A DNA stretch of 64,000 nucleotides from Novosphingobium decolorationis. Lineage in GTDB: Bacteria; Pseudomonadota; Alphaproteobacteria; Sphingomonadales; Sphingomonadaceae. Positions within the stretch are counted from its first letter, which is position 1. Each line of letters starts with the position of its first letter. Position numbers and translations under genes: made by a program. Positions 1 to 64,000 of the stretch are shown one piece after another. Under the pieces are notes generated by a model that made no database searches, had not been told where the DNA came from, and saw only the letters and a program-made list of their open reading frames with translations. The DNA lies in contig NZ_CP054856.1 in the NCBI RefSeq assembly GCF_018417475.1, positions 2,015,001 to 2,079,000 of the forward strand, read 5' to 3'.

Positions 1-1447
1 TGACCCATGCGCAGACTTCCTCACCAAATTTAGCGTCGCTGACGCCAAAGACCTGCACATCGACGATCAACGGGTGGCCAAGCAGGAATTCCTCGAGCTC
101 GCGCGGATAGATATTCTCGCCGCCCCGGATGATCATGTCCTTGATGCGGCCGGTAATGCGAACATAGCCCCGCTCATCCATCACCGCGAGATCGCCCGAG
201 TGCATCCATCCTTCCGCGTCGATGGCATCGTCGGTCTTTTCCGGATCGTTCCAATATCCCTGCATCACCGCATATCCGCGCGAGCAATATTCGCCCTGTT
301 GGTTCACCTGCAATGTCTCGCCGTTCAACCCTACGATCTTTGCTTCGGCATGAGGGTGGACGCGGCCCACCGTCGCCACTCGCTCTGCGACGGGATCGTC
401 TATCGACGTCTGCGTCGTCAGGGGACTGGTTTCGGTCATGCCATAGCCGATAGTCACCTCGCGCATGTTCAACCGATCCATGATCTGCTCCATCATGGCC
501 GCCGGGCAAGGGGCGCCCGCCATGATCCCGGTGCGCAAGGACGAGACGTCGAACTGATCGAGGTCCGGATGGTTGAGGATCGTGATCAGCATGGTCGGCA
601 CTCCGTAAAGCGCCGTACAACGTTCATCTCGCACCGCCTCAAGTGTCATCCGCGCATCATAAGCCTCTCCGGGGTAGATCATCGCAGCCCCGCTCGTCAC
701 GGATGCAAGATTACCCAGGACCATGCCGAAGCAATGATAGAGCGGAACCGGAATGCAGATGCGGTCCTTGACGGTGAGATTGATGGTTTGTCCCGAAAAA
801 TAACCATTGTTGAGAATGTTGCGATGCGTAAGCGTTGCCCCCTTTGGAAAACCCGTCGTGCCGCTGGTGAATTGTATGTTGATGGCATCGTCCGGTCGCA
901 GACTTTCCGATGCCGCGCCCAGCAGCAGGGGATCCGCCGACACGCGCAGTTGCTCCCAAGGAATGAAACCGTCATGTGCCTGCTCACCAAGCGAAATCAC
1001 CAGGCGAAGGTCAGGTAAACTACGCGTCCCGATCTCGCGTAGCATGGCGATGTAGTTACTGCTTTTGAAGGCAGATGCCGTCACCAGCACGCTGCAGCCG
1101 ACCTTTGCGAGCGCATACTCGATTTCGCTGACACGATAGGCAGGATTGATGTTTACCAGGATCGCGCCGATCTTGGCGGTCGCGAATTGAATCACGGTCC
1201 ATTCGGCGCAATTGGGCGCCCAGATGCCGACCCGATCGCCGCGACGCACCCCATGATCGAGCAGTCCGCACGCGACCCGTTCCGCTTCGCGGTTCAGTTC
1301 CTGCCAGCTCCAGCATATATTCTGATGCCGGGAAACCAATGCCAGTTCACTCCCCCAGCGCCGGGCAGCCACCGATAGGGCTTCTCCCAGCGTCATCTCC
1401 AGCAGCGGAACATCAGCCGCGCCTTTCGCAATTGAGAGCACGGTCAC
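1..1447 (-). CDS. Acyl-CoA synthetase (AMP-binding, ANL superfamily), 3' end outside window
   Basis: ATP-dependent ligase that would turn a carboxylic acid into its CoA thioester in the cytoplasm. The 482 visible residues carry the P-loop TSGTTGFPKG (about residue 194), YGMTETSP (about 334), the HSGD motif (about 414) and the hinge GRIKDMIIRGGENIYPRELE; the frame leaves the window at GEEVCAWV, so only the C-terminal cap is missing. The GTG start at 1447 overlaps the TGA of the upstream aldehyde dehydrogenase by 4 bp, which points to translational coupling and fixes the start. Context suggests the last step of alcohol to aldehyde to acid to acyl-CoA. The substrate cannot be read from sequence; medium-chain or aryl-alkyl acids are possible. 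Confidence 0.93.
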   Translation of the reverse strand, partial: MTVLSIAKGAADVPLLEMTLGEALSVAARRWGSELALVSRHQNICWSWQELNREAERVACGLLDHGVRRGDRVGIWAPNCAEWTVIQFATAKIGAILVNINPAYRVSEIEYALAKVGCSVLVTASAFKSSNYIAMLREIGTRSLPDLRLVISLGEQAHDGFIPWEQLRVSADPLLLGAASESLRPDDAINIQFTSGTTGFPKGATLTHRNILNNGYFSGQTINLTVKDRICIPVPLYHCFGMVLGNLASVTSGAAMIYPGEAYDARMTLEAVRDERCTALYGVPTMLITILNHPDLDQFDVSSLRTGIMAGAPCPAAMMEQIMDRLNMREVTIGYGMTETSPLTTQTSIDDPVAERVATVGRVHPHAEAKIVGLNGETLQVNQQGEYCSRGYAVMQGYWNDPEKTDDAIDAEGWMHSGDLAVMDERGYVRITGRIKDMIIRGGENIYPRELEEFLLGHPLIVDVQVFGVSDAKFGEEVCAWV

Positions 1448-2847
1448 CTCTTGATGTTGATCACTTGGAGCTGCGTATATTCGGCGAGGCCCTCGACGGA
1501 CTGCTCGACACCCAGGCCGGAATTTTTGAAGCCGGCCATGGGGATGTGCGGGCCGATCGCGATATGCTGGTTGACCCACATCTGACCGCTTTCGATACGC
1601 TCGGCGATCGCCGCGGCGCGCTCGACATCTTTCGACCAGATGGATCCACCCAGGCCGTATTCGGAGGAATTGACGCAGCGTACCACGTCGTCCACATCCG
1701 AGAAGGCGATGACCGGCAATATGGGTCCGAATTGCTCTTCATCCACGATCGTATGGCCGTCGCTGATATCCCGGACGATGGTCGGTTGGATGAAATAGCC
1801 GGCTCGCTCCATGGCTTCGCCACCGGCGATGATCTTGCCGTCGCGCCGGGCCGCCTCCAGGAATCCCTTCACCTTTTCAAATTGCGCGCGGTTCTGGATC
1901 GGACCGATATTCGTTCCCTGCTTCAGTCCGTCATCGACGACGGCTTCCTGCGCCAGCCTTGCCAATTCGTCGCACATCGCCTCGTAGATCGATTCATGCA
2001 CATAGGCCCGCTTCACCGCCAGGCAGACCTGTCCGCAGTTGAGGAACGCGCCGTTGAAGATCGCCAGCGCCGTCTCACGCACATCGACATCCTCCAGCAC
2101 GATGGCCGGATCGTTGCCGCCCAGCTCGAGCGTGACGCGCTTGAGCGTATCAGCGCTGCTCGCCGCGATCCGCTTGCCGGTGGCGGTCGAACCCGTGAAG
2201 CCAATTTTGGCGACATCCGGATGGGCGGTGAGATGCGGCCCCAGGTCATTATCGTCGGTGATGATGTTGACCACGCCCGCCGGGAAGATGTCTCGGCACA
2301 GCGCGCCTAATGCAAGGGCGGTGACGGGCGTGGTAGGGGCCGGCTTCAAGATGATGCTGTTTCCCGCCAGCACGGCGGGACCGATCTTCCAGCAGGCGAC
2401 GAGCAGCGGGAAGTTCCATGCGATGATCCCGACGACCACGCCTAGCGGCCGATGCTTGACGACGATATGGGCCTGCTCATCGTCCTGTATGACCCGGTCG
2501 GGAAGCTCGAGAGTGGCGTAGTGCCGGAGATATCCTTCCGTCCACGCAACTTCCCCCTGGGCCTCGGCAAAGGGCTTGCCCTGTTCTTGCACCAGCAGGC
2601 GCGCGAGATTGTCGCCATCGGCCGCGATGGCATCGGCAAGCTCGATGAGCTTGGCCTGGCGCTGCGCGAAGGGCGTCTCGGCCCAGCCGGGATAGGCTGC
2701 CTTGGCGGCTTTGATGGCTTCGTCGGCCTGAGCCGCTGAAGCGCGCGGCACGGTCACGAACGCTTCGCCGAGTGCGGGGTTGATGACCTCGAGCGTGCCA
2801 TCGCCCTCCACGAGTTGGCCCCCAATCAGCAACTTATAATCAGACAT
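1444..2847 (-). CDS. NAD(P)+-dependent aldehyde dehydrogenase
   Basis: Soluble aldehyde dehydrogenase, 467 aa, oxidising an aldehyde to the acid. Family hallmarks are visible: the catalytic Glu in LELGG (about residue 241) and the nucleophile in GQVCLAVKR (Cys about 275), plus the cofactor-fold segment GFTGSTATGK. The start MSDYKLLIGG at 2847 is chosen because TGGAGAC lies a few bases upstream; a longer frame opens at 2907 without a ribosome site. It sits between the PQQ alcohol dehydrogenase and the acyl-CoA synthetase (4-bp overlap with the latter), so it most likely oxidises the aldehyde made by the former. Betaine-aldehyde-type paralogues look similar, so substrate is open. Confidence 0.93.
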   Translation of the reverse strand: MSDYKLLIGGQLVEGDGTLEVINPALGEAFVTVPRASAAQADEAIKAAKAAYPGWAETPFAQRQAKLIELADAIAADGDNLARLLVQEQGKPFAEAQGEVAWTEGYLRHYATLELPDRVIQDDEQAHIVVKHRPLGVVVGIIAWNFPLLVACWKIGPAVLAGNSIILKPAPTTPVTALALGALCRDIFPAGVVNIITDDNDLGPHLTAHPDVAKIGFTGSTATGKRIAASSADTLKRVTLELGGNDPAIVLEDVDVRETALAIFNGAFLNCGQVCLAVKRAYVHESIYEAMCDELARLAQEAVVDDGLKQGTNIGPIQNRAQFEKVKGFLEAARRDGKIIAGGEAMERAGYFIQPTIVRDISDGHTIVDEEQFGPILPVIAFSDVDDVVRCVNSSEYGLGGSIWSKDVERAAAIAERIESGQMWVNQHIAIGPHIPMAGFKNSGLGVEQSVEGLAEYTQLQVINIKR

Positions 2848-2969
2848 GCTTGTCTCCAGCCACATACGTGGGAAAATCGAATATGCAGGGCATCCAGAGC
2901 GCCCCATGGTCGCCGGTCTTCAGTCCTGACCGGCGCAAGCGTTTGTCGCCGCCTTTTCACAAAGGATCG

Positions 2970-3005
2970 GATGACCGGCGGCGGGCGCCGAAACCGCCGG
3001 TCATC
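2970..3005 (-). terminator. Hairpin between alcohol and aldehyde dehydrogenase genes
   Basis: Perfect 12-bp arms (GATGACCGGCGG at 2970-2981, complement at 2994-3005) with a 12-nt loop, just after the dehydrogenase stop at 3020. No long U-tract follows, so it may attenuate or stabilise an mRNA end rather than stop transcription fully. Confidence 0.55.
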
Positions 3006-3019
3006 CTCTCTAAGCGAGC

Positions 3020-5188
3020 CTATTTTTTCGGTTTTGCGCTCGCGGCAGGTTGTCCGCGCACAGAATCTGCAGTGCCTTGAATGAACGCCTTGAGCTTCTT
3101 GACGTCCTCTGCGGTAAGCTTGCCCTTGAAATCGGGCATACCCTGCTCGGCCATCGCACCTTCGAAAACGAACGCTTCAAGATTGGCGATCGCCTCGCGG
3201 GGCGCATAACCCAGGTTGGGCAAATTGCCTCCCTTGTCGACGCCAGGAACGCCATGGCAGAACAGACAGTTGCTGACGTAGAGTGCGCCTCCAGGAGCGA
3301 CGTCCTTCTTGTCATAGGGCACGCCCGAGAGCAGTTCCCCCTGCTCATATTTTCCGAACTGCGGCAACGGCGCCTTGCCGCCGATGACGAAGGTGTAGAC
3401 CGTACCAGGCGAACTGCGGTCGGTAGCGCGCTGGGACTCACCGAAAACACCGCCCCAACCCACCGCAATCGAGACATACTGCTTGCCATCGATCTGGTAG
3501 GTGATCGGAGCCGCGATGACGCCACTGCCTACCGGCGACTCCCACATTTTATGGCCGTTGCGCGCATCATAGGCTACGAAATGCCCATCTGCGGTTCCTT
3601 GGAACACCAGATTCCCCGCTGTGGTCAGCGTGCCACCATTCCACGGCGAAACTTGTTCCTGACTCCAGACTTGCTTCTGGCGCACCGGGTCCCATGCGAT
3701 CAGGCGACCGAAGGGTTTGGCCTTCGTCGCCGCGCCTCCCAGCAAACTGCCTGTGTTCCAACCGATGCCGCTCATGGGCTGGCCTGGAATGTTGGAGCGA
3801 TATTTCCATTTCGGATCGTCCGCCAGCGAAAGCGGCACATGCTGCGCGGGAATGAACGCCAGCCCCAAAGCCGGATTGAACGACATGGAATGCCAGTTGT
3901 GCCCGCCAAAAGGACCGGGAATGATCTCATAGGGCGTGGCCGAGCGGACGCCGGGCAATTCGATAGGCCTGCCCGCCTTGTCATAGCCCGAGGCCCAGTT
4001 CACCGGCACGAAATTCTTCGCGGAGATGAATTTGCCGTTTGTCCGATCGATGACGAAGAAGAAGCCGTTCTTGGGCGCATGCAGGATCACTTTGCGCGGC
4101 GCGCCGTCGACCGTCATGTCGGCCAGGATCATATCCTGCGTCGACGTGTAATCCCAGTTGTCCCCCGGCGTCTCCTGATAGTGCCAGACATATTCGCCGG
4201 TATCAGGATTGAGCGCGACGATCGATCCGAGATAGAGATTGTCGCCGCCCTTGGGACTGCGGCGATTGCGCGACCAAGGCGCCCCGTTTCCGACGCCGAT
4301 ATACATGAGATTGAGCTGCGGATCGAACGCCATGCTGTTCCAGACGGTGCCGCCACCGCCCGCCTCCCAATAGCGTCCGCTGGGGTCCCAGGTCTTGGCG
4401 GCGGCTTCCATCGCCTTGTTCTCAAACGGCTTCGATGGATCTCCCGGGACCGTGAACCAGCGCCAGAGCTTCTTGCCCGACGACGCATCATAGGCGGTGA
4501 TATAGCCACGCAACCCCAGCTCCGCGCCACCGTTACCAATGATGACCTTGCCCTTGTACACACGCGGCGCGCCGGTGATGGTGGCTGGCGAGTCCGGCGA
4601 TAGTCTGGTGTCCTCTTCCCACAATTTGGCGCCGGACGCCGCATCAAGCGCGATGAGACGACCATCGAAGGCTCCGACGAAGACTTTTCCCTCATAGACG
4701 GCCACGCCCCGGTTCACGACGTCACAGCACCCCTTGCCGCCCGCGCTGCGCGGCACTTGCGGATCGAACGTCCACAACTGCTTCCCCGTCCGTACATTGA
4801 TTGCATGCACGACGCTCCAGGATGCTGTCACGTACATGATCCCGTCCACAACAAGCGGCGTTGCCTCTACGCCGCGGGTCGAGCCCAGATCATAGGTCCA
4901 GGCCAAACCCAGTCGGGCGACATTGTCAGTGGATATCTGGGACAGCTTGCTGAAGCGCGTTTCCGAATAGTCGAGGCCGTAGCTGGGCCATTCCTCGGAA
5001 GTCGCAGCGTTCTTGACAATAAAGTCACCGTTAATTTTCCCGGCGATTTTCGAGGTATCGACGGGTGCCCGGTTGCTCGCTTCGTTCGACCGCGAGCAAC
5101 CACTCAGTGTCGTACCCAGCAAGAGGAAGCCCGCCCCCACAAGGGCCATTCGCCCCGGCTTTCCCCGCCCGAAAAAGATGATCGACAT
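3020..5188 (-). CDS. PQQ- and haem c-dependent alcohol dehydrogenase (quinohaemoprotein, type II-like)
   Basis: Periplasmic quinohaemoprotein, 722 aa, oxidising an alcohol and passing electrons to cytochrome c. Domain order: hydrophobic leader ending in a lipobox-like LSGC (Cys31), an eight-bladed PQQ propeller (about 60-600) and a C-terminal cytochrome c domain with CLFCH (Cys641, Cys644, His645) and probable axial Met in GMPDF (about 684). The vicinal cysteines in GKGCCD (154-155) are the PQQ-pocket disulphide. The catalytic region reads GDNWDYTSTQ: Asp is present but the second Asp two residues on, typical of lanthanide enzymes, is Thr, so a Ca2+ enzyme is expected. The channel gene ends 25 bp upstream, probably in the same transcript. 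Retention as a lipoprotein is an inference from the lipobox alone. Confidence 0.93.
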   Translation of the reverse strand: MSIIFFGRGKPGRMALVGAGFLLLGTTLSGCSRSNEASNRAPVDTSKIAGKINGDFIVKNAATSEEWPSYGLDYSETRFSKLSQISTDNVARLGLAWTYDLGSTRGVEATPLVVDGIMYVTASWSVVHAINVRTGKQLWTFDPQVPRSAGGKGCCDVVNRGVAVYEGKVFVGAFDGRLIALDAASGAKLWEEDTRLSPDSPATITGAPRVYKGKVIIGNGGAELGLRGYITAYDASSGKKLWRWFTVPGDPSKPFENKAMEAAAKTWDPSGRYWEAGGGGTVWNSMAFDPQLNLMYIGVGNGAPWSRNRRSPKGGDNLYLGSIVALNPDTGEYVWHYQETPGDNWDYTSTQDMILADMTVDGAPRKVILHAPKNGFFFVIDRTNGKFISAKNFVPVNWASGYDKAGRPIELPGVRSATPYEIIPGPFGGHNWHSMSFNPALGLAFIPAQHVPLSLADDPKWKYRSNIPGQPMSGIGWNTGSLLGGAATKAKPFGRLIAWDPVRQKQVWSQEQVSPWNGGTLTTAGNLVFQGTADGHFVAYDARNGHKMWESPVGSGVIAAPITYQIDGKQYVSIAVGWGGVFGESQRATDRSSPGTVYTFVIGGKAPLPQFGKYEQGELLSGVPYDKKDVAPGGALYVSNCLFCHGVPGVDKGGNLPNLGYAPREAIANLEAFVFEGAMAEQGMPDFKGKLTAEDVKKLKAFIQGTADSVRGQPAASAKPKK

Positions 5189-5212
5189 GTCTTTGTTCTT
5201 TCTCTCAAATAC

Positions 5213-6116
5213 TTAGAAGACCTTCAGAAGACGCAAATTGAGGCGGTTCGATTCCCGAAATCCGCTCCTCACCGAAATGTCGCGGCCGTAGGTGGCGAGC
5301 AATTGCACGGTCTTCGCCGGAAACCAGGCCATTCCGACATTGCCCTTCCAATTGCTCGCTTGATCCTGCTGCCTGATGCCATCGATCCTCGTCTCGCCAC
5401 CCGTGACGAACGAGCCGCCGACGCGGAAATCGAGGTTCGGCTTGAGCTGATAACGGGCGAAAGCCTGGAACTGCCCGCTTGCGGATTGCGTCAGACGCGC
5501 GGAAGACGAGCCGAAGTCGTTATTCTTGCCATAGAAGGTCACGTCGCCGACGAGGTCGATCGAGATCTTGGGCGTGACCCCCTTAACGAAGCCGCCCTGG
5601 AGCACGAACTTCCAACGGTTCTCGCCCAGGTTCAGGGGGGCGGGTGCGATCATATGATCCTGTCGGCACATAGACGAATGGCGTGATACCGAAATAGGTA
5701 TTGCTCTTGGGCTTGTTCACCAGCCAAACGGTGGCTGCGAGGATAAGATCGCCGGCCGCGCCGCCGCTTTTACCCAAAGCGTGCGTATCGCCCTTCCCTT
5801 CCAGCTGACCGAGCGGAAGCAGAAACTGCGGGTCGACCGTCAGGCCGGCAATGTCCATATAGTGAACGCCGCGCAGAATGAATACGGTCGAGTCCAATCC
5901 GGGATCACCCGGCTGCTTGTCGCCCTTGGCATAGATGGCGTCGCGCTCGGCAAATTGCGCATAGACAATGGCCAGATTGGATCCCGGCGGCAGTGCGACA
6001 TAGTCGCCGGCATCAACGTCGGTCGCCCATGCCGCCGTGCTGGCCATCGGCGTACACAACGCAACGCCTCCCCACAGGGCCGCCTTCAAAAGCGAACCTT
6101 TATTGAGATTACCCAT
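5213..6116 (-). pseudogene. SphA/phenol-degradation MetA-family outer-membrane channel, split by a frameshift in a C6 tract
   Basis: Family of beta-barrel channels found beside aromatic and solvent catabolic genes. The start MGNLNKGSLLKAALWGG at 6116 opens a signal peptide ending around AWA. The first frame covers the N-terminal half to VPTGSYDRTRP, then runs into unrelated sequence; the second frame carries PLNLGENRWKFVLQGGF to the C-terminal Phe (LLKVF, usual for outer-membrane barrels). Removing one base from the run of six C (six G on the plus strand, 5635-5640) joins them as SYDRTRPLNLGENRW. It is therefore either a recent knockout, a slippery switch or a sequencing error. It would supply the substrate of the alcohol dehydrogenase downstream. 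Confidence 0.82.
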
Positions 6117-6545
6117 TATCCTCTCCCTCCATTATATCATAGTTGGTAACCCCTAAGCACAAAGCGTGCCAAATCGGAGATTGTCCAATCTGCTGGAAAA
6201 TGACCACGGTTGGGGGAACGCGTCTCAGCTAACTGTAACGAAATAGAACAGGTGTATTCGGACACCCGTATCGTCAGGTTTCACCTTGGCAGATGGATCA
6301 AACCGAGAGCTTCGGCATCCAGGCCGATCAAAACAGGATTGCTATCTCTCCTGTCATATTTGCGAGGAGCCATCCGCCGATATTCCGCCCGACAAGCAGC
6401 ACGTCGGACGCGAGCCAAGGCAATTTCGGACTGGCGTGAGCAAATCTTGTTGTTCGGCCAGAGGCTTTCGCAATGGAGATCACGACCACCCACGCGTAGG
6501 CCGTTTCTCGACCCCTTGCCGCAGGTCGAGGAACGGACCTATGGA

Positions 6546-7072
6546 TCAGCAAAATGCGCGGACCATTGCGCTCGTGATGGACCTGGACCCACGGACGTGA
6601 TTATCGATACCTTTTCGTTCGGCATCATCAGCGAAGGCGACGTCGAGCGTTCCCATGGCCACGTTATGGCTTGTCCTACTCGTCGTATCTTCCGTGAGGG
6701 TGATGTTCACCGATGGAAATAGAGCTTTAAACTGACGCAGCACATCACCAAACAACCCGCCGGTGCGCGATGATGTAACTCCGATGCGGACTTGCCCCGC
6801 CTCCCCACTGTCGACAGCAACTGCGTAACGAGCGGCGAGATCTAATTGCTGGGCGCCGGCCATTGCCCGTTCCAAGAAGGCAGCGCCTGCCGTTGTGGGC
6901 GAAACACCAATTCGACTTCGCTTGAACAGGGGAACGCCTAATCGGTGCTCAAGATGCTGAATGCGTCGGCTGAGTGACGATTGGGACAATGCCAGCATCT
7001 CTCTCGCTCATCGAAACTGCCAGTTTCCGCCGCCGCGATCGCGCAGCGCAGATTTCGCAGATCCAAGATCAT
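6546..7072 (-). pseudogene. Decayed LysR-type regulator
   Basis: The N-terminal helix-turn-helix is recognisable in two frames. ATG at 7072 gives MILDLRNLRCAIAAAETGSF, then the frame must shift near 7000 to continue as LALSQSSLSRRIQHLEHRLG. The effector domain starts (GQVRIGVTSSRTGG) but stops at 6546, at about half of the usual 300 residues. Scraps below 6546, for example a WxxxxxxxxPLAEQQDLLTP-like stretch in another frame down to about 6330, look like the rest of the gene after more frameshifts. It probably once controlled the divergent oxidoreductase at 7415 or the channel gene. Confidence 0.7.
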
Positions 7073-7414
7073 ATTCGGCAAACATCACTCCCCCATGCCA
7101 ATATCCGCTTCGGACGGCCGCGTTTTGTGCCGGAGTTTGGCGTTGCCAACACCGTCTCGGTAGTCCCGCGTCCTGAAAACTCCGTCGCCGATAGGGGAAC
7201 ACTGATGACAGCAGCTGCGCACGCTGAGGAAGCACCTAACTCCACCGATGGCGATTGATGTCGGCGGCAGCGCTCCTGATTATGCAACACAGATGCACGT
7301 TCGCCGATGCTACCGGATCGTGATCGGCAGTGCCACATGCAGATAAATTTGCGTTCCGGTCCCAGCAATTCCTACGCAACCGCCTCGGTCCGTCGCGCAT
7401 CGAAAGGAACGACG
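7073..7414. other. Intergenic region between LysR remnant and oxidoreductase
   Basis: About 340 bp without a supported gene. Expected site of the divergent promoters of the LysR-type remnant and the quinone oxidoreductase. GAAAGGAA before 7415 is the ribosome site of the latter. No further structure was seen. Confidence 0.5.
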
Positions 7415-8374
7415 ATGAAAGCGGCTGTCTACGATCATAACGGTCCACCGGAAGTCCTTCGCTACACGGACGTGCCCGACCCCAAAATTCGTTCGCGGGA
7501 TGTCCTGATCCAGGTCGAGGCGATATCCGTTGAGGGCGGAGACCTGATCAACCGTCGCAGTTCGCCGCCGGGGCACCCCGCATATGTCGTCGGCTATGCC
7601 GCAGCGGGCACGGTGGTGGCGATCGGTGACGCGGTCACGGACCGCAAGCCCGGCGACCGAGTTACCTCATGGGGCTTGGATGGATCCCACGCCCAACTCC
7701 GCGCAGTTCCGACAGATCAGACTTGGCTGCTGCCCGCAGGCGCAGGCGTAGCAGAAGCCGCGGCGATCCCGATCGGCTTCGGAACTGCCCATCATTGCCT
7801 GTTCGCGAGAGGGCGGCTCTCAAGCGGAAGCTCCGTCCTCATCCAAGGTGCAGCGGGGGGTGTCGGGGTCGCGGCAGTACAGCTCGCCCGCCAGGCCGGC
7901 GCGACCGTAATCGCCGTCGCTAGCGGTGAGGATCGCGTCCGCAGCGTCATCGAGCTCGGTGCATCGCGTGTAATCGACCATAACGTCGAATCGGTCGTGG
8001 ACGTGGTCCGTGACCTCACCGGCGGCCGAGGCGTTGACCTCATCGTCGATCCGGTAGGTTCCACCTTGGCGACATCCCTCGCCGCGCTCCGCGACGAAGG
8101 AGTCTTGGTGTCCGTGGGCAATGCCGGCGGCGGGGCTCTGACAGTGGATTTTTGGCCAGCGGTGCAGCGAAATCAAACGGTCATCGGCGTATTCATGGGA
8201 ACCGTCCTGTCACGTGCAGCGGTGCGCCAAACCATCGACATGATGCTCGCCGACGTTGCGAAAGGCAGTCTCACCGTGCCAATCGACAGAAGGTTTCCGC
8301 TCGCCGAGGCAGGGGCCGCCCATCGGTATGCCGAGGACAACAAGGTCCTCGGCCGTATCGTGCTGATCCCCTGA
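7415..8374 (+). CDS. Zinc-independent quinone oxidoreductase / medium-chain reductase
   Basis: 319-aa NAD(P)H-dependent medium-chain reductase of the zeta-crystallin/quinone oxidoreductase type. The nucleotide fold is marked by IQGAAGGVGVAAVQLARQAGA, and the N-terminal GroES-like part by AYVVGYAAAGTVVAIG and KPGDRVTSWG. The Cys and His zinc ligands of alcohol dehydrogenases are absent. The start is MKAAVYDHNGPPEVL, preceded by GAAAGGAA; a frame opening 108 bp earlier lacks a ribosome site. It may reduce a quinone or an activated double bond; no substrate can be assigned. It stands alone between the LysR remnant and the convergent SDR. Confidence 0.9.
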   Translation: MKAAVYDHNGPPEVLRYTDVPDPKIRSRDVLIQVEAISVEGGDLINRRSSPPGHPAYVVGYAAAGTVVAIGDAVTDRKPGDRVTSWGLDGSHAQLRAVPTDQTWLLPAGAGVAEAAAIPIGFGTAHHCLFARGRLSSGSSVLIQGAAGGVGVAAVQLARQAGATVIAVASGEDRVRSVIELGASRVIDHNVESVVDVVRDLTGGRGVDLIVDPVGSTLATSLAALRDEGVLVSVGNAGGGALTVDFWPAVQRNQTVIGVFMGTVLSRAAVRQTIDMMLADVAKGSLTVPIDRRFPLAEAGAAHRYAEDNKVLGRIVLIP

Positions 8375-8412
8375 CGCCGATTTCGCGCCCAACCGCTACC
8401 GAGCGCCCGCTG

Positions 8413-9153
8413 TCAGGCGATCGCGCCCGCGTCGGCGGTCAAGGTGGCGCCTGTAATTACACTCGCCGCGGGACTTGATAGAAACACGACCGCATTCGCG
8501 ATTTCACTCGGCTTGGCGAAGCGGCCCAGAGACGTCAAACTCCGTTGGAAATCTGCCGCCGGGCCGTCTGCGGGGTTCGCGTCAGTATCCACAGATCCGG
8601 GCTGCACGAGGTTCACGGTGATGCCCTGCGGCCCGAGTTCACGTGACAACCCGCGAGTGAAGGACGTAAGCGCGGCCTTGGACATCGCATAGGCCGTTAC
8701 GCCCGGAAATGGGACGCGTTCGCCGAGCCCCGACCCAATCGAGATTATGCGCCCCCCAGCGGAGAGATGCGGAATGGCGGCCTTCGCGAATAGCACTGGT
8801 GCTCGCACGTTGACGTCCATCAGCTTCTGATACTCGGCCACATCGAGGTCGGCGATCAGACCGGAATGGCCGATCGCCGCGCTATTGACGAGAATATCAA
8901 GACCACCGAGCGCCGAGACGGCCTCGCTCACGGCGCGCGTGATCGCATCCGGGTCTGCGCTATCGGCCTGTATGGCGACCGCGCGACGTCCGACACCATG
9001 TATAGCTTGAGCGACCTCGTCAGCCTTTTCGGCGGCGTGCTGGTAGGTGAACGCGATGTCCGCGCCGCTTTCGGCCAGCGCCAGCGCGATCGCGGCTCCG
9101 ATGCCTCGCGAAGCTCCCGTAACCAACGCACGTTTTCCATTCAGATCGATCAT
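8413..9153 (-). CDS. Short-chain dehydrogenase/reductase, 3-oxoacyl-ACP-reductase-like
   Basis: 246-aa classical SDR. It shows the cofactor motif TGASRGIG (near residue 12), NSAAIG (NNAG equivalent) and the catalytic set with Ser in IISIGSG and YAMSK. The start MIDLNGKRALVTG at 9153 follows AAAAGGAC; a start 21 bp upstream is also possible. Its promoter region is shared with the divergent AraC-type regulator at 9433, which probably controls it. The substrate is unknown. The annotation as fatty-acid reductase common for such proteins should not be trusted. Confidence 0.9.
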   Translation of the reverse strand: MIDLNGKRALVTGASRGIGAAIALALAESGADIAFTYQHAAEKADEVAQAIHGVGRRAVAIQADSADPDAITRAVSEAVSALGGLDILVNSAAIGHSGLIADLDVAEYQKLMDVNVRAPVLFAKAAIPHLSAGGRIISIGSGLGERVPFPGVTAYAMSKAALTSFTRGLSRELGPQGITVNLVQPGSVDTDANPADGPAADFQRSLTSLGRFAKPSEIANAVVFLSSPAASVITGATLTADAGAIA

Positions 9154-9432
9154 ATATTTGTCCTTTTCTACCATTTTGACGCTGCCGGTGGCGCGAGTCC
9201 GTATGATGCAAGGCGCGAGCAGTGTGCAGCTCAGTCTCAGCTCGTCATGTTGTGTGAAAGCTATCGCCGCCCGTCACGTCCGCCTCGCGCAAGTGCACGA
9301 TTGGCGTCGGCAATTTGGTTCGGAGCCTCGTCATCGCTTCGCATTTCCTTGTCCTTGAGATAGGTCAGCGACAAGGAAACGGCATTCCCGATACTACCTT
9401 ACCCTTGCCTGATCCTACCAAGTGACTAACTA

Positions 9433-10320
9433 ATGGGTATGTTTGATCTCGAGATCGCGACCCGCCGCCTGCTTGACGATATCGCACCCCATATTGCTCC
9501 GCGTGGCGGGCTTGTTGGGCAGGCAACACCTGTTCCACGCTTGACGCTATGGACGAGCACGAGTGTCACGCCCCCCACAGCGGCGGTATTTGAGCCTATG
9601 TTCTATGCCGTCGCGCGTGGCGCAAAAGTCCTGACGATGGGCGCCAACCGTTTCGAGATGTCGGCCGGCGACTGCGCTGCGTCATCCTTTGGGCTGCCCT
9701 ATTCTCATCAGCTCATTGGCGCGACGCCGTATGCTCCGTATGTCGGCATCAGCCTCCATCTGGACGTCGATAGGCTCACAAGGGTCGTACTCGACATGCC
9801 TAAACATCAGGAGCGATGGACATGCGCGGTAGCGGCGGGCGATCTGGGTGGCGTGGTCGGCGAAGCGTTCACGCAGCTCGTCGGCCTTGTGAACGCGCCT
9901 GACGACATAGGGGTGCTCGCGCCACTCTACGAAAGCGAACTCTATTATCGTCTCCTGCAAAGCGCGATGGGCGGTACGCTACGTCAGATCGTGGAGCGGA
10001 ACGATCGTGTTCGGCAAATCAAGGCGGCCGCAGACTGGCTAGGCGCCCATAACGACGAACCAGTGATCATCCAGGAATTGGCAGCAAGCGCAGGCATGAG
10101 CGTGACTTCATTTCATAGGCACTTCAAGGCTGTTACCGGATACAGCCCGCTCGCCTTTCAGCGTCAAATGCGCCTTCTCGAAGCTAGAAAGTTGCTTGTG
10201 GCTGGCAGCACCAATGTGGCGCGTGTTGCATTCGAGGTGGGCTATCAAAGCCCGGCCCAGTTCAGCCGAGAATACAAGAACATGTTCGGCAACTCACCGC
10301 TGATCGATCTGCAGCGCTGA
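9433..10320 (+). CDS. AraC-family transcriptional regulator
   Basis: 295-aa regulator with an N-terminal cupin-like sensor domain of the AraC_N type (about residues 20-180) and two C-terminal helix-turn-helix motifs (about 200-292): SVTSFHRHFKAVTGYSPL and FEVGYQSPAQFSREYKNMFG. Gene arrangement (258 bp between divergent starts) makes the SDR at 8413-9153 the likely target. A second ATG two codons downstream could be the true start; neither has a strong ribosome site. Proteins of this type often control single oxidoreductases induced by aldehydes or quinones. Confidence 0.9.
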   Translation: MGMFDLEIATRRLLDDIAPHIAPRGGLVGQATPVPRLTLWTSTSVTPPTAAVFEPMFYAVARGAKVLTMGANRFEMSAGDCAASSFGLPYSHQLIGATPYAPYVGISLHLDVDRLTRVVLDMPKHQERWTCAVAAGDLGGVVGEAFTQLVGLVNAPDDIGVLAPLYESELYYRLLQSAMGGTLRQIVERNDRVRQIKAAADWLGAHNDEPVIIQELAASAGMSVTSFHRHFKAVTGYSPLAFQRQMRLLEARKLLVAGSTNVARVAFEVGYQSPAQFSREYKNMFGNSPLIDLQR

Positions 10321-10418
10321 CCTGACCTGATGATGTTCAGCAGGAACAAATGCTGAGAAACCCGGGTCCTCGCGTGCAACGGGACGGTCGAGACACGTAT
10401 TTCGCCGTCCGTCAGAAA

Positions 10419-11348
10419 TCATTGCGCAAGGAGGTAGAGCTGTTTCTCTCGGTAGTCCCAGACAGTCTTGAAATTCCGCAGGAAGACAAAACCGAGTTCG
10501 AGTTCTGTATCTTCGGTAATTCCAACCGGCGCTGCGCTGGCCGACGCGCCCTCTTCGACCTCGATGCCCGGAGCGCTGACGTCGATCCTATCGGCAATCC
10601 GAACAGTCGCTAGGTCGAATGTGTCCGGGTTTTCCGTTGAGCTTAGCTGACCACCGTCAAGCAGGCGCCGTCTTTTTTCCTCACCGATATTCAGAGACCC
10701 ATACATGCCGGTGTCCAGGCTGACGATCGCATCCACATCGCCGATACGCGCCCGTATCAAAGGGATGTTGGGGAGCTTCCGGGTTTCGAACGGCAATGCT
10801 GCAACGAGCTTTTCGCCACCCAGAAATCTGTCAGGACCTTCTTCGTAGAAGGTTACTTCTAAATGCTGATAATCAAGTTTCATAGCGTAGCTGGAGAAAA
10901 ATCCGTAGCCGATCCAGCCTAAAAAATCTGGCGTGATCTTCTCGAGCATACGCGCGTCCTGGCTCCGCACGCTGGTTACGCGCGGATAGTCGATATCCCC
11001 GATACGAATCTTCCGGACCTCAGAATGGAGGCGCACATCGTAGGTCTGGCCACTGCCGAAATGACCGGTGCCTATCTTGCTTCCCCCAACTAACGGCACC
11101 CGATGATCGTTGATCACAAGGGCATCCTGCATACCGGTGTCGAGCATGAACTTGCCCCTCACACCTGCGATCTCGCCCTCGATGAAGGGAAACTCCCGGA
11201 CCATGACAAGAGGCAGTGTAACTGTCTTGCCGGCCAGCCGCATTTCCGGAGCGCGGTCTGATTTGGTTGAGATTGGAGGATTGGCGGTCGCAGATAGAGG
11301 TGTCACCAACGCTACCAAGAGCGACAGCTGTATCGCTTTACATCGCAT
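10419..11348 (-). CDS. Exported retropepsin-like aspartyl protease, two DTG motifs
   Basis: 309-aa protein with a signal peptide (MRCKAIQLSLLVALVTPLSA). Two retropepsin-type active-site motifs occur in one chain: FMLDTGMQDALVI (about residue 75) and VSLDTGMYGSLNI (about 215). A single chain with both lobes could fold without dimerising. The start at 11348 is preferred over one 81 bp upstream because the signal peptide then sits at the N-terminus. It is monocistronic and convergent with the AraC gene. Function is unknown; bacterial members of this group are mostly uncharacterised. Confidence 0.75.
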   Translation of the reverse strand: MRCKAIQLSLLVALVTPLSATANPPISTKSDRAPEMRLAGKTVTLPLVMVREFPFIEGEIAGVRGKFMLDTGMQDALVINDHRVPLVGGSKIGTGHFGSGQTYDVRLHSEVRKIRIGDIDYPRVTSVRSQDARMLEKITPDFLGWIGYGFFSSYAMKLDYQHLEVTFYEEGPDRFLGGEKLVAALPFETRKLPNIPLIRARIGDVDAIVSLDTGMYGSLNIGEEKRRRLLDGGQLSSTENPDTFDLATVRIADRIDVSAPGIEVEEGASASAAPVGITEDTELELGFVFLRNFKTVWDYREKQLYLLAQ

Positions 11349-11706
11349 GATGACTTTCAGATTGGCCGATAATCCTGATTGAGGGCCCTCATCGGAAGTA
11401 GTGATGGCCGCTTTAATCTCCAATTGCATTTTTCTGGTCGCTTTCGTTCGTCGGCATTGTTGGCTGGTTCACTTTCCACGTGAGTGGCCGTCCGGCTCTT
11501 ACAACACTCGTTCATTCCCGGACTCGCGCGCGAGCGTGCCCACTAGCGGTTCGGGCCGGGGCTGAAGGAGCAGCCGATCGCTTCCTGACATGGCGTCTCC
11601 CTGGACCTGCTCGGAAAGGCGCTCATCGTCGCGACGGCGGATATCTTCAGCAACGTCAGCAATCTCAGCCTCGGGAAAGCCCAGCACGCGCAGACCTTCA
11701 GCGCCC
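11349..11706. other. Region between protease-like gene and IS21 element
   Basis: About 360 bp. It holds the promoter side of the protease-like gene. Nearer the IS end (11587-11748, plus strand) a short open stretch, SLDLLGKALIVATADIFSNV and onward, has no start and runs into the IS end. It may be a gene scrap but cannot be assigned. Confidence 0.4.
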
Positions 11707-11811
11707 TGAGAACGGCGGAGCAATATTCGACCACGGTAGCGGCGGGATAGTCCTGCTGCGGGCGGCGTAAAAGTCGTCCACCTTGAAGCCTTTCTGCCGA
11801 GTCAGGGAGGT

Positions 11812-13320
11812 GTGGGGATCTACAGCGTGGAACTTTATCTTCAGGTCCGTCTGGCTTGCGCGGATGGCATGAGCCAACGGGCGGCGGCGAAGCGTTTCAA
11901 TGTGTCGCGCGAAACGGTACGCAAGATGCTGTCGTTTTCATCGCCGCCGGGTTACCGGCGCCAGTCCGTACCGCAGCGCCCGAAGCTGGACGGGTTTGTG
12001 GCGATCATTGATGGATGGCTTGAGGGTGACCGCAGTGTCCCGCGCAAGCAACGCCATACGGCGAAGCGGGTATTCGACCGTTTGCGCACCGAGCATGGTT
12101 TCACCGGCGGCTATACGATCATCAAGGATTACATCCGGGAGCGCGAACAGCGCAGCCGGGAGATGTTCGTGCCGCTGGCGCACCCTGCGGGAGATGCGCA
12201 GGCCGATTTCGGGGAAGCGCTGGTGGAGATCGGCGGGGTGGAGCAGAAGGCCTACTTCTTCGCGCTCGATCTGCCGCACAGTGATGCCTGCTATGTGCGG
12301 GCCTATCCGGCGGCGGTGGCGGAGGCCTGGGTGGACGGACACGTGCATGCCTTCGCGTTTTTCGGCGCGGTACCGCGCTCGATCGTCTATGACAACGATC
12401 GCTGCCTTGTGGCGAAGATCCTGCCCGACGGCACGCGGCAGCGTGCCACGCTGTTCAGCGCTTTCCTGTCACATTACGTGATCCGCGACCGCTATGCTCG
12501 CCCGGGCAAGGGGAACGAGAAAGGCAATGTGGAGGGGCTGGTAGGCTATTGCCGGCGCAACTTCATGGTGCCGATCCCGAAGTTCCCGACCTGGGAGGCG
12601 TTCAACCTGTGGCTGGAGGAGCAATGCCGCAAGCGCCAGCAGGACAAGGTGCGCGGGCAGAGCGAGACGATCGGTGAGCGCTTGGAACGCGATCTCGCGG
12701 CCATGCAGCCTCTGCCCGCTACACCCTTCGAGGCCTGCGATCAGAAAGGCGGGCGGGTCTCCTCGCAATCCCTGGTGCGCTACAGGACCAACGATTATTC
12801 GGTTCCGGTGGCCTGGGGCCATCAGGAGGTCTGGATCAGGGCCTATGTCGATGAGGTGGTGATCGGCTGCCGCAGCGAAGTCATCGCCCGTCATCCTCGT
12901 TGCTATGCCCGCGAGGAGGTTGTCTTCGACCCGCTCCATTATCTCCCGCTGATCGAGCAGAAGATCAACGCATTCGACCAGGCTGCGCCTTTGCAGGGCT
13001 GGGACCTGCCCGAAGCGTTCACGACACTGCAGCGGTTGATGGAAGGGCGCATGCACAAACATGGCAAGCGCGAATATGTGCAGGTACTGCGCCTGCTGGA
13101 AACGTTCACCCTCGCCGATCTCCAGGCGGCGGTCGAACAGGCCATCGATCTTGGCGCCATCGGCTTCGATGCCGTCAAGCACCTCGTCCTGTGCCGGATC
13201 GAACGCGTACCGCCCAGGCTGGACCTGGACGTCTATCCCTTCCTGCCACGCACCACGGTCGAGAAGACCTTTGCCAGAGCCTATCTGAGCCTGCTCTCCG
13301 ACCGGCAGGAGGCCGCATGA
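11812..13320 (+). CDS. istA: IS21-family transposase IstA
   Basis: 502-aa DDE transposase that binds the terminal repeats and does strand transfer. It has an N-terminal helix-turn-helix (QRAAAKRFNVSRETVRKML, about 22-42) and an rve-type core: Asp in GDAQADFGEA (about 135), Asp in YDNDR (about 200), Glu in KGNVEGLV (about 243). The GTG start follows GGGAGGT directly. Length is normal and the frame intact, so the element could be active. It overlaps istB by 4 bp (ATGA). Confidence 0.95.
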   Translation: MGIYSVELYLQVRLACADGMSQRAAAKRFNVSRETVRKMLSFSSPPGYRRQSVPQRPKLDGFVAIIDGWLEGDRSVPRKQRHTAKRVFDRLRTEHGFTGGYTIIKDYIREREQRSREMFVPLAHPAGDAQADFGEALVEIGGVEQKAYFFALDLPHSDACYVRAYPAAVAEAWVDGHVHAFAFFGAVPRSIVYDNDRCLVAKILPDGTRQRATLFSAFLSHYVIRDRYARPGKGNEKGNVEGLVGYCRRNFMVPIPKFPTWEAFNLWLEEQCRKRQQDKVRGQSETIGERLERDLAAMQPLPATPFEACDQKGGRVSSQSLVRYRTNDYSVPVAWGHQEVWIRAYVDEVVIGCRSEVIARHPRCYAREEVVFDPLHYLPLIEQKINAFDQAAPLQGWDLPEAFTTLQRLMEGRMHKHGKREYVQVLRLLETFTLADLQAAVEQAIDLGAIGFDAVKHLVLCRIERVPPRLDLDVYPFLPRTTVEKTFARAYLSLLSDRQEAA

Positions 13321-14084
13321 GCGATCAGGCCCCGGAGATCCTTCTCGCTCACCATCTCAAGGCGCTCAAGCTGCCTACGTGCCTGCGTGAGCATCACAAG
13401 CTCGCGCGGCAATGTGCCGCTGAAGGCGTCGATCATATCCGCTTCCTCGCCCGCCTCGTCGAGATGGAAATGATCGACAGGGAGCGTCGCATGGTCGAGC
13501 GGCGCATCAAGGCCGCGCGCTTCCCCGCCGTCAAAAGCCTCGACAGCTTCGACTTCGCCGCCATCCCCAGGCTCAACAAGATGCAGGTGCTCGAGATGGC
13601 GCGCTGCGAGTGGATCGAGCGGCGTGAGAACGCCATCGCTCTGGGGCCATCAGGCACCGGAAAGACGCACGTAGCGTTGGGGCTCGGACTGGCAGCATGC
13701 CAGAAAGGACTGTCGGTGGGCTTCACCACCGCGGCAGCGCTGGTCAGCGAAATGATGGAGGCCCGCGACGAGCGCCGTCTTCTGCGCTTCCAGAAGCAGA
13801 TGGCCGGATACAAGCTGCTCATCATCGACGAACTGGGCTTTGTGCCGCTCTCCAAGACCGGCGCCGAACTGTTGTTCGAGCTGATCTCCCAGCGTTACGA
13901 ACGCGGCTCCACCTTCATCACCAGCAACCTGCCCTTCGACGAATGGACCGAAACCTTCGGATCTGAGCGTCTCACAGGCGCGCTCCTCGATCGCCTGACC
14001 CATCACGTCAGCATCCTCGAGATGAACGGCGAAAGCTATCGCCTCGCGCACAGCCGGGCCCGCAAGGCCAAAACCAGACCCTGA
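13317..14084 (+). CDS. istB: IS21-family helper ATPase IstB
   Basis: 255-aa AAA+ ATPase (DnaC-like) that assists IstA in target choice. Walker A is GPSGTGKT, Walker B is KLLIIDELGF, and sensor-type TSNLPFDEW follows. The ATG lies inside the istA stop (ATGA), so translation is coupled. It is intact. Against copy 2 the protein is clearly diverged (for example GNSGTGKT and KLLIVDELGY there), so the two elements are different IS types of the same family. Confidence 0.95.
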   Translation: MSDQAPEILLAHHLKALKLPTCLREHHKLARQCAAEGVDHIRFLARLVEMEMIDRERRMVERRIKAARFPAVKSLDSFDFAAIPRLNKMQVLEMARCEWIERRENAIALGPSGTGKTHVALGLGLAACQKGLSVGFTTAAALVSEMMEARDERRLLRFQKQMAGYKLLIIDELGFVPLSKTGAELLFELISQRYERGSTFITSNLPFDEWTETFGSERLTGALLDRLTHHVSILEMNGESYRLAHSRARKAKTRP

Positions 14085-14095
14085 AAATTACACCA

Positions 14096-14148
14096 ATGCC
14101 GGGGGGAGTGGCCCTCGGGCTACGCCCTCACGCCACTCCCCCCGGCAT
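14096..14148. terminator. 17-bp perfect inverted repeat downstream of istB
   Basis: Arms 14096-14112 (ATGCCGGGGGGAGTGGC) and 14132-14148 are exact complements around a 19-nt loop, 11 bp after the istB stop and inside the IS. It probably ends istAB transcription and insulates the element from outside transcripts. Confidence 0.65.
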
Positions 14149-14254
14149 GTAACACGATGGCCTGGTTTTACGCCGCCGAATGGCCGACTTTTGCTCCGCC
14201 GTTGACAGTGCGGGCCGCGTCCGGTCTGCGAGAGTATCGGGAGAGTTTGAACTT

Positions 14255-15409
14255 ATGAGTTCATCAGCCTTTAAAGGCGCGGATGTGTCCGATCGCCTGG
14301 ATCGCGCGATAGACAATGCTCTCGCCGACAATCGTTTGGTGGGAACGGTCGTGATCGTCGCCCGGGGCGGCAAGATCGCCTATCGCCGCGCGGCGGGATT
14401 TGCAGACCGTGAATCGCAAAAGCCGATGCAAACGGATAGCATTTTCCGATTTGCATCGGTGACCAAACCCTTTGTCACCGCCGCCGTGATGCGCCTGATC
14501 GAGGATGGTGTTGTGAGGCTGGACGATCCAGTGACGCGCTTCCTGCCCGACTTTCAGCCGCGCCTGTCCGATGGATCGGTTCCGGTCATCTCGATCCGCC
14601 ATCTGCTCACGCACACATCGGGGCTCGGCTATCCGTTTCAGGAAGGGAGCGATGGCCATTATCGTCGCCTCGACGTCTCCGACGGGTTGGATCAACCGGG
14701 ATTGTCGCTATCCGAGAATCTTCGGCGCCTGGCTGCCGCCCCGCTTACCGCCGCACCGGGGTCGGGTTTTCGCTATTCCCTTGGCATGGATGTGATGGGA
14801 GGGGTGGTTGAGAGCGTTACCGGTGGTTCGCTACGCGATGCTGTGCGCAAACTGGTCACGGATCCGCTGGGTATCGTCGATACCGGCTTTGCCGTTGCGG
14901 ATGTTGAGCGGCTCGCGACGAATTACTTCAACAGCGAATCCGTTCCCGTCCGCATCACGGACGGCATGGTAGTGCCTCTGGATGCCTTCAACGGGTCGCT
15001 AACGTTCGCGCCGAGCCGTATCCTGGATCCAAACTCCTATCCGTCAGGCGGGGGTGGGATGGTGGGGACTGCGGGCGACGTCCTGCACTTTCTGGAAACC
15101 ATCCGGCTCGGGGGTGGTCCGATCCTGAAGCCTGAAACAGTCGAGATGATGGCGACCGATCAGCTCGGACCTCAGGCTGCGGCCTGGGGGCCGGGTTGGG
15201 GCTTCGGCTTCGGCTGGGCAGTGCTTGCAGATCCGCACGCCGTCCCGTCGCCGCAGTCTCCCGGAACGCTTCACTGGACCGGCGGATACGGCAATAGCTG
15301 GTTCATCGATCGTGCAAACGCGCTGACGGTCGTGGCCATGACCAACACGGCCTTTGAGGGTATGTCGGGGAAGTTCGTGTCCGACATCCGGGACGCCGTC
15401 TACAACTGA
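14255..15409 (+). CDS. Serine hydrolase, class C beta-lactamase/EstB-like fold
   Basis: 384-aa member of the beta-lactamase-related family (PF00144), often esterases or peptidases. The SxxK nucleophile is FASVTKPF (about residue 70). The Tyr motif is in RYSLGMDV, where the usual YxN is YSL, a weaker form. The C-terminal triad is HWTGGYG. The start is MSSSAFKGADVSDRL, after GGGAG at slightly long spacing. No signal peptide is obvious, so it may be cytoplasmic. It is probably an esterase rather than a drug-resistance enzyme. It lies between the two IS21 elements with the convergent hydrolase at 15498. Confidence 0.88.
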   Translation: MSSSAFKGADVSDRLDRAIDNALADNRLVGTVVIVARGGKIAYRRAAGFADRESQKPMQTDSIFRFASVTKPFVTAAVMRLIEDGVVRLDDPVTRFLPDFQPRLSDGSVPVISIRHLLTHTSGLGYPFQEGSDGHYRRLDVSDGLDQPGLSLSENLRRLAAAPLTAAPGSGFRYSLGMDVMGGVVESVTGGSLRDAVRKLVTDPLGIVDTGFAVADVERLATNYFNSESVPVRITDGMVVPLDAFNGSLTFAPSRILDPNSYPSGGGGMVGTAGDVLHFLETIRLGGGPILKPETVEMMATDQLGPQAAAWGPGWGFGFGWAVLADPHAVPSPQSPGTLHWTGGYGNSWFIDRANALTVVAMTNTAFEGMSGKFVSDIRDAVYN

Positions 15410-15497
15410 TCCCCGCAAGGAATCCGCGACCGGCCGGCGTAAGCCGGCCGCGCCGCAGCGAAAATGCGGAGGCGCCGCGTCGATCGCGGCGGCCAGA

Positions 15498-16688
15498 TCA
15501 CAAATCGTTGCGGTGGCTCCAGTCGATGATCCCGTCGATACAAGCGCTGACATGTTCGGGCTGGCCCTGGTAGAAATGGGTCGCGCCCTTGATGCTCACA
15601 AATTCCTTGTTCGCAACGGTGAGCGCGTTGTGAATGATCGGATTATGGCTCGCGGGAACCGCGTCGTCCGCTTCATTCTCGATCTGCAGCACAGGGGTCC
15701 GATGGATCTTTGTCGCGTTAACGGCAGCCTTGGAGTTGGATAGGTCGTAGGACCATTGCGACAGCCACGAGCGCAGGGTTGAGAATCGCGCCAAACCAGC
15801 GGGTCCCACGTTCACCGTGCGTGGATTGCCAAGATAGGATGCCCCCGGCGCGCGTCCATTGGGGTCGATCGTCGGATCAATCCAGCGCACGTCGCACATC
15901 GTGCGGTGCGTGACGAAGGCGCGTTCGGTTTCGCCGTCGTTGCGACGACGGAGCGTGGCAAGCATTTCCTCGGCCCAGGCGGTAATTCTGCGATTGCGGG
16001 CCCGCTGCCTCTCGCGGAAGGCGGCGATGAAGTCAGCGGTGAATGGTGGTTTGTTCGGGCAGTCCGGACTATAGATATCGAATTCGAGATCGCGCGTGTC
16101 CGGGTCGAATTCGTCGATGACGGAGGGGTCAAGCCATTCGGTCAGCACTTCCGCCCGGCTGAGGTGGGCGGCGATGAGGACTATTCCGTCAACCCGCTGC
16201 AGCCGCGCTGCTGTCAGGTCATAAAGGTCGCCGGCGGGCGTGTGGGTGATTGTCGGATGTTCAGACTGGGCCGCATAAAACAGCGATAGCGAGCCGCCGC
16301 CCGACCATCCCACCAGGATCACCTTTTCATAACCCAGCGACTCGCGCGCGTGGCGCACCCACTGGCCCATGTCGTAGGCGACCTTTTCCATAATCAGCGC
16401 ACTATCGTTTCTCGGGTAGCGACTCGACGCGCAAAGTACGTGCAACCCCGCATCGGCAAGCGCCTCAGGCATTGGGAGCAGCTGGACCGTGGCTGTGGGG
16501 TGCATGAACAAATAGACCGCCTTAGATGGCCGCGCTCTCTGCCGGAACAGCTGGCCTTCCAGCTCGGTCGTGCCCTCGGCGCCCGCAAAACTGTAGGTCT
16601 CCGTCATCCCCGGTTGATCGCGGAAGCGAACGATTTCGGGAAGGCGATCCCATAGCGCCTTTGTCGGCAATCCTCTCTCCATGGCCAT
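15498..16688 (-). CDS. Alpha/beta-hydrolase (396 aa)
   Basis: Alpha/beta-fold hydrolase with a canonical nucleophile elbow GWSGGG (Ser about residue 129) and a C-terminal region with the likely acid in NEADDAVP and a His in KGATHFYQ. The central cap (about 170-290) is rich in Arg. The third codon (ATG at 16682) is a better-spaced start behind AAGGA than the first. No secretion signal was seen. The protein likely cleaves an ester or thioester of unknown structure. It is convergent with the serine hydrolase at 14255. Confidence 0.85.
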   Translation of the reverse strand: MAMERGLPTKALWDRLPEIVRFRDQPGMTETYSFAGAEGTTELEGQLFRQRARPSKAVYLFMHPTATVQLLPMPEALADAGLHVLCASSRYPRNDSALIMEKVAYDMGQWVRHARESLGYEKVILVGWSGGGSLSLFYAAQSEHPTITHTPAGDLYDLTAARLQRVDGIVLIAAHLSRAEVLTEWLDPSVIDEFDPDTRDLEFDIYSPDCPNKPPFTADFIAAFRERQRARNRRITAWAEEMLATLRRRNDGETERAFVTHRTMCDVRWIDPTIDPNGRAPGASYLGNPRTVNVGPAGLARFSTLRSWLSQWSYDLSNSKAAVNATKIHRTPVLQIENEADDAVPASHNPIIHNALTVANKEFVSIKGATHFYQGQPEHVSACIDGIIDWSHRNDL

Positions 16689-16807
16689 ATCCTTAGTTAT
16701 CCAACTATAATTGCGTATTACCGTACTCCAGTCAAGGTGTCAACGGCGGTCGGATTCCAGGCCATGATGGCGGAGTAAAAGCAGGCCATTGAAGATGAGC
16801 GCGGATG

Positions 16808-16843
16808 ATATGCAAAGGGCCCCGATCGGGGCCCTTTGCATAT
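16808..16843. terminator. 36-bp perfect palindrome downstream of istB, copy 2
   Basis: Self-complementary over 36 bp, centred at 16825/16826 (core CCCCGATCGGGG with A/T-rich ends), 18 bp past the istB stop. It is probably the terminator of istAB; in DNA it could form a cruciform close to the IS end. Confidence 0.65.
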
Positions 16844-16861
16844 TTGCCGTTTTGCGGCGGG

Positions 16862-17701
16862 TCAGTCGGTGGCGTGGGCGGGAGTGGCCTGGTTTTGCTC
16901 CGCCCCGGCAGCGCGGCGGCGGTGGGCGGACTGCTTGAGGCGGTAGCTGTCGCCGTTCATGGTGAGGATGCTGACGTGGTGGGTGAGCCGGTCGAGCAGC
17001 GCTCCGGTGAGCCGCTCGGACCCCAGAACTTGGGTCCAGTCCTCGAACGGCAGGTTGGAGGTGACGATCGTCGATCCCCGCTCGTAACGCTGCGAGAAGG
17101 TTTCGAACAACAGTTCCGCGCCCGTGGGCGAGAGCGGAACGTAGCCCAGTTCGTCAACGATCAGCAGCTTCACGGCGGCAAGGTCGCGCTGCATCTTGAG
17201 CAACCGCTTTTCGTCGCGGGCTTCCATCAACTGGTTCACCAGCGCCGCGGCGGTGGTGAACGCGACGGTGAAGCCCTTCTGGCAGGCCGCCAGGCCCAGC
17301 GCGAGCGCGACGTGGGTCTTGCCGGTGCCGCTGTTACCCAGCGCGATGATGTTTTCCCGCCGCAGGATGTATTCGCAACGCGCCAGCTCCAGGACGAGCA
17401 TCTTGTTGAGGCTGGGGATGGCCGTGAAGTCGAAGGTATCGAGGCTCTTCACCGCCGGGAACCGGGCGGCACGGATCCGGCGCTCGACCGTGCGGCGTTC
17501 CCGGTCGATCAGCTCCAGTTCGATGAGGCGCAGCAGGTAGCGGGTATGATCGACGCCATCACGCGCGCATTCCCGGGCCAGCTTCTCATACTCGCGCAGT
17601 ACCGTCGGCAGCTTGAGCTGCTTGAGGTGATGCGTCAGCAGAACCTGAGGCGTGCCTGCCGTGGTGCCGGCCGGCATCTTGTCGTCCGTTGCCCTGCTCA
17701 T
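16862..17701 (-). CDS. istB: IS21-family helper ATPase IstB
   Basis: 279-aa AAA+ ATPase with Walker A GNSGTGKT and Walker B KLLIVDELGY. Compared with the copy-1 protein it has about 12 extra N-terminal residues (MSRATDDKMPAGTTAGTP) and a longer basic tail (HRRRAAGAEQNQ). The ATG overlaps the istA stop by 4 bp. It is intact. Confidence 0.95.
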   Translation of the reverse strand: MSRATDDKMPAGTTAGTPQVLLTHHLKQLKLPTVLREYEKLARECARDGVDHTRYLLRLIELELIDRERRTVERRIRAARFPAVKSLDTFDFTAIPSLNKMLVLELARCEYILRRENIIALGNSGTGKTHVALALGLAACQKGFTVAFTTAAALVNQLMEARDEKRLLKMQRDLAAVKLLIVDELGYVPLSPTGAELLFETFSQRYERGSTIVTSNLPFEDWTQVLGSERLTGALLDRLTHHVSILTMNGDSYRLKQSAHRRRAAGAEQNQATPAHATD

Positions 17702-19197
17702 GCTGCCAGTTCCGGCAGGAGCGTGGCATAGTCGGCGGCGCGGGTCGTCTTTACCTCCATCTTGGGTAGGTGCGGATAGGAGGCCAGATCGAGCCGGGCG
17801 GGTCTGCGCTCGATGCGCGCCAGCGCGATCTGCTTGACCGCATCGAAGCCGATCGCGCCGATATGGATCGCCTCGTTTATCGCCAAGGTGACCACCTCCA
17901 TCGGGATGGCCTCCAGAAGACGCAGCACCTGGATGAACTCGCGTTTGCCCTTGTTGCCCATCCGCGCCTCCAGGAGGTGACGCAGATGCTGGAACACCTC
18001 GGGCAAGTCCCAGCCCTGCAACGCGGCAGCTTGGTCGAGTGCTCCTGGCTTGGTCTCGATCAGCGCCAGATAATGGAGCGGGTTCGCCACGAACATGGCC
18101 TCGCCATAGCAGCGCGGGTGACGGGCGATCTCCTCGCTGCCGCACAGGATGACGACCTGATCGACGAAGCCCTTCACCACCACGTCCTGGAAGCCGTAGC
18201 GGGTCGGAACCGAGTAGTCGTTGGTCCGGTAGCGCACCAATGCTGTCGACGATACGCGGGCGATCCGCGTCTCGCACGGCTCGAACGTCCCTGACGGCAA
18301 GGGACGCATCGCAGCCAGGTCGGCCACGAGCCGCTCGCCGATCGTCTGGCTGTGCCGTCCGGCCCGCTCTTCCTGCCGAGCGCGGCAGCGGCGTTCCAAT
18401 TCCGCGTTAAAGTCGTCGTAGCTCGCCGCCTGCGGGATCGGCACCATGAAGTGTGTCCGCGCGTGCTTGACCAGCCCTTCGACCTTTCCCTTGTCATTGC
18501 CCTTGCCGGGGCGCCCGAAGCGATCGGTGAACAGGTAGTGGCTGACCAGTCCGGTGAAGGCCTGGGTGCGCTCGCGCTTGCCGTCACCGCAGATCTTCGC
18601 GACCGCGATCTTCGTGTTGTCGTACAGGATCGAGCACGGCACGGCGCCGAAGAACGCACATGCCGAAACGTGCCCGTCGAGGAAAGCCTCGGTCGTCTCC
18701 GCCGGATAGGCCTTCACGAAGCAGGCATCCGACTGAGGCAGGTCCATGCAGAAGAAATGCACCTTCTGCCGGACGCCGCCGATCACCCCCACCGCCTCGC
18801 CAAAATCCACCTGCGCGTGGCCCGGTGGATGCGCCAGCGGTACGAACGTCTCGCGGCTGCGCGCTCGGCACTGCCGAACGTAATCCTTCACCACCGTGTA
18901 GCCACCGCCATAGCCATGCTCGTCGCGCAAACGCTCGAATATCCGCTTGGCCGTGTGCCGCTGCTTCACCGGCGCTATCCGGTCCTCCGCCAGGATCCGG
19001 TCAATCACCGGCAGCAACGGCCCCAGCTTCGGCTTCGCCACCGGCTTCGTGCGCGTGTAGCCCGGCGGCAGCGAGAACCGGCACATCTTGGCAATCGTAT
19101 CACGGCTCAGGCCAAAGACCTTCGCCGCCTCACGCTGACTGTTCCCTTCCACAAACACAAAACGGCGAACCGCTGCGTAGACCTCCACGGCAAACAT
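17698..19197 (-). CDS. istA: IS21-family transposase IstA
   Basis: 499-aa DDE transposase with helix-turn-helix QREAAKVFGLSRDTIAKM and core residues in HAQVDFGEA, LYDNTK and KGKVEGLV. The start MFAVEVYAAVRRF at 19197 is preceded by GGAGCGGCCAGGG; the frame is open 81 bp further upstream but overlaps the terminal repeats. It is complete and likely functional. Confidence 0.93.
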   Translation of the reverse strand: MFAVEVYAAVRRFVFVEGNSQREAAKVFGLSRDTIAKMCRFSLPPGYTRTKPVAKPKLGPLLPVIDRILAEDRIAPVKQRHTAKRIFERLRDEHGYGGGYTVVKDYVRQCRARSRETFVPLAHPPGHAQVDFGEAVGVIGGVRQKVHFFCMDLPQSDACFVKAYPAETTEAFLDGHVSACAFFGAVPCSILYDNTKIAVAKICGDGKRERTQAFTGLVSHYLFTDRFGRPGKGNDKGKVEGLVKHARTHFMVPIPQAASYDDFNAELERRCRARQEERAGRHSQTIGERLVADLAAMRPLPSGTFEPCETRIARVSSTALVRYRTNDYSVPTRYGFQDVVVKGFVDQVVILCGSEEIARHPRCYGEAMFVANPLHYLALIETKPGALDQAAALQGWDLPEVFQHLRHLLEARMGNKGKREFIQVLRLLEAIPMEVVTLAINEAIHIGAIGFDAVKQIALARIERRPARLDLASYPHLPKMEVKTTRAADYATLLPELAA

Positions 19198-19305
19198 CCC
19201 TGGCCGCTCCAAAAAGAGCAACCTTATCCAATGGCCGGTTTTTACACCGCCGCGCTCAGCAAAACGCCGGCGCTCCATTGGCCTGGTTTGTCACCGCCAT
19301 GCACA

Positions 19306-19515
19306 GCCGTCACTTCGGCCACCACGGGCGTTTTCCACGGCCTCACCATTTCGGGAGGCGGGCTTTCCTGCTCTACCTCGTCTGACGTGCCGTTCACGAT
19401 CATGAAGAACGGCAACGCTGCAACGTCGTTCTTTTTCAACTCGGTGAACTTCGGAAGCGGCTGCAACTACAACGCCAATCTCAACACGGGCGCTGCTTTG
19501 ACCGTCACGCCCTAA
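19306..19515 (+). pseudogene. 3' fragment of an unknown gene cut by IS21 copy 2
   Basis: About 69 codons remain, starting at the IS end and reading TSATTGVFHGLTISGGGL and onward to NTGAALTVTP. Gly, Ser, Asn and Thr dominate and two Cys are present, suggesting a secreted or surface protein. The 5' part is not found in the window. It cannot be assigned. Confidence 0.6.
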
Positions 19516-19528
19516 TCGAAGCTAACAG

Positions 19529-19550
19529 GGGGGCGGGGCAACCCGCCCCC
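19529..19550. terminator. GC-rich hairpin after the gene fragment
   Basis: GGGGGCGGG (19529-19537), loop GCAA, CCCGCCCCC (19542-19550), followed by TTCTG. It lies between the plus-strand fragment and the convergent SGNH gene and could serve both. Confidence 0.6.
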
Positions 19551-19586
19551 TTCTGCCGCCCGCGCCGATCGCGACGGCAATTCGGT

Positions 19587-20033
19587 TCAAAAGGCCACAC
19601 GAACCGATCCTGCATAGCCGGCACGCGCGATCGAGCGCGCCACCCAGCTATAGGACTGACAGTGGATTCCATCGCGGCGCGCGCGAGCCCACGCCAGATC
19701 AATCACGAGATCGCCCCACCGTTTAGCGACGTTTTCGATCGCGGCCGTGGCGCGGCGATCATAGGGCAAAAGCCAAACGACCTTGCCGACCTGGAGCTTG
19801 CCCCGGATCGCGTTGAGATTGTCGGCGAGGTGCGGATTGCCGGCATCATTCGCGCCGGCCGAGATCACGGCGCTACCATAGGAACCCGCAGGCGTCCGAT
19901 CGAGGATCGCGGCCGAGCCGATCCCGGCCCTCGCTACGACCGTGCAGCGGTTGCCGAGCGCAGCCCGCACCGCAGCGGCCGTGCCGTCCGCGTGACTATC
20001 GCCAAGGATCAGGCAGGACGCGAGCAGCATCAC
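19587..20033 (-). CDS. Small SGNH/GDSL-type hydrolase
   Basis: 148-aa protein with block I as LILGDSHADGT (nucleophile Ser near residue 13) and SAGANDAGN as the Asn-bearing block III. The conserved C-terminal Asp-x-x-His is not clear, although HCQSYSWVARSI may supply the His. The N-terminus (MMLLASCLILGDSH) leaves little room for a signal peptide. Its start lies 38 bp inside the upstream gene, so the four genes from 21301 to 19587 form a tight operon. A role in trimming cell-wall or surface glycans fits the transglycosylase partner. Confidence 0.7.
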   Translation of the reverse strand: MMLLASCLILGDSHADGTAAAVRAALGNRCTVVARAGIGSAAILDRTPAGSYGSAVISAGANDAGNPHLADNLNAIRGKLQVGKVVWLLPYDRRATAAIENVAKRWGDLVIDLAWARARRDGIHCQSYSWVARSIARAGYAGSVRVAF

Positions 20034-20328
20034 CGAAATTCGCCTCTATTGCCGCCGCAAGCATGTCTTGCGCGGCTATTTCAGCCGACGCCGCTTCCAG
20101 ATCGATTTGGAAATATTCGGTTGGAAGCGGCATCGTTCGCGCGATCAGAAAATAGCGCAGGACCGCATTAGCTCCCGGCGTTCGCGCCCAGCGCCGCAGT
20201 GCCGGCGTATCCTTGAATCCACCCGTCGAGAGCATTTCCAAGACCGCCCGATTGATATCGTGAGCGTCGAGGATCAGTGGCACGTCACCTTCCGTTGCGT
20301 GCGGGGGCCAAGAGCCGCCCACCGTCAT
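19996..20328 (-). CDS. Hypothetical protein, 110 aa
   Basis: I do not recognise this protein. It is soluble and mildly acidic with a helical C-terminal half (AASAEIAAQDMLAAAIEANF). It overlaps the lytic transglycosylase gene by 4 bp (ATGA) and the SGNH gene by 38 bp. That tight packing is the main evidence that it is real. It probably works with its neighbours in a surface or transfer apparatus. Confidence 0.6.
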   Translation of the reverse strand: MTVGGSWPPHATEGDVPLILDAHDINRAVLEMLSTGGFKDTPALRRWARTPGANAVLRYFLIARTMPLPTEYFQIDLEAASAEIAAQDMLAAAIEANFGDAARVLPDPWR

Positions 20329-21002
20329 TCCTCCACGGCCGCGATCGAGCGCGGGACGTATCCGGAGGGATTGTAGGAAACCACCCGGATCGGCGACGAA
20401 TAGGGGTTCATGCTCCCGGCCTTCGGAGAGGCCCGAGGAGCGCGCTTCGCTACGGCCGCCACCCGAACAGGCGAGGCTTGGGGAGTCGGCCTCGCAGCGA
20501 TGACAGGGGCGGTTGTGACCGGCGCATTATTCACCGTCGCGATCGTCTGAGGCGTCACGGTCAGAGTGTCATAGGTATGGAAGCGCGACGACAGCCAGCT
20601 ACCCCATTGGTGTGCATAGACCATGATCGCCGCCCGATAAGGGGCGTTGTGGATCGGCGTTCGCGAGTGGTAATTCGCCACCCGCGTCCAGATATCGCCG
20701 CGATCGTTTTTGATGTGTCCGCGCAGCCGCCACGCCGCCAGATCGTAGGAATAGCAGCCCGGTTGCGCCACGTCCGCCGTCCCGATCCCGTAGCGCGCGA
20801 GCGTGCGAATATAGGCGGTGTTGAACTGCATCGAGCCGATATCATAGGTCGCGTTGGTGTTGCGGACCCATTGCCCCGGCTTGCCGCCTTCCTTTTGAGC
20901 GACGGCAAGGATGATGTTGGCAGGCACGCCATACTTGGCCGCCGCGCCGATCGAGCAGACGACCTTTTCATGGATCGCGGGCGGGATATCCGCTGGCATC
21001 AT
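20325..21002 (-). CDS. Lytic transglycosylase-like protein (SLT fold, VirB1/TrbN-like)
   Basis: 225-aa protein. The N-terminal half resembles SLT lysozyme-like domains: VPANIILAVAQKEGGKPGQW carries the catalytic-type Glu (about 37) and DIGSMQFN matches the G-S-M-Q motif of the family. No signal peptide precedes it, which fits a specialised secretion or conjugation muramidase exported by other means, or one with a misjudged start. The C-terminal third is Ala/Pro/Arg-rich. Coupled by ATGA overlaps to both neighbours. Opening of peptidoglycan for a transfer channel or pilus is likely; a phage role is possible. Confidence 0.72.
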   Translation of the reverse strand: MMPADIPPAIHEKVVCSIGAAAKYGVPANIILAVAQKEGGKPGQWVRNTNATYDIGSMQFNTAYIRTLARYGIGTADVAQPGCYSYDLAAWRLRGHIKNDRGDIWTRVANYHSRTPIHNAPYRAAIMVYAHQWGSWLSSRFHTYDTLTVTPQTIATVNNAPVTTAPVIAARPTPQASPVRVAAVAKRAPRASPKAGSMNPYSSPIRVVSYNPSGYVPRSIAAVEE

Positions 21003-21301
21003 GGATTATTCCCCCGATTCACAAACTCGGAAACTTCATTGCTGGCGTCCACACGAGTTGAGGGGTTGCTACCCCGCTGACTTCCCGAGATCGCGTCGCC
21101 GCCAAACCCGCCGGGGTCCGCGCCGATCGCTTCCGAAGGGCCGCCGTCGCCATCGAGCGCGCCGCCGTCAGAGCCACCACCACCGAACGAGCCCGAACTA
21201 CCGGACGAATAGGAGCCGATCGGCGAGGTTGTTGATCCATACGAGCCGAACTCGCCGCCGCCAGTGCCGCCCGAGCTTCCACCGCCACGCGATCCCCCGC
21301 G
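20999..21301 (-). pseudogene. Gly/Ser-rich protein, N-terminus removed by IS6100
   Basis: About 100 codons up to the IS6100 end. The sequence is a low-complexity Gly/Ser/Asp run (GSYSSGSSGSFGGGGSDGG) followed by a short polar tail ending EFVNRGNNP. Its native start is lost; an apparent start at 21376 lies inside the IS. It overlaps the transglycosylase start by 4 bp. Surface or pilus-associated function is a guess. Confidence 0.6.
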
Positions 21302-22181
21302 GGCTCTGTTGCAAAAATCGTGAAGCTTGAGCATGCTTGGCGGAGATTGGACGGACGGAACGATGACGGATTTCAAGTGGCGCCATTTCCAGGGTGATGT
21401 GATCCTGTGGGCGGTGCGCTGGTATTGTCGCTATCCGATCAGCTATCGCGACCTTGAGGAAATGCTGGCGGAACGCGGCATTTCGGTCGACCATACGACG
21501 ATCTATCGCTGGGTCCAGTGCTACGCCCCGGAGATGGAGAAGCGGCTGCGCTGGTTCTGGCGGCGTGGCTTTGATCCGAGCTGGCGCCTGGATGAAACCT
21601 ACGTCAAGGTGCGGGGCAAGTGGACCTACCTGTACCGGGCAGTCGACAAGCGGGGCGACACGATCGATTTCTACCTGTCGCCGACCCGCAGCGCCAAGGC
21701 AGCGAAGCGGTTCCTGGACAAGGCCCTGCGAGGCCTGAAGCACTGGGAAAAGCCTGCCACGCTCAATACCGACAAAGCGCCGAGCTATGGTGCAGCGATC
21801 ACCGAATTGAAGCGCGAAGGAAAGCTGGACCGGGAGACGGCCCACCGGCAGGTGAAGTATCTCAATAACGTGATCGAGGCCGATCACGGAAAGCTCAAGA
21901 TACTGATCAAGCCGGTGCGCGGTTTCAAATCGATCCCCACGGCCTATGCCACGATCAAGGGATTCGAAGTCATGCGAGCCCTGCGCAAAGGACAGGCTCG
22001 CCCCTGGTGCCTGCAGCCCGGCATCAGGGGCGAGGTGCGCCTTGTGGAGAGAGCTTTTGGCATTGGGCCCTCGGCGCTGACGGAGGCCATGGGCATGCTC
22101 AACCACCATTTCGCAGCAGCCGCCTGATCGGCGCAGAGCGACAGCCTACCTCTGACTGCCGCCAATCTTTGCAACAGAGCC
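21302..22181 (+). mobile_element. IS6100 copy 1 (880 bp)
   Basis: Ends are the 14-bp inverted repeats GGCTCTGTTGCAAA (21302-21315) and TTTGCAACAGAGCC (22168-22181). Length and transposase match IS6100 of the IS6 family as I know it. Left flank 21294-21301 is CCCCCGCG and right flank 22182-22189 is CACCAGCT, so this copy has no direct duplication of its own; the right flank pairs with the outer flank of copy 2. Confidence 0.97.
21363..22127 (+). CDS. tnp6100: IS6100 transposase
   Basis: 254-aa IS6-family DDE transposase starting MTDFKWRHFQGDVILWAV; 12 further codons are open upstream. The DDE core is visible: Asp in WRLDETYVKV, Asp in TLNTDKAPSYG, Glu in NNVIEADHGKLK. An N-terminal helix-turn-helix precedes it (LEEMLAERGISVDHTTIYRW). 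It is identical in protein sequence to copy 2 at 36598-37362. Replicative transposition by this enzyme explains the inversion described for this window. Confidence 0.97.
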   Translation: MTDFKWRHFQGDVILWAVRWYCRYPISYRDLEEMLAERGISVDHTTIYRWVQCYAPEMEKRLRWFWRRGFDPSWRLDETYVKVRGKWTYLYRAVDKRGDTIDFYLSPTRSAKAAKRFLDKALRGLKHWEKPATLNTDKAPSYGAAITELKREGKLDRETAHRQVKYLNNVIEADHGKLKILIKPVRGFKSIPTAYATIKGFEVMRALRKGQARPWCLQPGIRGEVRLVERAFGIGPSALTEAMGMLNHHFAAAA

Positions 22182-23631
22182 CACCAGCTTCATTGACGGC
22201 GCCTTCCTTCCGGCCGGGGACGGCTTCGAGCTTCCCGTCTTCGATCCGACCAGTGGCCAGCAGGCGAGCGCGCTGCGCGAGGCCGATGCGGCTGAAGTCG
22301 ATGCGGCGGTCAAGGCCGCGCGCGCGGCGTTCGGGCCGTGGAGCGCGCTTGGTAGCGAGGCGCGCAGCAATGTGCTCCAGGCCATCGATGCCAAGCTGCG
22401 CGCGCACGGCGATGAGCTTGCCGAGCTGGAAGCGCGCACTTCGGGCCTCCCGATCTCGGGCGTGCGCCCGCTGATCGACCGCGCCGCCGAGAATTTCAAG
22501 CGCTTTGCCGAGGTCGCCAGCATGATGGCGGGCGAGACCTTCCAGCAGAACGAGAAGTACCTCACTTACACCACCCGAGAAGCCAAGGGCGTTGCCGCGC
22601 TCATCGCGCCGTGGAACGCGCCGCTGGCGCTGGGCTCGATGCGCCTTGCGACCTGCATCGCCTTTGGCAACACCTGCGTTCTGAAGCCGTCCGAATACAC
22701 CCCCCAGTCGACCCTGCGCATGGTCGAGCTGATGCACGAGGCGGGCCTTCCCAAGGGCGTGGTCAATGTCGTCAACGGCCGGGGTAGCGTGACCGGGGAA
22801 GCGCTCACCACCCACCCGGACATCGACATGATCGGCTTTACCGGCGGAACCACCACGGGGCGCCGGATCATGGCGGCGGCGGGCGAGCGGCTGACCCCGG
22901 TGACGATGGAACTGGGCGGCAAGTCGGCGGCCATCGTCGCGCCCGATGCGGACCTGGAACGCGCGCTCGACGGCACGCTGCTCGCCATCTACGCCAGCAA
23001 CGGCCAGCAGTGCCTGGGCGGCTCGCGCATCCTTGTCCACGAATCCATCGCCGAGGAATTCATCGCCGCCTTCGTCGCGCGCGCCAAGGCCATCCGCATC
23101 GGCGATCCGTGCGATCCGGCGACCGAGATGGGCCCGCTCGCCTTCGAGGCGCACCGCGCGCACGTGCAGCACTACCTGGAAGTGGCGCGCGAGGACGGGG
23201 CCGAGATCCTGCACGGCGGCACCGCTCCCGAAGGCCGTACACAAGGCTGGTTCATGGAGCCCATCGTCGCGCGCGCGCCCAGCAATGCGGCGCGGATCTG
23301 CCAGGAGGAGATCTTCGGGCCCTTTGCGACGTTCCTCACCTATTCCGACCTCGACGAGGCGATCGCGATGGCCAACGCTTCCGACTTCGGCCTTGTCTCC
23401 TATGTCTGGACGCGCGATCTGGCGACGGCCATGGCCTGCAGCGCGCGCATCCGCGCGGGCACGATCTGGGTCAACACGCCGATGATGCGCGAATTGCGCG
23501 CGCCGTTCGGCGGCTACAAGGAATCGGGCATCGGCCGCGACGGCGCGCGCCACTGCGCGGACTTCTTTACAGAGGCCAAGACCACCTCGATCCCGCTGGA
23601 GGATACGCCGATCCGCCGTCTCGGCGCCTGA
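22182..23631 (+). pseudogene. Aldehyde dehydrogenase (5-carboxymethyl-2-hydroxymuconate-semialdehyde type), start codon lost by IS6100 inversion
   Basis: About 480 of the original codons, beginning in frame as TSFIDGAFLPAGDGFELPVF at the IS edge. The catalytic Glu lies in MELGGKSAAIV and the Cys in SNGQQCLGGSRI; the C-terminal part IWVNTPMMRELRAPFGGYKE is typical of HpcC/HpaE-like enzymes, which oxidise ring-cleavage semialdehydes. The missing first residues (MTTTATS) are encoded on the minus strand at 37445-37424. No good start codon lies in the IS sequence just upstream; the first internal ATG (22372) would delete about 60 residues. The enzyme is probably not made, or only as a truncated form. 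Confidence 0.88.
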
Positions 23632-23649
23632 TCCGCAAGAGACGCAAGA

Positions 23650-23697
23650 AAAAGGGCCGCGCCCGCGCCGTGTCGAAGGTGCGGGCGCGGCCCTTTT
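23650..23697. terminator. Strong bidirectional terminator
   Basis: Perfect 17-bp arms (23650-23666 AAAAGGGCCGCGCCCGC and 23681-23697) with a 14-nt loop. A-rich sequence on one side and T-rich on the other serve both convergent genes (aldehyde dehydrogenase and 23710-24426). Confidence 0.88.
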
Positions 23698-23709
23698 CGT
23701 TCGGGTGGC

Positions 23710-24426
23710 TCAGTAGTCGCCGAACTCGTTGGTGTCGGGAAAGACCGTTTCCTCACAGCGCGCCAGCACATAGGCGTGGCCTTTGGCATAGCCGTTCATG
23801 CGCACCATGAGCGCATCCTTGCGCGTGACCCAGATGTCGAGGTCGCCGTCGATGTCGCCCGTGCGCCACAGGAAGCGGTGGCACGCGAAGGTGCCCGCGG
23901 GCACGTGCATGTCCTCCTCGCCCAGGTACTCGACCGGCATCTCGACCTTGCGGCCATGGCCCATCGTGCCCCCGTTCCAGGTGAGCGAGGTGGTGAGCAG
24001 CTCGATGGTCTGGACGCCGGGTACGCTGCGGTCGAGCTTCATCAGCTTCCAGCCTTCCGCCGCGGTCGGGTGGTAGCCCAGCACCTCGCGCGCGGCCTCG
24101 AAAGGGAAGGCGGAGACGTCGATGGGCGCGCCGTCGGGGCCGAGGACGACAGAGGTGACTTCGCCGCCGGTCACCTGGCGCACCACTGATCCCGCATAGC
24201 GCCCATCCGCATAGAGGCGCGCAAAACCGTCGCGCGGGGTGAAGTCGGCCTCCACTGTCTGCATGACCTGGCGCACGATGGAATTGCCCGGAAAACGCGA
24301 GAGCGTCATCGCCGTGCGCGACCCGTCCGGGTTGCAGGTGAGGATGAAGTCCTCCCAGTCCGCCGTGCGCTCGGGCGCATCGAGGGGATGGGTGACGTAC
24401 GAGCCGGTGATGCGTGTGAAGGGCAT
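23710..24426 (-). CDS. Uncharacterised 238-aa protein, DUF3108-like
   Basis: A soluble, beta-rich protein with no signal peptide. Repeated aromatic/charged patterns (SLTWNGGTMGHGRKVEMPVEYL, split here as two beta stretches) and DLDIWVTRKDALMVRMNGY recall the DUF3108 or lipocalin-like folds; that is only a resemblance. The start is MPFTRITGSYVTHPLD, preceding codons having no ribosome site. It follows the HisD-like dehydrogenase gene across a 260-bp region full of hairpins. A ligand-binding or accessory role in the pathway is possible. Confidence 0.6.
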   Translation of the reverse strand: MPFTRITGSYVTHPLDAPERTADWEDFILTCNPDGSRTAMTLSRFPGNSIVRQVMQTVEADFTPRDGFARLYADGRYAGSVVRQVTGGEVTSVVLGPDGAPIDVSAFPFEAAREVLGYHPTAAEGWKLMKLDRSVPGVQTIELLTTSLTWNGGTMGHGRKVEMPVEYLGEEDMHVPAGTFACHRFLWRTGDIDGDLDIWVTRKDALMVRMNGYAKGHAYVLARCEETVFPDTNEFGDY

Positions 24427-24512
24427 GTGCGCAACAGATCGCGCAAGGGCATGGCGATCAATTCTGCAGCGCGCCGATGTTCGCGCGGCGAAGGAAGGGA
24501 GGCATGCAGGAA

Positions 24513-24635
24513 GCCGATTTCCAAGGGGCCATCGCCCCTTGACCCCAAAATCGGCGACCTCACCTTTCTCGATCCAGGATGGCGTGAGAAAGGTGAGGTC
24601 GACAGTTCGGGGAGCCCGAGGGCGATGGCCCTCGG
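24513..24635. repeat. Tandem hairpins, REP-doublet (BIME-like) element
   Basis: Three hairpins in a row between two genes. A: CAAGGGGC/GCCCCTTG (24522-24541) within GCCGATTT/AAATCGGC (24513-24555). B: perfect 15-bp arms 24556-24570 and 24586-24600. C: CCGAGGGC/GCCCTCGG (24616-24635). A and C both contain GGGCCATCGCCC in opposite orientation around B, as in paired REP sequences. It may end or stabilise the upstream mRNA. Confidence 0.7.
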
Positions 24636-24688
24636 ATTCTCGTTCTCTGATTGCCTTGTTATTTCTTGAAGTCTTGGTTGACCGTCTC

Positions 24689-26020
24689 TCAGGCCGCCGT
24701 TTCGCTCGTCGGTTCGGTCTGGCCGGCGTAGGGCACCTCGCGCCCACCGAAGCGGCGCACGCGGATGTTGGCCTGTTCGCCGTGCCCGGCAAAGCCTTCG
24801 AGCGCGCACAGGCGCGAGCAGTAGTCGCCGATCAGCGCGGAGGCCTCGTCGGTCTCGATGCGCTGGTAGGTGCAGGTCTTCAGGAACTTGCCGACCCACA
24901 GGCCACCGGTGTAGCGCGCGGCCTTCCTGGTGGGGAGGGTATGGTTGGTGCCGATGACCTTGTCGCCGAAGCTGACGTTGGTGCGGCTGCCCAGGAACAG
25001 CGCGCCGTAGTTGGTCATGTTGTCGAGGAAGTAGTGGGGATCGGCGGTCATCACCTGGACGTGCTCGGAGGCGATCTCGTCGGCGATTGCGACCATTTCC
25101 TCGGTGCTGTCGGCCACGATGACCTCGCCGAAGGTCTCCCAGGCCTTGCGGGCATGCTCGGCGGTGGGGAGGATCTGCAGGAGGCGCTCGATCTCGGCCA
25201 TCGTCTCGCGCGCGAACTTTTCCGAATTGGTCAGGAGGACGCCCGGGCTGTCGGGGCCATGCTCGACCTGGCCGAGGATGTCGGTCGCGGCGATCTCGGG
25301 ATCGCAGCCCACCTCATCGGCGATGATCAGCGTCTCGGTGGGACCTGCGAAAAGGTCGATGCCGACACGTCCGAACAGCTGGCGCTTGGCTTCGGCGACG
25401 AAGGCGTTGCCCGGGCCGACCAGGATATCGACCGGATCGATCGAGGCCGTGCCGATGGCCATGGCGCCCACCGCCTGGATGCCGCCCAGCGCGTAGATCA
25501 CGTCGGCCCCGGCGAGCGCCTGTGCGGCGACGATGGCGCGGGCCGGGCGGCCCTGGAACGGCGGGGCGCAGGTGACGACGCGCTTCACGCCCGCAACCTT
25601 GGCGGTGATCACCGACATGTGCGCGCCGGCCAGCAGCGGGTACTTGCCGCCCGGCACGTAGCACCCGGCCGAGTTGAGCGGGATGTTCTTGTGCCCGAGG
25701 ACAACGCCGGGAAGCGTCTCGACCTCGACGTCCTTCATCGAGGCGCGCTGGACCTGCGCGAAGTTGCGCACCTGCGTCTGCGCGAACTCGATGTCCTTGC
25801 GCTCCTGCGGGGTCAGGCTGTCGACGCAGGCCTCGATTTCGGCGTCGGTCAGGCGATAGTCCTCGCGGTCCCAGCCATCGAAGCGGATCGACATGTCGCG
25901 CACGGCGGCATCGCCGCGCTGTTCGATGTCGGCCAGCGCGGCTTCGACGATATCGCGGACCTTGCGGTCGGCATCGGCCCGCGTCTCGGCGCTTGCGCCG
26001 CGCTTCAGATACTGCGCCAT
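24689..26020 (-). CDS. Histidinol-dehydrogenase-family NAD+ alcohol dehydrogenase (HpsN-like paralogue)
   Basis: 443-aa zinc-dependent dehydrogenase of the HisD superfamily. Recognisable sites: Zn-binding Gln and His in [11 protein letters not shown], the catalytic Glu-His in ASEHVQVMT, Asp in HYFLDN and the C-terminal His in GHGEQAN. It sits in a catabolic cluster, not a his operon, and resembles paralogues such as sulfopropanediol dehydrogenase (HpsN) that oxidise small alcohols to acids in two steps. The start [12 protein letters not shown] at 26020 is chosen over one 21 bp upstream. The alcohol cannot be named. No sulfonate-specific partner gene was seen, so the HpsN substrate is not assumed. 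Confidence 0.85.
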
Positions 26021-26158
26021 CTTCACTCTACCCTTCGTCATGTGTCGTCATGGATGAGGCCGACTTGGCGCGGACCGGGCCGTGCGGGAACGCTGCGTGG
26101 CGCAGATGTCCATATCGCGAAAAGATGGACCGTTCGCGGCATGGAAGGGGGAGAAGGC

Positions 26159-26479
26159 TCAGGCCTTCTCCAGCCGCTCGATGATCGGGCCAAGCACGTC
26201 CGCGATGAGCTTCTCGCGCATCGCGCGGCGGGCATCGTCCTCCTCGGGTGAGAGCGTCAGGCTCTCGATCCCGCTGGCGAGGGCAAGGCCCTGCGCGTCC
26301 AGCACCTGTTCCATCGCGCGCATGCGTTCGCGCGTGACCGAGAGTTCCATCGTCAGCGTCACCATCGAACGCAGCATCTGGTCGACGATGGGGTTCTCAA
26401 GAAAGGTGACGGTGCGGTCGCCGGGCTTGGGGCCTGCGGGAAATGCATCCTGTGCCGGGGTATCTGCCGGGGTGGTCAT
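26159..26479 (-). CDS. Small helical protein, 106 aa, coupled to methyltransferase
   Basis: I do not recognise this protein. A polar N-terminus (MTTPADTPAQDAF) is followed by a long amphipathic, probably coiled-coil helix (QMLRSMVTLTMELSVTRERM) and a second helix ending IIERLEKA. The ATG overlaps the methyltransferase stop (ATGA), so the two products are made together and may form a complex. A similar role to small structural subunits of multicomponent enzymes is possible but unproven. Confidence 0.75.
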   Translation of the reverse strand: MTTPADTPAQDAFPAGPKPGDRTVTFLENPIVDQMLRSMVTLTMELSVTRERMRAMEQVLDAQGLALASGIESLTLSPEEDDARRAMREKLIADVLGPIIERLEKA

Positions 26480-27615
26480 GGCTTGCGCCCTCCGAAGAAG
26501 AAATAGGTGGCCGCGCCGGCGCTTTCGTAGTCGGCAAAGGCGTGGTCGGGATCGAACCCGGCGCGGGCCAGTTCGGCCATCATGTCGAGCTCGACGAAGC
26601 CGGTCCAGAAGGGCTCGCCGTTGTGGCGCACCTGCCAGTCGTTGGTGGCCTGCTTGATGAGCGGGATGCGGTGCGCGTGGTAGGGCACGTCGAGATGCAG
26701 GACGAGGCCGCCCGGCTTCAGGAGGCGCCAACATTCCTTGAGGATCTCCTGCGTCTGTGCCGCGGTCGTCTCGTGGAACATGATGATCGAGGTGATGAAG
26801 TCGACGCTCTCGTCGGGAAGGCCGGTGTCCGCCGCGTTGGCCTCGCGAAAGTCGATGGCAAGCCCGTTCGCCTCGGCCGTGCCATGGGCAAAGCGCACCA
26901 GCGGGCGGGCGCACTCCAGCCCCATGACTTCGGCCTGGGGCCAGACCTTCTTGTAGGCGTGGGTCTGCTCGCCCGTGCCGCAGCCCATGTCGAGGACGCG
27001 GGCGGGCACGAGGTCCGGCGCGCGGCGCTGGGCAACTTCGGCCACGAACTGGCCCAGCGTGTCCTTCTCCAGCGAGCCGCGCGCGGACATGCCCTTGGCG
27101 CTGCGGTAGAGTTCGACCGTGCCGGTGTAGTTGAGGCCCTGTTCGATGTCGTCGGCGCGGCGTTCGCGCCAGTAGCCGCCGGGCTGGCGGTGGATCTCGG
27201 TGGTGCTGACCGGGGCGCGAACAACCAGCTCGTCGCGCAAGCTCACGCTGCCGCCGGCCGGGCGCGCATCGCGCAGCTGCCGGTAGGTTTCGATGCGGTC
27301 CTCGATGATGCGGTCGGTCGTGTCCTGCACCGCGTCCCACATCAGGTTCTGGCTGTGGAAGGTGAGCGCGGACCAGGTCTGGAACAGCGGGTCGTTCTCA
27401 ACCGCGGCGACCGCGTCCTTGCGGGTGGCGGGAGGGGCGCCGTGGGCGGCCTCGTAGGCCGGGGCCAGGGTTGCATCGAAGCGCCGGTCGAGCGCGGCCT
27501 CGACATCGAAATTGATGAACTTCTTGAAGCCGCCGATGAAATTCTGCCGGGCGGTCTCGTCGTGGTTGGGCGTGAACGCGAAGTCGCGCGCCGTGAAGGT
27601 GTCGTTCTGGGCCAT
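26476..27615 (-). CDS. Class I SAM-dependent methyltransferase with long N-terminal domain
   Basis: 379-aa protein. The Rossmann methyltransferase core is C-terminal (about 195-375): motif I VLDMGCGTGEQT, motif II-like AEVMGLECA, motif IV region DFITSIIMFHET, motif VI LLKPGGLVLHLD. The first 190 residues form a helical domain of unknown role. It is first in a minus-strand operon with the 106-aa protein and HisD-like dehydrogenase, divergent from the LLM monooxygenase across a region with the IclR-type palindrome. O- or N-methylation of an intermediate is likely; demethylation cannot be excluded. Confidence 0.85.
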   Translation of the reverse strand: MAQNDTFTARDFAFTPNHDETARQNFIGGFKKFINFDVEAALDRRFDATLAPAYEAAHGAPPATRKDAVAAVENDPLFQTWSALTFHSQNLMWDAVQDTTDRIIEDRIETYRQLRDARPAGGSVSLRDELVVRAPVSTTEIHRQPGGYWRERRADDIEQGLNYTGTVELYRSAKGMSARGSLEKDTLGQFVAEVAQRRAPDLVPARVLDMGCGTGEQTHAYKKVWPQAEVMGLECARPLVRFAHGTAEANGLAIDFREANAADTGLPDESVDFITSIIMFHETTAAQTQEILKECWRLLKPGGLVLHLDVPYHAHRIPLIKQATNDWQVRHNGEPFWTGFVELDMMAELARAGFDPDHAFADYESAGAATYFFFGGRKP

Positions 27616-27665
27616 GAAGGAAGTCTCGCGCAGGAGGTCGCCCTCTGCAATGTGGGGGCGTGCGC

Positions 27666-27682
27666 TGTTCGCGACATGAACA
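27666..27682. promoter_or_regulatory. Predicted IclR-type operator (copy A)
   Basis: TGTTCGCGACATGAACA: arms TGTTC/GAACA around 7 bp, between the divergent methyltransferase and LLM monooxygenase genes. It matches the palindrome at 38705-38721 in 15 of 17 positions. Confidence 0.65.
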
Positions 27683-27793
27683 TCCTATGCGCATCTCGCT
27701 TATGCATTTTTCGTATATCAGGTCGAATAATTCGACTGGAGTTTCGATAGCTCTCTGGCAGCAAGGGCACTCAGCCATTGCCAGGGAGCAGCC

Positions 27794-28912
27794 ATGTACG
27801 CGGATATTCAGGACGATCTGGAGATCGTCGGCATCGTCAACCACCGTCCCGGATCGGTGGCGAGTGGACCGCTAGGGCGCGATTTCGATCCCGCCTATAT
27901 CCGCAAGGCCGCGCTGGAGCAGGAAGCGGCGGGATATGACCGGGTGCTGATCGCCAACGCTGCGGTCATGCCCGAGAGCTTTGCCATCGGCGCGCACCTC
28001 TCGGGCGTGACCTCCAAACTTGGCTTCATGATGGCGCATCGCCCGGGGCCGGTGCAGCCCACTTATGCCGCGCGCCATCTCGCAACGCTCGACCGCCTGA
28101 GCGAGGGCCGCGCGGCGGTCCACGTCATCGCCGGGGCCGATGACCGCGAAGTCCAGGCCGACGGCGCCTTCAACACCAAGGAAGAGCGCTACCGCATCGC
28201 CGCCGAATACGTGGAAGTCATGCGCCGCGTCTGGTCGAGCGAGCAGCCGTTCGACTTTGACGGCGAGTTCTACACATACCGTGACGCCTTTGCGATGGTG
28301 CGCCCGCACGGCGGGGCCATGCCGGTCTACTGGGGAGGCACCTCGGACCTGGCGCTCGACCTGTGCGGCAAGGTCGCCGACGTCTACGCGCAAGGGGGGG
28401 ACACCTTTGAGGGGGCGGGCGAGCTGGCGCGCAAGGCGCATGCCGCGGCCGCGCGGCACGGGCGCGACATCAAGGTGCTGATGACCATGGTGATCCTCCT
28501 GGGCGAGACCGAGGATGCGGCCTGGGAGCGTGCGATGAAGCTGGAGCAGCAGGTGACCGAGCGCATCGCGGGCGGTGAGCGCGGCATCGTCATGGGCAAG
28601 CACGACAAGGACGAGGACAAGGCCGCCGCGGGCGCCTTCCAGCGCATGCTGGCGCAGTCCAAGGAGGGGGACCGCCTCGACCGCTGCCTGTGGACCGGGC
28701 TCAACAAGGCCTTCAAGGGGCGCGGCAACAATTCGGTTCTGGTCGGAACGCCGCAGCAGGTCGCCGACAGCCTGATGGAATACCGCCGCCTTGGCATTAC
28801 CCGCTTCCTTCTGCGCAGCCCCGAACAGGACACCGACGCTGCGCTCATCGGGCGCGAACTCGTACCCGAATTGAAGGCACAGATGGCCGCGGCCAAGGCG
28901 GCGCTGGCATGA
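27794..28912 (+). CDS. LLM-class flavin-dependent monooxygenase (SsuD-like)
   Basis: 372-aa TIM-barrel flavoprotein of the bacterial luciferase family, closest in layout to alkanesulfonate monooxygenases: SGVTSKLGFMMAHRPG, GRAAVHVIAGADDREVQ, ERYRIAAEYVEVMRRVW and MPVYWGGTSD. It would use reduced FMN from a separate reductase, not seen in the window, and O2 to oxygenate a heteroatom or carbon, possibly opening a ring as RutA does. The start follows CCAGGGAG. The stop overlaps the nitrilase-like gene by 4 bp, so the two products likely act in sequence or together. Expression is probably under the IclR regulator. Confidence 0.92.
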   Translation: MYADIQDDLEIVGIVNHRPGSVASGPLGRDFDPAYIRKAALEQEAAGYDRVLIANAAVMPESFAIGAHLSGVTSKLGFMMAHRPGPVQPTYAARHLATLDRLSEGRAAVHVIAGADDREVQADGAFNTKEERYRIAAEYVEVMRRVWSSEQPFDFDGEFYTYRDAFAMVRPHGGAMPVYWGGTSDLALDLCGKVADVYAQGGDTFEGAGELARKAHAAAARHGRDIKVLMTMVILLGETEDAAWERAMKLEQQVTERIAGGERGIVMGKHDKDEDKAAAGAFQRMLAQSKEGDRLDRCLWTGLNKAFKGRGNNSVLVGTPQQVADSLMEYRRLGITRFLLRSPEQDTDAALIGRELVPELKAQMAAAKAALA

Positions 28913-29925
28913 GCGGCATCGCTCCCTACATCATGGCGCTGTGCCGTCCGGCGACGGGCAGTGTCTTTGGCGCGGACGGCATGCCGCTCGACGGCGCGCT
29001 CGACGCCAACATCGCCATCGCCTGCGACGCCATTGCGCGCGCGGCGGGCGAGCACGGCGCGCGCCTGGTCGTCTTTCCCCAGTTCGCGATGACCGGCTAC
29101 ACCCCGCTTGGCCCCGAGGCCTGGCTGGGCGCGGCGGTCACCTTTCCGGGACCGGAAATGGAGCGGCTGGGCGAGGCCGCGCGCAAGGCAGGCGTCTATG
29201 CCGCCGTGCAGATTGCCGAGAAGCACGCGGCCTTTCCGGGCCGCTACTTCTTCTCGGTTGCGGTGCTGACGCCCGAGGGCGAGATTGATCTGGCCTACCG
29301 CAAGAACTACTCGCTCTCGCTGCGCACCAGCCCGGTCGACGTCTACGACCGTTTCGTCGAGACCTTCGGGCACGCGGCGTTCCTCCCCGTCCTCGACACG
29401 CCGATTGGCGGGCTGGGCGTCACCATCGGGGCCGAGCCGCACTGGCCCGAACCGATCCGCGCCATGGCGCTGAAAGGTGCAGAAGTGATCCTCAATCCGG
29501 TCGCCGCGATGCAGGGGATCGACTACCTCAACCGTCCGGGCGCAGAGCTCTGCCGTCCGGTGCGCGCCTTCGAGAACGCAGTCTACTTTGGCATGGCAAA
29601 CATTGCGCAAGGGGAGCTGGCCTCGCAGGCCTGGGATTATGAAGGACGTCCCATCGGCGCGGCCGTGAGCGAGGAATTCCACCTCTCGACCATCGACATC
29701 GAGGCCTTGCGCCGTGCGCGCAGCCAACCGGCGGGCAACCTTCTTGCCGGAATGCTGCCCCAGATCGAGGAGGACCGCAGCGCGCTCACGCTCTGGCCTT
29801 CCAACGCCTTTGGCGATGCGCCGCCTGCAGGCTTTGCGGCGATGATCGCGGTCGAAACGCAGGTGCGCGAGCGGTTGCAGGCGCTGGGCCGCGACCACGC
29901 CCCCGCGCCCGAGCCGACGTCCTAG
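28909..29925 (+). CDS. Nitrilase-fold protein lacking catalytic Glu and Cys
   Basis: 338 aa, carbon-nitrogen hydrolase superfamily. Alignment by eye with the family triad: FPE becomes VVFPQFAMTGY (Gln58 for Glu), the Lys is kept in LAYRKNYS (Lys132), and the Cys of the ICYDxxFPE motif is replaced in VTIGAEPHWPE (Gly174). Two of three catalytic residues are therefore gone, while fold-defining residues (GAEVILNPVAA, AFENAVYFGMAN) remain. It cannot be a normal amidase or nitrilase. It is coupled by ATGA to the LLM monooxygenase, so a binding, scaffold or lyase role for that enzyme's product is plausible. Confidence 0.85.
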   Translation: MSGIAPYIMALCRPATGSVFGADGMPLDGALDANIAIACDAIARAAGEHGARLVVFPQFAMTGYTPLGPEAWLGAAVTFPGPEMERLGEAARKAGVYAAVQIAEKHAAFPGRYFFSVAVLTPEGEIDLAYRKNYSLSLRTSPVDVYDRFVETFGHAAFLPVLDTPIGGLGVTIGAEPHWPEPIRAMALKGAEVILNPVAAMQGIDYLNRPGAELCRPVRAFENAVYFGMANIAQGELASQAWDYEGRPIGAAVSEEFHLSTIDIEALRRARSQPAGNLLAGMLPQIEEDRSALTLWPSNAFGDAPPAGFAAMIAVETQVRERLQALGRDHAPAPEPTS

Positions 29926-30767
29926 CCAAGGAAGCTTTCGACCACCGCCTTGCGCCTTGCGGCAAAGGCGGGGTCGGAGGCGGCAGGCAGGCTTTCATAG
30001 CGTGCGCCGGAGAGGGTGGGGGCCAGCTCGGCGGTGTTGGCGGCAAGCGGATCGTCGCTGGCCGCCATCATCAGCGTGGGCACGGGCACCATCGGCAGAC
30101 GCTCGCGCACGGGCCAGGTGAAGGCGGCGTGGTAGCCCAGCGGGTAGGTCTCGTTCGCCTTCAGCAGTTCCAGCAGCCAGGCGTGGAGCGCGGGCGCGGG
30201 CATGATCCCGGCCTCGCGGCGCCCTTCGCGCGTGCGGTTGTACCAGGGCCAGAAGCTGCACTGGTCGCGCAGGAACTGGAACGCGCGCGACAAGTACGCG
30301 CCGTCCAGATCGGGCGTGAAGGCGGGCGCGTAGTTGGCCATCAGGCTTTCGAGGAACGCGCCTTCGAACAGGCCCACTCCGTCCAGCACGAGATGGGCGA
30401 CGCGCCCGGGCTGGGCGATGGCGATCTCGGCGGCGATGCACGCCCCGGTGTGCGAGCCATAGAGGTCGAACTCCTCCAGCCCCAGCGCGTCGAGCGCGGC
30501 CAGCGTGGTCGCGGCGAAATCGCGCGCATCGGGAGCCGCCAGCGGGTGGGGCGAGCTGTCTCCGAACCCGGCGGTGTCCGGCGCGATTACGCGGCGCCCG
30601 CTCGCCAGCTGCTCGATCAGGGGCACCAGCTGGCGCGAACTTCCCGGCGAGGCGTGAAGGAGGACGAGCGGGCGGCCCGTGCCTTGCACTTCGCGGTAAT
30701 GGACCTGGCCGAACGGCACGTCGACGAAGCCACGGCGCACGGGCGAAGCGGGGGAATTCGAGGACAT
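29922..30767 (-). CDS. Alpha/beta-hydrolase-fold protein with His in the nucleophile elbow (paralogue 1)
   Basis: 281-aa alpha/beta-fold protein. Oxyanion region LLHASPGSSRQ and PDTAGFGDS are typical, but the elbow reads DLYGSHTGAC: in G-x-Nu-x-G terms the nucleophile position is His106, not Ser, Cys or Asp. The start MSSNSPASPVRRGFVDVPFGQ resembles that of the paralogue at 41166 (RRGYVDGPFGQIHYR), so the two derive from one ancestor. It ends with a 4-bp convergent overlap on the nitrilase-like gene. A C-C cleaving or non-hydrolytic lyase function is conceivable; activity is unknown. Confidence 0.85.
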   Translation of the reverse strand: MSSNSPASPVRRGFVDVPFGQVHYREVQGTGRPLVLLHASPGSSRQLVPLIEQLASGRRVIAPDTAGFGDSSPHPLAAPDARDFAATTLAALDALGLEEFDLYGSHTGACIAAEIAIAQPGRVAHLVLDGVGLFEGAFLESLMANYAPAFTPDLDGAYLSRAFQFLRDQCSFWPWYNRTREGRREAGIMPAPALHAWLLELLKANETYPLGYHAAFTWPVRERLPMVPVPTLMMAASDDPLAANTAELAPTLSGARYESLPAASDPAFAARRKAVVESFLG

Positions 30768-30892
30768 GTGCAGGTTCTCCTAGCCGGTCTGGTCCCGGGT
30801 GTACCGGGCTAGGTTCGGGGTAGCGCGGCGCATGCAGTCAGGACAGGCGCGAGCAGGCAAATGGCCGTCAGGAGAAGACGCGAGTGTCTGCG

Positions 30893-31609
30893 TCAGCCGT
30901 GCGCGAGCGTGATCACGGTGCCCATGAAGGCCAGCCCCGCGCCGCTGGCCACGGCCGTCCTGAGCCGGCCTTCGCCCGCCGCGCTGCGCGGCCACAGCTC
31001 GAACAGGCCGATATAGAGGAAGCTGCCCGCAAACAGCGCGAGGAGCAGCGCGAAATGCGCCTCGCCCATCGGCAGGAGCTGGCCCAGCCCAATGCCCAGA
31101 AGCGGGGCGAGCGAGTTGGCAAGCAGCCAGCGCGGCGCGGTGTGCGCATGGCCATGGGCCAGGCTGAGACCCGCCATGTTGGCCCCGTCGGCGAGATCGT
31201 GCGTGAGCACGGCGGCGGCCACGATCCAGCCTGTCGTCGGCGAGATCTGGAAGGCAAGGCCGATCCCTACCCCGTCGAGCAGGCTGTGCGCGAGGAGTGC
31301 GATGCGCCCCGCGCTTCCCTTGGGGGCCGCGGTTTCGGGCAGGTGATGCAGCAGCAGGCCTGCGCCAAGGCCGATCAGCGCCATGACAAGGACACTGGCC
31401 GTCGCGCCCGGCCCGGTCTGGCCGTGAAGCGCCTCGGGCAGGAGGTCGAAGAGGGCCAGCCCCAGCACGAAACCGCTGGTCACGCCGAAGATCAGCGTGC
31501 TTTTTCGCACGAGGCGCAGGGTAATCACTCCGCCCGCATACGTGGCGAACGCCGTCGCCAGGCCAACGAGGAGGAGCGAGAGTGTAGGGGAACCGGACAT
31601 CGCCGCCAT
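30893..31609 (-). CDS. ZIP-family divalent metal transporter
   Basis: 238-aa inner-membrane protein with about eight hydrophobic segments. The metal-site helices read LLAHSLLDGVGIGLAF (TM4) and LTHDLADGANMAGLS (TM5), the ZIP signature with His and Asp ligands, and a His-rich loop LAHGHAHTAP follows. It probably imports zinc or iron, which could serve the non-haem-iron dioxygenase or zinc dehydrogenase encoded nearby; that link is speculative. ATG at 31600 is an alternative start. Confidence 0.88.
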   Translation of the reverse strand: MAAMSGSPTLSLLLVGLATAFATYAGGVITLRLVRKSTLIFGVTSGFVLGLALFDLLPEALHGQTGPGATASVLVMALIGLGAGLLLHHLPETAAPKGSAGRIALLAHSLLDGVGIGLAFQISPTTGWIVAAAVLTHDLADGANMAGLSLAHGHAHTAPRWLLANSLAPLLGIGLGQLLPMGEAHFALLLALFAGSFLYIGLFELWPRSAAGEGRLRTAVASGAGLAFMGTVITLAHG

Positions 31610-31631
31610 GTGATGTTGTCACATGGTAAAT

Positions 31632-31681
31632 GCAAGAGCCTTGTGCCGCATCCTCATGGGCAAGATGGCAAGGGCTCTTGC
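31632..31681 (-). terminator. Hairpin downstream of the CHAP gene
   Basis: GCAAGAGCC (31632-31640) pairs with GGCTCTTGC (31673-31681), loop 32 nt, directly after the CHAP-domain stop at 31687. It is a likely transcript end before the ZIP gene. Confidence 0.5.
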
Positions 31682-31686
31682 GCGAA

Positions 31687-32286
31687 TTACATCGTGGCGG
31701 TGCCCACCCTGGTCGCCGTGTCGGCGCTGGCAAGTTCGAGCGCCGGGGCGGCTTCGGCGTGCGGAGCCTCGGGGTAGATGAAACCGTAGACCGGGTTGTG
31801 GCGCGAGCCGAGCGCGCCGATGGGGGCGAACCAGATGCGCACTTCGCTCCAGTCGCCCGCGTCCGACACGTCTTCGGCGAGGACCCCGCGCTCGATCATG
31901 CCCGGGCGCGACCAGTTGGCGTGGTTGAGAAGGACATGGCGCGTGTCGACGACCTTGGACACCACCGCGACATGGCCCAACGGCATGTCGTGCGAGGGGG
32001 CCATGGCCATGACCGCGCCGACTTCGGGCTCACCGCCGCGTGCGTAGGTGTCTGCGGCCTGCTTCCACCAGGTGCGCGCATCGCCGTGGATCGAAATGCC
32101 CGATTGCTCGCGGGCATAGGGTACGCACTGCAGGACGTGGGCCGAGGCCGGAAGCGCGGTCAGGGCAAGGGCGGTTCCCAGCAGCGCGGACAGGGCCTGT
32201 GCGAGGCGGCCCGAGACAACTTTTGCACCCGCCTTGCGCGGCGCCGGCGAGAATGTGCGGCGCAGTGCCCCCGTCAGGAATTTCAT
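31687..32286 (-). CDS. Secreted CHAP-domain peptidoglycan amidase-like protein
   Basis: 199 aa with a long N-region and signal peptide core (ALLGTALALTALPASA). The CHAP/NlpC-type Cys-His pair is visible: VLQCVPYAREQSGI (Cys nucleophile, about 54) and PLGHVAVVSKV (His). AAGGGT lies before the ATG. It should cleave peptide bonds in peptidoglycan in the periplasm. It sits between the porin and ZIP transporter on the same strand but has no obvious metabolic link. A role in cell-wall opening for envelope complexes is possible. Confidence 0.8.
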   Translation of the reverse strand: MKFLTGALRRTFSPAPRKAGAKVVSGRLAQALSALLGTALALTALPASAHVLQCVPYAREQSGISIHGDARTWWKQAADTYARGGEPEVGAVMAMAPSHDMPLGHVAVVSKVVDTRHVLLNHANWSRPGMIERGVLAEDVSDAGDWSEVRIWFAPIGALGSRHNPVYGFIYPEAPHAEAAPALELASADTATRVGTATM

Positions 32287-32399
32287 GAACGACCCTTGAA
32301 TTTGCGAACCCGGGGCGCGTCTAGGTGATGTTGTATCTTGGGGCCAGACAGGCGTTCCACGCCTTGCCGCGCTTCGTGCCCGGCTCGTCCCGTGCGGTT

Positions 32400-32437
32400 C
32401 CCGGCGTGCGACGAACTGCGTTTCTTCGCACGCCGGG
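32400..32437 (-). terminator. Hairpin downstream of the porin gene
   Basis: CCCGGCGTGCG (32400-32410) pairs exactly with CGCACGCCGGG (32427-32437) 10 bp after the porin stop. It likely ends the transporter operon. Confidence 0.65.
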
Positions 32438-32446
32438 AGAGCGGGA

Positions 32447-33973
32447 TCAGAAGCGGAAGGTCACGTAGGTCGCGCCGTAGAAGAGGTCGCGCCCCGGTTT
32501 GAAGGCGTCGGCCAGGTCACTGTAATTGGTGTAGAAACCGATGGTGGTGAACGGATTGAGGGCATAGCGGCCCGAGACCGAATAGCGCGTCGCGAAGTAG
32601 CGCGCGTCGCTCGAATCGCCGCTGCGGATCACCGCGCCGCCCAGCGAATAGACCGCATCGTGCACCGAGGTGCGCCAGAGCCCGGCCATCGAGAGATTGA
32701 GCGACAGCCCCTGGGCGGGGGCGAGGCCGAGCGAGGGCTGGAGGATGGTGAGGTTGTGGGGGCCAAGGTCGCCGTTGTAGGTCAGCGGGCGCGGGAACAG
32801 CGGGCCATAGGTGCCCAGCTTCCCGTCGTTGGGGTCCTTGTCGCCCGAACCGAGGTCAAAGCGCAGGCCCAGCTGCGGCTTCCACGGCGCCTTGAACGAG
32901 TAGGAGCCCTGCGCGGTCAGATAGTACGCGTCGATGTCGCGCGGGCCGTTGGTGCCCCACTGGCGGATGCCTTCGAGGCTGTAGTTCCAGCGGCCGTCGA
33001 TCCCGGCCAGGCGCAGCGAAAGCGTGCGGCGTTCGTCGCGCGCAGCCGGGTCCACGCTGTCGAACCCGCGCAGCGCGTCGGTCGCGACGTAGATCGCTTC
33101 CACGCGGCCCGAGTGCGCGCCCTTGCCAAAGCCGTAGCCCGCGTTGAGACCCCACAGGTCATAGTCGGTGTTGGTGGCATCATCGAAGGAGCCCTTGCGC
33201 TCGGTCACCGGGTGGCCGATCATGAAGCCCCCGTCGATGCGGCCCGCCTTGCCGATCACGCGCACCAGGTCGAGCGAGCGGCGGGTGTTGGCGCCCTCGC
33301 GCATGTCGAACACGGTATAGCCGCCAAGGCCCACTTCCTGACGCCCGACGCGGGCCTTGATCTCGCCCGAACCGATCGGCACGCGCGCTTCTAGGAAAGC
33401 CTGGTTGAAGTCGGCGCGGCCCTCGTCGATGGTCGCCTCGACGGACTCGAGGCCGGAGGTGGTGGCGTGCTCGATATCGACAAAGGCGCGCAGCGAGGCG
33501 CTGTCCTGCCGCCCGATATGGACATCGCCCCAGAGGCGCGCGCGGATCTGGAAATTGCCGTCATCGTCCTGGGGACCCGCTCCGAAACGCTCGCCCGGGC
33601 GCAGTTCGCCGCGCAGGCGCAGTTCGCCGCCCAGCGTGCCGTAGACGTCGGGCGCGATGGGGATGTACTTCAGTTTGGTCCACAGGTTCGCATCGCGCAC
33701 GTCCCGGAAACTGGCGTAGTTTTCCTCGTGGTTGATCGGGTGGAAGGCCGGGTCGGGCTCCTGCAGAACGCGTCCGTCCCAGGTGACGATGGGGGCCCAC
33801 GCCCCCTGCGGCAGCTGGGTGGTATCGGCGGACGCCTTGTCCTGCGGGATCGGCAGCGGCGCGGGGATGGGAACGGGCTGGCGTGGTTCCTGCTCTTGCG
33901 CCTGCTCCTGAGGCGCGGGCGCAGCCGACGCAGCTCCACTGGCAAGCACCAGCGGTGCCATGAATGCGATCAT
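32447..33973 (-). CDS. Alginate-export (AlgE-like) family outer-membrane porin
   Basis: 508 aa with signal peptide (MIAFMAPLVLASGAASA), a Pro/Gln-rich linker (about 20-50), then alternating beta strands to a C-terminal Phe (YVTFRF), as required for barrel assembly. The strands GELRLRGELRPGE and FQIRARLWGDVHIG match the alginate_exp family, whose members in sphingomonads carry many small anionic substrates. GGGAGAG precedes the start. It lies in one operon with BenE and the MFS transporter, making a path across both membranes for an aromatic or other organic acid. Confidence 0.88.
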   Translation of the reverse strand: MIAFMAPLVLASGAASAAPAPQEQAQEQEPRQPVPIPAPLPIPQDKASADTTQLPQGAWAPIVTWDGRVLQEPDPAFHPINHEENYASFRDVRDANLWTKLKYIPIAPDVYGTLGGELRLRGELRPGERFGAGPQDDDGNFQIRARLWGDVHIGRQDSASLRAFVDIEHATTSGLESVEATIDEGRADFNQAFLEARVPIGSGEIKARVGRQEVGLGGYTVFDMREGANTRRSLDLVRVIGKAGRIDGGFMIGHPVTERKGSFDDATNTDYDLWGLNAGYGFGKGAHSGRVEAIYVATDALRGFDSVDPAARDERRTLSLRLAGIDGRWNYSLEGIRQWGTNGPRDIDAYYLTAQGSYSFKAPWKPQLGLRFDLGSGDKDPNDGKLGTYGPLFPRPLTYNGDLGPHNLTILQPSLGLAPAQGLSLNLSMAGLWRTSVHDAVYSLGGAVIRSGDSSDARYFATRYSVSGRYALNPFTTIGFYTNYSDLADAFKPGRDLFYGATYVTFRF

Positions 33974-34003
33974 CTTGAACTCTCCCGAAAGGTCTCGTCC
34001 CGG

Positions 34004-35230
34004 TTATCCGGGTTGGCGCGCGGTCCTGTCTTTTGAAGGCCGGGGCGCGGTGGGTGCCGGGGGGCGGCGGTGAAGGGCGAAGGTCTGAAGCAGGTGGACC
34101 GCGATCCCGAAGACGAGGCCCCACAGCGCCGCGCCCAGACCGAACAGCGTGAGCCCCGAGGCCGAAACCGCGAAAGTAACGAGCGCGCCGTCGCGCCCGT
34201 CCTCGGCTTTCAGCGCCGCGCTCAGCGATCCGGCGACAACGGGGAAGAGGGCAAGGCCTGCCAGCGCGGCGATGAGGAATTCGGGCAGCAGCGCAAAGAG
34301 CGCGAGCACGGTCGAGGCGAAGGCGCCGAAGACAAGGTAGGTCACCCCGCCCGCGACCCCGGCGACGTAGCGCTTTTCCTTTTCGGGATGCGCCTCTTCG
34401 CCCAGGCAGATCGCGGCGGTGAGCGCGGCAAGGTTGAGGCCGTGGCACCCGAAGGGCGCGAGCACGACCGAGGTGATCGCGCTTGCCGAAATCAGCGGGC
34501 GCGCGGGGGGATGCTCGAAACCGGCGGTGCGCAGGACCGCGATCCCGGGCAGGAACTGGCCGGTCAGCGCAACCACGGCCAGCGGCACCGCGATGTTGGC
34601 GGCTGCGGCAAGGTCGAAACGGGGCGTCGTCCAGACCGGCAGGGTGAGACTGGGCGTTGCAATGGTGCCCGAAAGCGAACCGGTGAGCGCGCACAGGGTC
34701 ACGCCCACCACCAGCACGGCCACGACGGCATAACGCGGCGAGACGACGCGCCCGGCAAAGAAGGCGCCCATCATTGCCACCACCGTCAGGGGGGCCTCGG
34801 GCAGGGTGCCGACCATGTCGATCACGAAACGGAACAGGATGCCCGCCAGCATGGCCGCAGTGATCGCGGGGGGCAGGCGGCGGGTAAGCTGGTCGAAGGC
34901 GCCCGAGATGCCGACCAGGAAGACCGCGACATTGGCGACGATATAGGCGCCGATGGCGGTCGCAAAGTCGGTCTGGGGCAGCATGGTGACCAGGAGAGCG
35001 GAGCCGGGCGCCGACCAGGCGATGACGATCGGCACCTTCCAGCGCAGGCTGAGCACGATGCCCAGCACCCCGCTGCCGATCGAGATCGCCCAGACCCAGG
35101 AGGCCACCAGCGGTTGTTCCAGGCCTGCAGAGGCCTGGAACACGATGACCAGCGGTCCCGCGTAGGAAATGGTGGTGGCGATGATCCCGGCGAGAATCGT
35201 CGGCAGCCAGGTAAGATGCCGAAGGGGCAT
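34004..35230 (-). CDS. benE: BenE-family benzoate/aromatic acid transporter
   Basis: 408-aa inner-membrane protein with about 12 hydrophobic helices. It matches the BenE family in WVWAISIGSGVLGI, YAGPLVIVFQ, LTGQFLPGIAVLRT and FGCHGLNLAALTAAIC. Such proteins are proton symporters for benzoate-like acids. The start follows AAGGAGAATTCC. It is the second gene after the truncated MFS transporter and before the porin. The actual substrate is probably the aromatic acid fed into the nearby ring-cleavage pathway. Confidence 0.9.
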   Translation of the reverse strand: MPLRHLTWLPTILAGIIATTISYAGPLVIVFQASAGLEQPLVASWVWAISIGSGVLGIVLSLRWKVPIVIAWSAPGSALLVTMLPQTDFATAIGAYIVANVAVFLVGISGAFDQLTRRLPPAITAAMLAGILFRFVIDMVGTLPEAPLTVVAMMGAFFAGRVVSPRYAVVAVLVVGVTLCALTGSLSGTIATPSLTLPVWTTPRFDLAAAANIAVPLAVVALTGQFLPGIAVLRTAGFEHPPARPLISASAITSVVLAPFGCHGLNLAALTAAICLGEEAHPEKEKRYVAGVAGGVTYLVFGAFASTVLALFALLPEFLIAALAGLALFPVVAGSLSAALKAEDGRDGALVTFAVSASGLTLFGLGAALWGLVFGIAVHLLQTFALHRRPPAPTAPRPSKDRTARQPG

Positions 35231-35250
35231 GGAATTCTCCTTGGGCGGGC

Positions 35251-36543
35251 TCAGGCAGTGAGCGCGCGTTCGGGGGTATTAGGGGCGGGGCTGGCCGTGG
35301 TGGCGGCCACCGTTGCCGCCGCCTGGCGGCGCAGGCTCAGGGTGAAGAGCGCGGTTGCGGCCACCGAGATGAAGCCCGGCACGGCGAAGGCGACGAAGTT
35401 CCAGCCCATCGGCAGCTGCGCGGAGAGGAGAATGCCGCCCAGCATGGGCCCGACAATGGCGCCCACGCGGCCCATGCCCGACGCCCAGCCCAGGCCCGTC
35501 GAGCGGACCGAGAGGGTGTAGAACTCCGCGACGCAGGCGTAGAGCAGGATCTGCGTGCCGGTGGTGCCTGCGCCCGCGATGAAGATCAGCAGGTAGAGGA
35601 CGGGCATCGGGCTGTTGAGGCCCAGAAGCATGAGGCAGGCCGAGCCGAGCGCGAAGTAGGCCATGACCACGCGCGGCAGGCCGAAGCGGTCGGCAAGGCG
35701 TCCGCCCGAGATCGCCCCGAACATGCCCCCGAAGCTGAGCGCGAGGAGGAAGGAGAGGCTGGAGCCCAGCGAATAGCCCGCGCTGACCATGAGCTTGGGC
35801 AGCCAGGAGCTGAGCCCGTAGACCATGAGGAGGCAGCAGAAGAACGACAGCCACATCGCGAAGGTGCCCAGCGCGCGGCCCTGGCGGAACAGTTCGCCAA
35901 CCGAGGTCGAAGCGCCCTTGGCCTCGTGGTATTCGAGCGGGGCGTCGGCGGGCAGGTTGGCCTCGGGCGCCAGCTGGCGCAGGTGCGCGCGGGCGGTCTC
36001 GATTTCGCCCTTGCGGATGAGGAAGCCGATGGATTCAGGCAGCGCCTTCAGGATCAGCGGCAGGCAGACGAGCGGCACCGCGGCAGCGAAGAACATCGAG
36101 GGCCAGCCGAAGGCGGGCAGGAGGTAGATGGCGAGCCCGGCCGCGACCATGCCGCCCACCGCATAGCCGCTGAACATGAGCGCGACGAGCGTGGAGCGGA
36201 TGCGCTTGGGGGCATATTCGTTGGTGAGCGCAACCGCGTTGGGCATGAGGCCGCCGCAGCCAAGGCCGGCGGCAAAACGCAGCAGCCCGAAGGTGAGCGG
36301 GGTCGTCACGAAGCCGTTGAGGAAGGTGGAGGCGCTGAACAGGGTGAAGCACAAGGTGATGCAGGTCTTGCGCCCGATGCGGTCGCCGAGCGGCCCGAAG
36401 ACGAGCGCGCCGCCCATCATGCCGAACAGCGCCCAGCTGGCGAGCGAGCCCGCCTCGGTCGGGCTGAGGCCCCATTCGTCCATCAGGCGCGGCAGGACCG
36501 CGCCGTAGATGAAGACGTCGTAGCCATCCACGACGAGCAGGAT
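35251..36543 (-). pseudogene. Aromatic acid:H+ symporter (MFS, AAHS type), 5' end removed by IS6100
   Basis: About 430 codons of an MFS transporter, beginning at the IS6100 edge as ILLVVDGYDVFIYGAVLPRL. In the AAHS family this DGYD segment lies in the first helix, after about 20-30 residues that are missing here. GDRIGRKTCI (loop 2-3 motif) and 12 expected helices are otherwise present. GTG at 36531 could start a slightly shorter protein, so some function may survive. The first gene of the transporter operon, it has lost its native promoter; IS6100 could supply outward transcription. Confidence 0.82.
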
Positions 36544-37423
36544 GGCTCTGTTGCAAAGATTGGCGGCAGTCAGAGGTAGGCTGTCGCTCTGCGCCGATCA
36601 GGCGGCTGCTGCGAAATGGTGGTTGAGCATGCCCATGGCCTCCGTCAGCGCCGAGGGCCCAATGCCAAAAGCTCTCTCCACAAGGCGCACCTCGCCCCTG
36701 ATGCCGGGCTGCAGGCACCAGGGGCGAGCCTGTCCTTTGCGCAGGGCTCGCATGACTTCGAATCCCTTGATCGTGGCATAGGCCGTGGGGATCGATTTGA
36801 AACCGCGCACCGGCTTGATCAGTATCTTGAGCTTTCCGTGATCGGCCTCGATCACGTTATTGAGATACTTCACCTGCCGGTGGGCCGTCTCCCGGTCCAG
36901 CTTTCCTTCGCGCTTCAATTCGGTGATCGCTGCACCATAGCTCGGCGCTTTGTCGGTATTGAGCGTGGCAGGCTTTTCCCAGTGCTTCAGGCCTCGCAGG
37001 GCCTTGTCCAGGAACCGCTTCGCTGCCTTGGCGCTGCGGGTCGGCGACAGGTAGAAATCGATCGTGTCGCCCCGCTTGTCGACTGCCCGGTACAGGTAGG
37101 TCCACTTGCCCCGCACCTTGACGTAGGTTTCATCCAGGCGCCAGCTCGGATCAAAGCCACGCCGCCAGAACCAGCGCAGCCGCTTCTCCATCTCCGGGGC
37201 GTAGCACTGGACCCAGCGATAGATCGTCGTATGGTCGACCGAAATGCCGCGTTCCGCCAGCATTTCCTCAAGGTCGCGATAGCTGATCGGATAGCGACAA
37301 TACCAGCGCACCGCCCACAGGATCACATCACCCTGGAAATGGCGCCACTTGAAATCCGTCATCGTTCCGTCCGTCCAATCTCCGCCAAGCATGCTCAAGC
37401 TTCACGATTTTTGCAACAGAGCC
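36544..37423 (-). mobile_element. IS6100 copy 2 (880 bp)
   Basis: Inverted relative to copy 1, with the same 14-bp terminal repeats (36544-36557 and 37410-37423). Inner flank 36536-36543 is AGCAGGAT and outer flank 37424-37431 is AGCTGGTG. The outer flank is the reverse complement of the inner flank of copy 1. Confidence 0.97.
36598..37362 (-). CDS. tnp6100: IS6100 transposase
   Basis: 254-aa transposase identical in protein sequence to the copy at 21363-22127, with the same DDE residues and start (MTDFKWRHFQGD). The lack of any difference means the duplication is recent. Confidence 0.97.
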   Translation of the reverse strand: MTDFKWRHFQGDVILWAVRWYCRYPISYRDLEEMLAERGISVDHTTIYRWVQCYAPEMEKRLRWFWRRGFDPSWRLDETYVKVRGKWTYLYRAVDKRGDTIDFYLSPTRSAKAAKRFLDKALRGLKHWEKPATLNTDKAPSYGAAITELKREGKLDRETAHRQVKYLNNVIEADHGKLKILIKPVRGFKSIPTAYATIKGFEVMRALRKGQARPWCLQPGIRGEVRLVERAFGIGPSALTEAMGMLNHHFAAAA

Positions 37424-37445
37424 AGCTGGTGGCGGTCGTGGTCAT
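37424..37445 (-). pseudogene. Severed 5' end of the aldehyde dehydrogenase gene
   Basis: ATG at 37445 reads ATG ACC ACG ACC GCC ACC AGC T to the IS6100 edge (MTTTATS). Joined to 22190 it continues TTC ATT GAC GGC in frame as MTTTATSFIDGAFLPAG. In that arrangement the dehydrogenase lies 106 bp downstream of the racemase-like gene on the same strand. Confidence 0.88.
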
Positions 37446-37551
37446 GGCTCGAAGGTCTCGACGTCTAGCGGGAAAGAAACAAGGCAGGTGCGGCGAGGCC
37501 CTGCACAGGCGGCACGACTATGCCTCCCGCGCAGGGCCTCGCCGAGGGCGA

Positions 37552-38331
37552 TCAGAATTCGCTCATCAGGCGGCCAAAGCCCATCAGGCGGTCCTGGATG
37601 CCATTGGCGCGCAGCGCGTGCCAGTAGGTTGCGGTGTTGATCGCGATGACCGGCTTGCCCAGGTACAGCTCGGCCGCCGCCGCCGCGCGGATGCCCGAGA
37701 TGTTGGTGCCCACCTGGATCAGCGCGTCCACGTCATCGCCGTCGAGCGCCTTGAAGGTGTCGATGGTGCGGCGCTCCTCGACTTCGGCGATGGCGAGCCA
37801 GGACGGGCACTGCAGCGCGATGTCGCGCACCGTCTCGTAGCCGTGGTCGGCCAGGAAGTTCTTCACTTCGGCATTGGCGGTCGGGAAGTAGGGCGAGAAG
37901 AACGCGACCTTCCTGATCCCCGGCCCATAGGCCTTGAGCGCGGCGACGACCGAATCCGCGCCGGTCGAAACGCCCAGCCCCGAAATCTCCTCGACGTTGC
38001 GGCGCCACGTGTCGGCCCCTTCCGCGCCGCCGAAGAAGGTCACCGCCGACATGCCCATGACGAGGTAGTCGGGTGCGCAGGTGAGCACGCCCTTGACCGC
38101 GTCCACGGTGTTATCGCTGATCTCCCAGGCGCCCGCCATGAAGGTCTCGTTGGAGACCGCCTTGGCGTTGTCGACGACGATGCGGCTGTAGTGGTTGGTG
38201 ACCCCGGGCACGCGCAGGTCGTCGAAATCGGGCTGGACGCTGGTGTTGGTCGAAGGGCCCAGGACGCCGAACTTGCGGCGGAAGCCCAGCTGGTCGCGGT
38301 TCACGCGTCCGGGTACAGTATCGATGCTCAT
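37552..38331 (-). CDS. Asp/Glu-racemase-superfamily protein (arylmalonate decarboxylase/maleate isomerase-like) without catalytic Cys
   Basis: 259 aa. The fold is marked by YLVMGMSAVTFFGG, similar to the dioxyanion-hole segment MGTSLSFYRG of arylmalonate decarboxylase, and AELYLGKPVIAINTATYWHALRANG, the usual C-terminal block. The expected cysteines are missing: the first position is in MGMSAV and the second, LLSCGG in the decarboxylase, reads LIQVGTNISG. It therefore cannot use the standard Cys mechanism. It overlaps the small upstream gene by 4 bp and originally preceded the aldehyde dehydrogenase. Family function could be decarboxylation or isomerisation of a ring-cleavage diacid. Confidence 0.8.
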   Translation of the reverse strand: MSIDTVPGRVNRDQLGFRRKFGVLGPSTNTSVQPDFDDLRVPGVTNHYSRIVVDNAKAVSNETFMAGAWEISDNTVDAVKGVLTCAPDYLVMGMSAVTFFGGAEGADTWRRNVEEISGLGVSTGADSVVAALKAYGPGIRKVAFFSPYFPTANAEVKNFLADHGYETVRDIALQCPSWLAIAEVEERRTIDTFKALDGDDVDALIQVGTNISGIRAAAAAELYLGKPVIAINTATYWHALRANGIQDRLMGFGRLMSEF

Positions 38332-38624
38332 GCAATTTTCTCCGCGTCGGCCAGACTTTGGACCATGGCCTGTTTCAGAAGGTATTCGCGGCGCCTGCCC
38401 GGATCGTTGGCGATCCCGGCCATGCGTGCGAGGCGGGCGGCGTGGGCCTCTCCCGGAGCGTGCTCCATGAAGGCCTTGGTGATCCCGCGGCGCTGGCGGT
38501 CGAAGAGCGAGACGACACGCTGGTGCCCGCGGTAGATCTTGCGGAAGGTCGTCACCACGGGCGTACCGGGCACGATCCGCGCGAAGACGTCGGCCATCAG
38601 AACTTCGGTCGCCCGCACGCACAT
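38328..38624 (-). CDS. Small uncharacterised protein, about 98 aa
   Basis: I do not recognise this protein. It is basic and largely helical (FRKIYRGHQRVVSLFDRQRR, AREARLARMAG-like stretch), ending QSLADAEKIA. Its stop overlaps the racemase-like gene (ATGA), which supports the frame. The start is uncertain: ATG at 38624 (MCVRATEVL) has GGGG directly before it; ATG at 38597 (MADVFARIVPG) gives 89 aa. It is the first gene after the IclR-type operator. Confidence 0.65.
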   Translation of the reverse strand: MCVRATEVLMADVFARIVPGTPVVTTFRKIYRGHQRVVSLFDRQRRGITKAFMEHAPGEAHAARLARMAGIANDPGRRREYLLKQAMVQSLADAEKIA

Positions 38625-38704
38625 CCCCTGTCGTGGCGTATCTCGCTTTTCGAGCCCCGGGGATGCGGGCCGGGCCTGCGTGATGCCAGCTTCGGGGAAT
38701 GCGA

Positions 38705-38721
38705 TGTTCGTGAAATGAACA
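38705..38721. promoter_or_regulatory. Predicted IclR-type operator (copy B)
   Basis: TGTTCGTGAAATGAACA between the IclR gene and the divergent small/racemase-like operon. It shares 15 of 17 positions with the site at 27666-27682; both are preceded by TGCG. A weaker relative (TGTTCGCGGCGCGATCA) lies at 39657-39673 before the FAD oxidoreductase gene. Confidence 0.68.
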
Positions 38722-38801
38722 ATTCGGCTTGCATGTCTCGCCCGAAACACGACAAGATGTCCTCCATTCCAGAACAATAAAACCTGAAAACCGAGAAGCT
38801 A

Positions 38802-39599
38802 TTGACCGCCGATTCATCGATACGCGTGATTGGACGCGCGCTGGAAATCCTGCGCGTCATCAATCTGAAGGGCTCGCCCAGTCTCTCCGAGATCCAACGA
38901 GCGGTGGACCTGCCCTATCCCACCGTGCTGCGGCTCGTGCGCGCGCTCGTGGAGGAGGGCGTGGTGGAGCGCGAACCCTCGCGCAAGCGCTACCGCCCGA
39001 CCCCGCTCGTCCAGGCGCTGTCCTACGGCTTCCAGGGCCACGACGCGCTCGTCACCGCCGCGCGCCCGCACATCGAGGCACTGACCGGCATCGTCCACTG
39101 GCCGATCAGCGTGGTCACCCGCATGGGCAACATGATGGTCGTGCGCGATTCCACCAGCACCCAGACCCCGCTGACCTTCAACCACTATTACCCCGGCTGG
39201 CAGGTGCCGCTGATCCAGTCGGCCTCGGGGCGGGCCTATCTGGCGCACGCCACGCCCGATTCGCGCGCCTCGCTGATCCGCCACGTGGAAGCGACCGGCT
39301 CGGAAGGCGACGTGCAGATGCTGCGCGTCTTCGAGAGCAGCGGCGAGGCCGAGAAGATCCGCAAGCAGGGCTATGTCGCGATCTCGCGCACCGCCTATTC
39401 GGCCAATCCGGGGCGCACATCCTCCTTCGCGGTGCCCATCTTCGAGGGCGAGAACCTGCTCGGCACGCTGACGCTGGTGTTCTTCGCCACGGCCATGACA
39501 CTCGAGGATGCGCTGGCCAAGTACCTCGACCCGGTGCTCCAGACCGCGCGGCGCATTGGCGAGGACATGGGTCGCAGCGTGCCCGCAGGCGCCGCCTGA
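38802..39599 (+). CDS. IclR-family transcriptional regulator
   Basis: 265 aa. An N-terminal winged helix-turn-helix (about 5-70; LSEIQRAVDLPYPTVLRLVR) is followed by the IclR effector domain (about 80-255; FAVPIFEGENLLGTLTLVFF). A TTG codon is the apparent start, beginning TADSSIRVIGRALEIL. It is divergent from the small/racemase-like operon and co-directional with the FAD-oxidoreductase operon. Given the shared palindromes it probably controls both halves of the locus, as IclR regulators of aromatic pathways (PcaR, PobR) do. The ligand is unknown. Confidence 0.92.
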   Translation: MTADSSIRVIGRALEILRVINLKGSPSLSEIQRAVDLPYPTVLRLVRALVEEGVVEREPSRKRYRPTPLVQALSYGFQGHDALVTAARPHIEALTGIVHWPISVVTRMGNMMVVRDSTSTQTPLTFNHYYPGWQVPLIQSASGRAYLAHATPDSRASLIRHVEATGSEGDVQMLRVFESSGEAEKIRKQGYVAISRTAYSANPGRTSSFAVPIFEGENLLGTLTLVFFATAMTLEDALAKYLDPVLQTARRIGEDMGRSVPAGAA

Positions 39600-39768
39600 T
39601 CGGCTCCCTCCCGCCCCACTTCCATCCGGGCCGGGCCGAGGACCCGGACGAAAAAATGTTCGCGGCGCGATCATCGAGGTCTCACGGCTCGCCGCCGGGC
39701 ACCGGCCACGTCAGTCTTTGCTCCAAGCCAACAAGGCACCAGATCCAGGCTCGAGAAGCGGAGACAAC

Positions 39769-41166
39769 ATGACGGACGGGTTCGATATCATCGTGGTCGG
39801 GGCAGGCACGGCCGGCGTTCCTGCAGCGGCCGCGGCCGCCGCGCGCGGGCTCAAGGTCGCGCTGGTGGAGGCTGCGGATGACATCGGCGGCACGCTGGTC
39901 CTCTCGGGCGGCTCGATCAGCGCGGCGGGCACGGCGATGCAGCGCGCCGCGGGCGTGGCCGACGATGCCGACACCCACTTTGCCGACGCCATGCGCATCA
40001 ACCACGGCACGGGCGACCACGTGCTGCTGCGCGACTGGATCGAGCGCGCGCCCGAAGCCATCGACTGGCTGCTGGAATCGGGCTGGACCTGCACCCCCTT
40101 CGAGCCCGTCTTCGCGCCCGAGCATGATCTCTACACGACGCCGCGCACCTACCGCAGCACCGAGCAGGGCTTCTCGCTCATCAGGGCCTACCGCAACGCG
40201 ATTGCGCCCGCCATTGCGGCCGGGAACCTGGAACTCTTCCTCGAAACCCGGGTCGAGGACGTGATCGTCGAGGACGGCGTCGCCAGGGGCGTTGTCGCCA
40301 CTCACAAGGGCGAGGAAATTCGCCTCAAAGCCAGGGCCGTGGTGCTCACCACCGGCGGCTTTGGCGGCAGCAAGGAGCTGTGGCAGGAGATCCACGGCGT
40401 GGTGCCGCTGCGCTACCACATCGACACCGTGGTCGGCGACGGCCTCAAGCTGGCGCGCAAGGCGGGCGGCACGAGCTGGTTCGAGGACACCCTGCTCCCG
40501 TCCTTTGGCGGCACGCGCGACCTCGGCGCTCCGGCGGCCGCCTGGGTCCACACGGTGATCGTGCCCAGCGTGCGCCAGCCCTGGGAAGTCTACGTCAACG
40601 CCGAGGGCGAGCGCTTCATGCCCGAGGACGAGCCCATCATCGATTCGCGCGAACGCGCCATCATGCGCCAGTCCGACTGGTCGTTCTGGGTGATCTACGA
40701 CGAGGCCATCCGCAGTGAGGCACCGCCGCTCTTCAAGTGGGAACCGGAAAAGCTCGAACAGCTCTTCGAAGGCTTTGACGAAGACTACGTGCGCGCCGAT
40801 AGCCTGGAAGAACTCGCCACGCGCTGCAAGCTGCCCGTCGGCACCTTCACCCAGACCATCGACACCTACAACCGCGGCCAGAAGGTCGGCTCGGACATGT
40901 TCAAGCGCCAGCACCTGCCCGCCCCGATCGCAAATGGCCCGTTCTACGCGGTGCGCCACTACGGCTATTCGATCACCTGCTACCCGGGCATCCAGGTCGA
41001 CCATGACCTGCGCGTCACCGGCGCGAACGGCGAGGCCATTGAGGGCCTCTACGCTGCGGGCGAGGCCATCGGCATTGGTTTCCTCGGCCACTCGTTCCTG
41101 AGCGGCGCCATCGTCTCGAGCGCGGTCACCTTCGGGCGCAAGCTCGGCCAGACGCTGCTCGCCTGA
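39769..41166 (+). CDS. FAD-dependent oxidoreductase, fumarate reductase flavoprotein-like
   Basis: 465 aa, FAD_binding_2 family. The dinucleotide motif VVGAGTAGVPAAAAAAARG is at the N-terminus, the second FAD contact is ARAVVLTTGGFGG, and the C-terminal site is GLYAAGEAIGIGF. Members include fumarate reductases, ketosteroid dehydrogenases and other enzymes forming or reducing activated double bonds. GGAGAC precedes the ATG. The stop overlaps the next start (TGATG), and the third gene follows likewise, giving a coupled three-gene operon. It could desaturate or reduce an unsaturated ring-cleavage acid. Confidence 0.88.
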   Translation: MTDGFDIIVVGAGTAGVPAAAAAAARGLKVALVEAADDIGGTLVLSGGSISAAGTAMQRAAGVADDADTHFADAMRINHGTGDHVLLRDWIERAPEAIDWLLESGWTCTPFEPVFAPEHDLYTTPRTYRSTEQGFSLIRAYRNAIAPAIAAGNLELFLETRVEDVIVEDGVARGVVATHKGEEIRLKARAVVLTTGGFGGSKELWQEIHGVVPLRYHIDTVVGDGLKLARKAGGTSWFEDTLLPSFGGTRDLGAPAAAWVHTVIVPSVRQPWEVYVNAEGERFMPEDEPIIDSRERAIMRQSDWSFWVIYDEAIRSEAPPLFKWEPEKLEQLFEGFDEDYVRADSLEELATRCKLPVGTFTQTIDTYNRGQKVGSDMFKRQHLPAPIANGPFYAVRHYGYSITCYPGIQVDHDLRVTGANGEAIEGLYAAGEAIGIGFLGHSFLSGAIVSSAVTFGRKLGQTLLA

Positions 41167-41981
41167 TGGCTGCGGGCAGCACCGCCAGCCCTCCGCGCCG
41201 GGGCTATGTCGACGGCCCCTTCGGGCAGATCCACTACCGCCGTACCGGCACGGGCCGCCCGCTCGTGCTGGTGCACCAGGCGGCGATGGACAGCCGCCAG
41301 TTCACAGCGGTCTATGGCCTCCTCGCCGAGGCGGGCTTCGATGCCATCGGCATCGACCTGCCCGGCTTTGGCAACTCGGACTGCCCGCCCTTCCCGCCGC
41401 GCGTCGAGGACCTTGCGGCCAGCATCGTCGCAGCCATCGACGCGCTCGGGCTCGAGCGCTTCGACATGGCCGGGCACCACACCGGCGCGATGGTCGCGAC
41501 CGAAGTGGCGCTGGCCCTGCCCGAACGGGTCCAGCGCCTGGTCCTCAACGGCCCGATGCCGCTGACCGACGCCGAGCGCAGCGCCTTCTTCGCCGACAAG
41601 CATCTGCGCGAAAAGGAAATCGTCCCCAAGCCCGGCGGCCAGCATTTCGCCGAGTTCACCGCGATCCGCGAACGCCTCGTGGCAGGCAGCCTTCCTCTCG
41701 AGACCGTCAACAGCTACGTCCTTCAGGCTCTGGGGGCCCCCTCGCCGTTCTGGTACGGGCACAACGCCGGCTTCCAGTACCGCCACGAGGACAGCCTGCC
41801 GCGCCTTGCCTGCCCCACGCTGATCCTCACCAACACCGGCGACCAGATCTACGCACACGCCCAGCGCGCCCGCGCCCTGCGCCCGGACATGGCCTACGCC
41901 GAATTGGAGGGCGGCGGCGTCGATATCATCGACCAGCAGCCCGAAGCCTGGACGAAGACCCTGACGGAGTTCCTCACCTGA
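41166..41981 (+). CDS. Alpha/beta-hydrolase-fold protein with His in the nucleophile elbow (paralogue 2)
   Basis: 271 aa. Oxyanion region LVHQAAMDSRQ, strand DLPGFGNSDCP, elbow FDMAGHHTGAMV with His105 where Ser is expected. C-terminal TNTGDQIYAHA resembles the family acid loop, but the usual final His block is not obvious. It shares the opening RRGYVDGPFGQIHYR and the GxHTG elbow with the protein at 29922-30767. Coupled by TGATG overlaps to the FAD oxidoreductase and IorB-like genes. Conservation of His in two diverged paralogues argues for a real, different chemistry rather than decay. Confidence 0.87.
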   Translation: MAAGSTASPPRRGYVDGPFGQIHYRRTGTGRPLVLVHQAAMDSRQFTAVYGLLAEAGFDAIGIDLPGFGNSDCPPFPPRVEDLAASIVAAIDALGLERFDMAGHHTGAMVATEVALALPERVQRLVLNGPMPLTDAERSAFFADKHLREKEIVPKPGGQHFAEFTAIRERLVAGSLPLETVNSYVLQALGAPSPFWYGHNAGFQYRHEDSLPRLACPTLILTNTGDQIYAHAQRARALRPDMAYAELEGGGVDIIDQQPEAWTKTLTEFLT

Positions 41982-44161
41982 TGCGACACGAACCGGACAC
42001 CTCCTTGCCCCGAGCCTCCGGTGGCTTGGATCGCCGCCGGTTCGTCTCGCTCTCGGCCACGGCCCTGGTGCTCGGCATCATGGCCCCGAAGCTGGCCCGG
42101 GGCGCCGCGACGGACACCCCGACAAGGCGCGCAGCGGACGCCCCCCACCTGGCCAGCCCGTTCCTGAGCATCGATGCACAGGGCACCGTCACCGTCTTTG
42201 CCAAGCACCTCGACATGGGGCAGGGCATCTGGACGGGGCTCGCCACGATCCTTGCCGAGGAACTCGATGCCAACTGGGAGCAGGTCCGCGTGGAAGGCGC
42301 GCCCGCACGTCTCCCCGACTATGTCCACCTCGACTACGGCGCGCAGACCACCGGCGGCTCCACCTCGATCGCACAAAGCTGGCTGCAGCTGCGCGAAGCC
42401 GGGGCGAACGCGCGCGCCATGCTGGTTGCCGCCGCCGCCGCGCGCTGGCAGGTTCCCGCAGCCGACATCACGGTCGCACAAGGCGTGGTTCGCTCTGGAG
42501 AGCGCAGCGCCCATTTCGGCGAACTCGCCGCCGAGGCCGGAGCCCAGGACGTGCCCGAGGCCAGCCCCAAGCCGCGCGACGCCTACAGCCTCGTCGGCCA
42601 GCGCGGGCTGGGTGCGCTCGATGCGCGCGCCAAGTCGACCGGGCGCCAGCTCTACGCCATCGACGGGGGCTGGCCCGGCCTCAAGGTTGCGCTGCTGGCC
42701 CGCCCGCCGCGCCTTGGCGCGCGCATCGCGCGCTTCGATGCCAGCGCCGCGATGGCCATGGCCGGAGTGCGCGCGGTCGTTGAAATTCCAGGCAGCCTTG
42801 CCGTTGTCGCGGATGGCACCTGGCAGGCGATGAAGGCGCGCGACGCGCTCGACATCACCTGGGACGAAAGCGCGGCCAGCACCACCAGTTCGCAAGGCTA
42901 CCTCGACACCCTCTCCGAGGCGATGGACAGCGCCGAGCCCGAGTTCAGCGAGGAGCGCGGCGACAGTGCGGCAGCCTTTGCCAAGGCCGCGCAGGTTCTC
43001 GAAGCGGAGTTCACCTTCCCCTCCCTCGCCCACGCGCCGATGGAGCCGCTGACCTCGATGGGGCGGATCGAAGACGGGGAATGTTACCTGCGCGCCGGTT
43101 TCCAGTCGCAGACGATCAACCAGCAGGCCGCCGCCGAGATCCTGGGCCTGCCCACCGAGAAGGTCCATCTCGAGACGATTGCCGCAGGCGGCAGCTTCGG
43201 GCGGCGCGCGGCCGCGGATTCGGACTGGATCCGCGAACTGGCGCAGGTCCTCAAGGCGACGCAGGGGCACTGGCCGATCAAGCTGATGCGCACGCGCGAG
43301 GACGAGATGGCCGCCATGCGCTACCGCCCGCAAGCGCTTCACCGCCTGCGCGCCGCGCTCGATGCCACGGGGCGCCCCACTGCCATCGAGCATGGCATCG
43401 GGGGCGAAGGCGTGTTTCCGCATCTCCTCAAGATCGCCCCCGAGGTCCATCGTTTCAGCGTGATCCTGGGCAATGCCTTTGCGCAGTACGATTTTCCGGC
43501 GGGCCGCCTCGACTGGTGGCGCGCCGATCTCGACATCCCGGTGGAGACCTACCGGGGCATCGCCAACAACCATACCGCACCCACCAAGGAGATCTTCCTC
43601 GAGCGCCTTGCCCGCGCGGCGAAGACCGATCCGGTCGCCTTGCGACTTGGCCTCCTTGCCGAGCGCCCCCGTACCGCCGCGGTCCTGCGCCGGGCCGCCG
43701 CGATGGTGGACTGGGATAGCCCTGCACCCGAGGGGATCACCCGGGGCGTCGCGGTGCAGTTCGCCGATGAGACCCACATCGCCCAGATCGCCGAAGTCTC
43801 CGGCACGCCCGAGGACTACCGCATCGAGAGGATCGTGTGCGCGGTGGACCTGGGCCTTGCCATCAACCCGGACATCGTGCGCGCGCAGATCGAGGGCGGC
43901 ATCGCCTTTGCGCTCTCCAACACCTTCGTCAGCGAACTGACAATCGAGAACGGCGCGGCCGTGCAGTCGAACTTCCACGACTACCCGATCCAGGGCATGT
44001 ACGACATGCCGCGCCGGATCGAGGTGGCCATCGTGGACAGCCAGGAGCCCCCGACCGGCATTGGCGAGCCGGGCTCGCTGCTGGCAGGCGCCGCCGTCAT
44101 CAACGCGCTCGAACGCATGGGCGCAAAGCCTGTGACGTCGTTCCCCTACCGCCCGGTCTGA
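41981..44161 (+). CDS. Molybdenum-cofactor oxidoreductase large subunit, IorB-like (xanthine oxidase family)
   Basis: 726 aa. A Tat signal is near the start (DRRRFVSLSATALVLGIMAP). The molybdopterin domains follow: KHLDMGQGIWTGLATILAEE, YGAQTTGGSTSIAQSW, AAGGSFGRRAAADSDW and the active-site loop GIGEPGSLLAGAAVINAL, whose Glu is the catalytic base. It is typical of periplasmic isoquinoline 1-oxidoreductase beta subunits and related aldehyde or N-heterocycle oxidases. The small [2Fe-2S] subunit that normally accompanies it is not encoded next to it. Hydroxylation of a heterocycle or oxidation of an aldehyde outside the cytoplasm is likely. Confidence 0.9.
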   Translation: MRHEPDTSLPRASGGLDRRRFVSLSATALVLGIMAPKLARGAATDTPTRRAADAPHLASPFLSIDAQGTVTVFAKHLDMGQGIWTGLATILAEELDANWEQVRVEGAPARLPDYVHLDYGAQTTGGSTSIAQSWLQLREAGANARAMLVAAAAARWQVPAADITVAQGVVRSGERSAHFGELAAEAGAQDVPEASPKPRDAYSLVGQRGLGALDARAKSTGRQLYAIDGGWPGLKVALLARPPRLGARIARFDASAAMAMAGVRAVVEIPGSLAVVADGTWQAMKARDALDITWDESAASTTSSQGYLDTLSEAMDSAEPEFSEERGDSAAAFAKAAQVLEAEFTFPSLAHAPMEPLTSMGRIEDGECYLRAGFQSQTINQQAAAEILGLPTEKVHLETIAAGGSFGRRAAADSDWIRELAQVLKATQGHWPIKLMRTREDEMAAMRYRPQALHRLRAALDATGRPTAIEHGIGGEGVFPHLLKIAPEVHRFSVILGNAFAQYDFPAGRLDWWRADLDIPVETYRGIANNHTAPTKEIFLERLARAAKTDPVALRLGLLAERPRTAAVLRRAAAMVDWDSPAPEGITRGVAVQFADETHIAQIAEVSGTPEDYRIERIVCAVDLGLAINPDIVRAQIEGGIAFALSNTFVSELTIENGAAVQSNFHDYPIQGMYDMPRRIEVAIVDSQEPPTGIGEPGSLLAGAAVINALERMGAKPVTSFPYRPV

Positions 44162-44189
44162 GCTCGCGGTCGGCCGCCCCGACAGCGCC

Positions 44190-44233
44190 CACGAAAAACC
44201 CCGGCGGTTCGCACACCGCCGGGGTTTTTCGTG
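44190..44233. terminator. Bidirectional terminator between IorB-like and TonB-receptor genes
   Basis: 18-bp perfect arms (44190-44207 CACGAAAAACCCCGGCGG and 44216-44233), 8-nt loop, with an A-run on one arm and a T-run on the other. Ends both convergent transcripts. Confidence 0.92.
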
Positions 44234-44275
44234 GGACAGTCCAGGGAGGGAGCCGTAGCCCCCTCCCCTCGCGCA

Positions 44276-46651
44276 TCAGAAGTCGTAGCGGACGCGCAAG
44301 CCCCAGGTGCGCAGCTGGGGCAGGCCCACCACCATCGTGTCGTAGGTGGCAAAGCTCTGCGCCGGGTTCGCCAACTCCCAGTTGGGCTGCACGCTGGTAT
44401 AGGTCTTGTTGTTGAAGGCGTTGGTGACAAAGCCCTCGAAGCTGAGACCGTCCGAGCGCAGGCCCAGGCGGAAGTTGACGACGGCGGCATCGTCGGTCTT
44501 CGCGTAGTTGCCTTCGCTGGCGTAGACGCCCGACTTGTAGGTGAACTCACCCCGGCCATAGACCGAATAGTCGCCCATCGACGGCACCGGCACGGCATAT
44601 TCCGCCCAGCCCTGCAGCGAGTACTTCGAGGTGAACGGCAGGCGGTTGCCCGTCGCGTCGCCGTCGCCGGTCATCGTCTGGCAGAAGGCGCACGAGCCGC
44701 GCTTGATCGTGCTGTCGTTGATCGCGCCAGCCAGGAACATCGTCAGCTCGTCGGTCGGACGCGCGGTCATCTCCAGCTCGAGCCCCTTGAGGTCGACGCG
44801 GCCCTGGTTGGTGAAGACCGAGACATAGAGCGGCGTGTCGTTGGGCCGCGGGATGAGGAGCGTCGTCTCGGTGATCTTGTCGGACCAGATGTCGTAGTAG
44901 ACATCGCCGGCAAAGATCAGGCGGCCATTGAACAGGCTGCCCTTGAAGCCGGCCTCGAAGTTGTCGAGGATTTCCGGCTTCACGCCGTGGGTGACGCCCT
45001 GCGCTTCGAGGTCCGCGGCGTACTCGGGGGGGACCGAAAGCAGCGGGTCGATGCCCAGCCCCGGGTTCACGCCGCGCGAATAGGTCGCATAGAGCATGAG
45101 GTCCGGGTTGGGCTTGTACTGCACGCTGATGCGCGGGAGGAAGTTATTGTAGGTCTTCTCGTAGCCGATCACGTCGGTCGCGCCGTCCCGGCTCATGATC
45201 GTGTCGGACTGGTAGCGCCCGTCGAGGTCGATCGTGATGGTGTCGGTCAGGTCATAGGACAGCCCGAAGAAGCCGCCCCAGGTCTCGTTCTCGCTGGTCG
45301 AGGAAAAGTCCGAGGACAGCCCGCTGAAGAAGTAGAGCTGCGCGTAGCCTTCATAGCCCTTGGCCCACAGGTAGCTGCCGCCCGCCATCCAGCGCAGGCG
45401 CGCGTCGGGATCGGAGGAGACCCGGAATTCCTGCGAGAAGTCCTTCTGGCGGTGCTGGATCGTGAAGGGCCAGTCGGTGTTCTCCATCGCGAACTCGTCG
45501 TTCGTGAAGGTGTTTTCATAGGGCGAGGCGACGCCCGTGATGGGATAGAGAACGGTCCAGGAATTGCGGTTGAGCCCGGTCATGCTGGTCAGGCTGATGC
45601 CGCTGTCGGTGACGTATTCGACCGTCGCGCTGAAATGGTTGCTGTCGCGCACCATGCCGTAGTGGTCGATGTTCTCGTCCTGCGACATGATCGGCGAATA
45701 GTTGGCGAACATCTCCTGGAGACCCGGCGTGATCTGGGTGTTCGCGCTCGGCTGGCCGGGTAAGAGGTCGGGCAGCTGCCCGCAGAAGAAGGGATTGCCG
45801 CCGATCTCGCAGTTGGCCTGCTCGGGCAGCAGCACGCCGGTCGCGCCCGCGCCGTCATCGTCGTGCGCGATCATGCCGAAGAGCTTGACCGAGAGATTGT
45901 CGGTCGGCGTGAAATCCAGCTGGAGCGAGCCGCTGCGGGTCGACTGGTCGCCCAGCATCTCACCGGGCATCGCGTTGTTCTTCCACGACCCGTCGCGGGT
46001 GAAATAGCGCCCGCTCGCCCGGAACGAGAGCACGCCCGGCACGATCGGACCGCCCACCGCGCCGCGCAGGTCCAGGTAGTCGCGCGAGCCGCCAAGGGCG
46101 CTGACGTAGCCGGTGAAGTAGTCGGTCGGCTGCGCGGTCACCATGTTGATCGCGCCGGCAAAGGTCTGGCGGCCGAAGTAGGCGCTCTGCGGGCCCTTGA
46201 GCACTTCGACATGGTCGAAATCGAAGATGCCCGTCACCGTGCCATCGGAAATGGGAACACCGTTGACGAACGTCGAGCTTGTCCGGTTGCCACGGCTGGG
46301 CGCCATGCCGCGAATGATGAGCGCGGTCTGGCTGCGGTCCGAACGCGCCGAGCCGGCAATCGAGTTGTTGAGATTCATGCCCGGCGTGATCGCGGTCAGT
46401 TCCTCGACCGTCTGCACGTTGAGCGCGTTGAGGTCCTCGCCCGAATAGGCGCTGATCGCCACGGGCACATCGAGCGCGCTTTCCGAGCGCTTGCGCGCGG
46501 TCACGGTAATGACGCCCGGCGTGCGCGTCGCGGTCTCGTCCTCGGCGGCCGTCGGCGCTTCCTGCGCCCATGCCGTGCCGCCGCTCGCCATCATGAGCGG
46601 CGCCAGCGCCATCGCGCTTGCCAGCAGCGTGTTCCTGGTCCTGATCTTCAT
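44276..46651 (-). CDS. TonB-dependent outer-membrane receptor
   Basis: 791 aa. Signal peptide MKIRTRNTLLASAMALAPLM up to AWA, then a plug domain (about 45-165: PGVITVTARKRSESALDVPV as TonB-box region, VEVLKGPQSAYFGRQTFAGA) and a 22-strand barrel ending in Phe (RVRYDF). Sphingomonads use such receptors for aromatic acids and glycans as well as iron. The start is the one behind AGGGGGAAGC; a frame 69 bp upstream lies in the leader hairpin. Convergent with the IorB-like gene and divergent from an SDR. Uptake of the pathway substrate across the outer membrane is likely. Confidence 0.92.
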   Translation of the reverse strand: MKIRTRNTLLASAMALAPLMMASGGTAWAQEAPTAAEDETATRTPGVITVTARKRSESALDVPVAISAYSGEDLNALNVQTVEELTAITPGMNLNNSIAGSARSDRSQTALIIRGMAPSRGNRTSSTFVNGVPISDGTVTGIFDFDHVEVLKGPQSAYFGRQTFAGAINMVTAQPTDYFTGYVSALGGSRDYLDLRGAVGGPIVPGVLSFRASGRYFTRDGSWKNNAMPGEMLGDQSTRSGSLQLDFTPTDNLSVKLFGMIAHDDDGAGATGVLLPEQANCEIGGNPFFCGQLPDLLPGQPSANTQITPGLQEMFANYSPIMSQDENIDHYGMVRDSNHFSATVEYVTDSGISLTSMTGLNRNSWTVLYPITGVASPYENTFTNDEFAMENTDWPFTIQHRQKDFSQEFRVSSDPDARLRWMAGGSYLWAKGYEGYAQLYFFSGLSSDFSSTSENETWGGFFGLSYDLTDTITIDLDGRYQSDTIMSRDGATDVIGYEKTYNNFLPRISVQYKPNPDLMLYATYSRGVNPGLGIDPLLSVPPEYAADLEAQGVTHGVKPEILDNFEAGFKGSLFNGRLIFAGDVYYDIWSDKITETTLLIPRPNDTPLYVSVFTNQGRVDLKGLELEMTARPTDELTMFLAGAINDSTIKRGSCAFCQTMTGDGDATGNRLPFTSKYSLQGWAEYAVPVPSMGDYSVYGRGEFTYKSGVYASEGNYAKTDDAAVVNFRLGLRSDGLSFEGFVTNAFNNKTYTSVQPNWELANPAQSFATYDTMVVGLPQLRTWGLRVRYDF

Positions 46652-47198
46652 GCTTCCCCCTGGTGTCGTCGTTGTTGTCGGTGGGCCGCCCCGTTTCCCC
46701 GGCAGAAGGCATGCCCCCATGCATGCCTTCTGCCCGGAAGCTCCCCCGAGCCCGGCCTCGTGACCGGACGGGGACGAAAACGCGGCGGCGCCCTCGTGAA
46801 AGCTGCTTGGCTTTGTCCGCGGGATCGACGGCGAACGCCCAAAATGTCCACGCCACGAATGTTTGTGGGTGGCCGGGGATTCAGGACCATTCTATCTATC
46901 TGAACTAAAGCGATATAATTTAGCACACCTTTTGCAGGTGCCGCCGCGGCAAAGTCCGCGAACGCACGCCAGAGCGCACGCGCAAAAGCGCGTTAACCTT
47001 GGCGTTCGAAGAGCGGATAGGGCTACCCGCCACGCGGATAGGGAGACCCGCTGGCGCCTCGCGCTCCGCCCCGGAGCAAGGCCGCGATTCGCCGCATCAC
47101 GCGGGCCTGATCCTCAGGGGGGTGGAAAAAGTACCGACTTTCGCAGCCCGCCCCGATCCCTATGCAGGGGAAAACACCTGAGGAAGAGGAGAGGAACT
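46652..47198. other. Divergent intergenic region, TonB receptor / SDR
   Basis: About 550 bp with no supported gene. It contains the leader hairpin of the receptor (46701-46734), an AT-rich stretch at about 46885-46930 (ATCTATCTGAACTAAAG, GATATAATTTAG) that is the most likely promoter area, and the ribosome site AGGAAGAGGAGAGGAAC before the SDR. Confidence 0.55.
46701..46734 (-). promoter_or_regulatory. Leader hairpin of the TonB receptor mRNA
   Basis: 14-bp perfect arms (GGCAGAAGGCATGC at 46701-46714, complement 46721-46734), 6-nt loop, 50 bp upstream of the receptor start. No U-run follows it on the minus strand. It may act as an mRNA-stability or attenuation element. Confidence 0.5.
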
Positions 47199-48008
47199 AT
47201 GGCCCAGGACGCAATCCGCATGGACGGGAAGGTCGCCATCGTCACCGGCGGCGCGGGCGGGATCGGCGGCGCGACCGCGCGCCTTCTGACCGCGCGCGGG
47301 GCAAAGGTCGTCATTGCCGACATTGCCTTTGCGCGTGCGATAGATCTCGCACGCGAACTGCCCGGCGCGCATGCCCTCGAGGTCGATCTGGAAGACCCGC
47401 AGTCGGTCGAGAACATGGTCGAGGAAACGCTCGCGCACTTCGGGCGCCTCGACGTACTGCACAACAACGCCGCGCTGCTCGGCCCCGACGTCGCGCTCGC
47501 CGATACCGATGTCGAGAGCATGGACACCGCGTTCTGGGACCGTACCTTCGCGATCAACGTGCGCGGCACCATGATCGCCTGCCGCACCGCGCTGCCGCAC
47601 CTGCGCGCGAGCAAGGGCAACATCGTCAACACGGTCACCAACCTCGCCCTGCAGGGCCACATCGTGCAGGCCGCCTATTCCTCCTCGAAGGCCGCGATCA
47701 TCCAGATGACGCGCGCCATCGCGGCAAGCCACGGCGTCCATGGCGTGCGCTGCAACGCGGTTGCCCCGGGAATGACGGTCACGCCCTCGCTGCTCGAAGC
47801 CTTCCCCGCAGGCCTTCGGGAAGCTGTCGAGGCCGAGACCCTGCGCGACCGGCTTGGCGCGCCCGAGGACATTGCCGAGGCGGTGGCGTTCCTCGCCTCG
47901 GACGCGGCGCGCAACGTGACGGGCGAAGTGCTGGTCTGCGATGGCGGGAGCGCCAGCCACGTCCCCGGCCTCGCCCCGTTCCGTGCCTTCCTGGCCGCAG
48001 GCGGCTGA
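47199..48008 (+). CDS. Short-chain dehydrogenase/reductase
   Basis: 269-aa classical SDR: TGGAGGIGGATARLL, NNAALLG, Ser in NTVTNLALQG (the catalytic Ser position reads Thr/Asn-rich, so this site needs structural alignment), and YSSSKAAII with Tyr and Lys. The ribosome site AGGAGAGG is strong. Members near aromatic clusters oxidise dihydrodiols or alcohols. It stands alone between the divergent TonB receptor and the convergent LigB gene. Substrate unknown. Confidence 0.87.
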   Translation: MAQDAIRMDGKVAIVTGGAGGIGGATARLLTARGAKVVIADIAFARAIDLARELPGAHALEVDLEDPQSVENMVEETLAHFGRLDVLHNNAALLGPDVALADTDVESMDTAFWDRTFAINVRGTMIACRTALPHLRASKGNIVNTVTNLALQGHIVQAAYSSSKAAIIQMTRAIAASHGVHGVRCNAVAPGMTVTPSLLEAFPAGLREAVEAETLRDRLGAPEDIAEAVAFLASDAARNVTGEVLVCDGGSASHVPGLAPFRAFLAAGG

Positions 48009-48023
48009 GGCCGGCACGCACGA

Positions 48024-48056
48024 GAGCCCCGCCGATAGACAGGTTCGGCGGGGCTC
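48024..48056. terminator. Hairpin between SDR and ligB
   Basis: 12-bp arms GAGCCCCGCCGA (48024-48035) and TCGGCGGGGCTC (48045-48056), 9-nt loop, between convergent stops. No long T-run, but placement fits a terminator for both. Confidence 0.7.
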
Positions 48057-48083
48057 CTGGCCTTTGTCTCATGCGAACGCCGG

Positions 48084-48926
48084 TCAGGCAGTCTCCAGCA
48101 GCATCGTCGCCGCCGCCGTGTTCGAGATCGGGATGTGGTAGTTGCGGTGCGTCTCGCGCGCAGGCGCCGCGCCCAGCGCGCCGCGCGCCGCGATCCAGTT
48201 GAGGATCTCCACCCCTTGCGAGCCCGACTTGCGCACGATCTCCTTCGTGCTGTCGACGCAGATCGCTTCCGGGTTGGCGGCCAGGCTGTCCATGCAGAAG
48301 CGGTCGTAGTCGGGATTGACGAAGCCCGCACGCTCGCCGTCCAGCTGGTGCGAGAGGCCGCCCGTACCGATCACCACGATCTTCTCGGCCCCTTGCCAGC
48401 TTGCCAGCGCGCGGTGGACGGCCTGGCCGAGCGCGAGACAGCGCTTGGCCGAAGGCAGCGGATACTGCACCGTGTTGATCGCGATCGGCACCAGCTTCAG
48501 GGGCCATTCCTGCGCGTCGGGATAGGCCAGCTCGAAGGGGATCGAGAGCGCGTGGTCGACCAGCATCGACTGGCAGGTCGTCACGTCGAACTCATCGCCC
48601 ACCAGCTGCTCGATGATGTGCCAGCTGAGGTCCGGATGGCCCGCGAAGGACTTGAACAGCGGCAGGCCCCAGCCCTCGTCCTCGTTGCGGTATTCGTGCG
48701 CCGCGCCCACCGCGAAAGTCGGCATCTTGTCGAGGAAGAAGTTGAGGCCGTGGTCGTTGTAGAAGCACACCGCCACGTCGGGCCGCTCGGCCTCCAGCCA
48801 TTCGCGCACGGGCGGGAAGCCGTCGAAGAAGGGCTTCCAGTAGGGCTCTTCCTGGTCGCCGCGCACGATGGCGCCGCCGATGGCGGGCACGTGGCTGGTG
48901 AAATAACCTCCGATGATCCGCGCCAT
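48084..48926 (-). CDS. ligB: Extradiol dioxygenase beta subunit, LigB type (protocatechuate 4,5-dioxygenase-like)
   Basis: 280-aa class III ring-cleavage dioxygenase catalytic subunit. Iron ligands are in place: His12 (TSHVPAIG), His59 (FYNDHGLNFF) and Glu240 (SQGVEILNW); the general-base His is in IGTGGLSHQL. It uses O2 and Fe(II) to open a catechol-type ring next to the hydroxyls. It follows ligA by 4 bp. Other genes of the protocatechuate 4,5 route (LigC, LigI, LigJ, LigK) are absent from the window, so the substrate may be another carboxylated catechol such as gallate or a methoxylated analogue. Confidence 0.94.
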   Translation of the reverse strand: MARIIGGYFTSHVPAIGGAIVRGDQEEPYWKPFFDGFPPVREWLEAERPDVAVCFYNDHGLNFFLDKMPTFAVGAAHEYRNEDEGWGLPLFKSFAGHPDLSWHIIEQLVGDEFDVTTCQSMLVDHALSIPFELAYPDAQEWPLKLVPIAINTVQYPLPSAKRCLALGQAVHRALASWQGAEKIVVIGTGGLSHQLDGERAGFVNPDYDRFCMDSLAANPEAICVDSTKEIVRKSGSQGVEILNWIAARGALGAAPARETHRNYHIPISNTAAATMLLETA

Positions 48927-48930
48927 GGTC

Positions 48931-49320
48931 TCAGTCCTCCCCGGCCTTGCGACCCTGCGCGAGCAGCATCGCCTTGAATTCGTCCACGCTCATGCCGGTC
49001 TGCTGCGCGCCCACATCCTGCACGTTGAGGCCGAAGATGCCCGCCAGCTTGGCAAGGTAGTAGATGTTGCCGCCCGCCTCGATCATGGCGAGGACATTGC
49101 GCGCGCGCACCGCGGCGAGTTGCTCGGAGCTCAGACCATAGCGCTGGCAATAGGCGTCCTCGTCGGCGAGGAAGGCCTCGCGGTTGGCCGCCTCGTTGAA
49201 GGAGAAGCACATGGCGTTGAGCGCGTAGCCCTTGGCCGCCGCGCAGCCATCGAACAGATGCGTGCCGAAGATCGGCGCGCTGTCGCCCGGCGGCGGCGGG
49301 GTATCGGGTGCTAGGGTCAT
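48931..49320 (-). CDS. ligA: Extradiol dioxygenase alpha subunit, LigA type
   Basis: 129-aa small subunit that covers the active site of LigB. Typical helical segments: ALNAMCFSFNEAANREAFLA, YGLSSEQLAAVRARNV, EAGGNIYYLAKLAGIFG. An N-terminal Pro-rich tail is present. The gene lies 4 bp before ligB, and a perfect FNR-type palindrome sits 70 bp upstream. Subunits being separate (not fused as in gallate dioxygenase GalA/DesB) favours a protocatechuate-like substrate. Confidence 0.93.
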   Translation of the reverse strand: MTLAPDTPPPPGDSAPIFGTHLFDGCAAAKGYALNAMCFSFNEAANREAFLADEDAYCQRYGLSSEQLAAVRARNVLAMIEAGGNIYYLAKLAGIFGLNVQDVGAQQTGMSVDEFKAMLLAQGRKAGED

Positions 49321-49389
49321 TCGGGCTATCCTCTTTATCCGGTCCTGTTAGATCGGAAACGAGGATAGGCGCGCGGGAAAGCCCCGTTC

Positions 49390-49403
49390 TTGATCGCGAT
49401 CAA
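49390..49403 (-). promoter_or_regulatory. FNR/CRP-type palindrome upstream of ligA
   Basis: TTGATCGCGATCAA, the perfect FNR half-site pair TTGAT-N4-ATCAA, extended to 16 bp (CTTGATCGCGATCAAG, 49389-49404). It lies 70-83 bp before the ligA start and outside any gene, in the 133-bp gap to the upstream SDR stop. Confidence 0.55.
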
Positions 49404-49453
49404 GCGCCTTGCTAGACGCGCGGGATCGGATGATACTTAGCCTGAACTTATGG

Positions 49454-50248
49454 CTACTCCGCGGTCCAGCCACCATCCACGACAAGGCTCGTGCCGGTCA
49501 TCATCGCCGAGGCATCGCCCGCCAGGAACAGCACCGCGCCCATCAGGTCCTCGGGCGCGCCGATGCGGCCGATCTTGATCTTCTCCAGAACACTGGCCTT
49601 GAACGCCGGGTCCTCGAAATAGGGTTTGGTAAGAGGGGTTTCGATGAAGGTCGGGGCAATCGTGTTGGAGCGGATGCCGTGGACGGCGAGGTCCAGCGCG
49701 AAGGCCTTGTTCATGCCCTCCAGCGCCCACTTGCTGGCGCAGTAGAGCGCGCGGTTGGGGCCGCCCACATGGCCCATCTGCGAGCCCATGTGGATGAGGC
49801 TGCCCTTGGTGCGCGTCGCCATCATCCGCTCCACGCAGGCCTGCGCGACGAAGAATGCGGCCCGGACGTTGAGGTCCATGACCGCATCGAAATCATCTTC
49901 GCTCGCCTCCCACATCGGCTTGGGGCGGTTGGTGCCCGCGTTGTTGAGGAGGACATGGAAAGGTTCGCGCGCGGCGAAGAAGGCGCGCACCGCGCCCGTG
50001 TCCGAGACATCGAGCGGGGCCGCCTCGGCCCGGTAGCCCGCCTCGCGCAACTGGCTGGCGGCGGCCTCGATCTCGCGTCCGGTGCGCGCCACCAGAGTCA
50101 CCTCGGCCCCCGCCTCGGCCAGCGCGGCCGCGGCGGCAAGGCCGATCCCGCGGCCTGCCCCCGTCACCACCGCGCGGCGCCCGTCGAGGCGGAAACTGGG
50201 TGTCACAGGAAGCGGCGTGGAGGGCGGGGTCATGGCGGGTCTTCTCAT
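49454..50248 (-). CDS. Short-chain dehydrogenase/reductase, gluconate-5-dehydrogenase-like
   Basis: 264-aa SDR: TGAGRGIGLAAAAALAEAGA, NNAGTNRPKP, catalytic Ser in HMGSQMGHVGG and YCASKWALEGM. The NNAGTNRPKP block is common in gluconate 5-dehydrogenase-type enzymes. ATG at 50233 is an alternative start. It is the gene before ligAB on the same strand; the 133-bp gap with a palindrome suggests ligAB also has its own promoter. Confidence 0.88.
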   Translation of the reverse strand: MRRPAMTPPSTPLPVTPSFRLDGRRAVVTGAGRGIGLAAAAALAEAGAEVTLVARTGREIEAAASQLREAGYRAEAAPLDVSDTGAVRAFFAAREPFHVLLNNAGTNRPKPMWEASEDDFDAVMDLNVRAAFFVAQACVERMMATRTKGSLIHMGSQMGHVGGPNRALYCASKWALEGMNKAFALDLAVHGIRSNTIAPTFIETPLTKPYFEDPAFKASVLEKIKIGRIGAPEDLMGAVLFLAGDASAMMTGTSLVVDGGWTAE

Positions 50249-50351
50249 TCCAACAGGGGGGCAAAGCTGCGCACCGGTCGCCCTAGCCCGAAAAGGCCCT
50301 TCCTGTCAGGCTTTGCGCGCGCCGCTGTCCGGAATGCGAATTTCCCGCCGC

Positions 50352-53144
50352 TCAGGCGAAGGCGAGGTCGACCACCGTGCGCGTGGTGCCCTGCGCGATC
50401 TCCAGCGCGACCCGTCCGCGCGCATCGACATCGCGCGCCGCCCCATTGATGCGCAGGCCACGCCTTTGCTCCCGCCCACGCCCGAGCGTGAGCAGGCTGG
50501 TGCGCGCGGGGCCCGCCGCGTGTTCGAGCACGACACGGCACCGCGTGCCCGAGGACACTACTTCGATGGCCTCCTCGCGCGCGAAGCGCACACCGGGTGC
50601 CAGCTGCAGATCGAACGCCGCGTCCTGAAGGCGGACGTGGAAACGGCGGCGCACCCCGTCGCGCGGGACCACGCGCAAGCTCCCCCCTGCCTCCTCAAGG
50701 CGTCCGCAATGGGCGATACGCCCCAGCAGCGGATCGTCGGCAAGGGTCGTCGCGGCCGCGCGCAAGGCGCCGCAGAACCCCAGGTCGATCTCGCACGAAT
50801 AGTACCAGGACCCGTGCCAGTGCGGCTGGTCGAGCCAGGTCTGCCCCAGCGCCGCGGGCTCGAACCCGCCGCCCGCCGCGCCGTCGTTGGCCTTGCCCGG
50901 ATACCAGTACCCGTGGTCGCTTTCGGGTGTCCCGCTGTTGAGCAGCGCCCAGCTGCTCAGCGTCGAGGCATGCCCAAGACGCAGCAGCGCGTGGGGGTCC
51001 GGCGCATCGTGGAGCGCGTAGTCGAGCACGCCCCAGCCGCCCATCTGCGCCATGTAGGTCAGCGTATAGGCATCGCCGCCCTGCCCGCGGTAATCGCTGC
51101 CAAGGTAATAGTAGGAAGGCTCCAGCCAGCCCCGGCAGAACAGGTTGGCGGCAAACTGGCGCTCGCGAAAGGCGCGGGCGCGTTCGGGCGCGAAGGTGCC
51201 GGGCCGCTCCAGCGCGTAGCGGGCCATGGCCTGCGTCGATTCAAAGCCGGTGGAATCGAAGGCGTATTCCGAGACGAAGAGGTCCTCCACCTCCTCCACG
51301 AAGTGGCGCACCTTGCGCTCCCAGAAGCCGCGCAGTTCGCCCGCCCAGACATCCTTGCCTTCGGCCTCGAGCGCGTCGATGAGCTCGGGCAGGACGATCT
51401 CGTTGTAGTAGCCGATATTGTTCGCGTCCCAGCCGACCAGCGTGTCGGGCACGGTGAACATCGCGCGCGCGGTGCCAAAGGCGCGTTCAAGGTATGCGTC
51501 GGCCGAAAGTCGTGTCGAGACGCCCGGATGGAGCCGCGCGGCGCGGTACATCCCGAAGTACATGACGACGATGTGCGGGTAATCGTAGGTGCGCCACAGG
51601 TGCTCGCGCCCCTTGGGGCCGGGGTCCTCGCTCTCGCGGTTCCGCTTCCAGTCGAGGATGCCGTAGATGCCGTAAGGCCAGGGCTCCTCGGTCGTCTGCT
51701 GGAGACCGCCCCAGACGAAGTGCGCGATATACTCGTCGAGCGCATCGATCTCGGCCTGGACCGGGTATTCGGCAAGCTTGGCGCCGAGGAACGCGGGCTT
51801 GGACAGGCCCGGATCATCGCAGGTCACCTCGTAGATGCGCCAGCCCCCGATGCGGTCGTAGTTGTCGGGGCCCAGCAACACCTCGCTCTGCATGTTCCAT
51901 TCGGCGAGAAGCCCGTTGTACCACATGGCGGGATCGGTGTGGCGGTGGGCGGCGATGAAGGCCCCGCGCTTGGCGATCATCGTCTCGACCGGTTCGGTCG
52001 CGAAGAATTCGAGAGTCGTGCGCGCGCCGTTTTCCTGCACCAGCGTCAGGTGGTTCTCGCCCAGCCGTGCAAGTTCCACGCGGTAGAGCTGGCGCCCCGC
52101 CCGCGTCCCCAGCGCGGTGATGCGCGTGTCGCCGGGATGCTCGGCCTCGATCCGGGCGATGGGAATGCGCGAGCCCAGCGAGAGCGTGACCGCAAGATCG
52201 GTGGGCACGGTCATGCCCGGGCTCAGCTCGACATCGACAAGGCCGCGCTCCGCAATCGCGGCGCGCATCTGGGCATAGCCTTCGACCAGCGCAAAGGTCA
52301 CACCGCGCTGCGCGCGCGCGCCTGCGGCAAGGTGCAACGACGTCGCGGGAAGGCGCCAGCGCGAATGGGCCTTGCGCACCTCGTCCACCGCGCGCGCGGC
52401 GTGGAAATAGACCTGGTAGCAGGGGCCCTCGCGGCGAAAGCCCTCCCAGTATTCGAGCGCGCTGCCCTCCTGCGGGAACATCGCCAGCCAGGGCGTCGCA
52501 CTGTCCTTGCGCTGCCAGAACACGTGCGAGCCCGCGCCCGAAATGAAGCTGTGCTTCAAGAGCCCCTGCGGGTCCTTGCCGTCGCTTGCCTGCAGCTCGT
52601 TGATCGGCAGGCCCAGAGCCAGATCGCCCAGTTCGAGCGCCTCGCCGCCCGTGTTCGCCAGATCGAGCGTGAGGGCAAGATCGCCCCCCTCCAGCGCGAA
52701 GCGTACGACAAGGACCAGGCCCGCGCCCAGCGCATAGCGGGTGGCGAGCGTGTTCGCGGTCGCCTCTGCGACGTCGCCCGCCAGCGCCGTGGTGGCGAAG
52801 GTGCGCCATTCGCCCCCGCCGAGGCGGAAGCGTCCGCGCACCTCGCCCAGACGTCCGCCGGCGCGAATGAAGTCGCCAAGCGCCTCTTGGCCTGCGGCGA
52901 GCAGACTGGTGACGCAGCCACCCTCGCATCCGGTCACGAAGGCCGCCCCCTCCTCTGCCAATGCGCGGCTGACGCGGCGCACGCCCGGCTCGGCCGCGCG
53001 GGCGATGGCCGGGGCGAGCGCGGGCAGCGCCAGCGCGCCGACACCGCCTTTCAGAAGCGCGCGGCGCGAGGCCGTAGGCGAGCCGGTAGAAGCGGCGAAA
53101 CGGACACGGGGGGAAGTCATCCGGGCATCATCCAGGTCTGCCAC
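50352..53144 (-). CDS. Large exported protein, DUF5695-like (putative glycosidase fold)
   Basis: 930 aa. The leader SRRALLKGGVGALALPALAP resembles a Tat or Sec signal. The N-terminal half is beta-rich (supersandwich-like), the C-terminal half (about 380-800) is helical with many Trp, Tyr and acidic residues (HFVWGGLQQTTEEPWPYGIY, LVGWDANNIGYYNEIVLPEL), like an (alpha/alpha)6 barrel of six-hairpin glycosidases. I associate this architecture with DUF5695 proteins, uncharacterised. A start 24 bp downstream (MTSPRVRF) is possible. It lies downstream of the D-amino-acid dehydrogenase-like gene and near the alpha-galactosidase, so a role in glycan removal is a reasonable guess. Confidence 0.72.
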   Translation of the reverse strand: MADLDDARMTSPRVRFAASTGSPTASRRALLKGGVGALALPALAPAIARAAEPGVRRVSRALAEEGAAFVTGCEGGCVTSLLAAGQEALGDFIRAGGRLGEVRGRFRLGGGEWRTFATTALAGDVAEATANTLATRYALGAGLVLVVRFALEGGDLALTLDLANTGGEALELGDLALGLPINELQASDGKDPQGLLKHSFISGAGSHVFWQRKDSATPWLAMFPQEGSALEYWEGFRREGPCYQVYFHAARAVDEVRKAHSRWRLPATSLHLAAGARAQRGVTFALVEGYAQMRAAIAERGLVDVELSPGMTVPTDLAVTLSLGSRIPIARIEAEHPGDTRITALGTRAGRQLYRVELARLGENHLTLVQENGARTTLEFFATEPVETMIAKRGAFIAAHRHTDPAMWYNGLLAEWNMQSEVLLGPDNYDRIGGWRIYEVTCDDPGLSKPAFLGAKLAEYPVQAEIDALDEYIAHFVWGGLQQTTEEPWPYGIYGILDWKRNRESEDPGPKGREHLWRTYDYPHIVVMYFGMYRAARLHPGVSTRLSADAYLERAFGTARAMFTVPDTLVGWDANNIGYYNEIVLPELIDALEAEGKDVWAGELRGFWERKVRHFVEEVEDLFVSEYAFDSTGFESTQAMARYALERPGTFAPERARAFRERQFAANLFCRGWLEPSYYYLGSDYRGQGGDAYTLTYMAQMGGWGVLDYALHDAPDPHALLRLGHASTLSSWALLNSGTPESDHGYWYPGKANDGAAGGGFEPAALGQTWLDQPHWHGSWYYSCEIDLGFCGALRAAATTLADDPLLGRIAHCGRLEEAGGSLRVVPRDGVRRRFHVRLQDAAFDLQLAPGVRFAREEAIEVVSSGTRCRVVLEHAAGPARTSLLTLGRGREQRRGLRINGAARDVDARGRVALEIAQGTTRTVVDLAFA

Positions 53145-53183
53145 GCGAGCGGGCCGAGCGCCGCTTCACGTGTGGGCAAGAGG

Positions 53184-54404
53184 TCAGGCGAAACGGGAAA
53201 GGGCGAAGGGCGCGAGCGGCAGGCTGGTGCGGCGACCATCGAGCATCTCGGTCACGAGCCGTCCGGTGACAGCGGCCAGCGTCAGCCCCAGGTGCTGGTG
53301 CCCGAAGGCGTAGTAGAGGTTATCCGCGCGGTCCGAACGGCCAATCGCGGGCAGATAGTCGGGCAGGGTCGGGCGCGCGCCCATCCAGCGCTGGAACGGC
53401 CCGGTGATTGGCAGGCCAAGCTCGGCGATGTGGCGTTCCAGCCGCGCCCACTTGCGCGGGTCGGCGGGGGCATCGGCGCGCGCGAACTCGACGAAGCTCG
53501 CCGCCTGCACGCACGTGCGGTAGCGCGTGACGATCATCGCGCGCTCCTCGTAGACGACGGGCGGCAGGTCCTCGGGCCAGTGCTGCGCGTCGGCGCGCAC
53601 GTGATAGCCCCGCTCAGCGATGATCGGCACCTTGTGGCCGACAGGCGCCAGCAGCGCGACCGAGCGTACGCCCGCGCAGACCACCACCTGGTCACACTCG
53701 ACGCCCGCGATGGAGATGCGTCGGCCCTCGCGCACCAGGCGCCCCTCCCCCTCGATCCGCGTGCCGCCGCGCGCGGCAAAGGCGGCGTGAAGCGCCCCGC
53801 GCAGTTCATCCAGATCGGCGATCTGCGCGGTGCCGGTAAAGCGCATGGCGCCTGCAGGGTGCGCGGCACCGAGCGCCGAAAGACGCGCCAGATCCGCTGC
53901 CGAGGCGGGTGCGGCACTGGCGGTGCCCGTGTCCGCCGCCGCAAGATCGCGCGTGCCTTCCCGCGCGGCGCGTTCATCCAGCCAGGTCACCAGGTGCCCA
54001 CCTTCGCGCAGCAGGTCCGGTGCGCCGATCTCCTCCACTTGCGCGCGCCAGGCGGGAAGCGCCTCGGCCAGCAGCCGGGAGAGCGCCGTGCGCCCCGCCG
54101 CAAAGCGCTTCGCACCCGACGCGCCCAGAAGGCGTGTGGTGAAGGGAAGCCAGGTCGCGATCTCACGCGGGGGCAGCGCGAGCGGGCCGCCTGCGGCGAA
54201 CAGACGCCCCGGTACGCTGCGCACCTGCTCCATCGAGGCCAGCGGAGCGACCTGCTCGACCGCGATGTGCCCGGCGTTGCCCCAGGACGGGGCGGCGGCG
54301 CCGGGATCGTTGTCGAGGAGGGTGACGCGGTGGCCCGCCTTGAGCAGCGCCAGCCCTGCGGACAAGCCCACAACACCGCCTCCGATGATCCCCACGTGCC
54401 CCAT
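53184..54404 (-). CDS. FAD-dependent D-amino-acid dehydrogenase, probable D-hydroxyproline dehydrogenase
   Basis: 406 aa, DadA/glycine-oxidase family. MGHVGIIGGGVVGLSAGLAL at the N-terminus binds FAD; the C-terminal block NLYYAFGHQHLGLTLAAVTG is typical of D-amino-acid and D-hydroxyproline dehydrogenases (GHxHxG-like). The start at 54404 places the dinucleotide motif at residue 5; a frame 63 bp longer overlaps the promoter palindrome. Together with the epimerase and DapA-like gene it completes the oxidation of cis-4-hydroxy-D-proline. The promoter at 54430 carries a GntR-type site. Confidence 0.86.
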   Translation of the reverse strand: MGHVGIIGGGVVGLSAGLALLKAGHRVTLLDNDPGAAAPSWGNAGHIAVEQVAPLASMEQVRSVPGRLFAAGGPLALPPREIATWLPFTTRLLGASGAKRFAAGRTALSRLLAEALPAWRAQVEEIGAPDLLREGGHLVTWLDERAAREGTRDLAAADTGTASAAPASAADLARLSALGAAHPAGAMRFTGTAQIADLDELRGALHAAFAARGGTRIEGEGRLVREGRRISIAGVECDQVVVCAGVRSVALLAPVGHKVPIIAERGYHVRADAQHWPEDLPPVVYEERAMIVTRYRTCVQAASFVEFARADAPADPRKWARLERHIAELGLPITGPFQRWMGARPTLPDYLPAIGRSDRADNLYYAFGHQHLGLTLAAVTGRLVTEMLDGRRTSLPLAPFALSRFA

Positions 54405-54429
54405 CAAAAACTCCGTTGACCACAAACTT

Positions 54430-54447
54430 ATTTCGTATACGGTATAT
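54430..54447. promoter_or_regulatory. Predicted GntR operator (site 1)
   Basis: ATTTCGTATACGGTATAT, a near-palindrome around GTATAC in the divergent region of the dehydrogenase gene and the GntR gene. The core TCGTATACGG differs by one base from TCGTATACGA at 62749-62758. Confidence 0.65.
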
Positions 54448-54555
54448 CTAATTCGACGAGGCAGCAAGACTCAATGACCCGCAAATTGTCCCTTCCCGAC
54501 ACTCGGCCTGGCCAGGGTGGAGCCCTGCCCAAAGGTTCATTTGCGGGAACCGGAA

Positions 54556-54579
54556 CAACCGTCTACGTTATACGGTTGT
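54556..54579. promoter_or_regulatory. Inverted repeat before the GntR gene
   Basis: ACAACCGT (54556-54563) and ACGGTTGT (54572-54579) are exact complements around CTACGTTAT... spacing 8 bp, 45 bp before the GntR start. It contains a TATACGG half-element and could be an autoregulatory site. Confidence 0.45.
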
Positions 54580-54623
54580 CGCATGCGCCCTGCGGGCGTG
54601 ATGCATTCCTGGAGATTTGAGTC

Positions 54624-55280
54624 GTGACAATTGTAGTTCGGACACTGGCAGAGCGGATTTTCGAAGTCATCCGCGAGCGGATCATCGAAGGCAAGCTTTC
54701 GGTCATGGAGCCGGTCCGGCAGGACGCGCTCGCCAAGGAGCTGGGGGTCAGCAAGATCCCGCTGCGCGAAGCGCTCGCCCGCCTCGAGCATGAGGGGCTC
54801 CTCACCAGCCAGCCCAACCGCGGCTGGTTCGTCCAGCCGATGACGAGCGACCAGGCCGAGGAAATCTACGAGCTGCGCCTCGCCTTCGAGCCCGTCGCCG
54901 CCGCACGCGGCGCGCGCATGGCCACCGAGGAAGACCAGCAGGCCGCCATCGCCGCGTTCGAACGGCTCGACACGGCCGCCAATTCCGCGCTCAGCGAAGT
55001 GGGCGTGCGCAACCGCGAATTCCACGTGACGCTGGTGCGCCCGGGGCAGCGCCTGCTCACCACCCAACTGGTCGAGCGCCTCGAAGTGCTCGCCGAGCGC
55101 TACGTCATTGCCCACCTGGAGCCCGCCGGACGCGGCAACCGCGCGCACACCGAGCACAAGGGGCTGCTCGACGCCTGGCTCGCGCGCGACGAGGACGCCG
55201 TGCGCGCCCAGCTGACCCATCACATCGCCAACACGCTCGAAGACCTTCGGGCCCATTTCGCCGTCAGCCTGACCGGCTGA
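54624..55280 (+). CDS. GntR-family regulator, FadR/FCD subfamily
   Basis: 218 aa. Winged helix-turn-helix (about 5-75; LAKELGVSKIPLREALARLE) and an FCD ligand domain (about 80-212) with metal-binding type residues: Asp/Arg region ELRLAFEPVAA, His in NREFHVTL, HKGLLDAW and HHIANTL. The start is GTG, preceded by GGAGATTTGA. It heads the plus-strand operon with the permease and alpha-galactosidase, and palindromes near 54.4 kb and 62.75 kb fit FCD-type operators. The ligand may be hydroxyproline or a pathway acid. Confidence 0.92.
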   Translation: MTIVVRTLAERIFEVIRERIIEGKLSVMEPVRQDALAKELGVSKIPLREALARLEHEGLLTSQPNRGWFVQPMTSDQAEEIYELRLAFEPVAAARGARMATEEDQQAAIAAFERLDTAANSALSEVGVRNREFHVTLVRPGQRLLTTQLVERLEVLAERYVIAHLEPAGRGNRAHTEHKGLLDAWLARDEDAVRAQLTHHIANTLEDLRAHFAVSLTG

Positions 55281-55304
55281 CGCACTGCACAGCAAGGGGA
55301 CTGC

Positions 55305-56726
55305 ATGCTCGGACCGAGAAAGACACTCGAATCTCTCGCTCACCGCGAAACCGGGCATAGCCTTGCCAAGACCCTGAGCTGGCCGCACCTCGTGGCCCTG
55401 GGGGTCGGCGCCATCGTCGGCACGGGTATCTACACGCTGACAGGCGTGGGCGCCGAGCGTGCAGGTCCCGCAGTGATCCTGGCCTTCGCCATTGCGGGCG
55501 CGGTCTGCGCCTGCGCGGCGCTCGCCTATGCCGAGATGGCCACGCTGATCCCGGCGGCGGGCAGCGCCTATACCTTCAGCTACGCGGCCATGGGCGAGAC
55601 CGTCGCCTGGATCGTGGGCTGGAGCCTGATCCTGGAATACTCGCTCGCCTGCTCGACCGTGGCGGTGGGCTGGTCGGGCTATCTGGTCGGCTGGATCCAG
55701 TCGGCGGGCGTGCCGCTGGCCGAGATGCTGCTGACAGGCCCGTTCACCGGCGGCCTCATCAACCTGCCCGCCGTCCTGGTTGCGCTTGCCATCATGGGCA
55801 TGCTGATCGGGGGCACGCGCGAGAGCGCGACGCTCAACATCATACTCGTCATCATCAAGCTTGCCGCGCTCAGCGTCTTCGTCGCGATCGCCCTTCCCGC
55901 CTTCCAGGCCGACAATCTCCAGCCCTTCATGCCCTATGGCTTTGGCAGCAGCGAGATCGGCGGTGCCAAGCGCGGGGTCATGGCGGCCGCGGCCATCGTC
56001 TTCTTTGCCTTCTACGGCTTCGATGCGGTGGCCACCTCGGCCGAGGAAGCCAAGAACCCGGGCCGCGACCTTACCATCGGCATCATCGGCTCGATGCTGG
56101 TGTGCACGGTGATCTACATGGCGGTGGCCTTTGCCGCCGTGGGCGCGCTCCCGTTCCAGGAACTGGGCCACAGCGCCGAGCCGCTCGCGCTGGTGCTGCG
56201 CGCGCTCGACCAGCCCTTTGCCGCGCACGTCATCGCGCTCGCCGCGATCATTGCGCTGCCCTCCGTCATCCTGGTGATGATGTACGGGCAGAGCCGCGTG
56301 TTCTTCGTCATGGCGCGCGACGGGCTGCTGCCGCGCGCGCTTGCCCGGATCAACCCGAAGACCGGTGCGCCCACGCGCATCACGCTGATGACCGGTGTGT
56401 CCATCGCGCTGGTTGCGGGGATCTTCCCGCTCGACAAGATCGCCGAGATGGCGAACGCGGGCACGCTCATCGCCTTCATCGCGGTCGGCGCGTGCCTCAT
56501 GATCATGCGCCGCCGCGAGCCCGCGCTGCCGCGCCTGTTCCGCTGCCCGCAGCCCTACCTTGTCGGCACGCTCGCCATTGCGGGCTGCGCCTACCTGCTC
56601 TTCAGCCTGCCCACCGACACGCTCATCCGCTTTGCGATCTGGAACGTTGCCGGGCTGATCTTCTACTGCCTCTACAGCCGCCCGCGCAGCAGCGCCGGGC
56701 GCGATCTGGCCGCCCAGCGCGCCTGA
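55305..56726 (+). CDS. APC-superfamily amino acid permease (CAT/YfnA-like)
   Basis: 473-aa inner-membrane protein with 12 predicted helices. The first carries the backbone-binding motif VGAIVGTGIYTL, TM3-TM6 include AEMATLIPAAGSAYTFSYAA and the unwound TM6 FAFYGFDAVATSAEEAKNP, hallmarks of the cationic amino acid transporter type. It starts 24 bp after the GntR gene behind AAGGGG. In this setting it is a candidate importer of hydroxyproline or proline; substrate is inferred from neighbours only. Confidence 0.92.
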   Translation: MLGPRKTLESLAHRETGHSLAKTLSWPHLVALGVGAIVGTGIYTLTGVGAERAGPAVILAFAIAGAVCACAALAYAEMATLIPAAGSAYTFSYAAMGETVAWIVGWSLILEYSLACSTVAVGWSGYLVGWIQSAGVPLAEMLLTGPFTGGLINLPAVLVALAIMGMLIGGTRESATLNIILVIIKLAALSVFVAIALPAFQADNLQPFMPYGFGSSEIGGAKRGVMAAAAIVFFAFYGFDAVATSAEEAKNPGRDLTIGIIGSMLVCTVIYMAVAFAAVGALPFQELGHSAEPLALVLRALDQPFAAHVIALAAIIALPSVILVMMYGQSRVFFVMARDGLLPRALARINPKTGAPTRITLMTGVSIALVAGIFPLDKIAEMANAGTLIAFIAVGACLMIMRRREPALPRLFRCPQPYLVGTLAIAGCAYLLFSLPTDTLIRFAIWNVAGLIFYCLYSRPRSSAGRDLAAQRA

Positions 56727-56796
56727 CCCTGCATACCGGGCAGGACGCATCGGCGCGTCCTGCCCCCGCCATCCACGAACCCTGAGGAGACCTCCC

Positions 56797-58311
56797 GTGT
56801 CACGTTCCGCCGTGATTGCCGCCGCGCTTGCCGCCGTGGCCCTTCCCTTTGCGCCCGCCGCGCAGGCCAAGACCCCGTTTGACGGCGTCTGGCTGTTCGA
56901 CGAGGCCCCCGACCGCCCCGGCGTCACCATGATGGAGGTGCGCTCCAAGGGCGATGCCATCGAGGGCGAAGTCACCACCCAGTGGTATGGCCCGGTCACG
57001 ATGCAAAACGCGCGCCTCGAAGATGGCACGCTCACCTTCGAGGCCACCAACATCAACGACTGGGACCACCCAACCCGCACCTGGCACGTCGCCATGGCGG
57101 ACGGAAAGGTCCAGCTGACCGGCCAGATCTGGTTCAGCGAGATCGACGAGACCGGCCACAAGGGCACCGCGAAGGACGCGAAGGCGCGCGCCTTCGCGTT
57201 CACCGAACTGCCCGAGATGGGCGCGCCGATCCCCGGCACGCTGGCCCCCACCCCGCCGATGGGCTGGTCGAGCTGGAACAAGTTCGACGAGCACATCGAC
57301 GATGCCACGGTGCGCGCGATGGCCGACGCCATGGTCGCGACCGGCCTGCGCGACGCTGGCTACACCTACATCAACATCGACGATGGCTGGCAGGGCACGC
57401 GCGATGCCAGTGGCGCGCTGCAGCCCAACGCCAAGTTCCCCGACATGAAGGCGCTGACCGACTACGTCCACGCGCGCGGCCTCAAGATCGGCATCTACTC
57501 CTCGCAAGGGCCCAAGACCTGCGCGGGTTACGAGGGCAGCTACGGCCACGTGAAGCAGGACGCGCAGACCTTTGCCGACTGGGGCTTCGATTACCTCAAG
57601 TACGACCTGTGCTCGGGCGAGTGGTTCTACAACGACCGCGACACCGTGGTGCGCAGCTACTACGAGATGGGCAAGGCGCTGCGCGAGACGGGCCGCGACA
57701 TCCTCTTCTCGCTGTGCGAGTACGGCCGCTTCGAGGTCGGCAGCTGGGGCCGCGATGTCGGTGGCGAACTGTGGCGCACGACCGGCGACATCACCGACGA
57801 CTACAAGACGATGGCCGAAATCGGCTTCGATCACAACGGCAAGCCCGAGCACGCCGGCCCCCACGGCTGGAACGACCCCGACATGCTGGAAATCGGCAAC
57901 GGCGGGATGAGCGCGGACGAATACCGCACGCACATGTCGCTCTGGGCCATGTCGGCCGCCCCGCTGATGATGGGCCATGACCTGCGCGAGACGAGCGCAG
58001 ACATGCTGGCGATCCTCGCCAACCGCCGCGTCATTGCGGTCGATCAGGACACGCGCGGCATCCAGGGCCAGGCCGTGCGCACCGAGGGTACGACCGAAGT
58101 CTGGGCCAAGCCGCTCGCCGACGGGTCGGTGGCGCTGGCCCTCTTCAACCGCGCCGAGGCGCCGATCACCGCGACGATGAGCGCGGGCGATGCGGGCCTG
58201 GCGAGCGTGTCGAAGGTCGAGGATCTGTGGTCGGGCGCGGTCACGTCGGGCCTTGCGGGAAGCTACGAAGTCCCCGCGCACGGCGTAGTGATGCTGCGCG
58301 TCACCGCGTAA
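56797..58311 (+). CDS. Secreted alpha-galactosidase, GH27
   Basis: 504 aa. Signal peptide (MSRSAVIAAALAAVALPFAP to AQA). An extra N-terminal beta domain (about 27-140) precedes the GH27 barrel, which starts at TPPMGWSSWNKFDEH (about 152). Catalytic residues are visible: nucleophile Asp270 in DYLKYDLCS and acid/base Asp331 in WRTTGDI; INIDDGWQG and WNDPDMLEIGNGG are family blocks. A C-terminal beta domain ends the protein. It should remove terminal alpha-galactose outside the cytoplasm. GGAG lies before the start; same operon as GntR and the permease. Confidence 0.94.
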   Translation: MSRSAVIAAALAAVALPFAPAAQAKTPFDGVWLFDEAPDRPGVTMMEVRSKGDAIEGEVTTQWYGPVTMQNARLEDGTLTFEATNINDWDHPTRTWHVAMADGKVQLTGQIWFSEIDETGHKGTAKDAKARAFAFTELPEMGAPIPGTLAPTPPMGWSSWNKFDEHIDDATVRAMADAMVATGLRDAGYTYINIDDGWQGTRDASGALQPNAKFPDMKALTDYVHARGLKIGIYSSQGPKTCAGYEGSYGHVKQDAQTFADWGFDYLKYDLCSGEWFYNDRDTVVRSYYEMGKALRETGRDILFSLCEYGRFEVGSWGRDVGGELWRTTGDITDDYKTMAEIGFDHNGKPEHAGPHGWNDPDMLEIGNGGMSADEYRTHMSLWAMSAAPLMMGHDLRETSADMLAILANRRVIAVDQDTRGIQGQAVRTEGTTEVWAKPLADGSVALALFNRAEAPITATMSAGDAGLASVSKVEDLWSGAVTSGLAGSYEVPAHGVVMLRVTA

Positions 58312-58313
58312 GC

Positions 58314-58348
58314 GCCACGAGGGGGCGGGCCGCCCGCCCCCTCGTGGC
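58314..58348. terminator. Bidirectional terminator between alpha-galactosidase and DPP-IV genes
   Basis: 17-bp arms (58314-58330 and 58332-58348) separated by one base, GCCACGAGGGGGCGGGC and its complement, between convergent stops 40 bp apart. No T-run; very stable. Confidence 0.75.
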
Positions 58349-58351
58349 CCA

Positions 58352-60682
58352 TCAGAGCGCGGCGGCCTCGGCGCCGTGGGTCTGCAGCGCGTCCACGAAG
58401 AAATCGAACTGGCGGCGCGTCACATAGTCGATCGGGCCGCTCGAACGGCCGGTCGAATGTTCGCCGCCCGGCACGACCAGCAGGTCGAAATCCTTGTCCG
58501 CCGTGATGAGCGCATCGACCACCTGCATCGTCGAGGCCGGATCGACGTTGCTGTCCTGCTCGCCCACCACCATGAAGAGGCGGCCCCGAAGCTTGTCGGC
58601 GTGCTCCACGCCCGAGGCCGCAAGGTAGGACGCATCGACCGGCCAGCCGAGCCACTGCTCGTTCCAGCTGATCTTGTCCATGCGGTTGTCGTAGCAGCCC
58701 GCCAGCGCAAAGCCCGCCTTGTAGAAGTCGCCATGGAAAAGGAGCGCGTTGAGCGTGCTCTGCCCGCCCGCCGACGCGCCGTAGATCCCCACGCGCGAAA
58801 TGTCGTAGGAGGGATCGTGTGCGGCGAGCGCACGGTGCCAGGCGATGCGGTCGGGAAAGCCGGAATCGGCCAGGTTCTTCCAGGCCACGTCGTGGAACGC
58901 CTTGGAGCGGTTGGCCGTCCCCATGCCGTCGATCTGGACGACGATGAAGCCCAGGTCCGCCAGCGCCTGCATCCCGATCACCTTGTCGCCGCCCGAATGG
59001 TAGCCAAAGGGCCAGAAACTCTTGGGCACGAAGCTGTCGTGGGGCCCGGCGTAGATGTTCTCGATGACCGGGTACGATTTGGCCGGATCGTAGTCGCGCG
59101 GGCGCACGACAAGGCCCCAGATGTCACTCGTGCCATCGCGCCCCTTGGCGGTGAAGACTTCCGGGGGCCGGAAGCCTGCTTCGGTGAGCCGCGTGATGTC
59201 CCCTCGCGCGATCTCGGCCACGTTCGCGCCATCCTCGGCGCGGCGCAGCACGGTGACTTCGGGCGCATCGACGCGCGAATAGGTGTCGACGAAATGGCGC
59301 ATGTCGGGCGCGAAGCGGGCCTGGTGGTTGGCCCTCTCGGGCGTCAGGGCGACAAGGTTGCGCCCGTCGAAATCAACCCGGTAATAGTGCACGAAGTAAG
59401 GGTCCTCGCCCGGGGTCATGCCGCTTGCGGCAAACCAGATCCGGCGCGCCGCATCGTCCACCCGCACGACCTCGCGCACGACCCAGTCGCCCCTGGTGAT
59501 CTGACGGGCCACCTTCCCGCTCTTTCCATCGACAAGGTAGATGTGGCGGTTGCCATCGCGCTCGGAGGTCCAGAGCAGTTCCTTGCCCAGGCCATCTACG
59601 TCGTGGACGAAGCGCTTTTCGCCAAAGACGAAGGTGTCCGCTGTCTCCGTCACGGCGGCGTGCGCGCGGCCCGTGGCGGCGTCGACGGCGATCACCTTGG
59701 CCTCTTGGAAACCGCGCTGCATGTAGTCGAACTCGGCGCTCTCACCATCGCGCCGCCAGCGCGGGGCGGAGAGTTCGTAGGGGTTGGGAAAGAGCGCGGG
59801 GTCGATCTCGGTCACCACGCCGGTCGCCACATCGACGAGGACGGGCTGCTCCTGGTCGATGGCATCGCCGGGCTTGGGGTAAAGCTGGGTCTGCAGGCCC
59901 GGCTGCAGCTGTCCCGCAGGCGCCGCCTCGACGCGCAGCACATGGCGCGCGAAGCCCGGGCGCACGCGGTAGATCATCAGGTGGCGGCTGTCGGGCGACC
60001 AGGCGATGGTCTCGGGATCGTAGAAGTTGCCCTCGGTCCCTGTCGCCGTGCGCAGGCGCACTTCGCCCCCTTGCGCGCTGCGCACAAGGAGGTTGCTGTC
60101 CTCTACCAGCGCCTCCAGCGCGCCATCGGGTGAGACACGCGGGGTGTTGTCGGCGGGCACCGAGAGATCGCGCACCACGCCAAAGCCGCGCGGGCGTCCA
60201 GGAGAGGACAGCTTGCGGCAGGTGTAGTCGGCCAGATCGCATTCGTAGGGCGTGTAATCGATATGGAAGCGGATCGTCTGGCGCGCGGCGTCGGTGAAGC
60301 TGAACTCCTCGAACGGCAGGCGCAGCGGCGCGATCTCGTGGCCGAGCAGGTGGCCCAGACCTTCGGCGAGCCGGGCATGGTCAAAGGAGGGCGCGCGGGT
60401 CAGGCCGTCCAGCGCCACCGTCTCGAAGGCAAAGCCGCCTTCCACCGTGCGGCGGTAGGAGAAGGCCGTGCTGTCCGGCGTCCAGCTGGCGGGCCAGGCA
60501 ATGCCGCGCGTCAGGTACTGCCAATCCTCGCGCAGGTGTACCGAACGTGCGATTTCGGCGCGGGTGGGCTCGGCGTGGGCCGGAGAGGCGAGAAGCCCCG
60601 TCGCGAGCGCGGGAACGGCAACCGAGAGCGCCAGCGCAAGGCCAAGGAGCGGGGAACGGGACGCAGCGGACATGATGGGCAA
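58352..60682 (-). CDS. Exported dipeptidyl peptidase IV-type serine peptidase (S9B)
   Basis: 776 aa. Signal peptide (LLGLALALSVAVPALATGLL to AHA). An eight-bladed propeller (about 60-510) is followed by the alpha/beta-hydrolase domain with catalytic Ser in GIYGASAGGQS, Asp in GEQDSNVDP and His in PGGEHSTG. S9B peptidases remove X-Pro (and X-Hyp or X-Ala) dipeptides from N-termini. ATG at 60673 is an alternative start. It is the last gene of the minus-strand run DapA-like, epimerase, peptidase, although a hairpin lies before it. It could release Pro/Hyp dipeptides from plant or collagen peptides. Confidence 0.92.
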   Translation of the reverse strand: MPIMSAASRSPLLGLALALSVAVPALATGLLASPAHAEPTRAEIARSVHLREDWQYLTRGIAWPASWTPDSTAFSYRRTVEGGFAFETVALDGLTRAPSFDHARLAEGLGHLLGHEIAPLRLPFEEFSFTDAARQTIRFHIDYTPYECDLADYTCRKLSSPGRPRGFGVVRDLSVPADNTPRVSPDGALEALVEDSNLLVRSAQGGEVRLRTATGTEGNFYDPETIAWSPDSRHLMIYRVRPGFARHVLRVEAAPAGQLQPGLQTQLYPKPGDAIDQEQPVLVDVATGVVTEIDPALFPNPYELSAPRWRRDGESAEFDYMQRGFQEAKVIAVDAATGRAHAAVTETADTFVFGEKRFVHDVDGLGKELLWTSERDGNRHIYLVDGKSGKVARQITRGDWVVREVVRVDDAARRIWFAASGMTPGEDPYFVHYYRVDFDGRNLVALTPERANHQARFAPDMRHFVDTYSRVDAPEVTVLRRAEDGANVAEIARGDITRLTEAGFRPPEVFTAKGRDGTSDIWGLVVRPRDYDPAKSYPVIENIYAGPHDSFVPKSFWPFGYHSGGDKVIGMQALADLGFIVVQIDGMGTANRSKAFHDVAWKNLADSGFPDRIAWHRALAAHDPSYDISRVGIYGASAGGQSTLNALLFHGDFYKAGFALAGCYDNRMDKISWNEQWLGWPVDASYLAASGVEHADKLRGRLFMVVGEQDSNVDPASTMQVVDALITADKDFDLLVVPGGEHSTGRSSGPIDYVTRRQFDFFVDALQTHGAEAAAL

Positions 60683-60740
60683 CCCTGTTGTTTTCGTGGT
60701 GCGTGGGGCCCGCCAGCAGGGCCCGCTCTACAAATGCGAA

Positions 60741-60770
60741 GCGGGGGCGAGGTTATCCCCCCGCCCCCGC
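60741..60770 (-). terminator. Hairpin between epimerase and DPP-IV genes
   Basis: GCGGGGGCG (60741-60749) and CGCCCCCGC (60762-60770), 12-nt loop, right after the epimerase stop. It may partly separate peptidase expression from the upstream genes. Confidence 0.55.
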
Positions 60771-60780
60771 CGTACTTGGA

Positions 60781-61779
60781 TCAGGTGACCTGGAAACCGT
60801 CCCAGAACCTGTCCTCGCGGTCGATCCAGATGGTGTTGAACCCGGTGGCTATGGCCGAGCCTTCGATCGAGGGCACGATGGCGGGCGTGTCGCCCAGCGT
60901 GACCTCCTTCTCGACGCGTCCGATGAACTGGCTGCCGATGTAGCTTTCATGGACGAAGCGGTCCCCGACCTTGAGCTTGCCCTGCCCGGCCAGGTGGGCC
61001 AGGCGCGAGGACGTGCCCGTCCCGCACGGGCTGCGGTCGATGGCCTTGTCGCCGTAGAACACCGCGTTGCGCCCGTCCGCGCCCTCGCCTTGCGGAACGT
61101 CGGCCCACAGGACATGGCTGACGCCGCGGATGGTGGGGTCGAGCGGATGGACCGGCTCGAACGCGGCGCGCACCGCCTCGCGCACGCGCGGCGAGAGGGT
61201 GAGGATCTCGCTCGCGCTCATCGCCTCGAGGCCCGTGTAGGCGCCCTGCGGCTCGACGATGGCATAGTAGTTGCCCCCGTAGGAGACATCGACGGTGAGC
61301 GGGCCGAGCCCCTCCACGTCGATCTCGATCCCGCGCGCGGCGACATAGGAAGGCACATTGGTGATGCGCACCGAGGTCACCTTCGCGCCTTCGACGGTGT
61401 AGGCGATCTCGATGAGCCCGGCGGGGACCTCCACGCGCAGGCTGCCCGGTGTCGCGGGCTGGATCAGGCCATGCTCAAGCCCGAAGGTGATGATGCCGAT
61501 GGTCCCGTGCCCGCACATCGGCAGGCAGCCCGAGGTCTCGATGAAGAGAATGCCGATGTCGTTGGCGGGATCGGTCGGGGGATAGAGGAACCCGCCCGAC
61601 ATCATGTCGTGGCCGCGCGGCTCGAAGCACAGCCCGGTGCGGATCCAGTCGAAGCGCTCCAGGAAGTCCTGGCGGCGCTCGGACATCGTGGCCCCTTTCA
61701 ACAGCGGAGCCCCGCCCGCGACAAGGCGGACGGGGTTCCCGGCTGTGTGACCATCGATGCAGAAGAAGGTGTGTCGCAT
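60781..61779 (-). CDS. 4-Hydroxyproline 2-epimerase (proline racemase family)
   Basis: 332 aa. Both catalytic cysteines are present: PMCGHGTIG (about 89) and DRSPCGTGTSSR (about 251). The second Cys separates racemases/epimerases from trans-3-hydroxyproline dehydratases, which have Thr there. It turns trans-4-hydroxy-L-proline into cis-4-hydroxy-D-proline. Between the DapA-like gene (13 bp upstream) and the peptidase, and with a D-hydroxyproline dehydrogenase-like gene in the same locus, the epimerase call is much better than proline racemase. Confidence 0.92.
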   Translation of the reverse strand: MRHTFFCIDGHTAGNPVRLVAGGAPLLKGATMSERRQDFLERFDWIRTGLCFEPRGHDMMSGGFLYPPTDPANDIGILFIETSGCLPMCGHGTIGIITFGLEHGLIQPATPGSLRVEVPAGLIEIAYTVEGAKVTSVRITNVPSYVAARGIEIDVEGLGPLTVDVSYGGNYYAIVEPQGAYTGLEAMSASEILTLSPRVREAVRAAFEPVHPLDPTIRGVSHVLWADVPQGEGADGRNAVFYGDKAIDRSPCGTGTSSRLAHLAGQGKLKVGDRFVHESYIGSQFIGRVEKEVTLGDTPAIVPSIEGSAIATGFNTIWIDREDRFWDGFQVT

Positions 61780-61792
61780 CGAGGTTCCTGTA

Positions 61793-62707
61793 TCAGGCGA
61801 CGACGGGATCGGCGAGCACGGGCCGCGTCGCGGCTGCCTTCTCGACCATCGCGATCACCTCGGCGCGGCGTGCGCCGACCAGCGGCTGGCGCGGAGGCAG
61901 GACACGCTCGGACCCACGGCCCATGACCTGCTCGGCCAGCTTGATCGACTGGACGAGGTCATGTTCGGCATCGAGGTGCAGGAGCGGCATGAACCAGCGG
62001 TAGATCTCCAGCGCCTTGGCGTGGTCGCCGCGCTGGAAGGCGTTGACCAGTTCCACCGATTCGCGCGGGAAGGCGTTGGTGAGGCCCGAGACCCAGCCCT
62101 GCGCGCCCAGGTACAGACCTTCGAGCGCCACGTCGTCGAGCCCGGCGAAGAGCACGAAGCGATCGCCGCACGCGTTCTTCACGTCGGTGAAGCGGCGGCT
62201 GTCGGGGGCCGATTCCTTGACCGCGACGATGTTCTTCACATCGACCAGCGCCTCGAGCACCTCGGCGGTGATCTGTGTGCGGTAGGCGGGCGGGTTGTTG
62301 TAGAGCATGATCGGCAGGCCGGTGCTGTCGGCGACGCCCTTGAAGTGGGCGACCAGCTCGTGCGGCTGGGGCACGTAGACCATGGGCGGCAGCAACATGA
62401 GGCCGTCCGCGCCGATCTTTTCGGCCTGCTGGGCCCAGCGCGAGGCGCGGCGCACGTCGTATTCCGAAACGCCGGTGATGACCGGAACGCGCCCGGCCAC
62501 GGCCTCGACGATGCCGGTCAGGACTTCGACCTTCTCGTCGAATTCCAGCGAGTTGTTCTCGCCCACCGTGCCAAGGGCGATGACACCCGTCACGCCGTCA
62601 CGAATAAGATCGTCCACGACGCGCTGCGTATCGGCGACGTCGATCGACAGATCCTCGCGCACCTGCGTGGTAACGGCCGGGAAAACGCCCTTCCAATCAA
62701 TTGACAT
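61793..62707 (-). CDS. DapA-family lyase, probable 1-pyrroline-4-hydroxy-2-carboxylate deaminase
   Basis: 304-aa TIM-barrel class I lyase. The Schiff-base Lys is in NIVAVKESAPDSRR (about 166), the proton-relay Tyr in PIMLYNNPPAYRT (about 137) and the substrate-acid motif is ALGTVGENNSL (GTxGE). In hydroxyproline pathways this family deaminates the pyrroline product of the D-hydroxyproline dehydrogenase to 2-oxoglutarate semialdehyde. GAGGA precedes the start. A perfect GntR-type palindrome 38 bp upstream marks the promoter. The final semialdehyde dehydrogenase of the pathway is not in this locus. Confidence 0.9.
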   Translation of the reverse strand: MSIDWKGVFPAVTTQVREDLSIDVADTQRVVDDLIRDGVTGVIALGTVGENNSLEFDEKVEVLTGIVEAVAGRVPVITGVSEYDVRRASRWAQQAEKIGADGLMLLPPMVYVPQPHELVAHFKGVADSTGLPIMLYNNPPAYRTQITAEVLEALVDVKNIVAVKESAPDSRRFTDVKNACGDRFVLFAGLDDVALEGLYLGAQGWVSGLTNAFPRESVELVNAFQRGDHAKALEIYRWFMPLLHLDAEHDLVQSIKLAEQVMGRGSERVLPPRQPLVGARRAEVIAMVEKAAATRPVLADPVVA

Positions 62708-62744
62708 GAAAACTGTTCCTCAGGAGGTGAAATGCGAATATCGA

Positions 62745-62762
62745 GATATCGTATACGATATC
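62745..62762. promoter_or_regulatory. Predicted GntR operator (site 2), perfect 18-bp palindrome
   Basis: GATATCGTATACGATATC is fully self-complementary, 38 bp before the DapA-like start. The core matches the site at 54430-54447 near the GntR gene, so one regulator probably controls both ends of the locus. Confidence 0.75.
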
Positions 62763-62873
62763 ATAAAAGGTCTAGCAAGAGCACATTTGGACCAGGCGAC
62801 GATCAGGCCGCGCACACCGCACGGCTCACCGCGCGGGCGACATCGTGCGCCCGAGCGGTGGCACGCTGCGTGA

Positions 62874-63410
62874 TCAGTCGGGGATCTGGACGACGACCTG
62901 GAGTGTCCCGGCATTGTCCTTGAAGGTAATGTCGTTGAAGCCCAGGCTAAGCCCGCGCGCCTCGTCCGGCACGCCCACCCGCACGCCCGTCCCGACCGGG
63001 AAGGGCCTGCCCACCGGGCGCCCGTCTTCATCGGTAAAGACCGCCATGAGGGCATGGCGATAGACCGGATAGAGGATCTTGGGCGTGTAGAGGCTGGGAT
63101 AGACCCGCTTCTTGACGCGCAGGTCATCGGCCGCATCGCCCACGATGCCTTCCGGCCCGACCTCGGCCCCCTCGACCAGGGTCACGCCGCCGGACACCGG
63201 AAAGATCGCGACATTCGCCCCGGCCAGATCCTCGAAGCCCATGATCTGCACCGGGGCCTCGCCGTCGCCCTTGCCAAAGGACATGCCTTCAAAGGCATCC
63301 TCGTCCCAGGGCTGCGCGCGCGCGTCCACCTCGACCGTCACGTCACGGGCCAGGCCCGGCCCCGAACTCACCGCCGCCAGCGCGGCGAGAAACGTCAGCC
63401 CCGCCTTCAT
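62874..63410 (-). CDS. Exported PA-IL-lectin-like protein 1
   Basis: 178 aa with a signal peptide (MKAGLTFLAALAAVSSG to GLA). The C-terminal block LSLGFNDITFKDNAGTLQVV follows the N-D-x5-D-N-x-G pattern of PA-IL (LecA)-type galactose lectins and related domains; HALMAVFTDEDGRPVG and RPFPVGTG are the other conserved turns. It starts 4 bp inside the stop of the next gene (ATGA), its paralogue. Binding of galactose-bearing glycans is suggested, matching the alpha-galactosidase 5 kb away. Similarity is by eye, and calcium-site residues need alignment. Confidence 0.68.
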   Translation of the reverse strand: MKAGLTFLAALAAVSSGPGLARDVTVEVDARAQPWDEDAFEGMSFGKGDGEAPVQIMGFEDLAGANVAIFPVSGGVTLVEGAEVGPEGIVGDAADDLRVKKRVYPSLYTPKILYPVYRHALMAVFTDEDGRPVGRPFPVGTGVRVGVPDEARGLSLGFNDITFKDNAGTLQVVVQIPD

Positions 63411-63985
63411 TGCGCCTGCTCCTGTTCAAGGATGACACGGGCTTCGGGCACATGGACCTCGACGAGGAGTTCGCCTTCGTTTTCATGGAACACATCGTCG
63501 TTGATCCCGAAGGTGATGGCTTGTGCCCCCTCGGGGACCTGCCGCGCCGTCTCCCGGCCGATCAGGAACGGCGCGCCGATGACCTTGCCATCCGCGCTGA
63601 CGAAGGCACCGATCAGCGCGTTGAGGTGCGCAGGGTAGTCCGCCTTGTCGAGGTAGTAACTGGGAAACAGCCGCCCCGAGCCGCCCGGGCGTTTTTCCGT
63701 CACGTAGTCGATCTGCCCTTCGGGCCCGAACCGCGCGCCGCCCGGCAGGGTCGTGGTCTCGCCGTGCGCGCGAAAGGTGATGGTGCTGCCTGCGATGAGG
63801 CTTGCGCCAAAGAGCATCGCCGGGCGCGTACCGTCGCGGATGCCGAAATCCATGTCCTTGTTGATTGCCGGGCTCCAGGGCATCGTCCGCCCGGAGACCT
63901 TCACGGTAAAATCCTGGGCTTGCGCGGGGAGCGCGGCCAGACCGGCAAGCCCTGCCAGCGCTGCCGCGCGAAAGGAGTAGCGCAT
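63407..63985 (-). CDS. Exported PA-IL-lectin-like protein 2
   Basis: 192 aa with a signal peptide (MRYSFRAAALAGLAGLAALPA). Same layout as its neighbour: RFGPEGQIDY, LNALIGAFVSADGKVIG, PFLIGRET and the block ITFGINDDVFHENEGELLVE with N-D-x5-E-N-x-G. It has an acidic, Gln-rich tail (LEQEQAQ). AGGAGGATCCC before the ATG is a strong ribosome site. The pair is co-translated and could form a heteromeric surface or periplasmic sugar-binding complex. The role is inferred. Confidence 0.68.
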   Translation of the reverse strand: MRYSFRAAALAGLAGLAALPAQAQDFTVKVSGRTMPWSPAINKDMDFGIRDGTRPAMLFGASLIAGSTITFRAHGETTTLPGGARFGPEGQIDYVTEKRPGGSGRLFPSYYLDKADYPAHLNALIGAFVSADGKVIGAPFLIGRETARQVPEGAQAITFGINDDVFHENEGELLVEVHVPEARVILEQEQAQ

Positions 63986-64000
63986 GGGATCCTCCTGTTG

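Follow-up and report, generated by a model that had tools for sequence, protein, structure and literature searches.

A hydroxyproline locus of Novosphingobium decolorationis as a probable HypR-type regulon for the use of hydroxyproline-rich plant cell-wall glycoproteins

The extensins of plant walls are tough proteins with a heavy load of arabinose, and one locus of Novosphingobium decolorationis raises the question of whether a bacterium could use both their sugar and their protein. The locus lies at the end of the window, the 64,000-nucleotide stretch of DNA analysed here (contig NZ_CP054856.1, positions 2,015,001 to 2,079,000). A first-pass annotation had described ten genes at 50352..63985 and inferred from them the use of hydroxyproline (Hyp)-rich glycoproteins (HRGPs). 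All ten genes were confirmed at these positions, eight of them with family matches in Pfam or NCBIfam, but 63985 did not hold as the end of the locus. About 18 kb more follow beyond the window. They encode two TonB receptors, a GH43 protein, a DUF885 protein, an Ldh_2 reductase and a GH127/GH146 beta-L-arabinofuranosidase, as well as an M24 peptidase, an HExxH protein and a canonical DUF5695 protein, the second of the locus. The arabinosidase is a component that was missing from the earlier hypothesis, and that hypothesis is now supported by this adjacent enzyme, the second DUF5695 protein, a common operator and two of eight Bacteroidota loci.

The catabolic core contains HypE (60781..61779, minus strand), a 4-hydroxyproline 2-epimerase that scores 543 bits against NF010578, above the equivalog cut-off of 376, and carries the cysteine motifs CGHG and DRSPCGTG. 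The HypO and HypD candidates reached no equivalog cut-off and were assigned by family and position. The HypO-like protein (53184..54404, minus strand) is a candidate FAD-dependent D-hydroxyproline dehydrogenase of the DAO family (Pfam DAO, 144 bits; NCBIfam D-amino acid dehydrogenase subfamily, 132 bits, below the cut-off of 383), and HypD (61793..62707, minus strand) is a candidate pyrroline-4-hydroxy-2-carboxylate deaminase of the DapA family (Pfam DHDPS, 199 bits). The locus has no aldehyde dehydrogenase, and hence no KGSADH (hypH): the genome gives 27 matches to PF00171, all of them elsewhere. A KGSADH-like aldehyde dehydrogenase that could carry out the final Hyp step is found at 1.58 Mb, inside a separate L-arabinose-type locus with GH43, arabinofuranosidase and arabinose catabolism genes. 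On the plus strand are a HypR-like GntR/FCD regulator (54624..55280; Pfam GntR and FCD above cut-off) and an APC amino acid permease (55305..56726; AA_permease_2, 192 bits).

Several locus proteins could act on the sugars of a glycoprotein. The GH127/GH146 protein matches PF07944 (395 bits) and PF20736 (93 bits), has the E-x-C and CC motifs, and has 5opj as its nearest solved structure (468 bits). These features identify it as a predicted beta-L-arabinofuranosidase, for which a specificity for Araf-beta-Hyp may be proposed. GH146 enzymes that free Araf-beta-Hyp are known, and others are also active on arabinan and arabinogalactan, according to the part of the source consulted (PMC10850190). 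The GH27 protein (56797..58311, plus strand; Melibiase_2, 234 bits), with a leader for export recognised by eye, has the alpha-galactosidases 6f4c (327 bits) and 1uas (312 bits) as its closest solved relatives, against 89 bits for a GH27 beta-L-arabinopyranosidase. Both 6f4c and 1uas are of plant origin, and the locus enzyme is a candidate for the removal of Ser-O-alpha-Gal. The GH43 protein, possibly of the HypAA type, has gly43N (3qee, 163 bits) as its closest solved relative.

Two further exported proteins could bind glycans. Lectin 1 (62874..63410, minus strand) has a LecA (PA-IL) fold in its predicted structure, and a PDB sequence search with it gave no match below E 0.75. LecA-like protein 2 (63407..63985, minus strand) is 35% identical to lectin 1 over 159 residues, the two genes overlap by 4 bases, and neither protein matched a Pfam family. 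Residues N159-D160 and N166, invariant in 17 sequences, may be the counterparts of the calcium/galactose site of LecA. Compared with the LecA/PA-IL galactose-binding lectins, the locus proteins are longer, carry insertions and are encoded in tandem. A terminator-like hairpin lies between the lectin genes and the TonB receptor gene TBDR1. The peptidase at 58352..60682 (minus strand; Pfam DPPIV_N and Peptidase_S9; leader for export by eye) has a DPPIV-type propeller besides its S9 domain and carries the catalytic Ser/Asp/His motifs, with GxSxGG at 635, Asp at 707 and His at 739; the X-Pro type given to it in the first-pass annotation is putative. In S9B dipeptidyl peptidase IV, a double-Glu motif serves N-terminal X-Pro recognition; no such motif was seen by eye in the propeller segment inspected, and the sole EE is at 125.

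That these genes may be regulated together is suggested by a 16-bp palindrome, ATATCGTATACGATAT. Four sites with at most two mismatches occur in the 4.75-Mb genome, all of them in the locus, at the promoters of DAO|GntR, HypD-HypE-S9, the TonB receptor and arabinosidase|DUF5695; with a reversed pattern as control, a single genome site was found at up to three mismatches. The perfect palindrome (62746..62761) lies 5' of HypD-HypE-S9, and a copy with two mismatches, ATTTCGTATACGGTAT (54430..54445), is in the divergent promoter between DAO and GntR-permease-GH27. At up to three mismatches the operator also precedes the GH127/146 arabinosidase gene in 13 of 19 testable loci of relatives (shuffled palindromes, 0.03). 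At this same threshold it is present at the relatives' promoters of DAO (39/59), HypD (45/65), DUF5695b (7/11) and TBDR1 (4/4), with a mean of 0-0.05 for shuffled palindromes. Directly 5' of GH27 (0/5) and of S9 (0/4) it was not found, so that expression of these two would have to come from upstream genes. The locus holds a GntR-family regulator and a common operator at target promoters; we infer that this regulator would bind the palindrome, and glycan, uptake and Hyp genes appear from their sequences to stand under one operator.

How far the association extends was examined by searching for 19 locus proteins, with minima of 40% identity and 80 bits, in stretches of up to 10 kb on each side of HypE in 80 loci of relatives. 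HypD (68/80), the HypO-like protein (49/80), GntR (44/80) and M24 (39/80) were frequent, followed by DUF885 (31/80), the permease (27/80), Ldh_2 (24/80), GH127/146 (23/80), DUF5695b (11/80) and GH43 (10/80). Among 16 control genes from the flanks of the same chromosome, fourteen occurred in none of the 80 loci and two in one each. GH27 (8/80) and S9 (3/80) are thus accessory. The first-pass annotation had put its stress on these two: they do occur near Hyp genes and are not separable from them in all relatives, but they are rare there and lie apart in most, while M24, DUF885, the permease, Ldh_2, GH127/146 and DUF5695b recur more. GH127, GH27, GH43 and DUF5695 were all missing from the same interval in 50 of the 80 loci, which suggests that glycoprotein use is a trait of a subset. 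In a sample of 147 genomes of the order, 15 had HypE over the cut-off and 13 had GH127/146. Any GH127/146 was present in 4 of the 15 HypE genomes and in none of the other 11, and 9 of the 13 GH127/146 genomes had no HypE over the cut-off; in one of the four genomes with both (G126), the two genes are ∼1 Mb apart. Linkage of glycan and Hyp genes was seen again in more than one genus and also in Bacteroidota, where two of eight loci (L074 and L084) have the run GH127-GH27-HypD-ALDH-HypE-DAO, the aldehyde dehydrogenase of which is 48% identical to that of the L-arabinose-type locus. Relatives with glycan genes include Leaf242, Leaf26, Root343 and Leaf170; in the HypE neighbourhoods examined of the leaf isolates Sphingomonas Leaf339 and Aureimonas Leaf427, no glycan genes were found.

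We consider it probable that the locus is one HypR-type (GntR/FCD) regulon for the complete use of hydroxyproline-rich cell-wall glycoproteins, most likely of the extensin type. Substrates and enzyme specificities are here inferred. The LecA-fold lectins would bind glycopeptides, which the TonB receptor would take up. In the periplasm, the GH43 and GH127/GH146 enzymes would remove Hyp-linked arabinofuranose, GH27 would remove Ser-linked alpha-galactose, and the DUF5695 proteins one further substituent. The deglycosylated peptide could then be cleaved by DUF885, S9 and the HExxH protein, the permease could bring in Hyp or small peptides, and the cytosolic M24 peptidase could split Xaa-Hyp/Pro. 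HypE, the DAO protein and HypD would convert L-Hyp to 2-oxoglutarate semialdehyde, and the KGSADH-like enzyme of the separate L-arabinose locus would complete both the arabinose and the Hyp branches. Hyp would switch the locus on by relieving the HypR-like repressor.

The least familiar component is DUF5695. The protein in the window, DUF5695a (50352..53144, minus strand; 149 bits, cut-off 25; twin-arginine-like leader by eye), has an N-terminal beta-sandwich and an alpha/alpha barrel, as in the PL27 lyase family. The only solved sequence relative of DUF5695, which is also its closest fold, is BACCELL_00875, a PL27 L-rhamnose-alpha-1,4-D-glucuronate lyase. The two share a fold and a detectable sequence relation, at ∼16% identity over the aligned part, and the locus proteins are ∼220-240 residues longer; DUF5695 is distantly related to PL27 lyases. 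Six sampled genomes have DUF5695: HypE is on the same contig, 5-13 kb away, in four, both genes are near contig ends in one, and in the sixth, where DUF5695 is of the DUF5695a type only, the stretch examined contained no Hyp genes. A paper on fungi also mentions DUF5695. Tentatively, and at somewhat less than an even chance, we propose that DUF5695 is an unrecognised, PL27-related carbohydrate-active family that acts on HRGP glycans and takes, in Proteobacteria and Bacteroidota regulons that consume the whole glycoprotein, the place of GH121 in Bifidobacterium and Xanthomonas.

The same relationship argues against our reading of the regulon, since BACCELL_00875 acts on arabinogalactan protein (AGP) rather than extensin, and is reported, in the portion of the paper seen, to free Rha from gum arabic (PMC8377490). 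If AGP were the substrate, the DUF5695 proteins would be PL27-like lyases that take rhamnose caps off glucuronate, and the GH146 enzyme would remove beta-1,3-Araf from arabinogalactan; a GH146 active on AGPs is known from the excerpted source (PMC10850190). AGP catabolism would, however, be expected to need a galactanase, beta-galactosidase or glucuronidase, and the Pfam scans of locus ORFs gave no match to any of these families. A GH27 alpha-galactosidase and Hyp-arabinosides are a better fit to extensin. We regard AGP as an unlikely substrate. It is improbable, too, that the targets are small arabinosylated or galactosylated Hyp peptides, such as plant peptide hormones, Hyp-rich exudate peptides or algal HRGPs, instead of wall extensin. 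Small glycopeptides would be in keeping with import through a TonB receptor and with an M24 peptidase in the cytosol, but they overlap with extensin fragments, and sequence does not tell the two apart.

It could also be argued that the Hyp genes serve ordinary scavenging of Hyp or proline peptides from any source, for example collagen, and that the pectic-arabinan cluster beside them is unrelated, a neighbour by coincidence or because catabolic islands cluster in genomes. The 50 HypE loci without glycan genes and the 11 order genomes with HypE but no GH127/146 would agree with this, as would the action of the GH146 enzyme BT0349 on arabinan-derived oligosaccharides, as given in the part of the source seen (PMC10850190). 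Against it, independent promoters share the operator, the linkage recurs across genera and in Bacteroidota, and no operator was found at up to three mismatches in the separate arabinose-type locus at 1.58 Mb. Such scavenging is in our view highly improbable.

The proposed HRGP regulon has close precedents, described here from partial views of the sources. HypR regulons of Proteobacteria and Streptomyces, like the locus, combine a GntR-family regulator and a hypE/hypO/hypD core with a reach to the upstream source of Hyp (PMC5343134, PMC6608401). Their upstream recruits are secreted collagenases, proline dipeptidases and a TonB receptor, with collagen or peptides as the source, whereas those of the locus are an arabinosidase, an alpha-galactosidase, DUF5695 and lectins, and its hypH (KGSADH) lies outside. 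The HypBA1/HypBA2/HypAA systems of Bifidobacterium longum and Xanthomonas euvesicatoria share with the locus a GH127/GH146 beta-L-arabinofuranosidase and GH43, and have as a key enzyme the GH121 beta-L-arabinobiosidase, which was not seen among the family matches of the locus (PMC6085000, PMC7263609, PMC10850190). A gain of arabinose is described for them, and in the portions consulted no Hyp catabolism, lectin or alpha-galactosidase was seen; a prolyl oligopeptidase gene adjoins the Xanthomonas HRGP-arabinoside genes but is frameshifted (PMC6085000). By its description, the gluzincin peptidase Svx of Pectobacterium, with proposed Ser-O-Gal recognition, is a precedent for the degradation of extensin by a bacterial metallopeptidase (PMC13164431). 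Our literature search found no report that joins a HypR regulon with HRGP arabinosidases, in agreement with the earlier statement that no described gene cluster joins these parts. What appears to be new is the joining of HRGP arabinosidase and Hyp regulon, each of which is known separately.

In the parts consulted, the enzyme literature casts bacterial extensin use as arabinose removal (PMC6085000, PMC7263609). The locus would provide a compact route, under common control, to both the sugar and the protein of extensin, and it offers a candidate pair of plant-glycan lectins and a likely, if tentatively held, function for DUF5695. If that function is correct, such DUF5695 regulons would consume arabinose, galactose and Hyp, with the arabinose and Hyp branches converging on one semialdehyde.

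The ten genes that the first-pass annotation placed at 50352-63985, and assigned to the use of hydroxyproline (Hyp)-rich plant glycoproteins, are real and correctly placed, as judged by open reading frames and Pfam and NCBIfam models. The substance of that proposal was right, but the extent it gave was too short, and the strongest evidence lies just past the window end. The window corresponds to 2015001-2079000 of contig C1 in genome G000. In extended coordinates, which carry the window numbering on past 64000, the locus runs on from a TonB receptor, TBDR1 (64086-66809, reverse strand), to a second one, TBDR2 (end 82019, forward strand). Between them lie, on the reverse strand, GH43 (about 67031-68650), DUF885 (about 68655-70436), an Ldh_2 protein (70384-71478; 7384-8478 of fetched locus L003) and a GH127-family beta-L-arabinofuranosidase (71523-73895), and on the forward strand a canonical DUF5695 protein, DUF5695b (74166-76919, 1266 bits), an M24 peptidase (77027-78226) and an HExxH protein with no Pfam family (end 79211). 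Genes past the window were called with a purpose-made codon score, the start codons of GH43, DUF885, HExxH and TBDR2 being uncertain, and signal peptides were judged by eye. Among the matches listed, N. profundi is the closest named relative, with a 98% identical 4-hydroxyproline 2-epimerase (HypE); its remaining common locus proteins share 92-100% identity, except for a 24% cross-match of DUF5695b.

Between TBDR1 and the exported lectin-like pair (LecA1, LecA2), the stretch 63986-64085, whose final 85 bases are past the window, holds a strong hairpin followed by TTTT in the reverse-strand reading. It is terminator-like by eye, and may let the lectins be expressed at another level. A long C run at about 76998-77020 (about 3998-4020 of locus L085), just 5' of the M24 gene, may be variable or may stem from the assembly. 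Directly upstream of the Hyp locus, at window 44276-50248, lies an aromatic catabolism cluster (LigAB-type ring-cleavage dioxygenase, two short-chain dehydrogenases, TonB receptor) that apparently has no relation to it. By eye, another LigB-like open reading frame is found at extended 98991-99899, and a transposase-like one of IS6-type look lies among the aromatic genes at window 36598-37398.

A probable control shared by the arabinosidase, DUF5695b and receptor genes with Hyp catabolism is indicated by a palindrome, ATATCGTATACGATAT; in the intergenic stretches read, it stands at 62746 (perfect), 54430, 66849 and 73915. Scanning the whole genome gave nine sites at three or fewer mismatches; exactly these four have two or fewer, and the remaining five, each with three, are all outside the locus (one at window 16075). 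With the pattern reversed as a control, one site turned up genome-wide, and 30 Markov-model simulations of a 107-kb stretch gave an expectation of 0.00 sites at two or fewer mismatches and 0.03 at three or fewer. The arabinosidase/DUF5695b and receptor sites of N. decolorationis stand apart from the Hyp promoters, 4-20 kb off, and these genes therefore have the Hyp-pathway control element at their own promoters. Gene order around the sites suggests the putative transcripts DAO-DUF5695a, GntR-permease-GH27, HypD-HypE-S9, arabinosidase-Ldh_2-DUF885-GH43, DUF5695b-M24-HExxH and TBDR1-lectins, the last with the terminator-like hairpin in between (DAO, candidate D-Hyp dehydrogenase; HypD, candidate DapA-family deaminase; S9, DPPIV-like peptidase; DUF5695a, the in-window DUF5695 protein). 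Matching described HypR regulators, the GntR protein of the locus would bind the palindrome.

The consensus derived from N. decolorationis was then counted in other genomes, as sites with at most three mismatches within about 300 bp upstream of genes in 80 proteobacterial loci; matches had at least 35% identity, at least 80 bits and a placeable 5' end, and the Bacteroidota loci (L072, L074-L076, L079-L081, L084) and L091, L092 and L097 were left out. The operator precedes DAO in 39/59 cases, HypD in 45/65, GH127/146 in 13/19, DUF5695b in 7/11 and TBDR1 in 4/4. It is found less often upstream of Ldh_2 (6/25), M24 (6/44), HypE (5/75), DUF885 (4/35), GH43 (1/10), GntR (1/50) and the permease (1/30), and in these loci it is absent upstream of GH27 (0/5), S9 (0/4), DUF5695a (0/2), HExxH (0/3), LecA1 (0/1) and LecA2 (0/1). 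Forty shuffled palindromes gave means of 0-0.05. Since divergent promoters are often common to both genes, the pairs DAO with HypD and GH127 with DUF5695b count some sites twice: one site near 9.0 kb serves DAO and HypD in many relatives, and in L006, L007, L010, L032, L088 and L089 a single site was entered for both GH127 and DUF5695b.

Gene neighbourhoods were compared in the best 80 of at least 593 confirmed HypE relatives (61 of these loci reach 20 kb or more, and flanks stop at 10 kb), a locus gene being counted as present from 40% identity and 80 bits upward. Near HypE are HypD (68), DAO (49), GntR (44), M24 (39), DUF885 (31), the permease (27), Ldh_2 (24), GH127/146 (23), DUF5695b (11), GH43 (10), GH27 (8), TBDR1 (4), S9 (3), HExxH (3), DUF5695a (2), LecA1 (1) and LecA2 (1), with TBDR2 at 0/80 within those flanks; as close species recur, these counts do not stand for independent events. 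In 30 of the 80 loci GH127, GH27, GH43 or DUF5695, singly or together, is present; the other 50 have none of them within the stretch covered. For comparison, 16 genes of the flanking chromosome served as controls: fourteen scored 0/80 and two 1/80.

Among 147 genomes of the order, 15 have HypE over the cut-off, 13 GH127/146 and 3 DUF5695. HypE and GH127/146 occur together in four (G000, which is N. decolorationis, G048, G110 and G126), and in G126 they are unlinked, about 1 Mb apart. Most HypE genomes of this sample are therefore without the arabinosidase, and the linkage belongs to a subset. DUF5695 was found in 4 of 397 genomes of the phylum sample and in 2 of 197 from the order of G321, where 23 of 197 have HypE over the cut-off; the samples overlap (G000 and G048 recur), leaving six distinct DUF5695 genomes. 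In G000, G048, G321 and G545 HypE lies 5-13 kb from DUF5695 on the same contig. In G110 the DUF5695-arabinosidase pair and HypE are on different contigs, each within about 10 kb of a contig end. The sixth, an 8-Mb alphaproteobacterial genome (G180), has a DUF5695a-like protein only (L091 14523-17333), with no Hyp genes in the stretch fetched around it. On this ground the reading that all DUF5695 proteins are in Hyp loci was rejected; the DUF5695a branch is found in other contexts too.

Eight Bacteroidota loci were also compared, by Pfam scan for the L074 and L075 proteins and by BLAST matches to the locus proteins for the rest. Two Mucilaginibacter loci (L074, L084) have the order GH127-GH27-HypD-ALDH-HypE-DAO, and a short contig (L072) has GH27-HypD-ALDH-HypE-DAO. 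Pedobacter sp. Leaf170 (L075) has DUF5695 (cut at the stretch end)-TonB receptor-unassigned ORF-M1 peptidase-HypD-ALDH-like-HypE-DAO-AraC-DUF885-permease-like-S9-GH43. The aldehyde dehydrogenase (ALDH) was confirmed by Pfam in L074 and assigned by size and place in the other loci; BLAST matches are weak for DAO (21-25%) and the L084 GH127 (23%). L076 has Hyp genes, S9 and a weak GH43 match, and no glycan genes were seen in L079, L080 and L081 by BLAST with the locus proteins.

The best solved match of the arabinosidase (468 bits) is 5opj, which we take to be the GH146 enzyme BT0349; the GH127 chains 3wkw and 4qjy reach 58-99 bits. The protein is therefore GH146-like, and GH127 proper was rejected. 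GH27 as a beta-L-arabinopyranosidase was likewise rejected (89 bits, against 327 to alpha-galactosidase), as was the DapA-family protein as a known sugar-acid dehydratase, its solved relatives being generic (best 136 bits). The top solved match of Ldh_2, which lies beside the arabinosidase, is delta1-piperideine-2-carboxylate reductase 1wtj (227 bits; next 121), and this resemblance to delta1-piperideine/pyrroline-2-carboxylate reductases suggests that D-proline or 3-hydroxyproline may also be handled. For M24 the best NCBIfam models, aminopeptidase and Xaa-Pro dipeptidase, score about 126 bits, far under their cut-offs. Near the top of the DUF5695 fold comparison the only polysaccharide lyase (PL) family listed is that of BACCELL_00875, which excludes no other PL family. 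LecA1 was sought in plasmids, with no match.

No aldehyde dehydrogenase was found in the Hyp locus. A separate locus at 1.575-1.586 Mb has GH43, an alpha-L-arabinofuranosidase, a Gfo/Idh dehydrogenase, an AraD1-family protein (521 bits, cut-off 340), an aldehyde dehydrogenase, an MFS transporter, an aldose epimerase and a sugar-acid dehydratase. Taken as L128 845-14004 (1.573-1.586 Mb), this locus also has its own GntR/FCD regulator, and no operator was found in it within three mismatches. The L-arabinose isomerase route was rejected, there being no PF02610 match in the genome, and by content the locus is thus an L-arabinose oxidation route. The aldehyde dehydrogenase of this route shares 48% identity with that within the Mucilaginibacter Hyp run and matches 3v4c at 525 bits, so that this one enzyme could finish both the arabinose and the Hyp branches.

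Our best guess for the main substrate is extensin, the main rival being arabinogalactan protein (AGP). Extensin use was inferred from GH127 in a Latescibacteria genome analysis, and Araf-beta-Hyp is described as a substrate of the GH146 members XeHypBA1 and Bll4HypBA1, in the text available of PMC4454575 and PMC10850190, respectively. From the available portions of PMC5343134 and PMC6608401, published HypR regulons have added collagenases and proline peptidases (the former) or a collagenase (the latter), whereas here an arabinosidase and a galactosidase accompany Hyp catabolism. Published systems for hydroxyproline-rich glycoproteins, as far as the accessible text of PMC6085000 describes them, remove arabinose, with a broken prolyl oligopeptidase gene adjoining in Xanthomonas, whereas here Hyp catabolism is also in the locus. 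The first-pass annotation knew of no described gene cluster joining these parts, and we likewise found no report in the open-licence literature searched that joins arabinosidase, galactosidase and Hyp catabolism, nor one paper there with both 'hydroxyproline epimerase' and 'arabinofuranosidase'. The locus is probably a HypR regulon of novel composition, and DUF5695 is the most promising unknown in it.
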